This document shows, in pieces, positions 1-35,936 of a stretch of 35,936 nucleotides of DNA. Under the pieces are notes generated by a model that was not told where the DNA came from, did no database searches, and was given only the letters and a program-made list of their open reading frames with translations. Every line of letters begins with the position of its first letter. The first letter of the stretch is position 1. The translations under genes were made by a program, and so were the position numbers. Source of the DNA: a virus; the IMG/VR virus record IMGVR_UViG_3300009192_000016, positions 1 through 35,936 of that record; one strand, given 5' to 3'.

Positions 1-594
<594 letters not shown>

Positions 595-596
595 TG

Positions 597-859
597 GATT
601 TCTTTCAGAAGTATCTGTTCCTAATAGATTAAAAAGCAGAGTAGACAATCTACGTTTCTATAATGCTCCATCTTAGCAGGATAAAGATGGAGCTGGTTCT
701 GTAGATACAGGATTGGGATTTATAATTGATGCAAAAGTGAGTGTCAATGGTTCGCCACAGTATAAAGTACATAACAGTAAAGGAAAAACATACTATACTA
801 CTACAAATGAAGCCTATGTATTTACTCATCTAACACAATGTATCTTCATGATTAATTAG
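597..859 (+). pseudogene. Remnant of amidase/endolysin C-terminal domain
   Basis: One frame reads VSVPNRLKSRVDNLRFYNAPS, then TAG (674-676), then QDKDGAGSVDTGLGFIIDAK and on to KVHNSKGKTYYTTTNEAYV before a final stop at 857-859. This resembles the C-terminal cell-wall-binding end of B. cereus-group N-acetylmuramoyl-L-alanine amidases and phage endolysins, where I would expect Trp at the TAG (TGG to TAG). No catalytic domain is upstream because the collagen-like gene ends at 594. The last residues (FTHLTQC...) also leave the family pattern. It is a truncated, inactivated gene tail. The family call is from memory of conserved wording, not from a search. Confidence 0.55.
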
Positions 860-1091
860 CTGTGTCCTCTTGCTCTTTCTAAATCCTCTATCTGTAAATT
901 CTCCACAACTATATTATTGGCGTACAATAATTAGGTAAATGTGTCTAAATGGTTTTCTAAGCGTACAAAATTCCCAAATTGATATGGTAAGTTTATGAAA
1001 ATAATAGTGAAAAATAATATATATGTCTAATACACTATCGAGTTTTATCCATATTATCTTATTAAGAATTACAAAAGGAGGTGGAAAAAGA

Positions 1092-1595
1092 ATGGACGAG
1101 CATATACAACCTCAACTTTCACCGCCATGGATCACATATTTTAATGAACTTAGAAATTCAGTAGGAGCTGATCCAACTGTAACAGTAGGTCCGCTAATAC
1201 CGACTGATGGAAATTTTATTATTTTAGTACAAACTACGGATTTTGAAAAAGCGATTACATTAGCTACACTTCTTAAACCTACAGTGCAATTTGGCAATGT
1301 AACTATTATTGTTAGTGTTATTGGGGATGGGATTGTAAATCCAATTCCTTATCCTTTAGACGCTTTTGAACTTGTACAAGTTGTTGTACAGCCGCAGTTC
1401 TCGGGTGGAGCGAATGTTGTTTTTCCAGTTTTTTCTGCAGAAGTAATACAGTTTTTTAATGATGATATATCTAATCTGTGTCAAACTTTCACAGAAGTCG
1501 CTGCAAAAGTTTTTCGTGATGTAATGAATGATGCAATATGCGGTATACCGATTTTATACTCGACAAGTTGTAGTACAAGTACTGAAACTACATAA
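1092..1595 (+). CDS. Conserved-looking protein of unknown function, 167 aa
   Basis: The ATG at 1092 follows a strong AAAGGAGGTG ribosome site at 1074-1083. The frame is open further upstream (1023), but nothing there supports an earlier start. The protein begins MDEHIQPQLSPPWITYFNEL, is rich in Val, Ile, Thr and Pro, and has a short Cys/Ser/Thr-rich end. No signal peptide, membrane segment or known catalytic motif is visible. Its beta-rich composition and position next to a collagen-like exosporium gene would fit a spore-surface or structural protein, but that is inference only. A hairpin terminator follows at 1659. The stretch 860-1091 upstream holds nothing I recognise. Confidence 0.7.
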   Translation: MDEHIQPQLSPPWITYFNELRNSVGADPTVTVGPLIPTDGNFIILVQTTDFEKAITLATLLKPTVQFGNVTIIVSVIGDGIVNPIPYPLDAFELVQVVVQPQFSGGANVVFPVFSAEVIQFFNDDISNLCQTFTEVAAKVFRDVMNDAICGIPILYSTSCSTSTETT

Positions 1596-1658
1596 TTTAT
1601 TGGTGAAAAAACTGATCAAAATAAAGAAATACAACCAAAATTGTTTTATTAATTTAAA

Positions 1659-1695
1659 AGAGACATTTCCAATTTTAGGAGATGTCTTCTTTCAT
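1659..1695 (+). terminator. Intrinsic terminator after the 167-aa gene
   Basis: AGACATTTCC (1661-1670) pairs with GGAGATGTCT (1678-1687) with one mismatch across a 7-nt loop. The stem is followed by a T-rich tail (TCTTTC). Confidence 0.55.
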
Positions 1696-2027
1696 TTGTA
1701 AAACGAATACATGTCCTAAGAAATTTACTTCATTTATAAAAATTCTTATATATGATTAATGGAATGATTATAAAAAGTGCTAACAAGTTTGCAAACGAAC
1801 TTACTAACACATATAAGAAATAGATAAAAAATATCGCTGATATGTTACCTTCAAATATAGACTTAATCATATAGAAAACACTAATACTGAATACTCATAA
1901 AATCATTCGTGATATCAAAGATAGATAATGTATTCAAGGAATTTTGATACCCGATATATCTAGAAGTCCATAATAAGTTTTTGAGAGTGTACGTACTAAA
2001 AAATATAGGCTGGTTAATAAAATTTTA
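1696..2027. other. AT-rich stretch without a recognisable gene
   Basis: No open frame here has a credible start and ribosome site. The only coding-like piece is a 23-codon frame near 1756, too short to support. The stretch looks like non-coding or decayed DNA between the terminator and the gene fragments that follow. Confidence 0.6.
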
Positions 2028-2231
2028 TTAAAATGCTGAAACTTCGATAGTCGCGGTTGTTATTAAAGTGATTGGGATAGTAAAGGTAATTGTATTTGTT
2101 GCTCCACCAGAAATAGTAAGTACGCCAGTGTCAATTACCCTATCGGTAAGAATTAATGTTGGTAGATCCGTATTACCGGTAGGTCCAATTGAACCTGGAT
2201 TTAATGCGGTGGTATTGGTTTTAACTCGACT
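2028..2231 (-). pseudogene. Gene 3'-end fragment, possible exosporium-type C-terminus
   Basis: The minus strand is open for 67 codons to a stop at 2028-2030. It has no ATG or ribosome site, and the frame closes upstream at 2232. The reading contains GSIGPTGNTDLPTLILTD and ends ITLITTATIEVSAF. The Gly-Pro-Thr-Gly piece followed by a beta-rich Thr/Ile tail recalls the C-terminal domains of collagen-like exosporium proteins. It probably represents a truncated copy of such a gene. Low certainty. Confidence 0.35.
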
Positions 2232-2405
2232 TCAAATAATTCACTTTCAAGTTCATTAAGTGCAAACATTGATACAGGGTATGGAGATGTATTAGACAAA
2301 ATTTGTGATGAAATAGGTTCTCCTAATGATGAGAAAAATGTAACAAACACTTGTGAAAGTGGAGGGACCATAATGATAATACGATCAGTTTTTTGTAACG
2401 TATGA
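2205..2405 (+). pseudogene. Gene 3'-end fragment, unknown
   Basis: The plus frame is open between a stop at 2202 and a stop at 2403-2405. It reads like protein (TGYGDVLDKICDEIGSPNDE, then CESGGTIMIIRSVFCNV) but has no start codon or ribosome site near its beginning. It abuts, tail to head, the minus-strand fragment at 2028-2231, as expected where two broken genes were joined by a deletion. Function not recognised. Confidence 0.25.
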
Positions 2406-2723
2406 ACCAACTCCAAAATTATATAGTTTATAAGAATTCAAAACTATATTCGATAAATATGAAGATATTTTTATTAAGGTTTTTCCATTAGTGAATTGAG
2501 AAAATTAATACATTCTATCTTTCTATGAGTGGGGGGTATACAATAGCGTATGCTTGTCCAATTTATATGTGAGAAGCTAACTAAAATTTTACTGGTTTCA
2601 GGATTTATATGAGTGATTATAGCATTATTAGTCATACTAATAAGGGTAAGACCGCATGTCCATCAACTTAATTTTTAAGTAGGTCAATTTTGAACAATAA
2701 GAAATTCTATTAGTTACAAATGG

Positions 2724-2924
2724 CTAGTTTAATTCTGTAGGACAAGGTGAAATGTCTAATTCGAAAAATTGAGCGCTGACTAATTCACAATACGGTTGTT
2801 CGTTATAAAACACTGTATTTTCGAAGAAGTATTTGTCTAAACGTGGTAAATCACCATTTTTAGGCTTAATAAAGTGAGACGTAATTGGATAAAGAATAGA
2901 GGAATTGCTAGTAAGTATAGGCAA
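2724..2924 (-). pseudogene. Possible gene fragment with Cys/aromatic-rich C-terminus
   Basis: This 66-codon minus-strand frame begins only at a TTG with no ribosome site. It ends in a plausible protein tail: KNGDLPRLDKYFFENTVFYN, then QPYCELVSAQFFELDISPCP. Composition and residue order look coding, but no family is recognised. It is probably the 3' end of a gene whose 5' part has been lost. Confidence 0.3.
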
Positions 2925-3205
2925 TACTTTTTTTATATTTGTTTTTTGTAAAATTATTGTAAAATATAAATACAGTATATAAATATATAGTATATAATGT
3001 GTACGTAATATGTTTGAGATGTTAGGGGTGATGTATATGATAATTACGTGTAACTTTTAAAAGTGTTTCTTTAATAACGTATTATTCTAATAAATAGTTT
3101 TAAATTCTTCTTTTAGATAGTTAGTTTTAAATTGATTAGATTAAGTAATTGTTATTTCTCATTTTTTGATAATCAAGACAAATGAAGAGAGGAAGTACTC
3201 AATAC
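2925..3205. other. AT-rich upstream region of the pPIWI_RE-like gene
   Basis: The stretch is very AT-rich with repeated TATA elements at about 2965-2998, including TATAAT at 2993-2998 and TTGTAA boxes at 2946 and 2957. No pair has ideal 17-bp spacing, so any promoter for the following gene is only suggested. No gene is visible. The neighbouring 2406-2723 is also without a supported gene. Confidence 0.35.
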
Positions 3206-4405
3206 ATGGAAAAATTACGGTTATTAACATTTAAAAATATAGTAGAGCCACTTTTAAAGGAACATGTCTCATTTATATATTTTCCTATTGAATGGCTAGA
3301 CATTGTAGAGATACATTATAAGACATTTTTATTAACTAGTAAGTTAAAGCGTTTAAATGAAAGATTGTATGATATGTTTTCTGATATATTGTTTATTCAG
3401 CATAATCCGTATGTATTAAATGAAAATACGCCATGGATTGTGTCAAAAGAACCAATTAGGCAAGAACAACTTGATTATATATTTCAAAGTTGGTATGAGG
3501 TCATTCATGATTGGAAACCGAATCAATTAATGGAACCGCCAAAATATGAATGGCATGACGATTTGATTTCGAATGTAACAGTATTACATGATAGTGAAAC
3601 GTTTTCTAAATGGGTACCCGCATTAATTTCACATGTTTTTTGTGTACAACCTATACGAATTGAGAATAAAAATGAAGAAATCTATTTTTCTCCACTTCGA
3701 TCACAAAATATTTGTGAGGCAATGTCAGAGCCGATTAAAGATGAAAAAACACAAGACTTTTTCGCCTATGTATACCGATTTGAATGTATAACTCGTGGTG
3801 GTGAGAATATTCCATTATTAAAGGTTACAGTAGGTATTCGGAGATTCTACCAAGAATATAACCATCCCGATATCCCTTTACTTTTGCGACGAAAACGAGG
3901 CATGATATTGATTTCTACTTCAGAATTTGCATCAGATAATAAAAAAATGCGGTTTGTAAAGTTAAAAGTACAACAAGCTACAAACGGTATGAAATGGATT
4001 AAGTTATTTAGAACATTAAAAGATGATTTTCAAATAGGTGGAGAAATTGAATTAGACCATATTGTCCAATATCCGAAAGATTATATTGTCGGAACAAATA
4101 GAAGAGTATTACTTCCGTATAATGAGAGAATATATAAAGTGCAAGGTACTAAAAAAAAGCTAGGTATAAAAGTAAAGGAGAAAGGATATCTATTTAAAGA
4201 ATTTCAGCGGAAATTCTCTCATTTCACATTACTGCCAGAATGCAAAAGGGTAGCAACAAATAATGAAAATGAATTATTATCATTATACCCATCTAAATCC
4301 GCCTATAACAAGAGGTATTTGCGCCTTATTAAATACTATAGCCCACAATTTGCCCACGAGATTTTAAAAAATCATCATATTGATTCACTGCGGTTTCTTC
4401 CATAG
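3206..4405 (+). pseudogene. pPIWI_RE (DUF3962)-like gene, 5' part interrupted by prophage
   Basis: About 399 codons are open. The ATG at 3206 is preferred over the in-frame ATG at 3182 because an AGAGAGGA site lies at 3186-3193. The protein starts MEKLRLLTF and contains the FIYFPIEWLDIVEIHY segment, a repeated W/P pattern (NTPWIVSKEPI, then WYEVIHDWKP) and a VGIRRF beta segment. To me these match the N-terminal X region of pPIWI_RE proteins. Full-length members are far longer and carry MID and PIWI/RNase H domains, none of which is present here. The last 25 or so codons (from about 4329) overlap the integrase 3' end and are therefore phage-derived. I infer that the prophage recombined into this gene and the 3' half lies at the other prophage end. 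Family assignment is from pattern memory; an unrelated large protein remains possible. Confidence 0.55.
4270..4335. other. Probable left prophage attachment site (attL) zone
   Basis: The host-like reading frame passes into the end of the integrase gene here, and phage attP normally lies just beyond int. The core cannot be fixed because the right end is not in the window. A direct repeat of part of this stretch is expected there. Confidence 0.4.
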
Positions 4406-5492
4406 ATTTTGTTACATGTAGATAAACATCTGCTGTCATATTAATAGTGGTATGTCCAAGGCGCTCAGAAACATATTTTATATTTGCTCCACTTTGTAAC
4501 AGATGTACAGCATGTGTATGCCTGAAGCCATGTAATGTAATGTATTCGAAGCAACCATTTTTGCATGCTTTTTTCAAAAAAGCTAGCGTCGAAGCTTGTA
4601 ACATACAAGAATTATCTTCATTGGTAAACACAAAGTTATAATCCTTATAATATTTTCCGTTTTTTAAGGTGCTTTTAGCTTGTTCTTTTTTTATCGTCTT
4701 TAAAAGTGCTAATGTAGAAGCATCCAAAGTAAGTGTTCTTATACTACTTTTATTTTTAGGTGGTCCGAATTTTATAGATTGATTTCTTTGAGTGGTAATT
4801 AAAGTTTTGTTAATATAGACTTGTTTTTTTTCAAATTCTATATCATTCCATTGTAACGACAAACATTCTCCGATTCGTAAGCCAGTTCTCGATAAAAACA
4901 TAAATAGAGAATAGTATTTAAAAGTAGCTTGTTCATTTAAAACGTAGTTTAAAAATGATTCTAATTCATCAATGTCAAAGCATTTAATTTTTTTTCGATT
5001 GTCAATTACCTTATGTTCTTTGATACTAATTTTATTGGTTGGATTCTTAGTGAGAATTTCAAGTTCATTAACCGCTATTTCCAATGCATTGTGCATTGTA
5101 GAGTTAATCAGTAAAACCGTTTGCTTACTAAGTTTTTTTAGAAGATCATTTATAAATTTTTGGTATTTAACACGTGTTAAATCTTTTAATTTTATGTTAC
5201 CAAATGCAGGTAATATATACAATCGAATATTCTTTTTATAAACTTTATATGTTTGTTCAGAAATAGTTCCTTTTTTATAAGTATCTAGCCATTCATACAT
5301 ATAAGTGTTGAATGTTAAATTACTAATGTTTATGCCAATCCCGCTAGCTAACTTTTCTTCAACCTTAGCAGCAGCTAATTGTGCCTCTTTCTTTGTTTTA
5401 AATCCACCTTTAGATGTTTCTTTGTACTTCCCTAACTCTTTATATCTAACACGATATTCCCATTTGTCCTTACGTTTTCTAAAACTCGCCAT
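4329..5492 (-). CDS. int: Prophage tyrosine integrase
   Basis: This 387-aa protein integrates and excises the prophage by site-specific recombination. The ATG at 5492 follows GGAG with 8-nt spacing; a GTG at 5501 is in frame but overlaps that site. The N-terminus (ASFRKRKDKWEYRVRY) is the AP2-like arm-binding domain seen in ICEBs1/Tn916-type integrases, and the SAM-like core-binding domain follows. The catalytic domain shows Arg in SRTGLRIGE, Lys in the IKFGPPKNKSS turn, His-X-X-Arg in LHGFRHTHA, His in LGHTTINMTADVYLHV, and the Tyr nucleophile in that same segment. All five catalytic positions are present, so the enzyme looks intact. Its 3' end overlaps the interrupted host gene, which marks the left prophage boundary. 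Confidence 0.95.
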   Translation of the reverse strand: MASFRKRKDKWEYRVRYKELGKYKETSKGGFKTKKEAQLAAAKVEEKLASGIGINISNLTFNTYMYEWLDTYKKGTISEQTYKVYKKNIRLYILPAFGNIKLKDLTRVKYQKFINDLLKKLSKQTVLLINSTMHNALEIAVNELEILTKNPTNKISIKEHKVIDNRKKIKCFDIDELESFLNYVLNEQATFKYYSLFMFLSRTGLRIGECLSLQWNDIEFEKKQVYINKTLITTQRNQSIKFGPPKNKSSIRTLTLDASTLALLKTIKKEQAKSTLKNGKYYKDYNFVFTNEDNSCMLQASTLAFLKKACKNGCFEYITLHGFRHTHAVHLLQSGANIKYVSERLGHTTINMTADVYLHVTKSMEETAVNQYDDFLKSRGQIVGYSI

Positions 5493-5557
5493 TGTAATCA
5501 CTCCATTCTATTTTTAAAGAATGTTCTTCTTTTATGTGTAAAAATATATAGTGGACT

Positions 5558-5983
5558 TCAAATGAATCTTTCCATTTGTTTAGGTATTCCATAATGCTGT
5601 AATAACTCTTGTTTGGTTTGTATGTAGTAATCATGATGACTTCCATCTATAAGAAATCTTGTTGCAAAATAATTTGCTTCAGCTTCTATACGGATTTCAG
5701 AACAAAGTGATATCGTAGATAATTTAGGGGTATTTTCATTTGGATGAAAGATAGCATGTCCTAATTCATGAAAACAGGTGAATACTTGATTTTGATATGA
5801 AAGTCGTTCGTTAATATGAATAAAAGGGATACGAGATATTTTGTGATAGTATCCAAAAATATCTCCTAAGTCTTCTGTAATGACGACAATTCCCTTTTCT
5901 TCAGCAATAAGAAATGGATCCCTGGTGCTATATTGTCTAAGTAGTTTATCTATTGCTAAATTGATTTGCTGTTTTGAAACCAA
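5558..5983 (-). CDS. ImmA/IrrE-family metallopeptidase
   Basis: This 141-aa protein starts at TTG (5983) after an AGGAG site. It carries the zinc-protease signature HELGH in FTCFHELGHAIFHPNE, with a downstream acidic ligand region in RIEAEANYFATRF. In ICEBs1 and related phages, ImmA cleaves the HTH repressor encoded next to it, which relieves repression after a signal. Here it lies 15 bp downstream of the repressor gene on the same strand, the usual order. I infer the same role: induction by repressor proteolysis instead of RecA-stimulated self-cleavage. Confidence 0.9.
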   Translation of the reverse strand: MVSKQQINLAIDKLLRQYSTRDPFLIAEEKGIVVITEDLGDIFGYYHKISRIPFIHINERLSYQNQVFTCFHELGHAIFHPNENTPKLSTISLCSEIRIEAEANYFATRFLIDGSHHDYYIQTKQELLQHYGIPKQMERFI

Positions 5984-5998
5984 CCAGATCCGCTCCTA

Positions 5999-6421
5999 TC
6001 ACTTCTCGTTTCTGTATTTATTAGGTGTGAATTTCTTTTTAGCCATTTGCTTTCCTAATCTAAGAGAATTTTCTAATGAGACAATTAACAATTGTCTAGT
6101 TTCCTCTGACATAGGTTCAGAGTCTTTTGAAAAAGCAAGAGCCTCCGATTTACTCATATCTTCTATTAATTCTTCTAATTTCTTTTGTATATCTTTTTCA
6201 TCCTTCTCTGTAAGTTCCCAGTACTCTTTGTTAGTTCTACCTAATAGGTAGTCAACACTAACGTTGAAATAATCTGCCACTTGTTGAAGTTTATCAATAG
6301 CAGGTTTTTGCGTTTTCCACTTATACAGTGAATTTTCTCCCATATTTAGCTGCTTTGCTAAATCGGATAGTGATATTCCTTTCTTGCTCGCAAGCTCCTT
6401 AATTATGTTGAATGTAGACAT
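5999..6421 (-). CDS. XRE-family phage repressor
   Basis: This is a 140-aa protein. The ATG at 6421 follows AAGGGTGA, and an upstream in-frame extension to 6493 has no site. The N-terminal helix-turn-helix is clear (ISLSDLAKQLNMGENSLYKW, then AIDKLQQVADYFNVSVDYLLG). The C-terminal part is charged and helical and lacks the Ser-Lys peptidase of CI/LexA-type repressors. That fits a repressor inactivated by the neighbouring ImmA-like protease. It is divergent from the Cro-like gene, with three palindromic operators between them, so it probably represses the early promoter and its own. Confidence 0.93.
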   Translation of the reverse strand: MSTFNIIKELASKKGISLSDLAKQLNMGENSLYKWKTQKPAIDKLQQVADYFNVSVDYLLGRTNKEYWELTEKDEKDIQKKLEELIEDMSKSEALAFSKDSEPMSEETRQLLIVSLENSLRLGKQMAKKKFTPNKYRNEK

Positions 6422-6456
6422 ACAAATCACCCTTATTAAAGCTACGAACATTTTTC

Positions 6457-6470
6457 TATCTAATCGGATA
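6457..6470. promoter_or_regulatory. Operator palindrome, copy 1
   Basis: TATCTAATCGGATA is one of three related 14-bp palindromes (consensus TATCCAATTGGATA). It lies about 36 bp upstream of the repressor start, where it would block repressor transcription. Confidence 0.7.
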
Positions 6471-6486
6471 TAAAACCATTGACTTT

Positions 6487-6500
6487 TATCCAATTGGATA
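6487..6500. promoter_or_regulatory. Operator palindrome, copy 2 (perfect)
   Basis: TATCCAATTGGATA is a perfect 14-bp palindrome 30 bp (centre to centre) from copy 1. A plus-strand TTGACT at 6479-6484 with TAAACT 17 bp later would place this operator in the spacer of a rightward promoter. On the minus strand, TTGGAT within it could serve as the -35 of the repressor promoter. Confidence 0.7.
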
Positions 6501-6620
6501 TTAAACTATGTTCATAAGCTAATTATTTAGCCGTGAAACCATAACAAATTAAACCTATATAGCACGTCCCTCAACGTTTAAAGGTAATTTAATTTGGTTT
6601 ATTTAGCTATGCTCTAATTT

Positions 6621-6634
6621 TATCTAATCGGATA
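6621..6634. promoter_or_regulatory. Operator palindrome, copy 3
   Basis: TATCTAATCGGATA, identical to copy 1, lies 57 bp upstream of the Cro-like gene. TTGGTT at 6594-6599 could be a -35 for a rightward early promoter whose -10 overlaps this operator. Confidence 0.7.
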
Positions 6635-6690
6635 GAATTAGTCAATAGAAAGCTAAAAAATTAGCTAAATGTATAGAAGGAGGTGCAGGT

Positions 6691-6876
6691 ATGGATAAAG
6701 CATTTGGTAAGAAAGTGAAAATGTGGCTATTTGTTAATGAAATGAAACAAGGAGAATTAGCAAAAATGCTAAACGTTTCTGGTCCATATCTCTCTGATAT
6801 TTTGCACGGTAAAAGAGAAGGCAAAAAAGTAAGAGAAAAAATAAATAGAATGTTGGAAAGTGAGGAGATTTGTTAA
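6691..6876 (+). CDS. Small Cro-like HTH protein
   Basis: This 61-aa protein has a strong AAGGAGGTG site upstream and starts at ATG. It is almost entirely an XRE-type helix-turn-helix (KQGELAKMLNVSGPYLSDIL) with a basic tail. As the first rightward gene opposite the repressor, with an operator just upstream, it probably acts like Cro in the lysis-lysogeny switch. Its stop shares a base with the start of the next gene, so the two are translationally coupled. Confidence 0.88.
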   Translation: MDKAFGKKVKMWLFVNEMKQGELAKMLNVSGPYLSDILHGKREGKKVREKINRMLESEEIC

Positions 6877-7148
6877 TGACAGCAACTGTGCAAGTTGTTA
6901 TTGATGAGACTTACTTACAAAAAGAAGTTTCTCGTCAGGCTAATGAAAGATTGTCGGATATGGGAGTTGGTACTTGGTGGGATATGAAAAGACTTCAATA
7001 CGAAACAAGTCGAAGTTATGACTGGTTAATGGAATATGTCGTTTGTGATCCTCGTGTACAAAAATTCGCAAAACAAAAAAATAATCGCTGGTTGTTTAAG
7101 GCGAGAGAAATGAAAGAATTTCTTTCTGAATTTTTCGATGAGCTGTAA
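6876..7148 (+). CDS. DUF771-family phage protein, 90 aa
   Basis: The ATG at 6876 overlaps the stop of the Cro-like gene and follows GAGGAG; an in-frame TTG at 6870 is less likely. The order TWWDMKRLQYETSRSYDWLM, then DPRVQKFAKQ, then RWLFKAREMKEFLSEFF matches the DUF771 pattern, a small winged-helix-like family common next to Cro/repressor genes in Firmicute phages. Molecular role unknown; DNA binding or an excisionase-like function is possible. Confidence 0.75.
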   Translation: MTATVQVVIDETYLQKEVSRQANERLSDMGVGTWWDMKRLQYETSRSYDWLMEYVVCDPRVQKFAKQKNNRWLFKAREMKEFLSEFFDEL

Positions 7149-7207
7149 GGAGTAAATGAAAATGAAGTCGTGATTTATCAAAAATAGTTGAGAGATGGTG
7201 ACCGTTC

Positions 7208-7375
7208 ATGAATGGAGTATTATCCGCAAGTAAATTAATGAAAGCATCAGAGGTTGTAAGAAAATGTGCAGAAATGAGAAATAGTCCAACGTTATTACTT
7301 ATTACTGAATTAGAAGCAAAGTGTCAGTTAAGGGAAATGAACCGTAAGATTTCAGATCGAAGGGAGGTGAGTTAA
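7208..7375 (+). CDS. Small phage protein, 55 aa
   Basis: The ATG at 7208 follows GGTGA at 7197-7201. The protein is MNGVLSASKLMKASEVVRKC followed by a helical, charged stretch ending SDRREVS. The last codons contain the ribosome site of the next gene (GGGAGGTGAG), with the stop immediately before its TTG start, which supports a coupled operon. No family recognised. Confidence 0.6.
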   Translation: MNGVLSASKLMKASEVVRKCAEMRNSPTLLLITELEAKCQLREMNRKISDRREVS

Positions 7376-7606
7376 TTGAAGGATGGAAACAATGTATTTA
7401 CAAATTTAAAGCAAGCTTTTGAAGAAGCTGTTGAATATGCAGTGGAAAATAGTATGAGTGAATTCAATGTAAACGAGATGCAACGTTCAGAACTGTTGAC
7501 GGCAGTAGCGAACGAAGCATCTCGAAGATTAAAAGAAAGAAATGTACCTTATCAAGATGGTCTTGCGAATCTAATTACTGGTCGTAGAAAGTATCAAGAC
7601 TATTAA
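7376..7606 (+). CDS. Hypothetical early phage protein, 76 aa
   Basis: The TTG start at 7376 is fixed by GGGAGGTGA ending 5 nt upstream. The protein is acidic in its first half (FEEAVEYAVENSMSEF) and basic at its end (TGRRKYQDY), probably all helical. No family recognised. Its stop codon overlaps the stop of the convergent YozE-like gene. Confidence 0.65.
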   Translation: MKDGNNVFTNLKQAFEEAVEYAVENSMSEFNVNEMQRSELLTAVANEASRRLKERNVPYQDGLANLITGRRKYQDY

Positions 7607-7821
7607 TTTTTTTTCTGAGTACTTTCGTAAAACATTCTAAATGAGTATTCGAAAACTCTCATAAAGCTATCTGATGTAGAATTTGTTTCTAAATATTCCC
7701 GAATGCTTTCATAGTCTTTTGTATTTGGAAAATTATCATCCAATTCCACATCGACTGCTATGTCGCCGATAGGCAAATCTACACCTTTGAATTTTAATAA
7801 CCATTCTTTATAAGTTAGCAA
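7603..7821 (-). CDS. YozE-family (SAM-like fold) protein
   Basis: This 72-aa protein starts at TTG (7821), 8 nt after GGAGG; the GTG at 7830 lies inside the ribosome site itself. The core DDNFPNTKDYESIREYLETN matches the YozE family pattern (FP-tsdY-eI-sYLE-n), a small four-helix domain of unknown function in Bacillus. It runs against all neighbouring early genes and has its own extended -10 promoter, so it behaves as an independent accessory gene that could be expressed in the lysogen. Confidence 0.75.
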   Translation of the reverse strand: MLTYKEWLLKFKGVDLPIGDIAVDVELDDNFPNTKDYESIREYLETNSTSDSFMRVFEYSFRMFYESTQKKN

Positions 7822-7842
7822 AAGTATCACCTCCTATGGAGG

Positions 7843-7851
7843 ATTATACCA
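7843..7851 (-). promoter_or_regulatory. Extended -10 promoter of the YozE-like gene
   Basis: On the minus strand TGGTATAAT is an extended -10 (TG-N-TATAAT), 22 bp upstream of the TTG start. No good -35 is present, as is usual for this class. Confidence 0.55.
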
Positions 7852-7875
7852 GAATAATAGATTGGAGAGAGTTAA

Positions 7876-8226
7876 TTGAAGGAAATAACGTTGATTTTTA
7901 AGTCAGGTGCTAAAGCAAGTTTTACGGCAGCGCAATTTAAAACATTTAAAAATAACTTTGGTTTTTTATCAACAATTGAGTGGGCAGGTGCTACTGGAAA
8001 GGTTCCGTTACATATCGGGGTTAGTAGTATCGATGCAATATTTGTGAAAGACATTAATGGAAAGGAATCTATTAAGGAAGACAATCATCCAATTGAAGAC
8101 TTCTATGGTTGTGAAATTAAACAAGATGATAAGTATTTTATGTTTGGACAGGATGTCGTACTTGAAGGAAATCTAACGAATTACTTAATTGCTCAACAAA
8201 ACGTTGAATGCTTTCGAGCTGTATAA
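7876..8226 (+). CDS. Hypothetical phage protein, 116 aa
   Basis: The TTG start at 7876 follows GGAGAG. The protein opens with a beta strand (KEITLIFKSGAKASFTAAQF) and has further amphipathic segments, suggesting a small alpha/beta domain. No catalytic motif or family recognised. It is the first rightward gene after the convergent YozE-like cassette. Confidence 0.65.
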   Translation: MKEITLIFKSGAKASFTAAQFKTFKNNFGFLSTIEWAGATGKVPLHIGVSSIDAIFVKDINGKESIKEDNHPIEDFYGCEIKQDDKYFMFGQDVVLEGNLTNYLIAQQNVECFRAV

Positions 8227-8236
8227 AAAGGAGAAA

Positions 8237-8258
8237 CCGCCAGTTGGGGCTGACGGTC
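8237..8258 (+). other. Hairpin in the leader of the DUF6906 gene
   Basis: ACCGCCAG (8237-8244) and CTGACGGT (8251-8258) can pair with one mismatch around a 6-nt loop. There is no T-run after it, so it is not a standard terminator. It may be a processing or attenuation structure. Confidence 0.35.
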
Positions 8259-8321
8259 CAATAAAAACACATGTTGAGGTCATTATAGCATGAATTGATT
8301 TTGTGTAAAGGAGGGACAAGC

Positions 8322-8477
8322 GTGAAGAACGGTAAGAAGCCAAATAAACGTGAAAAGATTCATATTCAGTTATTCAGTTTAAATCCAGAACATTGGTTGA
8401 TTTTTAAGAAAGTAAATAAGGAATTGCACCTTGTACATCGTTTTACTGGTGCAACTCGTATGATTCCAAATTCATAG
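8322..8477 (+). CDS. DUF6906-family small phage protein, 51 aa
   Basis: The GTG at 8322 follows AAAGGAGGG. The protein MKNGKKPNKREKIHIQLFSL, then NPEHWLIFKK, then ELHLVHRFTGATRMIP fits the DUF6906 pattern found in many Bacillus phages. Function unknown; the basic N-terminus could bind nucleic acid. Confidence 0.7.
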   Translation: MKNGKKPNKREKIHIQLFSLNPEHWLIFKKVNKELHLVHRFTGATRMIPNS

Positions 8478-8496
8478 ATTAGGAGGGTACATATCA

Positions 8497-8811
8497 ATGA
8501 GTATTAAAGAAGTTGCTAAAGCTGTACAAGCTATACGTGAAGCAATAAACGAGCATGGAATTCTAAGTGTTCGCGGTAATGAAGTTCATCTCAGTAATGA
8601 AGTACTGGAATCATTGTTGGATGAATCTAAGGTTAAACCGTTAATTCTAAAACGTGGATCAAAGGATTTCCCTTATGAGGTTTCGTTTATCAGCAATAAT
8701 GAGACCTATTACTCTCTCTATACCTCTGAAAGAATGGAAGAGAAAATTGGAGGGATACCAAATGGTCGAAAATTCAATGGTAATCGGGAACCGTCAGGAT
8801 TCTTCATTTAA
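8497..8811 (+). CDS. Hypothetical phage protein, 104 aa
   Basis: The ATG at 8497 follows AGGAGGG. The first half is helical (SIKEVAKAVQAIREAINEHG). The second half is beta-rich (PYEVSFISNNETYYSLYTSE). No family recognised. Its 3' end overlaps the next gene by about 50 bp. Confidence 0.65.
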   Translation: MSIKEVAKAVQAIREAINEHGILSVRGNEVHLSNEVLESLLDESKVKPLILKRGSKDFPYEVSFISNNETYYSLYTSERMEEKIGGIPNGRKFNGNREPSGFFI

Positions 8812-8962
8812 TAACGTTATGGATCATTGTCAAAGTTGTGGTAAAGAAATCTATTTTGGTGAAGAGTACCGTGATATTGACGGTGATTCCATTCATGATG
8901 AAACAGAATGCATCAAACAGTATATAGAGGAGCACTCCACAAAGAAAGTAGCTGGTAATTAA
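8762..8962 (+). CDS. Small zinc-finger-like phage protein
   Basis: The ATG at 8762 has a strong GGAGGG at 8749-8754 and gives 66 aa. An internal ATG at 8819 (47 aa) would avoid the overlap with the previous gene but lacks a site. The C-terminal part CQSCGKEIYFGEEYRDIDGD, then HDETECIKQY, carries Cys-X2-Cys plus a later His and Cys, as in small zinc-ribbon proteins of phage early regions. Function unknown. Its stop overlaps the next start by one base. Confidence 0.6.
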   Translation: MVENSMVIGNRQDSSFNNVMDHCQSCGKEIYFGEEYRDIDGDSIHDETECIKQYIEEHSTKKVAGN

Positions 8963-9153
8963 TGAATGCCGGAATTGAAGAATTAGAAAAGTCATTAAAT
9001 GTGGAACAACGCCGGTTAGGTGATTATCAACGAGATTTAGAAAGATTGACAGAAAAGAAACCAATTGTTGAACAAAATATCCTAGATATTGAAAGCAAAA
9101 TAAAGGACATTGAAGCTTCAATTTTTGTTCTAAAAAGCATGACGAAAGGGTGA
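8962..9153 (+). CDS. Short coiled-coil protein, 63 aa
   Basis: The start overlaps the preceding stop, so translation is coupled. Almost the whole protein is a charged heptad-like helix (ELEKSLNVEQRRLGDYQRDL, then LDIESKIKDIEASIFVLK), a predicted coiled coil. It immediately precedes the recombination ATPase, so it may be an accessory subunit, but this is inference. Confidence 0.65.
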   Translation: MNAGIEELEKSLNVEQRRLGDYQRDLERLTEKKPIVEQNILDIESKIKDIEASIFVLKSMTKG

Positions 9154-9157
9154 TTAG

Positions 9158-10084
9158 ATGTTTCAAGTAACAGAAGCGAAACGCGAAAAGATTAAAGCTG
9201 TCATTGGATTTATCGGATGTAGTGGATCCGGTAAAACAGGTAGTGCGTTAATTACAGCATTCGGAATGATGCAAGAAGCTTATCCTAATTTATCAGCAGA
9301 AGAATTGTGGAAGAAGATTGGCGTTATCGATACAGAACATGAGCGCTCAAAACTTCATGTAGGTCTTGTGTATGGAGAAGTAAAAATAGGGAATTTCCTT
9401 CATATTGACTTTAATGCACCGTACACAACCGAAAGATATAACCAAGCGGTTCAAGTTATGAAACAGGCTGGTGCTGAGGTACTTATTATCGATTCCTTAT
9501 CGCATAACTGGCAAGGAGAAGGCGGAATTGTAGAAACTCATGGTCAAATGTCCGGTAATTCATTTCAAAACTGGGGAAAATTATCCTCTGAAACTAACAA
9601 TTTAATAAAAACATTAACCCAGAACAATGTTCATATTTTAGCAACTTTACGAACTAAAACTGAGTATGTAGTTGAACCAGATGGAAATGGGAAAATGGCT
9701 CCACGTAAAGTTGGTACAAAGCCTGTACAGAAAGAAGAAATGGAATATGAATTTATGCTTAATTTTGTAATCGATATTGACCATGTAGCGGATACTTCAA
9801 AAGATAATACGCAAATGTTCGAAGGACATCCACAAAAGATTACTGCTGAAATAGGTCGTAAGCTGTATCAATGGCTTGAGTTGGGCATTGATGTGAAAGC
9901 TGAAGAAGAAAATAAAAGAAATAACCTTATTGCACAAATTAAAGAAATTGTTAATACCAGTGATGATGCAGCTAAGATGCTTTCCGAGATTGAATTTAAA
10001 ACTAGTCAAAAACTAGATGATTTCAATATGAAATTTTTAACCGTTGCTTTAGAAAGATTACAAGAGTTTAAGGGGGGGGAATAG
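9158..10084 (+). CDS. RecA-fold/AAA_24-type phage ATPase (recombination)
   Basis: This is a 308-aa protein. A Walker A loop GCSGSGKT lies at residues 20-27 and a Walker B strand VLIIDSL at about residues 107-113. A later LATLRTKTEYVVE segment fits a sensor strand. This is the phage nucleotide-binding/AAA_24 type often paired with a DUF669 protein and a primase-helicase, as here. Homologues are linked to recombination-dependent replication, perhaps as a Sak4-like annealase or recombinase. The last 70 or so residues are helical and charged. The gene ends at a run of eight G (10072-10079), which also forms the ribosome site of a small downstream frame. Confidence 0.8.
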   Translation: MFQVTEAKREKIKAVIGFIGCSGSGKTGSALITAFGMMQEAYPNLSAEELWKKIGVIDTEHERSKLHVGLVYGEVKIGNFLHIDFNAPYTTERYNQAVQVMKQAGAEVLIIDSLSHNWQGEGGIVETHGQMSGNSFQNWGKLSSETNNLIKTLTQNNVHILATLRTKTEYVVEPDGNGKMAPRKVGTKPVQKEEMEYEFMLNFVIDIDHVADTSKDNTQMFEGHPQKITAEIGRKLYQWLELGIDVKAEEENKRNNLIAQIKEIVNTSDDAAKMLSEIEFKTSQKLDDFNMKFLTVALERLQEFKGGE

Positions 10085-10085
10085 G

Positions 10086-10238
10086 CTGGAAATCTCAATA
10101 TCGTTTGGGCAAGGAGAAAAAGAAGCAAGAGAAGCATCTAAAGTTTTAAGGGCCTTAATAGTAGAGCATGGTTTTACACGTAGAAAAGATTTAGAGAAAA
10201 CAATAGGTGAAGTAATTGTAACTAAGGAGGAAAAATAA
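10086..10238 (+). CDS. Possible 50-aa protein with CTG start
   Basis: The frame has no ATG, GTG or TTG near its 5' end, but a CTG at 10086 sits 6 nt after the G8 run. The product LEISISFGQGEKEAREASKV, then LRALIVEHGFTRRKDLEKTI, reads like a real helical protein. Its stop overlaps the start of the DUF669 gene by one base, like other junctions in this operon. Alternatives are a +1 frameshift at the G8 run that would fuse it to the ATPase, or a decayed start codon. Confidence 0.45.
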   Translation: MEISISFGQGEKEAREASKVLRALIVEHGFTRRKDLEKTIGEVIVTKEEK

Positions 10239-10672
10239 TGTTTAAAGTAGATCACAGTCAAGCGGCAGAAATTGAGGTAATTAAACCAGGTGAATATGAA
10301 GTAACGGTTGTTAATTATGAATTAAAGCGAGCAGAGTCAGGTAATAACCGAGTGGTCGTTGATTATGAAATTCGAAGTGATGTGGATCAACAATTCCAAG
10401 GTCAAAAGATTTTATTTGATAATTTCACAGTTGCAGAAAAAGCAATGTGGCGATTCCAAGCAGCTTCAAAGGCAGCGCAATTCCCAGATGGAATGCAATT
10501 TGGTAGCTATAAAGAATGGGCTGATACATTCCTTAACAAATCATTGCGATTAGTAGTAGGTGAACGTGAGTATAACGGTAAAAAATATCCGCAAGTAAAT
10601 GGGTTTAAGGTATCTAAAGTAGCACCTCCAAATACCAACATTGATATTTCAGATGATGATGTACCATTCTAA
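10238..10672 (+). CDS. DUF669 protein, SSB-like replication factor
   Basis: This 144-aa protein starts at ATG after AAGGAGG. The beta-rich body (KPGEYEVTVVNYELKRAESG, then VVVDYEIRSD, then ILFDNFTV) fits DUF669. The C-terminus DISDDDVPF copies the acidic Asp-Asp-(Ile/Val)-Pro-Phe tail by which bacterial SSB recruits partners. Together with its place between the ATPase and the primase-helicase, this supports a single-strand DNA-binding role, though DUF669 is not formally an SSB family. Confidence 0.82.
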   Translation: MFKVDHSQAAEIEVIKPGEYEVTVVNYELKRAESGNNRVVVDYEIRSDVDQQFQGQKILFDNFTVAEKAMWRFQAASKAAQFPDGMQFGSYKEWADTFLNKSLRLVVGEREYNGKKYPQVNGFKVSKVAPPNTNIDISDDDVPF

Positions 10673-10697
10673 GAACTAATTAAAAGATTCAAATAGG

Positions 10698-10732
10698 AGG
10701 GAGCTGCTAAGGGCTCCCTTTTCCAAAGGGAG
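10698..10732 (+). promoter_or_regulatory. Two mutually exclusive hairpins before the primase gene
   Basis: AGGGAGC (10698-10704) can pair with GCTCCCT (10713-10719), followed by a short U run. Alternatively CTCCCTTT (10714-10721) pairs perfectly with AAAGGGAG (10725-10732), which contains the primase ribosome site. The shared middle arm means only one can form. The first resembles a weak terminator; the second would hide the ribosome site. Confidence 0.5.
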
Positions 10733-10740
10733 AAAATCAA

Positions 10741-13128
10741 ATGAGATATAAATTTAATCAAATACCGACAGAGCTTAAAAACACTCCTCATTGGATCTTA
10801 TGGCGATCAGAAATAAGAGATGGTAAGAAAACGAAAGTTCCTTATCAAATCAATGGGGAAATGGCTCAATCGAATAATAAACGGAGCTGGTCGACGTTTC
10901 CAACAATCATAAAGTTCTATGAAAAAGGTGGATATGATGGAATTGGGTTTATGTTTTCTAAAGATGATCCATTTGTAGGGATAGACATCGACCATTGTAT
11001 TCAAGAGGGTGCACTTACAGACTTAGCGGAAGATGTCATTGAGACATTAAATAGTTACACGGAATATTCTCCGAGTGGTGACGGCATCCACATCATTGCA
11101 AAAGGGACGCTACCACTTAAAGGACCAGGTACAGGCCGTAAAAATGTAGACCTTGGTTTGGAAGTATATAGGCATGGACGATATTTCACTTTCACTGGGG
11201 ATTGTTTAGATCAAGTTCCTGTGGAAGATAGAACGGAAGAATTGAAAGTTTTATTTGAGAAGTATTTGAAAGAAAAGCCAAAACCTAAAAAAAAGCAAAG
11301 CACTAATTCATTCGAACGAGAAGATATTACTAGTCTATCGAATGCAGAATTGTGGGAGCGGATGTTTGATAGTAAAAGTGGTGCAGCCATTAAAGATTTA
11401 TTCCAGGGCATGTTGATTAACGGTGATCATTCTTCAACTGATATGGCCTTATGTAATCATTTAGCATTTTGGACTGATAAAGATTCAGCAAAGATGGATT
11501 CAATGTTTAGAGAGTCTTCTTTACTTCGTGAGAAGTGGGACACCCCTCATTCTAGTGATGGCCGTACATATGGGCAAATGACAATTGATACAGCAATTCT
11601 TTCAACTCCTTCCACAATAGCTGATTACGAACCACCTGAAGAGAAAAAGTATGAGGTTTATATTTCAGATAACTCAATTGAAGAAACTGAGGAAATTATC
11701 GATGAAGCACCAAAGTTTCATTTAACTGAGTTAGGGAATGCAGAACGTATTGCATATTATCATGGCGAAAATGTTCGGTACTGTAACGAGTTGGAATGGC
11801 TCATATGGAACGGTAAGCATTGGCATGAAGATAGTAAGAGACAGATTGAAGCTATCACGGCCAAAACACTTAGAGCCATATATGGAGAAGCGAAAGCTAC
11901 AGAAGATAAATACCAATCAAAGATGTTACATGATTGGGCTAAGAAATGTGAAAGACGGACAATAAGAATAAATAGCATATTGGATGTGAGACCGATGGTA
12001 TCAGTTAAAAAGAAAGAATTAGATTCTCATAGTTTTCTATTTAATTGTGATAACGGAGTTATTGATTTAAAGACTGGTGAATTATTACCGCATGATCGTG
12101 ACTTGCTATTAACAAAAATTTCACCAATCAAGTATGACAAAAATGCTGACTGTCCAAACTGGAAGGCCTTCATGGAAAGTATTTTTAAAAAACATACCGG
12201 TGAATCGGATCATGAACTCATTAATTACTTACAAAAAGCAATCGGTTATTCATTAACTGGTGTAACAAAAGAGCAAGTAATGTTTTTCTTATTCGGTAAT
12301 GGACGAAATGGTAAATCTACTTTTATTAACATCATTCAAGATCTACTTGGTGATTATGGAAGGCAGACAAATAGTGACACGTTCTTGAAGAAGAGAAATG
12401 ATTCAGGAATCAATAATGATGTGGCCCGACTTGATGGAGCCCGTTTTGTCTCAGCTGTTGAGAGTGAAGAGGGGCAACAATTATCTGAAGCCCTGGTTAA
12501 GCAAATTACTGGTGGAGAAAAGATGTCAGCTCGTTTCTTACGCCAGGAATACTTTGAATTTACACCAGAGTTTAAAGTGTTCTTCACTACAAACCATAAG
12601 CCAATTGTTAAAGGTTCAGATGAAGGTATTTGGAGAAGGATTATGCTTATTCCATTTACCGTAACGATTCCGAAAGACAAGATTGATTATGATCTACCGG
12701 ATAAATTAGCAAAAGAAATGCCGGGTGTTTTGCGTTGGGCTGTTGAGGGCTGCATGAAGTGGCAGGCCGAAGGGTTGCGTGCTCCTGGAGCCGTAAAAGC
12801 AGCGACAGCCGAATATCGTGAAGATATGGATATATTGGCACCTTTCATTGATGAAAATTGTACGGTACATCCTACAGAGAGAATTGAAGCAAAGCTACTA
12901 TATGAAAATTATACAAAGTGGTGTTATCAAAATAATGAACTGGATTTAAAGAACCGTGCCTTTTATCGCCAATTAGAAATACGTGGTTTTAAAAAAGAAA
13001 AAGGTGCGAAGAATAGAACTTTCATTATTGGCATGACATTAAATAATCATGCTAGTACGAGTTTGTTTTCAACAGACGATAAAAAAGAAGAAAGTAACAT
13101 AACTCCTATAAATAGGAAAAAGATTTGA
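10741..13128 (+). CDS. Primase-helicase (AEP primase + D5/P4-type SF3 helicase)
   Basis: This 795-aa protein starts at ATG 8 nt after GGGAG. The N-terminal archaeo-eukaryotic primase-like domain shows VGIDID (Asp82, Asp84) and a later SPSGDGIHII motif with His117, the catalytic layout of bifunctional primase-polymerases. A linker follows, then the D5 N-terminal region. The SF3 helicase domain has Walker A FGNGRNGKST at about residues 518-527, then RFVSAVESEEG and the conserved sensor strand KVFFTTNHKP with GIWRR. A C-terminal winged-helix region (LLYENYTKWCYQNNELDLKN) completes it. It should prime and unwind at the phage origin. The iteron segment directly downstream is a likely target. Confidence 0.93.
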   Translation: MRYKFNQIPTELKNTPHWILWRSEIRDGKKTKVPYQINGEMAQSNNKRSWSTFPTIIKFYEKGGYDGIGFMFSKDDPFVGIDIDHCIQEGALTDLAEDVIETLNSYTEYSPSGDGIHIIAKGTLPLKGPGTGRKNVDLGLEVYRHGRYFTFTGDCLDQVPVEDRTEELKVLFEKYLKEKPKPKKKQSTNSFEREDITSLSNAELWERMFDSKSGAAIKDLFQGMLINGDHSSTDMALCNHLAFWTDKDSAKMDSMFRESSLLREKWDTPHSSDGRTYGQMTIDTAILSTPSTIADYEPPEEKKYEVYISDNSIEETEEIIDEAPKFHLTELGNAERIAYYHGENVRYCNELEWLIWNGKHWHEDSKRQIEAITAKTLRAIYGEAKATEDKYQSKMLHDWAKKCERRTIRINSILDVRPMVSVKKKELDSHSFLFNCDNGVIDLKTGELLPHDRDLLLTKISPIKYDKNADCPNWKAFMESIFKKHTGESDHELINYLQKAIGYSLTGVTKEQVMFFLFGNGRNGKSTFINIIQDLLGDYGRQTNSDTFLKKRNDSGINNDVARLDGARFVSAVESEEGQQLSEALVKQITGGEKMSARFLRQEYFEFTPEFKVFFTTNHKPIVKGSDEGIWRRIMLIPFTVTIPKDKIDYDLPDKLAKEMPGVLRWAVEGCMKWQAEGLRAPGAVKAATAEYREDMDILAPFIDENCTVHPTERIEAKLLYENYTKWCYQNNELDLKNRAFYRQLEIRGFKKEKGAKNRTFIIGMTLNNHASTSLFSTDDKKEESNITPINRKKI

Positions 13129-13132
13129 TGTT

Positions 13133-13404
13133 GGGTTACTAAAGGGTTACTGAACTTATTTTTTAATAACCCATATAAACGTTGTAATATCAATGGTTTA
13201 CAGTATATGGGTTACTAAGGTTACTGAGTTTCCTATAACAGCCTATAAGAAAATAAATAAATAAAAAATAATATATATATAGGGCTTTAATAGAAAAACG
13301 GGTAACTTTAGTAACCTTGATAATCCAAATGAGTCTTGGGCCCTTGGTATGACTGGTTTTGTAGAGGGTTACTGAATTAAAAACTTAGTAACCCTCGATA
13401 ACCC
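13133..13404. other. Candidate phage replication origin with GGGTTACT iterons
   Basis: Direct copies of (G)GGTTACT lie at 13133-13140, 13144-13151, 13209-13216, 13219-13225 and 13366-13373. Inverted copies (AGTAACC[C]) lie at 13310-13316 and 13387-13394. Degenerate inverted copies are at 13165-13172 and 13397-13404. Between the two clusters is a nearly pure A/T block (about 13232-13282), a plausible unwinding element. The pair 13364-13373/13387-13396 forms a perfect 10-bp stem. No gene fits here. Position immediately after the primase-helicase supports an origin; a complex attenuator is the main alternative. Confidence 0.6.
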
Positions 13405-13425
13405 TTTTAGAAAAAGAGGTGTAAT

Positions 13426-13860
13426 ATGCATCCAAAACAGATATGCGCTGATGTTCAATCAATGGGAGCAAAGTTCGTTCTTGATAGAAATCATTTATAT
13501 ATTGAAAATCATGAAAAGATTGCTCCTGAAATTGAATCAGTTATTAAAGAATACAAGCTACGGATTATTAAATATTTGCAAGGTAATTATTCAGACCAAG
13601 ATCATGCAGTAAAACAAACGATAGATAAAATTATTAATTTTTTTATCGGTGTTGAACAGGACATGAATCCAAAAATTAATGATTGGTTTAACAATGACGA
13701 AGCCGCTGCAAGGTTGGTTATGGAATTAACATTAAACTTTTCGCTTAATGGCTGGTTATATGTAAAAGAATCTGTGGCCAACTATGAAAATAAATTAACG
13801 GACGAGCTTTCGCAGGAAATATTCAATCGTGCAATGTCGCACTTTAGGAAGGTGAAATAA
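13426..13860 (+). CDS. Phage protein with TubC_N-like N-terminus
   Basis: This 144-aa protein starts at ATG after AGAGGTG. The first 50 residues (ICADVQSMGAKFVLDRNHLY, then EIESVIKEYKLRIIKYLQG) resemble the small TubC_N docking fold: helix, beta hairpin, two helices. Such a domain also occurs in many plasmid and phage replication-region proteins. The rest is helical and unrecognised. Its stop is followed directly by the ERCC4 nuclease start, so they are co-translated. Confidence 0.65.
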   Translation: MHPKQICADVQSMGAKFVLDRNHLYIENHEKIAPEIESVIKEYKLRIIKYLQGNYSDQDHAVKQTIDKIINFFIGVEQDMNPKINDWFNNDEAAARLVMELTLNFSLNGWLYVKESVANYENKLTDELSQEIFNRAMSHFRKVK

Positions 13861-14400
13861 ATGCCAGCAATTCATTATCGATATTCAGAAAAGGAATTGA
13901 AGGAAATACTGGATACATTAGAAATCATGGTGGATACAAGAGAACAGAAAAATCAGCATGTACTTGATTATTTCCGTAAAAAGAATGTTCCATTTAGACT
14001 TAGAAAAATTGATACGGCCGATTATTCAGCGGTAATCCCTAAGAATCCTGAAATGGGCATAACAAGAGATATTTACTTAAGTGCTGGGGTAGAAAGAAAA
14101 AATGGTGTAGATGAATTAGTTCAATCGATTAAAGACCGTACAAGATTTGAAAATGAATTGATTCGTGCTGCTAAACATCCATTTGTTCTACTTGTGGAAG
14201 ATCTACAAGGCTATCACAAAATATTAAAAGGTGAGTACCGAAGTCAATATAAACCAGAAGCATTACTGGGTAGTTTAAAAACATTTGAAGTGCGATATGG
14301 ATTTTCGACAGTATTTATTGAGCCAGCTACAACCGGTAATTACATATATCATCATTTCTTATACATGGCCCGTGAATATCTGAAGAAGGGCGTTATATGA
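13861..14400 (+). CDS. ERCC4-type (XPF/Mus81) nuclease
   Basis: This is a 179-aa protein. The catalytic set of the ERCC4 fold is visible: Asp25 in MVDTREQ, Asp51 in IDTADYS and the ERK triad (78-80) in AGVERKNGVDEL. Then come a basic helix (IKDRTRFENELIRA) and the strand FVLLVEDL. The protein is a stand-alone nuclease domain without the tandem HhH of XPF, as in many phages. It likely cuts branched DNA during phage replication or recombination. It directly abuts the preceding gene. Confidence 0.88.
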   Translation: MPAIHYRYSEKELKEILDTLEIMVDTREQKNQHVLDYFRKKNVPFRLRKIDTADYSAVIPKNPEMGITRDIYLSAGVERKNGVDELVQSIKDRTRFENELIRAAKHPFVLLVEDLQGYHKILKGEYRSQYKPEALLGSLKTFEVRYGFSTVFIEPATTGNYIYHHFLYMAREYLKKGVI

Positions 14401-14582
14401 TGAAAACTAAAGATTGAATATAATCGATAAGTTACGACATTAAAGTAGGTGTCATAATCACAATAATTTGAAGTTAATTTTCTTTCTTAATATAAATAGG
14501 TGTACAAGTGTTAAAACGTCTTAGAGAGGAAAATACACGTGTTTTACGAGGTTTATAGTTTTTAAGTAGAAAGTAAAGATAA

Positions 14583-14606
14583 AACCACCCTAAAAAGGAT
14601 GGTTGA
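14583..14606 (-). terminator. Terminator of the leftward 273-aa gene
   Basis: On the minus strand AACCATCC and GGGTGGTT pair around a short T-rich loop with one mismatch, followed by TTTAT. It may also stop rightward transcription. The rest of 14401-14611 holds no supported gene. Confidence 0.55.
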
Positions 14607-14611
14607 ATGTT

Positions 14612-15433
14612 TTATTTCTTAAGTTTTTCAGCAGTGGCTGCAATGAAAGTTCTAGCCGATTGAATTTTATTTTGCTTTTCAAGTTGATGAATTTTCTCAT
14701 CAAGTATTAATTCAATTACAAGTTTGACGTTTGGGAATAATTCTAAACATGTTTTTTCGTCTAATTCATGTATTCCTTTGCTTAAAATTCCATATAACTT
14801 TCTGTTTTCAACAAGAAAACTTGGAAGATAGGCTTTTAACATTAGTATTTTTTCATCCATCTTAGATCCTTGGAAAGCGGTATCGTTGAATGAATTATCT
14901 TTTTGTGCCTCTTGCCTACATTCTTCAATTAGATTTTCAAAAATTCTGCGTAGATAAACAAATGAACCAGCTCCGATGCCGTGGGAATATAATCCAATAG
15001 CCTTGGAAAAGTCACGATAGTCACTTTTTAGGATTTTTCGATATTTATCTATAGAATGTAATTCTAAAGATGCGATAGATGGAAATTGTCCGATTTTTGT
15101 TATCTTATCGTCAATAATCCTAAAGGTGAATGAATAGCAATGTGACGTATTTCTTTGACAATTGAATACTAAACTTAAAGGCGTTTGATAAGTATTTAAA
15201 ACATCCATTTTGTTAGTTAGATCTGAATGGATAGAATATTCCCGAGCACCTTGTCTTTTTGAAAATTTAAAGGTAGATTCTTGTTTGCATTCTACACAAT
15301 AACAATCGAATTGAATTTTAGTAGAGAATCTAAAAAGTTCTGCCAATTCACTAGCTATATCTTCGGTAAATGGAATAGGTTCATATAATCCGAGTTGTAA
15401 AAAAATATAATTAGGATCTATTATGTTTGACAT
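14612..15433 (-). CDS. Leftward accessory gene: Cys-pair N-terminus, DUF4145/HEPN-like C-terminus
   Basis: This 273-aa protein starts at ATG after AGAAAGGAAG. The N-terminal part has CYCVEC (Cys44, 46, 49) and CQRNTSHC (Cys92, 99), which could bind zinc. The C-terminal half is helical: SFVYLRRIFENLIEE, later LYGILSKGIHELDEKTCLEL, and VIELILDEKI. This recalls DUF4145 and other HEPN-like domains, many of which act in defence or toxin systems. It has its own promoter and terminator and opposes the surrounding lytic operon, the classic form of a lysogenic-conversion gene (moron). I infer expression from the dormant prophage, perhaps for phage exclusion. I do not recognise a characterised homologue. 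Confidence 0.7.
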   Translation of the reverse strand: MSNIIDPNYIFLQLGLYEPIPFTEDIASELAELFRFSTKIQFDCYCVECKQESTFKFSKRQGAREYSIHSDLTNKMDVLNTYQTPLSLVFNCQRNTSHCYSFTFRIIDDKITKIGQFPSIASLELHSIDKYRKILKSDYRDFSKAIGLYSHGIGAGSFVYLRRIFENLIEECRQEAQKDNSFNDTAFQGSKMDEKILMLKAYLPSFLVENRKLYGILSKGIHELDEKTCLELFPNVKLVIELILDEKIHQLEKQNKIQSARTFIAATAEKLKK

Positions 15434-15465
15434 GTTTTCTTCCTTTCTTGGGTGTTTTTACTGTT

Positions 15466-15495
15466 ATTATAGCAAATTTTAGAAGTTACAGTTAA
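15466..15495 (-). promoter_or_regulatory. Promoter of the leftward 273-aa gene
   Basis: On the minus strand a perfect TATAAT (15466-15471) lies 18 bp from TTAACT (15490-15495), about 32 bp upstream of the start. An imperfect inverted repeat, GTTAC-N9-GTAAC (15485-15503), overlaps the -35 and could be an operator. Confidence 0.65.
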
Positions 15496-15545
15496 AAAGT
15501 AACAATTAAAACAAAGAGTACTAAAAAGAAAGTAGGTGAATCATC

Positions 15546-15941
15546 ATTTTTGACTGGCTGAAAGACTATCAGAAATTAGAAGAAGATATTTCATTATTAG
15601 AGTATAACTTGGATAGAACAAAAGCTGAACTGAAACGCTGGATCAGTGGTGATTTACAAGATGTACGTTTAACTGCTGAATCAGAGGGTGCTAAGGTTGA
15701 AAAACGTCTTGAAGTAATCGAGCTTAACTTAGCATATAAGATGAACGAAATGCATAATTTATTGAAGTTGATTAGTGAATTTAAAGGATTAGAAAACAAG
15801 GTTGTAAAAATGAAGTATGTGGACGGAATGACATTAGAGGAAATAGCCGAGGATATGAATTATAGTTCTAGTTATATCTATAAGAAACATGCTGAGATTG
15901 TAAGGAGAATAAAGTTCGCTGAAAAACTTGCACTTTACTGA
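15546..15941 (+). CDS. Sigma-70 region 4-like late regulator with ATT start
   Basis: The reading frame is open from 15540, just after an in-frame TGA. It contains no ATG, GTG or TTG before a TTG at 15609, which would cut off a well-formed coiled-coil N-terminus. AGGTG at 15534-15538 is 7 nt from an ATT at 15546, which gives 131 aa starting (M)FDWLKDYQKLEEDISLLEY. The C-terminus KMKYVDGMTLEEIAEDMNYS, then SYIYKKHAEIVRRIKFA, is a sigma region 4-like helix-turn-helix. This matches the ArpU/RinA-like regulators that switch on late genes in Firmicute phages. It is followed by a terminator and then the packaging genes, where such a regulator is expected. Confidence 0.8.
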   Translation: MFDWLKDYQKLEEDISLLEYNLDRTKAELKRWISGDLQDVRLTAESEGAKVEKRLEVIELNLAYKMNEMHNLLKLISEFKGLENKVVKMKYVDGMTLEEIAEDMNYSSSYIYKKHAEIVRRIKFAEKLALY

Positions 15942-16009
15942 CACCCACCTTTATGAATGTTAACTCTTGAAAATATGAATTATAGTAATAACATAAGAAA
16001 TTGACGAAA

Positions 16010-16038
16010 GGGCAACTGATGCATGGTTGCTCTTTTAT
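16010..16038 (+). terminator. Intrinsic terminator after the late regulator
   Basis: GGGCAAC (16010-16016) pairs with GTTGCTC (16026-16032, one G-U) across a 9-nt loop, followed by TTTTATT. Confidence 0.7.
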
Positions 16039-16165
16039 TAGTGGGGCGGAAATTAAATATAAACTAATGAAGAAGCATAGAGCTTAAAAATCTTAATAGT
16101 AAAGATAATGATGGTGATGAAGTATATAAATAGAAATGATAAAATTATAGCAAGGGAGTGATAAA

Positions 16166-17032
16166 GTGGAAAATCAACCAATGAGTGAAATGCTTGAACG
16201 TTTAACAGAAAAAAACCAATATATTAAAGCAATTGGTGAGTTTGAAAAAGAACTCAAGAATAGTAGTGATAGAGGTCTAGTTTTGGTGTGTGGATCCATA
16301 ATAGATCAGGTGTTAAGTGATTTATTAAAAGCTTTTCTGATTAAATCTGATAGTGTAGAAAAGGATTTATTTAAAGGAAATGGCATCTTATCAACTTTTG
16401 ATTCTAAAATACAAATGTCTTACTATTTAGGGTTAATTTCTAAAAATGAAAAGTTGAACATTACATATATGCAAAGAATTAGAAATAAATTTGCACATCA
16501 GTTTATTGATATTTCATTTGAAAGTAATGATATTATTAATGTTTGTAGAAATTTTGAAATTCCTAAAAATTGTTTTGTACCAAAAAATATTCCATTAACA
16601 AAAGAAGGAAATGGTGAATTGCCTCAGGTAGAGTTAAATCCTATCAAAAAAGGGACTTCCGCTAAAGAAAGATTTATATTTACTTTTAGATATTTATATC
16701 ACAGTTTAATTCATAAAATTATTAGCGATGAATTTGAGAGAAGAGAAGAAACTAAAGTGGTTATAACTGCGGACGATGCAACTTTAAGGCAAATAAGAAT
16801 TATTGAAAGTACTTTGGATAAGTATGAAAAAGCTATTAGTGAAATGCAAGATAGATTAGATAGAAAGAAGAGCATGCAAGGGACTATTTATACTAAGGAT
16901 GACATTGAGGAATATGAAGTTAAAGTTGAACAAACTAAAAAGGAATATGAACAACTTTCACAAGGTTTTAATTCAACTGTAATACCACCTTTAAGATATG
17001 CATATGACGTAATAAAAAATTCCATGAAATAA
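16166..17032 (+). CDS. MltR/HEPN-like accessory protein, 288 aa
   Basis: The GTG at 16166 follows AAGGGAGTG. Residues 35-115 (RGLVLVCGSIIDQVLSDLLK, then LSTFDSKIQMSYYLGLIS, then MQRIRNKFAHQF) follow the MltR/DUF4145-like pattern. RNKFAH (Arg106, His111) is an R-X4-H motif of the HEPN ribonuclease type. A variable linker and a long coiled coil (about residues 200-260) follow. It lies between two strong terminators, so it is a self-contained transcription unit inserted between the late regulator and the packaging genes. The role is unknown; an RNA-cleaving defence or exclusion protein is a reasonable inference, and a non-enzymatic regulator is the alternative. Confidence 0.65.
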   Translation: MENQPMSEMLERLTEKNQYIKAIGEFEKELKNSSDRGLVLVCGSIIDQVLSDLLKAFLIKSDSVEKDLFKGNGILSTFDSKIQMSYYLGLISKNEKLNITYMQRIRNKFAHQFIDISFESNDIINVCRNFEIPKNCFVPKNIPLTKEGNGELPQVELNPIKKGTSAKERFIFTFRYLYHSLIHKIISDEFERREETKVVITADDATLRQIRIIESTLDKYEKAISEMQDRLDRKKSMQGTIYTKDDIEEYEVKVEQTKKEYEQLSQGFNSTVIPPLRYAYDVIKNSMK

Positions 17033-17075
17033 CAATAGATTGTACGTGCGATAATGTATTGAACTATATTTAGAG

Positions 17076-17098
17076 GCACCCCAAAACGGGTGCTTTTT
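17076..17098 (+). terminator. Intrinsic terminator after the MltR/HEPN-like gene
   Basis: GCACCC (17076-17081) and GGGTGC (17088-17093) form a perfect stem with a 6-nt loop, followed by TTTTT. Confidence 0.85.
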
Positions 17099-17132
17099 AT
17101 TATACAAAAATTACATAGGTGGTGTTTAGTAA

Positions 17133-17453
17133 ATGATTACTGAAATTAGAAAAACAATATCAGGTACAGAGTATTGGGATACAAAAGAAAAGAGAAGTTT
17201 GTTTGTACCGACAGGTCAAGAAACAGGATTCGAAGTAACTGTTAATCCTGAGAGTATGATTGCTGATAAAGAATTAGCAACAGGTGGATACTTCAATGGA
17301 AACAATGAGGGACAAGTAATTGGTGAATCAGGTACAGAGCTTATCTTGAGTAACAAGACAATAAAAGAATTACGCGAATACGCTGTATCGATTAATGTTG
17401 AGATTCCTTCTGATATGAAAAAGAAAGAAGACATCATTGAATTACTATCATGA
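17133..17453 (+). CDS. Small phage protein with SAP/HeH-like C-terminus
   Basis: This 106-aa protein starts at ATG after AGGTGGTG. The last 35 residues (LSNKTIKELREYAVSINVEI, then KKKEDIIELLS) have the helix-extension-helix shape of HeH/LEM/SAP domains that bind DNA. The front half is beta-rich. Such proteins commonly precede the HNH and terminase genes of Gram-positive phages. It may assist packaging. It overlaps the HNH start by 4 bp. Confidence 0.65.
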   Translation: MITEIRKTISGTEYWDTKEKRSLFVPTGQETGFEVTVNPESMIADKELATGGYFNGNNEGQVIGESGTELILSNKTIKELREYAVSINVEIPSDMKKKEDIIELLS

Positions 17454-17842
17454 AGTACTGTGACTTCAATGGCTGCCATAACAAGATAAGCAAAGGACGT
17501 TACTGTGAAGAACATAAGCGTAATAAACCAAGGAAGAAGAAAGATAAGAAGAACATCTATCATCATGAGAACAAACCATTCTATCGTACTGATGCATGGA
17601 AGTTTGTCAGGTCAAAAGTATATGAAAGAGAGAATGGCTGCTGTCAACGATGTGGAGGATTCGTCTTTGGTAGGCGTGCTCATGTTCATCATGTAATACC
17701 AATTAAAGAAGATGAAACACTTAAATTAGAAGAGAATAACTTAAGATTACTTTGTCCAGTTTGTCATACAATCGAAGAAAATGAAGACAAACCAAAAAAA
17801 GTTTTTCCAAGTTATTTTGGAAGCCCCCCGGTCAAAAATTAA
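17450..17842 (+). CDS. HNH endonuclease next to terminase
   Basis: This is a 130-aa protein. The N-terminal half is basic with a first Cys/His cluster (YCDFNGCHNKISKGRYCEEH). The nuclease core has CQRCGG, then AHVHHVIPI and NNLRLLCPVCHTIEE, giving the two CXXC zinc knuckles and the His-His-Asn of an HNH site. Phage HNH proteins beside the small terminase are required for cos cleavage in HK97-like phages, so a role in genome packaging is likely. Its end (GSPPVKN) is encoded by a CCCCCCGG stretch that may belong to the packaging site. Confidence 0.92.
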   Translation: MKYCDFNGCHNKISKGRYCEEHKRNKPRKKKDKKNIYHHENKPFYRTDAWKFVRSKVYERENGCCQRCGGFVFGRRAHVHHVIPIKEDETLKLEENNLRLLCPVCHTIEENEDKPKKVFPSYFGSPPVKN

Positions 17843-17926
17843 AATTTGTCCTCTGGGGAGGATAGGTAGCGTAGGGGGCATCTATATCGTTAGACAACAT
17901 TTTAAAAAAATAAAGGGGGGTGTGAA
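17821..17926. other. Candidate cos/packaging-initiation region
   Basis: Between the HNH and small terminase genes is a local GC island in AT-rich DNA. It has CCCCCCGG (17824-17831), a TCCTC-TGGG-GAGGA hairpin (17849-17862) and GTAGGGGGC at 17871-17879. Cos sites of HNH-carrying Gram-positive siphoviruses lie in this position. The exact nick points cannot be read. Confidence 0.35.
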
Positions 17927-18358
17927 ATGTCTACGAAAAAAGAGCGTCAAAAAATTGTTGCCGATAAAATAGAAGCTGAGAAAAATCGGATATTAAAAAT
18001 CATGCGTGATGCAGATATTTACACCCTTACTTTAGATCCATTAATTGAATCCTATTTAGATATATTTGAAGTTTATATGACGATGTTTATCGAATGGAAA
18101 GAGAAAGGATTTCCGCCTACTCAACGTCACACTAATAAAGCAGGAGCCACAAATAATTCAAAGCATCCATTGGCACAGCAAGTAGAAACTTGGGCCGATA
18201 AAAAAACAAAGGCATTGGATTTATTGGGGCTTACTAATAAGGCTAAACCAGGTAAATATGTTACTGGTGGTTCTACCGTTGGGAAAAATGAAGAGGTGGA
18301 AAAGCCTACCGCGAAGGTTAGTGAATTAGATAAACATCGTGCAAAGTGGAGAGGGTAA
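17927..18358 (+). CDS. terS: Terminase small subunit, P27 family
   Basis: This 143-aa protein starts at ATG after GGGGGGTGTG. Helical with a basic N-terminus, it has the diagnostic later part SKHPLAQQVETWADKKTKAL followed by DLLGLT, typical of P27-family small terminases. It recognises the packaging site and recruits the large subunit. Unusually, an extra gene separates it from terL. Confidence 0.85.
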   Translation: MSTKKERQKIVADKIEAEKNRILKIMRDADIYTLTLDPLIESYLDIFEVYMTMFIEWKEKGFPPTQRHTNKAGATNNSKHPLAQQVETWADKKTKALDLLGLTNKAKPGKYVTGGSTVGKNEEVEKPTAKVSELDKHRAKWRG

Positions 18359-18384
18359 TTTAATATAGATATAATTTGATATTT

Positions 18385-18393
18385 TGATATAAT
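18385..18393 (+). promoter_or_regulatory. Extended -10 promoter of the 171-aa gene
   Basis: TGATATAAT is an extended -10 about 28 bp upstream of the ATG at 18422. A second TATAAT lies at 18370-18375. No consensus -35 is seen. Confidence 0.5.
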
Positions 18394-18421
18394 TAATTAT
18401 CAAGATATTGGAGGTTAGATT

Positions 18422-18937
18422 ATGTGGCACGACATTTTTTTTGACAAAAACGGTGTTTTTCAATGGGCGAGTATAGCAGCAATGGTTTCATTTTTAGCAT
18501 TTGTTTCATCATTAATTTCTATTGGCGTTACATCGATGCAAGGAAAGAAAAACAGAAGGTCTACTACCTTGGTTACCTTAAGAATTCAAGAACTGAAGGA
18601 TTTAAGAGAGCAAGGAGTAGCTACAATATTATTAATACGGTCTTATTTAAATGAAAAAAATGTGAGATTAAATCCAAGTAATGCAAATATCTTAAAGACA
18701 GATCCTATAATTAATGAATTGAGCATACATCTTAGTAAATTATATTCAAAAGTATATCGATACACATTCGATGGCTCGGAACATGGTTCGGAATTATTGA
18801 TTACAATAGGTTTAAATCAACTTGTATTATTAAACTTAAATACTACTCAGCAACTAGTTGAAATAGATATAAAATTATATGATGCCCTCGATACATATTC
18901 AGGAGTTGAATATCAGGAAATTAAAAAGATGTTATAA
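18422..18937 (+). CDS. Membrane-anchored accessory protein between terS and terL
   Basis: This 171-aa protein starts at ATG after TTGGAGGT. One hydrophobic segment at about residues 15-37 (WASIAAMVSFLAFVSSLISI) is followed by a basic Lys/Arg stretch (GKKNRRS), predicting one membrane span with the C-terminus in the cytoplasm. The rest is helical. No known family. It has an extended -10 promoter and a terminator of its own and splits the normally adjacent terminase genes, so it looks like a recently acquired single-gene cassette. A role in superinfection exclusion or host modification is inferred from this layout only. Confidence 0.7.
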   Translation: MWHDIFFDKNGVFQWASIAAMVSFLAFVSSLISIGVTSMQGKKNRRSTTLVTLRIQELKDLREQGVATILLIRSYLNEKNVRLNPSNANILKTDPIINELSIHLSKLYSKVYRYTFDGSEHGSELLITIGLNQLVLLNLNTTQQLVEIDIKLYDALDTYSGVEYQEIKKML

Positions 18938-18943
18938 AGAAAA

Positions 18944-18972
18944 GGATAGTTTAATTTACTATCTTTTTTATT
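18944..18972 (+). terminator. Intrinsic terminator after the 171-aa gene
   Basis: GATAGT (18945-18950) pairs with ACTATC (18958-18963), with further A-U pairs outside, followed by TTTTTTATTTT. Confidence 0.75.
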
Positions 18973-18994
18973 TTGTCATGGAGGTGGTGTTTAT

Positions 18995-20722
18995 GTGATT
19001 GAACGAGGTGTTAATTATGCAGATATTTATGCAAAACAAGTAAGAAAGAATCCTAAAAAATATCCCGATACTATCAAAGCAATGGTAGATCGTTATTTTA
19101 AATGGAAAAAGCGTAAAGATATTTGGTTCGATGTGGACCGTGCAAATGAAATGATGGATTGGGTAGAAACGTTTGTCCGTCATACTAAAGGCGATTTAGC
19201 TGGGCAACCTTTTATCCTGGAAGATTGGGAGAAATTCGCTTACTCTTGGATCTATGGGTGGGTTCATAAGAATGAAAAAGGGCAAATTGTCCGAGTTACT
19301 CGTGAAGCTTACATTCAGGTTCCTAAGAAGAATGGTAAAACTTTAATTGGTGTGGGTGCTCTTGGTTATGCAATGTACGGCGAAGGAGTACTTAGTGCCG
19401 ATTGTTATTGTTGTGCAAGTGATTTTAACCAGGCGCAATATGCAGCAAAGCCATTTGCAGCAACAATTATGAACCATGATGTATTAATGGATTGTTCGCA
19501 CATATATAAAGGTCCAAAAGGGACAATTTCCAGTGTGACATATGATTATATTCGCGATGATTTAGCTTATCAGAATCAATTCATTGTTATGAGTAAAAAC
19601 ATTCAATCTATTGAGGGTTCTAATCCACACTTCATTTTAAATGATGAGCTTCATGCCCAAGAAAATATGGATCAGTACGATAACTTTAAATCAGCACAGG
19701 TTTCTCGTGCTGAGCCGATTATGTTTAATATCAGTACAGCTGGCAAAGGTTCTTCATCGGTTGGTATGCGAGTATATCGTGAAGCAAAAGAAGTATTGAA
19801 ACGTGATGATAATGATTCGAATTTCGTCATGATATACGAACCTAACAAGAACTATGATTGGACAGACCGTAATGTTTGGGCAATGGTTAACCCGAATATC
19901 GGTGTGTCTGTAACGATGAGCGCACTTGAAACAGAATTCATCTCAGCATCACGTTCAGCTCATAAAAAAGCCGAATTCCTTTCTAAACATTTGAATGTAT
20001 TCGTAAATGGAGCTGAAAACTTCTTTGAACAAGGACAAGTTGAGCATGTTCTTGTGGAAGACTTGGGTGATTTAACAGGTGAAACTTGCTATATCGGTTT
20101 AGATTTATCGAAAACAACCGATTTAACATGTGTTAGCTTGAATTTCCCTAACGCTGGTTATACCGAAGATGGAAAGTCTATTCTAAAAGTTAAACAAATG
20201 TATTTTGTACCTAATGAAGATATCGAACATCGTGAAAAAGAAGATAACGTTCCATATACTGATATGGTTGAACGTGGTTTTGTTACTTTCTGTGATGGCA
20301 AGATGATAAACCAAGACCAGGTTATGGATTATATTGTGGAATGCCTGAATTTGTATGATGTACAACAAATAAACTATGATCCAGCTATGTCTCAAAAGTT
20401 AATTGAAAAACTTGAGAATCTTGGTATTGAATGTATTTCTGTAGGTCAGTACCCTAACGTTATGAATGCGATGATGGATGATTCAGAAATACTTATTTAT
20501 GAAAAACGTATAATGACCGATAACCCTCTATTTGTTTATTGTGCTCTTAATGTTGTAGTTGTAACAAATATCAATGGAATGAAAGCACCAAGTAAGCGAC
20601 AGTCCAAAAAGAAGATTGATGGATTTGTTGCTTTTTTATGTGCTCATAAAGAAACGATGATGGTTATGGATAGCATAACTGAAGAAGGCATGGATGAATT
20701 AATTGGTGATATTTATCGATAA
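18995..20722 (+). CDS. terL: Terminase large subunit
   Basis: This 575-aa packaging motor and nuclease starts at GTG (18995) after GGAGGTGG. The ATPase domain has Walker A VPKKNGKT (109-116) and Walker B FILNDELH with catalytic Glu218. The RNase H-like nuclease domain begins at CYIGLDLSKTTDLTCVSL (first metal-binding Asp), continues with YDPAMSQKLIEKLENLGI, and has the last acidic residue in KKKIDGFVAFLCAH. Length and motif order are those of HK97/P27-associated Terminase_1 (YmfN-like) proteins. It appears intact. Confidence 0.95.
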   Translation: MIERGVNYADIYAKQVRKNPKKYPDTIKAMVDRYFKWKKRKDIWFDVDRANEMMDWVETFVRHTKGDLAGQPFILEDWEKFAYSWIYGWVHKNEKGQIVRVTREAYIQVPKKNGKTLIGVGALGYAMYGEGVLSADCYCCASDFNQAQYAAKPFAATIMNHDVLMDCSHIYKGPKGTISSVTYDYIRDDLAYQNQFIVMSKNIQSIEGSNPHFILNDELHAQENMDQYDNFKSAQVSRAEPIMFNISTAGKGSSSVGMRVYREAKEVLKRDDNDSNFVMIYEPNKNYDWTDRNVWAMVNPNIGVSVTMSALETEFISASRSAHKKAEFLSKHLNVFVNGAENFFEQGQVEHVLVEDLGDLTGETCYIGLDLSKTTDLTCVSLNFPNAGYTEDGKSILKVKQMYFVPNEDIEHREKEDNVPYTDMVERGFVTFCDGKMINQDQVMDYIVECLNLYDVQQINYDPAMSQKLIEKLENLGIECISVGQYPNVMNAMMDDSEILIYEKRIMTDNPLFVYCALNVVVVTNINGMKAPSKRQSKKKIDGFVAFLCAHKETMMVMDSITEEGMDELIGDIYR

Positions 20723-20736
20723 GGAGTGAATGGAAA

Positions 20737-20952
20737 ATGGATTATGGAAAAGCATTTGACATTGTGAAACAAGGTAAGAGAGGAATGCGTCTTCCGCATT
20801 GGCAACCTGATGTCGTTGTTCGCGCTCAGTTACCAGATGAAAACAGTAAAATGACGCATCCGTATTTATATGTAAGTAGTCGTTTTGGGAATGTACCGTG
20901 GATTGAAACGGTAGTAGAGAAATTCTCTGATAAGTGGGAGGTAGTTGAATAA
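20737..20952 (+). CDS. Tad2-like (DUF2829) protein, putative anti-Thoeris
   Basis: This is a 71-aa protein. It follows the DUF2829 pattern closely: MDYGKAFDIVKQGKRGMRLP, HWQPDVVV, DENSKMTHPYLYVSSRFGNV, PWIETVV and final KWEVVE. Known from the family: the SPO1 Tad2 protein of this family blocks the Thoeris defence by sequestering the cyclic ADP-ribose-type signal made by its TIR enzyme. I infer a similar signal-binding role, but not all DUF2829 proteins are shown to be active. Its place between terminase and portal is an accessory slot. It overlaps the next small gene by one base, so the two are co-translated. Confidence 0.78.
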   Translation: MDYGKAFDIVKQGKRGMRLPHWQPDVVVRAQLPDENSKMTHPYLYVSSRFGNVPWIETVVEKFSDKWEVVE

Positions 20953-21125
20953 TGAATAATGAAACAAGAGTTGTTAAGGAAGAGGTTGAAGACAAATTAA
21001 CTTCTACAATTATTCAGTTTGCTACTAAGGAAGGTCTAACTATAAAAAATATAAAAGAAGTAATGAATAAAGTTAATGTATACATGGAGCAAAATGCAAT
21101 TATTGAAAAAGACTACCACATTTAA
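20952..21125 (+). CDS. Small protein co-translated with the Tad2-like gene, 57 aa
   Basis: The ATG at 20952 overlaps the Tad2-like stop (ATAATG), with GGGAGGT upstream. The protein is helical and charged: MNNETRVVKEEVEDKLTSTI, then GLTIKNIKEVMNKVNVYMEQ. It ends DYHI within the terminator stem. No family recognised. Tight coupling suggests a partner function with the Tad2-like protein. Confidence 0.65.
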   Translation: MNNETRVVKEEVEDKLTSTIIQFATKEGLTIKNIKEVMNKVNVYMEQNAIIEKDYHI

Positions 21126-21141
21126 AGTGGATAGTCTTTTT
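21106..21141. terminator. Bidirectional terminator between the 57-aa and DUF1883 genes
   Basis: AAAAAGACTACCAC (21106-21119) pairs with GTGGATAGTCTTTTT (21127-21141) with a single bulged base. The long A/T flanks make it work in both directions between convergent genes. Confidence 0.88.
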
Positions 21142-21145
21142 GAGT

Positions 21146-21385
21146 TTAGTAGAAATTATACTGGTATCGGCCGTTACATTCGACAATAAGGTACCATCTA
21201 CCAGCGCCTTCTACAGTGATAGTCACAGGTGTTCGATCATAATGACCACCAAAGTACTCGTAGTTTTGTCCAGATGAGTATCTTCTGTAATTATTGCTGT
21301 TTACTAAAAAAACATTACAAGCGTGTGGAATATCGACCTGAGCAGTTAAAACGCCGTTAGAATTAGCATAGGGAATTTGCGCCAT
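21146..21385 (-). CDS. DUF1883-family protein, leftward
   Basis: This 79-aa protein has a strong AAGGAGGTGATAAT site. ACNVFLVNSNNYRRYSSGQN, then YFGGHYDRTPVTITVEGAGR and WYLIVEC, follow the DUF1883 pattern (CNV.L.d..N...Y..G, GGh, PV.i.vp..G.W), a small beta-sandwich of unknown function. It is transcribed against the morphogenesis genes, shares a bidirectional terminator with them, and may use TTCCTT/TATTAT upstream as promoter, so it is an independent cassette. I recall DUF1883 domains fused to TIR domains in some bacteria; that link should be checked. Confidence 0.75.
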   Translation of the reverse strand: MAQIPYANSNGVLTAQVDIPHACNVFLVNSNNYRRYSSGQNYEYFGGHYDRTPVTITVEGAGRWYLIVECNGRYQYNFY

Positions 21386-21470
21386 ATTATCACCTCCTTA
21401 TATAGAGATAATAACATGAATTGGTTTAGAAAAGGAAATTTATAGATTTATATGGAAATGAGGTGAGAAA

Positions 21471-22655
21471 TTGAGTTTAAGGGATAGATTTTCAAATTTT
21501 TTATTTAAACAGGCTGAAAAACGCGGTTATCTTGACGACGTTTTAGGTAAAAGCATTCGTTACGGTGGTGTGTATGTTACAGATTCAAACATCTTGCAAT
21601 CTAGTGATGTTTACGAATTACTACAAGATATTAGTAATCAAATGGTATTGGCTGATATTGTTGTGAAAGATGAATTCGGTAATGAAATCAAAGATGATAT
21701 TGCACTTCAAATCTTAAGGAATCCGAACAACTATCTTACACAATCTGAATTTATTAAATTAATGACAAATACCTATTTACTCGAGGGAGAAACATTCCCG
21801 ATATTAAATGGTGCTCAAATACATTTAGCTTCAAATGTTTTTACAGAGTTAGATGATAATTTAGTAGAGCATTTTAATATTGGTGGGGAAGAAATTCCTC
21901 CATTTATGATTCGTCATGTGAAAAATATTGGTGCAGATCATTTAAGAGGAAAAGGCCTTCTTGATTTGGGAAGAGATACACTAGAAGGCGTTATGTCAGC
22001 TGAGAAAACTTTAACTGACAAATATAAAAAGGGTGGACTATTAGCATTCTTGTTGAATTTGGATGCTCATATCAATCCACAGAATGGTGCGCAGTCAAAG
22101 TTAATCAATGCAATTTTAGATCAACTGGAATCAATCGATGAGTCAAGGTCTGTAAAAATGATTCCTCTTGGAAAAGGGTACTCGATTGACACGCTTAAAA
22201 GCCCGCTAGACGATGAAAAGACCTTAGCATATCTAAATGTATATAAGAAGGACTTAGGTAAGTTTTTAGGCATAAATGTGGATACATACACAGAGTTAAT
22301 CAAAGAAGATATTGAAAAAGCAATGATGTATATCCACAACAAAGCAGTAAGACCAATAATGAAAAATTTTGAAGACCATTTGAGTCTTCTTTTTTATGGC
22401 CATAATTCGGGAAAACGAATTAAATTCAAGATTAATATTCTTGACTTTGTTACTTATAGCAACAAGACAAATATCGGTTATAACCTTGTGCGTACAGCCA
22501 TTACTTCACCTGATAATGTTGCCGACATGCTTGGATTCCCTAAACAAAATACAAAGGAATCACAAGCTATATACATTTCAAATGATCTAACTGAAATCGG
22601 CAAGAAAGAAGCGGCCGATGGTTCATTGGGAGGAGGTGAAGAGAATGAAAATTGA
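21471..22655 (+). CDS. Portal protein, HK97 family
   Basis: This 394-aa protein starts at TTG (21471) after AGGTGAG. The portal pattern is visible in DVYELLQDISNQMVLADIVV near the start. YGHNSGKRIKFKINILDFVT and a C-terminal region of helices with ISNDLTEIGK follow, as in HK97/SPP1-type portals. It forms the dodecameric ring at one capsid vertex through which DNA enters. It sits between terL and the protease, the standard order once the accessory cassette is set aside. It overlaps the protease gene slightly. Confidence 0.9.
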   Translation: MSLRDRFSNFLFKQAEKRGYLDDVLGKSIRYGGVYVTDSNILQSSDVYELLQDISNQMVLADIVVKDEFGNEIKDDIALQILRNPNNYLTQSEFIKLMTNTYLLEGETFPILNGAQIHLASNVFTELDDNLVEHFNIGGEEIPPFMIRHVKNIGADHLRGKGLLDLGRDTLEGVMSAEKTLTDKYKKGGLLAFLLNLDAHINPQNGAQSKLINAILDQLESIDESRSVKMIPLGKGYSIDTLKSPLDDEKTLAYLNVYKKDLGKFLGINVDTYTELIKEDIEKAMMYIHNKAVRPIMKNFEDHLSLLFYGHNSGKRIKFKINILDFVTYSNKTNIGYNLVRTAITSPDNVADMLGFPKQNTKESQAIYISNDLTEIGKKEAADGSLGGGEENEN

Positions 22656-23226
22656 GGTCCGAGGAAATCAAGTCATACTTGATGGTTATGTAAATGTTGT
22701 GGACAGAGAAAGTCGAATGTTGCCTTCACCGAGGGGATATTTCAAAGAGAGAATTGTCCCTAAGACGTTTGAAAAAGCGTTAAAGAAAGCAAAGAATGTG
22801 GACTTACTTTTTAACCACGATAAAAACAGAAATCTTGGCTCTATTGAAAACGGAAATCTGGAATTGTATGAAGATAATATTGGTTTAAGAGCCATTGCTA
22901 CGGTTACAGATGAACAAGTGATTGAAAAGGCAAGGAATAAAGAATTGCGTGGCTGGTCATTTGGCTTTGTTTCTGAAAAAGATTCATGGGAAGAAGGCGA
23001 ATCCGGTGTTCAAAAACGCTCTATTGAAGAATTAGAACTCTTAGAAGTTTCTATTTTAGATATGACACCAGCGTATGTTGCTACTTCTATTGAAACCAGG
23101 GGCGAAAATACAGCCATGATTGAAATGAGAAGTGAAGAAGCAGCTGTAAAAACAGTTGTGGAAGATGATACAGAAGAAAGAAACAACATTATTAAACAAA
23201 TAAAAAAAGTTTTGGGGGAAAATTAA
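22645..23226 (+). CDS. Prohead protease, HK97 family
   Basis: This 193-aa protein starts at ATG 22645, after GGGAGGAGGTG; an in-frame ATG at 22618 lies before that site. The catalytic pair is visible as His58 in LLFNHDKNRNLGS and Ser105 in LRGWSFGFV. The conserved ELLEVSILDMTPAYVAT segment supplies the third acidic residue. This serine protease removes the scaffold part of the capsid protein during head maturation. The C-terminal 40 residues are acidic and helical and may be a scaffold tail. Confidence 0.94.
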   Translation: MKIEVRGNQVILDGYVNVVDRESRMLPSPRGYFKERIVPKTFEKALKKAKNVDLLFNHDKNRNLGSIENGNLELYEDNIGLRAIATVTDEQVIEKARNKELRGWSFGFVSEKDSWEEGESGVQKRSIEELELLEVSILDMTPAYVATSIETRGENTAMIEMRSEEAAVKTVVEDDTEERNNIIKQIKKVLGEN

Positions 23227-23227
23227 C

Positions 23228-24571
23228 ATGAAATTAAAAGAAATCTTAAAAGCATCTCAAGCACGAAATAAAGCTCGATTAGCAGAATTGCAAGGTAAAG
23301 TAGAAAAGGGCGAGGTTCGTTCAGAAGAATTAGCAGCAGTTAAGGCAGAAGTAGAAGCATTAACAGAAGAAGCGAAAACTCTTGCTGATGAAATTGCGAA
23401 ATTAGAAGAGGAAGAAAAAGAAAAAGAAGAAGATCCAGACAAAAAGAAGGATGAGGACCCAGAGAAAAAAGAAGATCCAGCAGCAAAAGAAAATCCGAAT
23501 ACACAAACACAACTATCAGAAGAACAGCGCTCTGTTATTAGTGCGGCTATTGCAGCGGCTCTTTCTACCGAAGGTCATAAATCTACTAAAAATAAAAAGG
23601 TAGAGATTCGTTCGGCATTTGCTAATTTTGTCGTAGGTAATATTTCAGAAATGGAAGCACGTGCTTTAGGCATCGAAATTAACAATGGTTCTGTTACTGT
23701 TCCGGTTGAAATTTCAAAAGAAGTTATCAGTTATGCGCAAGAAGAAAACCTATTACGTAAATATGGTACTTATGTGTCTACAGATGCTGATATAAAATAC
23801 CCTGTACTTGTTAAAAAAGCGGAAGCAAATGTATCAAAAACAGAACGTGCGAAATCAGGTAAAGAAATCACACCAACTGATATTGAATTCGATTCAATTG
23901 ACTTAGATCCAGCGGAATTTGATGCATTAGCTACAATTACTAAAAAGCTTCTTAAACGAACTGGTGTGAAAATTGAACAAATCGTTATTGATGAATTGAA
24001 AAAAGCGTATGTACGTAAAGAAATAAATTTCATGTTCCGAGGTAATGATGTTGGAAATGAAAACCCTGGGGCTCTAGCTAAAAAATCAGTTCCGTTTTAT
24101 GAAACTGTACCTGTAAAGGTAGGAGAAGCAGGTTGGTCTCAAGTTTTACAAGATGAATTAACAATTATGACTGGTGTACCAGTTACGGAAGTAATTAAGA
24201 AGGCGAAATGGATTGTAAACCGTGCAGCGTATAATCTTTTAAATCGAATGACGGATGTCAATGGTCGTAAATTACTTACAAAAACAAATGGCATTTATGA
24301 ATACGATGGATTCCCACTTGATTTCACAGATGCAGCAAATAAATCAGATACGGACGTTACAACGCCTGTATTCTATTTTGGTGATTTCAGTGCCTTCCAC
24401 ATTCAAGAAGTTAAGGGTGGTATGGAACTTCAAAAGTTAATTGAAAAATACGCTGGAACAAACCAGGTTGGATTCCAAATTTACAACCTTATCGATGGAC
24501 AGTTGATTTATTCTCCATTCGAACCAGCTGTTTACCGTTATGAAGTTGGTGAAGTTAAGCCAGGTGCTTAA
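23228..24571 (+). CDS. Major capsid protein, HK97 fold, with N-terminal delta domain
   Basis: This is a 447-aa protein. Residues 1 to about 95 form a charged coiled coil ending in a run of Glu/Asp/Lys (EEEEKEKEEDPDKKKDEDPE), the delta or scaffold domain that the protease removes. The shell domain follows with GSVTVPVEISKEVISYAQEE, then LRKYGTYVSTDADIKYPVL, and ends in QIYNLIDGQLIYSPFEPAVY. All are typical of HK97-type capsids. Mature cleavage probably falls near residues 120-140, but the site cannot be fixed. Confidence 0.93.
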   Translation: MKLKEILKASQARNKARLAELQGKVEKGEVRSEELAAVKAEVEALTEEAKTLADEIAKLEEEEKEKEEDPDKKKDEDPEKKEDPAAKENPNTQTQLSEEQRSVISAAIAAALSTEGHKSTKNKKVEIRSAFANFVVGNISEMEARALGIEINNGSVTVPVEISKEVISYAQEENLLRKYGTYVSTDADIKYPVLVKKAEANVSKTERAKSGKEITPTDIEFDSIDLDPAEFDALATITKKLLKRTGVKIEQIVIDELKKAYVRKEINFMFRGNDVGNENPGALAKKSVPFYETVPVKVGEAGWSQVLQDELTIMTGVPVTEVIKKAKWIVNRAAYNLLNRMTDVNGRKLLTKTNGIYEYDGFPLDFTDAANKSDTDVTTPVFYFGDFSAFHIQEVKGGMELQKLIEKYAGTNQVGFQIYNLIDGQLIYSPFEPAVYRYEVGEVKPGA

Positions 24572-24572
24572 T

Positions 24573-24833
24573 ATGGATGATTTAATTGAGAAATTAAAAT
24601 CTCATATTCATTGGGAAGAGGGTATGGATGAAACCATGCTCTCTTTTTATATTAATCAAGCAAAGACTTATGTAAAAAATGCGACAGGCAAACAGACCGA
24701 GTATTTAATTATTATGGTAGCCGGCATTTTCTATGATTACAGGGTCGCTGAAAAAGAATTAGAACAAGCACTTGATGCTTTAACACCGTTCTTTGTCCAG
24801 GAGGTTTTTGTCGATGAAGAGGCAGACGAATAA
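24573..24833 (+). CDS. Head-tail connector, gp6-like
   Basis: This 86-aa protein starts at ATG 24573 just after the capsid stop, with AGGTG upstream. MDDLIEKLKSHIHWEEGMDE, then LSFYINQAKTYVKNATGK, then MVAGIFYDYRV is the helical pattern of HK97 gp6/DUF3199-type adaptors, which form a ring under the portal. Confidence 0.8.
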   Translation: MDDLIEKLKSHIHWEEGMDETMLSFYINQAKTYVKNATGKQTEYLIIMVAGIFYDYRVAEKELEQALDALTPFFVQEVFVDEEADE

Positions 24834-25143
24834 ACTCAAATGGATGGGTGAGCTACTTAAATCAGGAGAGACCATTGATCCAAACACAGACCGTGTTGTG
24901 ATGGGATATCCGTTAGAACGGAAGATTCGTTATAACAATATTGGAGTTACGGCCACGGATAAATTTACAACGAAAGATACGAATGAAATTGTAAAGAAAA
25001 TTGAGGTTCGTATTGATCGAGAGATTGAAAATAATCAAAAAGATTACCGTGTAAAAGTCGGTGGTCGTATTTACAATATTGAGCGCATTTATGTAAAAGA
25101 AGAAGAGCGATTGATGGAGGTGTCACTATCCTATGCAAATTAG
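24814..25143 (+). CDS. Head closure protein
   Basis: This 109-aa protein starts at ATG 24814 after CAGGAGGT, overlapping the connector by 20 bp. It has the beta-barrel-like layout of SPP1 gp16/HK97 gp7-type stoppers: KVGGRIYNIERIYVKEEERL near the end, and an early ERKIRYNNIGV strand. Its position between connector and tail-completion genes supports this. Confidence 0.72.
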   Translation: MKRQTNKLKWMGELLKSGETIDPNTDRVVMGYPLERKIRYNNIGVTATDKFTTKDTNEIVKKIEVRIDREIENNQKDYRVKVGGRIYNIERIYVKEEERLMEVSLSYAN

Positions 25144-25462
25144 TTTTGAACAATTAAGAGAGCTTATGAAGAAATCTGGTATCCCAGTTTCTCGTGATAG
25201 TGCTCCTACTAATACAGATTACCCCTATATTGTGTATGAGTTTGTGAATGAGCAACATAAAAGAGCTTCTAATACGGTCCTGAAAAATATGCCACTTTAT
25301 CAGATTGCTGTTATAACAAATGGTACTGAAAAAGATTACGAGCCATTAAAGGCTGTTTTTAACGAAGCAGGCGTTTCTTATTCTCAGTTTGATGGAATGG
25401 GTTATGACGAGAACGACGACACTATCACGCAGTTTATAACGTATGTGCGGTGTATTCAGTAA
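25133..25462 (+). CDS. Head-tail joining / tail terminator-like protein
   Basis: This 109-aa protein overlaps the previous gene by 11 bp and the next by 1 bp. A helix (FEQLRELMKKSGIPVSRDSA) leads into strands with YPYIVYEFV and later FITYVRCIQ. By order and shape it is the small joining or terminator protein that caps the tail. The exact role, terminator versus gp9-like adaptor, cannot be separated from sequence alone. Confidence 0.6.
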   Translation: MQISFEQLRELMKKSGIPVSRDSAPTNTDYPYIVYEFVNEQHKRASNTVLKNMPLYQIAVITNGTEKDYEPLKAVFNEAGVSYSQFDGMGYDENDDTITQFITYVRCIQ

Positions 25463-25839
25463 TGGCTTCTAATAATAATGGATTCGCTGAAGCATTAGAA
25501 GATATCAATACGTTATTAAGGGTTGATAAACAAGTAAGTCTTGATGTACTAGATGAAGCAGCGAAGTATTTTGCAGCGGAATTAAAAAAACGCATTAAAA
25601 TGTCGAATAAGAACAAGCGAACACATTTGAAAGAGAGCTTGAAAGTTGTTGCGAAAAATGATCGTGTATCTGTGGAATTTGAAGATGCAGCATGGTATTG
25701 GTATTTAGCTGAACATGGTCATAAAAAAGCAAACGGTAAAGGTCGAGTAAAAGGACTTCATTTTTCTCAAAACACTTTCGATGCAGAAGGTGACAAAATT
25801 GCCGATATTATGGCACAAAAAATATTAAATAGAATGTGA
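25462..25839 (+). CDS. HK97 gp10-family head-tail joining protein
   Basis: This 125-aa protein starts at ATG 25462, overlapping the previous stop. Helical N-terminus (LDVLDEAAKYFAAELKKRIK), then the family hallmark AAWYWYLAEHGHKKANGKGR and a C-terminal helix. HK97 gp10-family proteins act at the head-tail junction, possibly in tail termination. Confidence 0.82.
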   Translation: MASNNNGFAEALEDINTLLRVDKQVSLDVLDEAAKYFAAELKKRIKMSNKNKRTHLKESLKVVAKNDRVSVEFEDAAWYWYLAEHGHKKANGKGRVKGLHFSQNTFDAEGDKIADIMAQKILNRM

Positions 25840-25850
25840 GGGTAATAAAT

Positions 25851-26480
25851 ATGCCAATTGTAAATAAAGAAATTCAATATTCCGTAGGGATTGAAGAGTT
25901 GTATTTATGCATGATGGAAGGTGAGGAATTAACTGATGCACTTCCTACTTATGAAGAGGATATTTATAAGCAAACAAATATTTCTGATTTGACGATTTCC
26001 ACTACCTCTACAAACTTTACAAAGTGGGCTTCTAATAAAAAGATTATTAATATCGTAAAAAATACAGCGTTTGGATTAGCATTTAATCTTGCCGGTCTAA
26101 ATCGTGAAGTAAAAGATAAAATCTTTGCAAAAAAACGTAAAAAAGGTGTGTCTTTTGAAACGGCAAAGGCGAAAGAATATCCAAAGTTTGCAGTAGGTGT
26201 TGTATTTCCACTGAATGATGGAACAAAAGTATTACGTTGGTATCCAAAATGTACAGTCGCTCCAATAGAAGAATCATGGAAAACACAGAATGAAGAAATG
26301 ACTGTGGACGACGTTGCTTACACAATTACAGCAGACCCATTGTTATTTAACGATGTTACACAAGCTGAATTAGATACTGGTGATCCAGAAGCAAAAGGAA
26401 TTAAAGTTACTGATTTCTTAAAACAAGTTATTTGCGATGAATCTCAACTAGCGCAATTAGGTGGAACTACAGGACAATAA
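25851..26480 (+). CDS. Major tail (tube) protein, phi13-like
   Basis: This 209-aa protein starts at ATG 25851, after GAGGGTAA. It matches tail tube proteins of Firmicute siphoviruses in size and content: an early YSVGIEELYL strand, the YKQTNISDLTISTTSTNF segment, and a later FAVGVVFPLNDGTKVLRWYP strand. It forms the hexameric rings of the tail tube, with length set by the tape measure. Confidence 0.85.
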   Translation: MPIVNKEIQYSVGIEELYLCMMEGEELTDALPTYEEDIYKQTNISDLTISTTSTNFTKWASNKKIINIVKNTAFGLAFNLAGLNREVKDKIFAKKRKKGVSFETAKAKEYPKFAVGVVFPLNDGTKVLRWYPKCTVAPIEESWKTQNEEMTVDDVAYTITADPLLFNDVTQAELDTGDPEAKGIKVTDFLKQVICDESQLAQLGGTTGQ

Positions 26481-26491
26481 GGAGTGATAGT

Positions 26492-26878
26492 ATGGCACGT
26501 TTAAGGGATTTAGTTAACGTTGATATAAATAGAAATAAAATTAAGATACAGAAGGTGGAAATCCCTGTTATTTTCACAATGGATTCATTTCCTTATGTGG
26601 AAGAGTCATATGGTGGGGATTATCATGTATTCGAAAAAGAATTACATGGAATGATGGCGAAGGAACAATTTAGCTTAGGTGAAAAAGAAATTAAGTTAAT
26701 GAGTACGCTGATTTATGCGATGGTCCGCAGCGGAGGTACTGAATGTACACCTGAAGAAATCAAAAATTCAATACCTATGTATGATCTACCTGATGTTTTC
26801 AAAGTTGTAATGGAAATTTTCCAAGGTCAAACTTTCCAAAACTCTGATATGGAGAAGGTGAAGCAAGAAAAAAAGTAA
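26492..26878 (+). CDS. Tail assembly chaperone, G-type
   Basis: This 128-aa protein starts at ATG after AAGGAGTG. Helical core LSLGEKEIKLMSTLIYAMVR-like region and a charged end MEKVKQEKK. The last codons are gaA AAA AAG, a -1 slippery site, and a second frame continues without its own start. So this is the G product and the G-T fusion starts here as well (about 204 aa). These chaperones bind the tape measure before tube assembly and are lost from the virion. Confidence 0.88.
   Translation: MARLRDLVNVDINRNKIKIQKVEIPVIFTMDSFPYVEESYGGDYHVFEKELHGMMAKEQFSLGEKEIKLMSTLIYAMVRSGGTECTPEEIKNSIPMYDLPDVFKVVMEIFQGQTFQNSDMEKVKQEKK
26869..26875 (+). other. -1 ribosomal frameshift site A AAA AAG
   Basis: The heptamer is in phase (gaA AAA AAG taa) directly before the G stop. 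It is the same heptamer as E. coli dnaX. A purine-rich GGAGAAGGTG (26851-26860), a possible SD-like stimulator, lies about 9 nt upstream. Confidence 0.85.
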
Positions 26879-27105
26879 AGAACATACTGAATGAAAATGA
26901 AGAATCTCAGTCCGAATTGGATTGGGATTTTTATTTTTATGTCGGTAATACGTTACTTGGATTAAGCATGGATGACTTTTGGAAAATAACTCCTAATCAT
27001 TTTTTAAAGCAATTCATTATGCATCTACGATATAACAACCCAGATGCTTTGAATGAGAAGAAGTCAAAACAAATTTACACGTTAGATCAAACTCCTTTCC
27101 GATAA
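26875..27105 (+). CDS. Tail assembly chaperone, T part (expressed by frameshift)
   Basis: From the slippery site this frame reads VKNILNENEESQSELDWDFY, then LLGLSMDDFWKITPNHFLKQ, and ends LDQTPFR. It has no start codon or ribosome site of its own at its beginning. The aromatic, helical T domain is typical of GT proteins and recruits tail tube subunits. Its stop is followed 11 bp later by the tape measure gene. Confidence 0.85.
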   Translation, partial: VKNILNENEESQSELDWDFYFYVGNTLLGLSMDDFWKITPNHFLKQFIMHLRYNNPDALNEKKSKQIYTLDQTPFR

Positions 27106-27118
27106 GTGAGGTGAGAAA

Positions 27119-30100
27119 ATGGCAGGGAATAATAAAGAAAGAAACGTTGTTCTTAATTTCAAAATGGATGGACAAGTACAGTATGCTCAGACATTAAAGC
27201 AAATCAATATGGTTATGAATAATGCAGCAAAGGAATATAAAAATCATATTGCCGCAATGGGTCAAGATGCAACAGCGACCGATAAATTAGTAGCTGAAAA
27301 GAAAAAGTTAGAAATTCAAATGGAAGCCGCTAAAAAACGTACAGCTATGTTACGTTCCGAATATCAAGCAATGTCTAAAGATACAAATACGACAGCAGAA
27401 CAACTTAATAAAATGTACGGTAAGTTACTTGATGCAGAACGTGCTGAAACTTCTTTAAATAATGCAATGAAAAGAGTGAATGAAGGTCTTTCAGAGCAAG
27501 CGATTGAGGCACGAGAAGCTCGTGGTACTTTACTTGATTTACAAGAGAATTCTAAGAAGCTTGAAGCAGAACAAAAGCGTTTAACAAGCTCATTCAAGCT
27601 TCAAAATGCCGAATTAGGAGCAAATGCTAGTGAAGCTGATAAGTTGGAATTGGCTCAGAAGCAATTACGTCAGCAAATGGAAATGACCGATAGAGTCGTC
27701 CACAATTTAGAACAACAATTAAGCGCAGCAAAGCGTGTGTATGGCGAGAATTCCACAGAGGTACAACAGCTAGAAACAAAATTGAATCAAGCTAAAACTA
27801 CATTGAAGCAATTTGAAAACTCGTTACAAAGTGTTGGTCGTAGTGGAGATCAAGCAGCGGACGGTATGGCTGAGTTAAACAATAAGATGGATTTACACAA
27901 TTTTTTGGAAGCTAGTGAAGTTTTACAAGGGATGTCAGAGAAACTGATTGAACTTGGTAAAGCAGTTATAGGGGTAGCTATAGATTTTGATACTTCTCAA
28001 AGAAAGATTCAAGCTTCATTAGGTTTGACTGGGAAAGGTGCAGAAAACCTTCAAAAGATTGCAGTCGATACTTGGAAAAAGGGTTTTGGGGAAAATCTTG
28101 AAGAGGTAGATAATGCACTGATAAAAGTCTATCAAAATATGCGTGATGTTCCACATGAAGAATTACAAGGTGCTTCTGAGAATGTTTTAACACTTGCTAA
28201 GGTCTATGATGTTGATTTAAATGAAGCCACTCGTGGTGCAGGGCAATTAATGTCGCAGTTCGGTTTGTCTACACAACAAACATTTGATTTATTGGCAGCG
28301 GGTGCTCAAGCTGGGTTGAATTATTCAGATGAACTCTTTGACAATCTTTCAGAGTATGCACCTTTGTTCAAACAGGCTGGATTCAGTGCTAATGAAATGT
28401 TCACGATTCTTGCGAATGGAACGCGTGACGGCGCTTATAATTTGGATTATATCAATGATACAGTTGCTGAATTCGGAAAGAAAGTACAAGACGGATCAAA
28501 AGGTACGGCTGATGCGTTTGCTGATCTTTCCGAGGAAACACAAGCAGTTTGGAAAGCTTTTAACGATGGTAAAGCAACAGCCGCTGATGTGTTTAAAGCT
28601 GTAATAAGTGATTTAGGAAGTATGGATGACAAGGTAAAACAGAATCAAATTGGAGTCGGGTTGTTTGCTACTCGTTGGGAAGACATGGGTGCTAAAGCTG
28701 TATTAGGTCTTACTGATGTGAATGGTGGTCTTGGTGATGTAAATGGTCGTATGGATGAAATGAAAAAGCTTCAAGAAGAATCATTTGGTCAGCAATTTCA
28801 AAGTGCATTGCGAGAAACACAAGCAGCATTAGAGCCACTTGGAGAGAAAATGGCTGAATTAGCTAAAGATATTTTACCACCAATAGTTGATGGGATTAAA
28901 TCATTAATAGATTGGTTTACAAAATTACCAGGACCAGTCCAAATATTTGCTGGAGTATTAGGGGTTTTAAGTGTTGCTTTTCTTATATTAACCCCTATTG
29001 TTGCAGCATTAGCAATTTCATTTATGGCGTTAGATATTGCTTTGTTACCTATAATCGGTATTATCGTAGGTCTTGCAGCAGTTATAACGGGAATTATTTT
29101 AGTAATTCAGAATTGGGGAGCCATAACCGATTGGCTTTCTGAAAAGTGGACCCAATTTAAAGATTGGTTTGGAGAATTGTGGTCTGGTTTAGTTCAGACT
29201 TGTAGTGATGGATGGAATGCCACAGTTGAGTATTTCTCAGGTGCCTGGTCTTCATTTATTGAGATGATGCATAGTTTTTTTGATCCTATAGGTCAATTTT
29301 TTAGTGATTTATGGTCTGGGATTGTTGAAACAGCGTCGTCTTTTTGGTCTTCCTTAGTAGAAACAGCATCTCAATTGTGGGGGACACTAGTACAAACTTG
29401 GCAAGATACATGGAACACGATACTTACAGTTTTAGATCCGATTATTTCATTAATTTCTACGGTTCTTGAAGCGGGATGGTTACTAATACAAGCGGGTGCA
29501 CAAATAGCGTGGGCTGCCATTTGTAGATATATTATTGATCCTATGACTGAAGCGTATAACTGGTGTAAATCTCAAATTGGTGAGCTCGTTTTTTGGTTAA
29601 ATTCGCAGTGGGAAACTATAAAATCCTATACGTCCGCAGCTTGGGGTTTGGTAAAACAGTATGTTATTCAACCGGTGCAGGAATTGTGGAATACAACGAA
29701 GCAAAAACTTGCAGATTTAGCTAACTGGATACTATCAAATTGGGAATCTATAAAATCCTATACACTTTCAGCGTGGAATTTAGTGAAACAATATGTGATT
29801 CAACCAGTAACAGATGCTTATAATCAGGCCAAACAAAAATTTACTGATTTATATAATTCAGCGCAAGAAAAATTTGATGCTGTGAAGAATGCAGCGAAAG
29901 AAAAGTTCGATGCGGCAAAACGATTTATTATGGATCCCATAAGAGAAGCGGTTGATGGGGTGAAAGGATTTATTGATAAAATCAAAGGATTCTTTGATAA
30001 TCTGAAGCTTAAAATACCTAAACCTGAAATGCCACCAATGCCACACTTTAGCTTAGAAACTAGTACAAAGAATGTTTTAGGAAAAGACATTGTATATCCA

Positions 30101-30418
30101 TCTGGTATTGGTGTGAAATGGAATGCTAAAGGTGGGATTTTCACTCGTCCAACTATTTTCGGAATGAATGGTGGACAACTTCAAGGCGCAGGAGAAGCGG
30201 GACGAGAAGCGGTGCTTCCTCTTAATAAGAAGACACTTGGAGATATCGGTGAGGGAATTGCAGCAACAATGAAAAGTGAACCTACTCAAGTTCATATTCA
30301 TAATCCTGTTGTAAGAAATGACCGTGATATTGATCTTATGTATGAGAAAGCTGATGAATGGTTTTCACAGCGTGGTCGAAATATGCAAGTAGGAGTAGGG
30401 AGGAATCAATTTGGTTGA
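27119..30418 (+). CDS. Tape measure protein
   Basis: This 1099-aa protein starts at ATG after GAGGTGAG. Long coiled coil at about residues 30-250, a TP901-type central region (KLIELGKAVIGVAIDFDTSQ and VNGGLGDVNGRMDEM), then a strongly hydrophobic block at about residues 600-665 (LSVAFLILTPIVAALAIS and IIGIIVGLAAVITGIILVIQ). A Trp-rich region with tandem repeats follows, and a C-terminal domain ending GREAVLPLNKKTLGDIGEGI. It fixes tail length and probably helps DNA enter the cell through its membrane-active block. Using the usual 1.5 angstroms per residue, the tail would be near 165 nm. Confidence 0.95.
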   Translation: MAGNNKERNVVLNFKMDGQVQYAQTLKQINMVMNNAAKEYKNHIAAMGQDATATDKLVAEKKKLEIQMEAAKKRTAMLRSEYQAMSKDTNTTAEQLNKMYGKLLDAERAETSLNNAMKRVNEGLSEQAIEAREARGTLLDLQENSKKLEAEQKRLTSSFKLQNAELGANASEADKLELAQKQLRQQMEMTDRVVHNLEQQLSAAKRVYGENSTEVQQLETKLNQAKTTLKQFENSLQSVGRSGDQAADGMAELNNKMDLHNFLEASEVLQGMSEKLIELGKAVIGVAIDFDTSQRKIQASLGLTGKGAENLQKIAVDTWKKGFGENLEEVDNALIKVYQNMRDVPHEELQGASENVLTLAKVYDVDLNEATRGAGQLMSQFGLSTQQTFDLLAAGAQAGLNYSDELFDNLSEYAPLFKQAGFSANEMFTILANGTRDGAYNLDYINDTVAEFGKKVQDGSKGTADAFADLSEETQAVWKAFNDGKATAADVFKAVISDLGSMDDKVKQNQIGVGLFATRWEDMGAKAVLGLTDVNGGLGDVNGRMDEMKKLQEESFGQQFQSALRETQAALEPLGEKMAELAKDILPPIVDGIKSLIDWFTKLPGPVQIFAGVLGVLSVAFLILTPIVAALAISFMALDIALLPIIGIIVGLAAVITGIILVIQNWGAITDWLSEKWTQFKDWFGELWSGLVQTCSDGWNATVEYFSGAWSSFIEMMHSFFDPIGQFFSDLWSGIVETASSFWSSLVETASQLWGTLVQTWQDTWNTILTVLDPIISLISTVLEAGWLLIQAGAQIAWAAICRYIIDPMTEAYNWCKSQIGELVFWLNSQWETIKSYTSAAWGLVKQYVIQPVQELWNTTKQKLADLANWILSNWESIKSYTLSAWNLVKQYVIQPVTDAYNQAKQKFTDLYNSAQEKFDAVKNAAKEKFDAAKRFIMDPIREAVDGVKGFIDKIKGFFDNLKLKIPKPEMPPMPHFSLETSTKNVLGKDIVYPSGIGVKWNAKGGIFTRPTIFGMNGGQLQGAGEAGREAVLPLNKKTLGDIGEGIAATMKSEPTQVHIHNPVVRNDRDIDLMYEKADEWFSQRGRNMQVGVGRNQFG
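29609..29872 (+). repeat. Two 132-bp repeats in the tape measure gene
   Basis: Units start at 29609 and 29741 (44 codons each) and share W-E-[TS]-I-K-S-Y-T, AW-LVKQYVIQPV and a shared TKQK/AKQK tail. They are clearly homologous at DNA and protein level. Confidence 0.8.
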
Positions 30419-31094
30419 TATAGTTATCGATAATGAATTAGCAAGTAATTATGGTATCTCTCTTGTTGGTCGTCCTAAAATTCCCACAGCAGAACAAGAA
30501 GTAGAGTTTATACAAATACCCGGGCGACATGGGTCATTGACGAAGAAAGGGGCGTTTAAAGACGTCTCTTTAAAAATTAAATTTAATATGCTGGAATTAG
30601 AAGAAGACTTAAAGCCTTTAATTCGTCGTATGAAAGCAAGGTTAATGAAGGGAAAAACACTGAGTTTCACGGATGATGAATATGTATATAGAAAAATAAA
30701 ACATGTTGAAATTGGCGATATAGAAAATGAAATTGAAGAACATGGGGAATTTGAAGCGAGTTTTACCTTTGACCCATTCGAATATGCTATGGTGATGCCT
30801 TTAACATTAACTGAATCTCAAATACTATTTAATCCTGGTACATTTGAAGCGGCACCGAGATTAGAGGTATTTGGTAGTGGTGATTTACGAATCACAATTA
30901 ATGACTCATCGTTTCAAATAAAAGCTGTAACGAATTCCGTTGTGGTAGATTCAGAACTTTTAATTGCTCATTCTGGTACAACTCCAATGAAAACAATCGG
31001 TGCATTCCCTGTTTTGTCAGAGGGAAATAACAAAATTCAATGGTCTAGTAATGTTACTAAAATTATAATAGAACCGCGGTGGAGATATAAATGA
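30411..31094 (+). CDS. Distal tail protein (Dit-like)
   Basis: This 227-aa protein starts at TTG (30411) after GGGAGGA, overlapping the tape measure stop. The N-terminal segment SLVGRPKIPTAEQEVEFIQI, then PGRHGSLTKKGAFKDVSLKI, is the hallmark of SPP1 gp19.1-like Dit proteins, with a galectin-like C-terminal half (GDLRITINDSSFQIKA). It forms the hub joining tail tube and baseplate. It overlaps the Tal gene by 4 bp. Confidence 0.9.
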   Translation: MVDIVIDNELASNYGISLVGRPKIPTAEQEVEFIQIPGRHGSLTKKGAFKDVSLKIKFNMLELEEDLKPLIRRMKARLMKGKTLSFTDDEYVYRKIKHVEIGDIENEIEEHGEFEASFTFDPFEYAMVMPLTLTESQILFNPGTFEAAPRLEVFGSGDLRITINDSSFQIKAVTNSVVVDSELLIAHSGTTPMKTIGAFPVLSEGNNKIQWSSNVTKIIIEPRWRYK

Positions 31095-33013
31095 TTGTAT
31101 TGTATGAACCAAACGAAACAGATTTTACAGATAACGGAATCGGTATTTTAGATAAATATATTTATGGTGCAACTGTTGAGGAAGTGCTCAACGGTTTATT
31201 TGTATTTAAATTTAGTTATCCGTTGTTTGCTCCATATGGTAATGAAATCAATGGAATGAGCATTATAAAGGTACCAACTCCTGACGGAGACCAATTATTT
31301 AGAGTTGCATCGTACAATCCTAGCATGGGGGAATTGACGGCACAATGTTATCACATTTTCTATGATTTAACGGAAAATCTTATTGAAGATATATATATTG
31401 ATAATCAAACAGGGAATACAGCGATGGATCGCATAGCAACAGGATGCCAATATAAGCATCCTTTTACTTTTTCTTCTGATCTAACGAAAGTAGCAAGCTC
31501 ACGTATTGTAAGGAAAAATCCTGTCGAAATTATTTTGGATAACAGCCAAGAAAATGCTTTCGTAAATCGTTGGGGTGGCGAATTAAAACGAGATAATTTT
31601 GATGTGAAGATGTTAAGAAGTCGTGGAAGGGATAGAGGGATCGTAATTAGGCATAAAAAAGACCTTTTAGGGTATGAAGGGGTTGTAGATTGGAAAAGCC
31701 CTGTTACTCGTATTATGCCACAAGGATTTAATGGGCTATTTTTACCGGAAAAATATGTTGATAGTCCTCTTATTAATAAATACCCTCACCCTAAGATTCG
31801 TATTGTGGAATTTAAGGATATTAAGGCAGCCATTGGTGAGAATGCTAAGGATGAAGATGCTGTTCCACTTGAGGAAGCCTATAAATTATTGCGTAAAGCA
31901 TCAAAAGATATGTTCGATAATCAGCATGTGGACCAACCAAAAGGAACATATAAGGTTTCATTTCAAGAGCTATCACAGACAGAGGAATATAAGGACTATG
32001 CAGTGTTACAAAGTGTTTATATGGGTGACATCGTCACTGTGGAACATAAAGAAGATGGCGTTGACGTCCAAGCGAAGGTAAATGCTTATAAATATGATCC
32101 AATTAAAAAAGAATACATCAATTTAACGATTGGCAATTTTAAAGAATCGTTTGCAGATATGCGAGGGAAAATCGACCAAATGAAAGATGACCTGTCGGAT
32201 ATGAATGTTTCTATCCTTGAAGCCGCTAAAGAGCATGCGACAAATCTTATTAATAGCGGTTTTGGTGGTCATGTACGTAATTACCCTGACAGAATCCTAA
32301 TTATGGATACAAAAGATGAAATGACAGCCGAAAAGGTTTGGCAGTGGAATATTAATGGTTTAGGTTATTCTTCTACAGGGATTAATGGTCCGTATGGACT
32401 TGCAATGACAATGGATGGACGAATAGTTGCTGATTTTATAACAACGGGTATATTAAATGCAGCTCTTTTAAAAGCCGGTACGATTAAAGGGCAAAAAGGA
32501 AATATGACCATTGATCTTGATAACGATAAGATGAAAATAGCTAACGGGGCAATATCCATTCTTAGACCTGATGGTTATGAAGTTATTAGTGATGGTATGG
32601 CAAAGTTTGATTTAACTGTAGACGAGCATGAACCTATGTATATCGGTGAAGGGGTTTATGTTGACGGTTGGTGGTGGGTTACTACTATGACAGTCCCACG
32701 AGAATGCCAAGTATACACAATTAGGCATCAAGCTAGGTATTTAAAACTCCATCTAGGTGTATTTGTAGACGCAGGCGGGACAGGTAGAGTTGAAGTTGCG
32801 GAAATTCGCGGTGGCGTCGGCTCTGTAAAGGTAGCAGAAAGAACATTTACAAATGGTCAAGGCGGAACGGAAGCGAGTGCTGGTATTACATTATCTGTAG
32901 ATTTAGGTGTACCTGACGGTAAAATGAAATCATTTATTCTATCATTGGGTAGTGTTGGTGGTGGCGAACGACGGGCGCGCTGTCGGAAAATTAGAGTATG
33001 GTTAGAGGGTTAA
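31091..33013 (+). CDS. Tail-associated protein (Tal), prophage endopeptidase tail family
   Basis: This is a 640-aa protein. The N-terminal 350 residues match gp44/Prophage_tail-type hub proteins: ATVEEVLNGLFVFKFSYPLF, then VASYNPSMGELTAQCYHIFY, then DRGIVIRHKKDLLGYEGVVD. The middle has a short coiled coil (KIDQMKDDLSDMNVSILEAA), then a segment with WQWNINGLGYSSTGINGPYG, typical of tail proteins with a spike-like tip. The C-terminal 120 residues are Gly-rich and beta-rich and may bind the cell surface. No clear lytic motif is visible. Confidence 0.88.
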   Translation: MIVLYEPNETDFTDNGIGILDKYIYGATVEEVLNGLFVFKFSYPLFAPYGNEINGMSIIKVPTPDGDQLFRVASYNPSMGELTAQCYHIFYDLTENLIEDIYIDNQTGNTAMDRIATGCQYKHPFTFSSDLTKVASSRIVRKNPVEIILDNSQENAFVNRWGGELKRDNFDVKMLRSRGRDRGIVIRHKKDLLGYEGVVDWKSPVTRIMPQGFNGLFLPEKYVDSPLINKYPHPKIRIVEFKDIKAAIGENAKDEDAVPLEEAYKLLRKASKDMFDNQHVDQPKGTYKVSFQELSQTEEYKDYAVLQSVYMGDIVTVEHKEDGVDVQAKVNAYKYDPIKKEYINLTIGNFKESFADMRGKIDQMKDDLSDMNVSILEAAKEHATNLINSGFGGHVRNYPDRILIMDTKDEMTAEKVWQWNINGLGYSSTGINGPYGLAMTMDGRIVADFITTGILNAALLKAGTIKGQKGNMTIDLDNDKMKIANGAISILRPDGYEVISDGMAKFDLTVDEHEPMYIGEGVYVDGWWWVTTMTVPRECQVYTIRHQARYLKLHLGVFVDAGGTGRVEVAEIRGGVGSVKVAERTFTNGQGGTEASAGITLSVDLGVPDGKMKSFILSLGSVGGGERRARCRKIRVWLEG

Positions 33014-33032
33014 ACGAGAGAGGGGTGATTAC

Positions 33033-35405
33033 ATGACACGATTATTCAATTTAAACTTAGACATAATCTATAGCTATAGTTTCTTGCAAGAACCACTTGA
33101 AGTTCGTAAGGATGATAGAGACACAACAACTGTGGAGGTCACCGCAACAAATAAAGGGAAACCTTTTAACCTAAAAGGCTGGAAAATTGTTTACGAATGT
33201 CGATTATCAAATGGTAGTTATGTAAGGGATGATGGAATTAAATTCAGCAACATTAAGGTAATTGATGAAGCAAAAGGTATATTTCGATATACGTTTATCA
33301 ATGAAGCAATTAGTACGATTGGTAAGGTAACAACAGCGTATTTCGCATTTGAAAAAGTTGATAATTCTTTGCAAAATCCAATTGATAGAGTTACAACAAA
33401 AGACTTTAAATATAAAGTAATTAGTGATGCGATTTCTGGTTCTAGTGGCGTTGCGGCTCACTACGTATCAGAGTTAGAGAAAATCATCGAAAAAATGAAA
33501 AAAGCATCTGACGAAATGGATTTGGATGCAATTCTAAAGAAAATCAAAGAAATCCAAGATCAAATCGGTAAAGTTGACTTTGTTAAACGTGGTGGCGACA
33601 CGATGACAGGAGACTTGAATTTTGATGCAACTCAATCGTTGAAAAGAATAACTTCATACGATGGTATTAAGGCGTTATTTTCGTTATCATTCGCTAAGAA
33701 TGGCATGTTTTTCGCTGAAGATAGACAAAACCAAAACTTCAACGTTTTTGTTTATGATCCTACGAAGCAAGAATTCACTTTAAATGCTAATTCAAACATC
33801 CTAAAGAAAACAGAAATATATAAAGATTGGATTAGAGCAGATGGTCGTCCTAACAGACTCGCTGATGAAACCGACCTAAATACCGTAACAAAAGCAGGTA
33901 TTTACGATGTCAGAAACCCGAAAAACTCACCTGTAGGAGATTGGGCGTTCTTAGAAGTTATTCAACATACAGATCAATACGTTTTACAAAGATTGACTTC
34001 ATTTGTTTCTACACAAAGAAATAAAATGTGGACAAGAACATCTATTAATGGTGTTTGGGACGATTGGGAGGAAAAAGGTGGATTAGAAAAAATTGCGGCA
34101 GACCCTATGACGCACTTAAATAGCGCTAAGGTTTTAACTCGTATTCCAACTAAACAAAACATTAGTGGCGTGGACATGTGGTTGCAAGGTGTTAACGTTA
34201 ACGATAATAAAAACGAAGTATATGCAAGTTATATAGACGGAAACGGGACTAAACTACGTATTGAGATTTTCGATTTTAGCGCAAAATCAAAAGGGCAACG
34301 AACGTTTACTACGCCGCAGAACTCTTATACAGAGTCATTGCCATACTGGTACAACGCTAATAATCAATTGCATTTCCTCGTTCGTCTTACTAACGATTCT
34401 AAGTATCATGTACTTAATTTTGATGCGGGAAACACTGCAGGCCCGTTCCAATTACAGGGACGTAGAACGATAGCCGTTCGCGACGGAAGTAGAATGATTA
34501 CATTGAAAGAAAACGAACAAACTGGCGTTATTACTGGAATGTACGTCTACGATTGGAATTCTGTAATCAATGGTAAACCTCAATTGTTAGCTGAAAAGAA
34601 TTTTGAAACTACATCAAACAAGCCAGAAAAGACACAAGGTGCAGCCCAAAGCAAAGGTTACACATTCTTATGCCAAGGTGAATGGAAAGGACACCCACAC
34701 CTTACTGTTTTAGATAACACTGGAAAGATCCAAAACGTATTCCGTTATTCTAAACGTTCACTTGCTGAGATTATCAACAAACAATACCCTAATGCTATTG
34801 CAGCAAGTCAAATGGATACGTGGGAATATGAGTCGGAAGGTGGTTGCACTTATAAAGGTAGGTTGGTAACAACTCAAGTTGCTCCTGACTGGGCTTATCT
34901 GTTCATTCACAATTCAGCTGATGGAACGCCTATTGAGATAGAGCCTGATAGTACGCAGGCAGCTAGTAGTGGCAGTAGTGGACTGCCTACGGCATTTTGG
35001 TTCAATCGTAGTTCGTTTAATTACGGCACTGGAAACAATGTTGTTAAGCATGACAAAGACCCTCGTTGGACTCAAGGTAAAGTACCTGTGACTTATGATG
35101 GGACTTACTATAAAACTACCGAAGACGGCATGTATGACATCGATGTATTCTTTTCTGTACTTTGTAAAGGGGCGGCAGCTGAACATACTATTGCCGTGGA
35201 CTTTATGCGTGATTCGGATAATTCGGTTTCATCTACTTTTGAACTGGCTAGCTTTGCTAATGGGTATGAAAATCGTTATGCCCGACTCTACGGGAAACTT
35301 ACATGGTTTATTGAGAAAGATACACGTTTCAAAATCATGTATAAAAATAATGATAACGCATCTTCAGAACACTATGAAACTCGCGTGACCATCAGAAAAA
35401 CATAA
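33033..35405 (+). CDS. BppU-family baseplate / receptor-binding protein
   Basis: This 790-aa protein starts at ATG after GAGGGGTGATT. Residues 1-145 are a BppU N-terminal domain (LEVRKDDRDTTTVEVTATNK, then IVYECRLSNG and TTAYFAFEKV). A coiled coil follows (LEKIIEKMKKASDEMDLDAI). GGDTMTGDLNF marks a tail-fibre repeat, and NTVTKAGIYDVRNPKNSPVG with a later WTRTSINGVWDDWEE fits a pyocin-knob domain. A large beta-rich middle may be a propeller. The last 135 residues (PTAFWFNRSSFNYGTGN to ETRVTIRKT) look like a C1q/TNF-type jelly roll. It likely binds the cell-wall carbohydrate receptor and sets host range. Confidence 0.87.
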   Translation: MTRLFNLNLDIIYSYSFLQEPLEVRKDDRDTTTVEVTATNKGKPFNLKGWKIVYECRLSNGSYVRDDGIKFSNIKVIDEAKGIFRYTFINEAISTIGKVTTAYFAFEKVDNSLQNPIDRVTTKDFKYKVISDAISGSSGVAAHYVSELEKIIEKMKKASDEMDLDAILKKIKEIQDQIGKVDFVKRGGDTMTGDLNFDATQSLKRITSYDGIKALFSLSFAKNGMFFAEDRQNQNFNVFVYDPTKQEFTLNANSNILKKTEIYKDWIRADGRPNRLADETDLNTVTKAGIYDVRNPKNSPVGDWAFLEVIQHTDQYVLQRLTSFVSTQRNKMWTRTSINGVWDDWEEKGGLEKIAADPMTHLNSAKVLTRIPTKQNISGVDMWLQGVNVNDNKNEVYASYIDGNGTKLRIEIFDFSAKSKGQRTFTTPQNSYTESLPYWYNANNQLHFLVRLTNDSKYHVLNFDAGNTAGPFQLQGRRTIAVRDGSRMITLKENEQTGVITGMYVYDWNSVINGKPQLLAEKNFETTSNKPEKTQGAAQSKGYTFLCQGEWKGHPHLTVLDNTGKIQNVFRYSKRSLAEIINKQYPNAIAASQMDTWEYESEGGCTYKGRLVTTQVAPDWAYLFIHNSADGTPIEIEPDSTQAASSGSSGLPTAFWFNRSSFNYGTGNNVVKHDKDPRWTQGKVPVTYDGTYYKTTEDGMYDIDVFFSVLCKGAAAEHTIAVDFMRDSDNSVSSTFELASFANGYENRYARLYGKLTWFIEKDTRFKIMYKNNDNASSEHYETRVTIRKT

Positions 35406-35439
35406 AATTAATGAAATATTATCAGTGAGGTGATGAAAA

Positions 35440-35586
35440 ATGGCTGAGTACATGGCACAACGTGTAATTGATCAGGTTTATACGTATACGGTTGTTATTG
35501 TAAAGATGAAAGCATACAAAGAAAGAATCGATAAATATTTAACTGACAATGGAAGAGAAGATTTAATTATGGATAGCGCACAATAG
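35440..35586 (+). CDS. Small CD1375/XkdX-like phage protein, 48 aa
   Basis: The ATG at 35440 follows GTGAGGTGATG. The protein is MAEYMAQRVIDQVYTYTVVI, then KAYKERIDKYLTDNGREDLI. It resembles the short CD1375-type proteins found between tail fibre and holin genes in Bacillus and Clostridium phages. Function unknown. Confidence 0.65.
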   Translation: MAEYMAQRVIDQVYTYTVVIVKMKAYKERIDKYLTDNGREDLIMDSAQ

Positions 35587-35627
35587 TGGGCTTTTTATTT
35601 TGAATAAAATACAACTTATATGACCAA

Positions 35628-35652
35628 GAGGGGCGATTTCGCTTCTCTTTTT
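35628..35652 (+). terminator. Intrinsic terminator before the lysis genes
   Basis: GAGGGGCG (35628-35635) pairs with CGCTTCTC (35640-35647, two G-U pairs) around a 4-nt loop, followed by TTTTT. It separates morphogenesis from lysis. Confidence 0.7.
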
Positions 35653-35672
35653 CTTTTGGGGAGATGAGAACA

Positions 35673-35903
35673 ATGGAGGATGCAATTTTCAATTCAATGA
35701 TGCAACAAGGAGCATTCGCAGCGTTATTCGTGTGGATGCTTTTTACTACGCAAAAAAAGAATGAACAGCGTGAAGAGCAATATCAAAAGGTCATTGAAAA
35801 GAACCAGGGTGTAATTGAAGAACAAGCAAAAGCCTTTAGTTCATTAGCAAATGATGTATCAGATATCAAACAAAAAATTATGGGGAATGGTGATGTAAAA
35901 TGA
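35673..35903 (+). CDS. BhlA/UviB-like holin-type protein
   Basis: This 76-aa protein starts at ATG 35673, 9 nt after GGGGAG; the ATG at 35664 touches that site. One membrane segment (GAFAALFVWMLFTT) is followed by a charged coiled coil (KKNEQREEQYQKVIEKNQGV). This is the layout of BhlA/UviB-family bacteriocin and holin-like proteins, which disrupt the membrane at lysis. Its stop overlaps the next start (AATGA), so the lysis genes are coupled. Confidence 0.85.
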   Translation: MEDAIFNSMMQQGAFAALFVWMLFTTQKKNEQREEQYQKVIEKNQGVIEEQAKAFSSLANDVSDIKQKIMGNGDVK

Positions 35904-35936
35904 AAAAATCTATTAAAGTATTAAGTTCAGTTGCAA
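35900..35936 (+). CDS. Start of next lysis-module gene (partial)
   Basis: The ATG overlaps the holin-like stop. Only MKKSIKVLSSVA is visible: Lys-rich then hydrophobic, as at the start of a signal peptide or membrane protein. A second holin or endolysin gene is expected here, but the identity cannot be read. Confidence 0.5.
   Translation, partial: MKKSIKVLSSVA

What the first reader, a model, noticed from the sequence alone, without database searches (positions are those of the whole stretch)
3206..4405. Prophage appears to interrupt a pPIWI_RE-like defence gene
The open frame resembles the N-terminal region of pPIWI_RE proteins but stops short of any MID or PIWI domain. Its last codons lie inside the 3' end of a convergent, intact-looking integrase. 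The pPIWI_RE family is known to be linked to conflict with mobile elements. A phage that integrates into such a gene would disable a host defence while dormant and could restore it on excision, a form of regulatory lysogeny. The break position and overlap are seen; the family name and the regulatory idea are inference.
Basis: partly seen in the sequence, partly recalled or inferred. Interest (0 to 1): 0.78.

Follow-up and report, generated by a model that had tools for sequence, protein, structure and literature searches.

The report
Prophages splitting a bacterial PIWI-RE gene
A dormant phage has inserted itself inside, and so broken, a bacterial gene for an Argonaute-like PIWI-RE protein, and unrelated phages using a different integrase break the same gene at a second point in many other strains; precise phage exit would rejoin the gene, but whether that matters to the cell or the phage is untested.

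Summary
ORF 3206-4405 is the 5' part of a pPIWI_RE gene: Pfam PF13111 E=2e-17; PADLOC PprPIWI 5.7e-122, but only positions 3-348 of 718. The window is an IMG/VR record that ends before the right prophage end. Two records of the same integration (L004/L074, L006/L075) hold both ends. The missing 3' part, with MID and RNaseH_pPIWI_RE domains, lies about 37 kb away. The ends share a 13-bp core, AAAATGAATTATT (window 4266-4278). Joining the flanks gives one 790-aa frame that matches the whole profile. Relatives carry the uninterrupted sequence across this site.

A second integrase, about 33% identical, splits the same gene about 415 bp upstream (core CAAGAATATAA, window 3851-3861) in more than 40 other records, and the window is uninterrupted there. 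At least three phage lineages use the first site and about six the second. Host alleles identical over the 5' part carry diverged integrases, so insertion recurs. Constraint on the gene is strong.

Gene disruption by lysogeny, reversible in principle, is well supported. Calling it a defence gene, or the insertion a regulated switch, is not shown. An ordinary kind of event with an unusual, recurrent target.

The parts
3206..4278 (+). 5' part of the host pPIWI_RE gene (residues 1 to ~358; X domain)
   Evidence: PF13111 E=2e-17 over residues 17-265; PADLOC PDLC02426 E=5.7e-122, profile 3-348 of 718
4266..4278 (+). attL core of this prophage, AAAATGAATTATT
   Evidence: Same 13 bp, once each, at attL and attR of the same contigs L004/L074 and L006/L075; the word occurs once in the window
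4279..4405 (+). phage-derived tail of the ORF, not host gene; reads into the 3' end of the integrase
   Evidence: No similarity to the empty site (34% identity); stops at residue 371 in L004 and L007
4329..5501 (-). tyrosine integrase of the prophage (390 aa)
   Evidence: PF00589 E=7e-29, PF14659, PF14657; phrog_1 E=2e-86
5558..5983 (-). ImmA/IrrE-type metallopeptidase
   Evidence: PF06114 E=3.5e-18
5999..6493 (-). CI-like HTH repressor
   Evidence: PF13443 2.5e-8, PF01381 1.2e-6
4279..35936 (.). prophage body, primase to holin; record ends before attR (full element ~36.6-37.0 kb in the L006 and L004 records)
   Evidence: PHROGs: primase, ERCC4-type nuclease, TerL, portal, major head protein, tape measure; Pfam BhlA holin at 35664-35903; span from the coordinates
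3851..3861 (+). second attachment site (CAAGAATATAA) in the same gene; uninterrupted here, occupied by other prophages in more than 40 records
   Evidence: Left 150 bp 100% identical to L009, right 150 bp 90% identical to L050; residues 1-218 only in 44 loci

Best explanation
A temperate siphophage integrated through its tyrosine integrase at a 13-bp attB inside the coding sequence of a standalone chromosomal pPIWI_RE gene (about 790 aa; host inferred to be of the Bacillus cereus group). Integration separates the X-domain part (residues 1 to ~358, still behind the gene's own start) from the MID and RNaseH/PIWI part, which sits at the far prophage end without its start. A full-length protein cannot be made while the phage is resident (shown from anatomy). 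Recombination between the two cores would restore the exact frame (shown by joining the flanks; excision itself is inferred). The same gene is split at a second site by other prophages with a distinct integrase, so it is a recurrent prophage target in this bacterial group. Most likely the integrases exploit a conserved but dispensable chromosomal gene, and the loss of PIWI-RE is a consequence; selection by the phage for that loss is possible but unproven.
For: Family and truncation. Both ends with the 3' half on one contig. Shared 13-bp core and single in-frame 790/796-aa ORF. The joined product aligns in one stretch to profile 3-717 of 718. The 3' half has PF13032 (5e-27) and PF18157 (8e-8). 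Reciprocal empty sites. The two integrases are about 33% identical. Three phage lineages at this site and six at the other (clusters at 50% coverage of the left 9.5 kb). Hosts with identical 5' parts carry integrases with dS 0.15-0.34, so insertions are repeated and recent. omega 0.11 (5') and 0.21-0.25 (3' between distinct alleles). The 5' frame is open in 50 of 52 lysogens. Close integrase relatives (72-73%) use other genes, a yhaM-like gene (3' end) and an rbsA-like ABC gene, which points to ordinary target drift.
Against: No intact full-length gene was seen in a single host contig. Host genomes could not be reached, so coverage of the intact gene comes from overlapping natural segments. 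Excision was not observed. Two unrelated integrases at the same 2.4-kb gene is more than the bland reading demands.
Confidence: 0.88

Rival explanations
1. Selected anti-defence or regulatory lysogeny: phages evolved to integrate here because breaking PIWI-RE removes a host barrier to phage or plasmid DNA, and the gene is restored on excision.
For: Two distinct integrases and about nine phage lineages converge on one gene. Both sites separate the PIWI domain from the start. The gene is under strong constraint. The family is predicted to be anti-invader (PMC3702460).
Against: A resident phage gains only after it has entered. The standalone form lacks REase and DinG. A knockout of a PIWI-RE showed a replication-stress phenotype (PMC10991935). 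A systematic survey of large serine integrases found enrichment for competence genes and none for defence genes as targets (PMC10083194). Integrase relatives target unrelated genes.
Confidence: 0.22
2. Loss of PIWI-RE alters replication or SOS stress handling, and so tunes prophage induction (a benefit unrelated to restriction of invaders).
For: [quoted passage not shown] quinolones are prophage inducers through SOS (general knowledge).
Against: Different phylum, one study; no data for the Bacillus form.
Confidence: 0.1
3. Developmental switch: the prophage leaves during sporulation to rebuild the gene in the mother cell, as for sigK/skin, spsM/SPbeta or gerE/gin.
For: Neighbours are collagen-like and BclA-type exosporium genes. 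Such switches exist in Bacillus, including B. cereus (PMC4191935, PMC5595907).
Against: No evidence that PIWI-RE acts in spores. The elements are full phages of several lineages at two different sites; a development-coupled switch would be expected to be conserved.
Confidence: 0.05
4. The split halves remain functional as separate proteins (the 3' half has in-frame start candidates, e.g. ATG at L050:10055 after a GAGG-like site).
For: Both halves stay open in nearly all lysogens; a plausible start in L050.
Against: The openness is explained by recent, repeated insertion. At the window's site the 3' half has only a weak TTG start. L048 and L052 have frameshifted 5' parts.
Confidence: 0.05
5. 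Natural short X-domain protein or an assembly artefact, with no interruption.
For: The right end is not in the window.
Against: Same junction in nine independent records, both ends on two contigs, frame restored on joining.
Confidence: 0.01

Closest known systems
Gene-interrupting prophages with precise excision (SPbeta in spsM, skin in sigK, phiSa3 in hlb, phIS3501 in hlyII)
   Same: Functional phage inside a host coding gene, short shared core, frame restored by exact removal
   Different: Target is a PIWI-RE gene; excision and regulated reconstitution not demonstrated here; two unrelated integrases use two sites in the one gene
pPIWI_RE standalone family (Burroughs, Iyer and Aravind 2013, PMC3702460)
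   Same: X, MID and RNaseH modules; the paper lists standalone genes in several Bacillus species and names a B. thuringiensis protein
   Different: No REase or DinG partner genes; here the gene is disrupted by a prophage, which that paper does not mention (no occurrence of 'prophage')
PsPIWI-RE of Pseudomonas stutzeri (PMC10991935)
   Same: Same family by name; the only member with biochemical data that I found
   Different: Intact gene; phenotype in ciprofloxacin tolerance, no phage test
IS insertions that inactivate CRISPR-Cas (PMC10359306)
   Same: A mobile element inactivates an immune-type gene
   Different: Random transposition under selection, not site-specific prophage integration; immune role of the target not shown here

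Membership tests
pPIWI_RE family | N-terminal X module (PF13111) | tested here: met
   E=2e-17, 63.8 bits against cut-off 30.5
pPIWI_RE family | MID and RNaseH/PIWI modules (PF18157, PF13032) | tested here: met
   Met by the 3' part in relatives L050, L073, L074; absent from the window record
pPIWI_RE family | Family-specific R and E residues; catalytic aspartates | tested here: inconclusive
   Candidate invariant residues in alignment A1 were not mapped to PsPIWI-RE; structure model too poor, pLDDT 35
pPIWI-RE three-gene restriction system | Adjacent REase gene and DinG helicase gene | tested here: not met
   No such gene within 10 kb upstream (L004, L045) or 2.8 kb downstream (L074)
Gene-disrupting prophage integration | Shared core at both ends with host gene halves outside | tested here: met
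Gene-disrupting prophage integration | Integrase gene at one end | tested here: met
   4329-5501 on the minus strand, about 50 bp inside the core
Active (regulatory) lysogeny | Excision without lysis, timed to a need for the gene | not testable with these tools
   Needs culture
Anti-phage defence gene | Gene protects against phage or plasmid | not testable with these tools
   Prediction only (PMC3702460); PADLOC lists it as a candidate

The most novel reading that the evidence does not exclude
The standalone PIWI-RE gene is a chromosomal barrier to temperate phages, and at least two phage integrase lineages independently evolved to integrate inside it, switching it off in the lysogen and handing it back intact to cells that lose the phage.
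Probability: 0.15. Interest if true: 0.85.

Novelty: new member of a known kind. Interest (0 to 1): 0.52.

Why it matters
The Bacillus PIWI-RE gene has, as far as the literature held here shows, no tested function. Natural lysogens with the gene broken at two defined points, beside strains with it open, form a ready set of disrupted and intact alleles. If PIWI-RE is a defence, this would be a case of phages using attB choice to disarm the host reversibly. If not, it argues that the gene does something else that cells can do without in part of their life.

Tried and rejected
Host genomes: two genome-contig scans gave no confirmed relative, and the genome search does not draw kin for virus records; the tool warns that near records may be left out. 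Plasmids and phage records: no pPIWI match for the 5' part in either, none for the 3' part in phages. L083 matched the empty-site pattern but is an unrelated phage. Structure of the 3' half: pLDDT 35, not used. Solved structures: only non-significant hits, E 0.09 or worse. Considered and rejected: conserved function of the ORF tail overlapping the integrase, since the stop position varies; the open halves in lysogens as proof of retained function, because insertions look recent and repeated.

Full report
What was checked. The ORF at 3206-4405 exists, with a ribosome site before ATG 3206 and an alternative in-frame start at 3182. Its product hits Pfam pPIWI_RE_X (PF13111, E 2e-17) and the PADLOC PprPIWI profile (E 5.7e-122), but only positions 3-348 of 718, so it is the front part of a longer protein. 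It converges on a tyrosine integrase at 4329-5501, followed by an ImmA/IrrE peptidase, a CI-like repressor, a primase, terminase, portal, head and tape-measure genes and a holin. The window is an IMG/VR virus record; the PIWI (RNaseH) part of the gene is not in it.

Where the rest of the gene is. A scan of viral contigs found the same left end in eight other records (L002-L008, L048). A scan with the 3' half found the right ends of two of these on the same contigs: L074 with L004, and L075 with L006. The two ends share AAAATGAATTATT exactly, window 4266-4278, once in each end. It is the longest word they share; 300 random pairs of equal length reached at most 11 bp. From the contig coordinates the element is about 37.0 kb in L004 and 36.6 kb in L006, so the window lacks about 5 kb at the right. 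Joining the flanks gives one frame of 790 (L004/L074) or 796 (L006/L075) residues. The 790-residue product aligns to profile positions 3-717 of 718 in one stretch, 890 bits. The 3' half carries MID and RNaseH_pPIWI_RE domains.

The exact junction. The host gene ends at the core, about residue 358; the last ~41 residues come from phage DNA, and this tail is cut at residue 371 in L004 and L007.

A second site in the same gene. Most relatives found match only residues 1-218. They carry another tyrosine integrase, about 33% identical to the window's, and use the core CAAGAATATAA, window 3851-3861. L036/L050 holds both ends of one such prophage (39.9 kb). The window is uninterrupted at that site: 100% identical to the left flank of L009 and 90% identical to the right flank of L050. 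L050 in turn is uninterrupted at the window's site. Each lineage therefore supplies the empty-site control for the other, and overlapping natural segments cover the whole gene.

How often and how recently. Clustering the left 9.5 kb of the prophages (50% coverage) gives three groups at the window's site and six at the other. Host alleles identical over the 5' part carry integrases that differ at dS 0.15-0.34, which means separate insertions. The 5' frame is open in 50 of 52 lysogens; L048 and L052 are frameshifted. omega is 0.11 for the 5' part and 0.21-0.25 for the 3' part between distinct alleles. The gene is thus maintained by selection in the population, probably in its uninterrupted state, and repeatedly hit.

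Is the target choice special? Integrases 72-73% identical to the window's lie at the 3' end of a yhaM-like gene (L066: OB-fold and HD domains) and inside an rbsA-like ABC transporter gene (L068) (gene names by inference). So this integrase family changes targets, and the PIWI-RE site need not be an adaptation. Against this stands the convergence of two distinct integrases on one gene. A survey of large serine integrases found competence genes, not defence genes, enriched as targets (PMC10083194).

What the gene does. Burroughs and colleagues described standalone pPIWI-RE genes in several Bacillus species and predicted, for the three-gene form, RNA-dependent restriction (PMC3702460). No REase or DinG gene is near this one. 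The P. stutzeri PIWI-RE is an RNA-guided DNA nuclease and a DNA-guided RNA nuclease, and its loss sensitises cells to ciprofloxacin (PMC10991935). I found no test of a Bacillus PIWI-RE. 'Defence gene' is therefore a hypothesis.

Conclusion. Shown: a phage inserted in, and split, a PIWI-RE gene; exact reversal would restore the frame; other phages do it at a second site. Inferred: loss of function in lysogens, reversibility in life, host group (Bacillus cereus group, from BclA-type exosporium genes and the DUF3959/DUF3995 neighbours). Open: whether phage or host gains.

Limits. Host genomes and their names could not be reached, so frequencies of intact alleles are unknown, and the set of records is a sample of prophages, not of strains.

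Noticed in passing
window 1762-1918: A 158-bp stretch about 79% identical to the attR flank of the site-1 prophages (L050:9849-10006), lying 1.3 kb upstream of the gene: perhaps the scar of another prophage right end. Part of it (1772-1915) also matches a Stenotrophomonas phage TS-12 record at 82%.
   Followed up: partly
L004:5025-6083: A terminase-like ORF (PF03354) about 5 kb upstream of the PIWI-RE gene, outside the prophage: a further phage remnant in the same host region.
   Followed up: no
L066:11187-12143 and L068:11167-11562: Relatives of the window's integrase sit at the 3' end of a yhaM-like gene and inside an rbsA-like gene: the same integrase family has changed targets.
   Followed up: partly
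L073:7182-9375: Another element occupies site 1 in a more distant allele (67% identity of the 3' half) and carries ORFs resembling GNAT/ASCH-type proteins at its right end (names by eye, not tested).
   Followed up: no
L027:3628-4293: One site-1 prophage has a truncated integrase frame (221 aa), so it may be locked in the gene.
   Followed up: no

Follow-up and report, generated by a model that had tools for sequence, protein, structure and literature searches.

The closest described relatives of the locus examined here are phage sponges of immune signals that belong to the Tad2 family (PF11195). SPO1 Tad2 (gp34.65; PDB 8sme, 8smf, 8smg and 8wje), from a Bacillus phage, is an anti-Thoeris sponge for gcADPR, with a pocket described as comprising loop beta1-beta2, loop beta3-beta4, strand beta4, loop beta4-alpha3 and helix alpha3 (PMC12043709). 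ModTad2 (PDB 8v3e and 9eib) is a His-ADPR sponge directed against type II Thoeris, and the SPO1/ModTad2 type is defined in part by a homotetramer with pockets between protomers. HgmTad2 and SptTad2 (PDB 8kbi and 8wjd) are sponges as well, and Tad2 has been reported to bind cyclic dinucleotides via a beta2-beta5 insertion (PMC12043709). Two further kinds of phage signal sponge, with folds unrelated to Tad2, also bear on this locus. Acb4 (PDB 9e4w) belongs to PF13876 and has been shown experimentally to be a sponge of the CBASS signal (PMC11722364); the other kind is the Acb2/Tad1-hairpin proteins (PF24729).

The window analysed here, a virus record of 35,936 bp, encodes a short protein of the Tad2 type at positions 20737-20952 on the plus strand. 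Its gene, an open reading frame of 71 codons with an ATG start, begins 14 nt past the stop of the terminase large subunit gene (TerL; 18995-20722, plus strand; PF20441 and PF03354), separated from it by a leader (20723-20736, plus strand) that carries the ribosome-binding site GGAGTGA. Downstream lies the portal gene (21471-22655, plus strand; PF04860). A first-pass annotation of this DNA had placed a Tad2-like reading frame between terminase and portal and had claimed the DUF2829/Tad2 pattern over most of the protein; both statements hold, as PF11195 matches across the full model (profile positions 1-73 of 73; E-value 2.3e-9) with 38.1 bits against a Pfam gathering cut-off of 25 bits. The protein also matches phrog_1048, while searches of NCBIfam and PADLOC returned nothing for it. 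No other PF11195 gene occurs in the record. The nearest relative, in L006, is 96% identical, and the substitutions between the two genes are mostly synonymous (dN/dS 0.08). With values of 0.03-0.12 among other short Tad2 members, the gene is under strong purifying selection.

Searched on its own against the PDB with phmmer, the protein gave no match. A family profile built from 13 and then 78 relatives retrieved seven distinct PDB sequences, with E-values from 7e-15 to 4e-12, each a PF11195-family entry deposited either as Tad2 or as AcrIIA7/type II CRISPR inhibitor. The AlphaFold2 model of the protein, predicted as a monomer, has a pLDDT of 96.1, and a Foldseek search of the PDB with this model places Tad2 chains from SPO1 and Myroides at ranks 1-19 (probability 1.00, TMq 0.74-0.83), the first fold other than Tad2 having a probability of 0.38. 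In a library of predicted viral structures, the named matches among the top 30 are mostly Tad2-like or DUF2829. Profile search and predicted structure together confirm the family and fold of the 71-residue protein. Similarity in sequence is low, with 12-16% identity to the 89-residue SPO1 Tad2 and 17-20% to ModTad2 in structural alignment; HgmTad2 and SptTad2 match in family and fold by profile. The comparison with SPO1 Tad2 that the first-pass annotation had proposed as a check thus splits, since the modelled fold matches but, in the alignment, the segments that border the SPO1 pocket, RSGWNGKN and SQTD, are replaced.

This replacement extends well beyond one protein. A tree built from 82 rows sets the short proteins on one side of a branch with support 100/99, and SPO1 Tad2, ModTad2, SptTad2 and HgmTad2 all lie across it, with ModTad2 grouped with the long Tad2 of L111; the alignment has few columns and the bootstrap did not converge, but the split of the short clade is clear nonetheless. 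Three tryptophans, W22, W55 and W67, are invariant in every Tad2 group, including the characterised proteins and the one in the window. The groups outside the short clade share R19, G21-W-N-G, S58 and D61, frequently together with M/I26 and F/W27. Short-clade proteins instead have L19, a variable residue 21, no GWNG, D25-V26, T58 and E61, near-universally among 54 rows, so that the residues common to characterised Tad2s in these segments (R-x-G-W-N-G-K and S-x-x-D) have given way to others in all, or almost all, of these rows. The new residue set is as conserved as the original one, and most of the switches fall in the published pocket elements of SPO1 Tad2, a comparison that concerns bordering segments rather than individual ligand contacts. 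The long beta2-beta5 insertion of HgmTad2 and SptTad2 is absent from the short clade in the profile alignment; SptTad2 has D-E-x-S-K where the short clade has its DExSKM motif. As the pocket-bordering segments differ across the whole clade, the specificity of SPO1 Tad2 should not be transferred to it, and a ligand is probably held otherwise than in the SPO1 pocket. Read from the alignment, the short clade has probably kept the fold and changed its ligand specificity. A search of the literature outside subscription papers found no description of this clade or of the gene cassette in which it occurs.

The position of the gene is as informative as its sequence. Among the matches listed, 78 relatives have both TerL and portal genes, and the junction between the two is bare in some (about 11-25 nt) and cargo-bearing in the rest. 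Where TerL is at least 93% identical, there are at least 25 distinct junctions, 3 of them bare and 22 with 108-1645 bp of inserted sequence. Both edges of this slot are conserved. The left edge is the leader, found in identical form after the TerL stop in L006, L007, L017, L035, L042, L072 and L179, and the right edge is the portal ribosome-binding site, GAAA(GGC/TGA)GGTGAGAAA, conserved in relatives. Cargo is varied, and some of its genes lie on the opposite strand. The commonest cargo family is PF11195, at six distinct loci after clustering plus the window, L006 and L007, these being counts of the matches listed among viral contigs and not natural frequencies.

Among the relatives this slot also carries unexplained cargo, namely a Cas2-like protein encoded on the minus strand (L023; PADLOC Cas2b, 1e-5), a minus-strand family of 126 residues (L017 and L024) and a minus-strand family of 64 residues (L019, L033 and L051), all of which are, by position, candidate anti-defence or moron genes.

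The rest of the slot in the window, on which the first-pass annotation was silent, holds two more genes. A second cargo gene of 57 codons, ORF57 (20952-21125, plus strand), has a start that overlaps the Tad2 stop (TAATG); it matches phrog_19952 (E-value 3e-4), returned no match in a search of phage records, and occupies the place that Acb4 or a long Tad2 takes in relatives. On the opposite strand, and so against the late operon, lies a DUF1883 gene of 79 codons (21146-21385, minus strand; PF08980, 56.8 bits), for whose product a solved relative exists (2b1y). Between the two is a hairpin flanked by A5 and T5 (21106-21141), with a folding energy of -17.9 kcal/mol (z -4.7) on the plus strand and -15.9 kcal/mol (z -5.3) on the minus strand. 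Although a consensus terminator scan did not include it among its calls, it is likely a terminator that acts in both directions, separating ORF57 from the DUF1883 gene, and it could also end late transcription ahead of the portal gene. In L179 the order is TerL, ORF57 (89% identical in protein), DUF1883 in the same minus-strand placement, and portal, with no Tad2; there the leader GATAAGGAGTGAGTGGAAA runs directly into the ORF57 start, while in the window the 216-bp Tad2 gene stands between. Judged from these junctions, the short Tad2 gene is a dispensable single-gene cargo and not a needed head protein, because the slot is bare or Tad2-free in close relatives and L179 has the adjoining cargo without Tad2.

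Two other places in the window are of interest in their own right. The flanking reading frame at 3182-4405 (plus strand) corresponds to the 5' half of a gene for the defence protein pPIWI_RE (PADLOC PprPIWI, 407 bits, profile positions 3-348 of 718; Pfam PF13111) and is cut off where the prophage integrase gene (4329-5501, minus strand) begins, so the prophage, whose right end lies outside the window, seems to have inserted itself into a defence gene of the host. The gap between the small (TerS) and large terminase subunit genes encodes a 171-residue accessory protein (18422-18937, plus strand) that probably has a membrane segment and matches no family convincingly. At this place L006 encodes another, unlike protein of membrane character, so the gap may be another cargo slot.

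In several related phages the short Tad2 gene is part of a cassette. Writing S for short Tad2, L for canonical Tad2 of 85-90 residues and G for a PF13876 protein, the patterns S, L, SG, SL, SLG and LG always keep the order S-L-G; departures from these patterns are few, each seen once or twice. Genes within cassettes start on the preceding stop (TAATG), as ORF57 does on Tad2 in the window. Short Tad2 is followed in this overlapping fashion by canonical Tad2, Acb4 or both in L006, L007, L042, L107-L109, L111, L115 and L120, among others. Tandem short-then-long pairs with overlapping stop and start occur in L107, L108, L109, L111, L115, L116, L118 and L120, and in L111, L108 and L120 an Acb4-family gene is added after the pair. 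Cassettes sit not only in the TerL-portal slot but also in an unrelated backbone of the SPP1/BceA1 type, between a minor head gene and an apparent scaffold gene; in phage SpaA1, for instance, a long Tad2 is annotated between the minor head and scaffold genes.

The identity of the G component was examined by modelling the PF13876 member of L006, whose best model has a pLDDT of 90, the other four being lower, and whose first 13 PDB matches are SPO1 Acb4. PF13876 is present in 4 of the 50 Tad2-bearing records tested, one of which (L035) has a long Tad2; a constant association of PF13876 with short Tad2 was therefore rejected, and the Acb4 cassette counts as one of several arrangements. The 71-residue second protein of L017, L027 and L072 resembles a reduced Gp49/Acb4 by eye but was rejected as one (hhalign probability 2%). 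An Acb2/Tad1-hairpin gene adjoins the short Tad2 gene in L099, L105, L106 and L127, overlapping it in three of these, and in L167 such a gene lies beside an intermediate Tad2 form. The window itself has no Acb4, second Tad2 or Acb2/Tad1-type gene beside its Tad2. An anti-defence role for the short gene has indirect support from the company it keeps in relatives, where ordered, overlapping cassettes join it to genes for Acb4, canonical Tad2 and Acb2/Tad1-hairpin proteins.

Fold, family and gene company lead us to propose that the 71-residue protein is a sponge for a nucleotide signal, encoded in a swappable slot of the late operon, a reading to which we assign a probability of roughly 0.62. We infer that this small Tad2-fold protein would be made together with the late head genes, would act as an oligomer that captures an immune second messenger of nucleotide type and keeps it sequestered, and would so leave the host effector untriggered during virion assembly. 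Its gene would be one interchangeable item of the cargo slot, the other items in relatives including canonical Tad2 and Acb4. The SPO1 Tad2 gene, in contrast, lies outside the head module, in a run of small genes. The first-pass annotation had set the late location apart from the early expression expected of many anti-defence genes, but the contrast is weak, as at least two phage backbones have Tad2 genes within their head module. The major head protein of the phage has been reported to elicit a response from the Thoeris sensor ThsB1 (PMC12043709), and a sponge made at the same time as the head proteins would therefore be well timed.

That the protein neutralises Thoeris by binding its signal, as first annotated, is a narrower matter. 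A plain Tad2 would sequester gcADPR, or His-ADPR, in a pocket like that of SPO1 Tad2 or ModTad2, and family and fold are those expected of one. SPO1 Tad2 binds gcADPR and ModTad2 His-ADPR despite low mutual identity (PMC13299392; title of 9eib), so the fold tolerates change. Nevertheless, R19, G21-W-N-G, F27, S58 and D61 of all four characterised Tad2s are replaced clade-wide, and several phages carry a canonical Tad2 immediately next to the short one, an arrangement suggesting that they do different jobs. For both reasons the Thoeris-blocking claim, so far as alignments and gene order can weigh it, is weaker than the claim of a sponge, and we regard a plain Tad2 as unlikely. The tandem arrangement could also be taken to mean that the short protein functions solely as part of a hetero-oligomer with long Tad2, given the fixed short-then-long order with overlapping starts and the natural fusions in L114 (1063-1551) and L119, where a single reading frame joins a divergent N-terminal PF11195 copy to a short-clade copy. 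Most short genes have no adjoining long partner, however (53 S alone versus 8 SL or SLG in adjoining DNA, among the matches listed), and the window offers no second PF11195 gene at all, which makes an obligate partnership very improbable.

The slot and the family allow two more interpretations. The presence of 9kzr (AcrIIA7) and 8kbi among the seven profile matches, and of PF11195-fold chains deposited as AcrIIA7 or type II CRISPR-Cas inhibitors, raises the question of an anti-CRISPR of the AcrIIA7 kind. Yet 9kzr has 158 residues and extends past the Tad2 domain with sequence absent from the window protein, it is not among the structure-search matches listed, and the genes that accompany short Tad2 are signal sponges rather than CRISPR inhibitors; we give this interpretation scant credence. 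A small accessory protein of the head, of packaging or of nucleotide metabolism, with no part in anti-defence, would account for a gene surrounded by head genes, as in the window and in many relatives. Apart from sponge genes, the commonest annotated neighbours of short Tad2 are indeed head and packaging genes, and some short members in larger phages lie next to dUTPase or other nucleotide-metabolism genes, two neighbouring proteins being dUTPases. Against such a role, close relatives with near-identical TerL and portal have the same junction without the gene, the other cargo of the slot is unrelated and may lie on the opposite strand, and proven sponges exist within the Tad2 family, so that an accessory function appears quite improbable.

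Within the preferred reading of a signal sponge, a more specific picture can be drawn, which we offer tentatively and consider somewhat doubtful. The short clade may form a separate group of sponges for a signal that its neighbours do not cover, carried in a swappable cassette of the head module (short Tad2, long Tad2 and Acb4; elsewhere Acb2/Tad1), with the sponge appearing together with the capsid protein that can trigger sensing. If the clade is a sponge whose specificity is new, this would indicate an immune signal often met by phages. The cassette order serves as a positional rule for finding further anti-defence genes, with ORF57 and the other slot cargoes among the candidates. Such a picture, if true, would also fit the idea that sponges can be expressed alongside the capsid proteins reported to trigger Thoeris, and not in early infection only.
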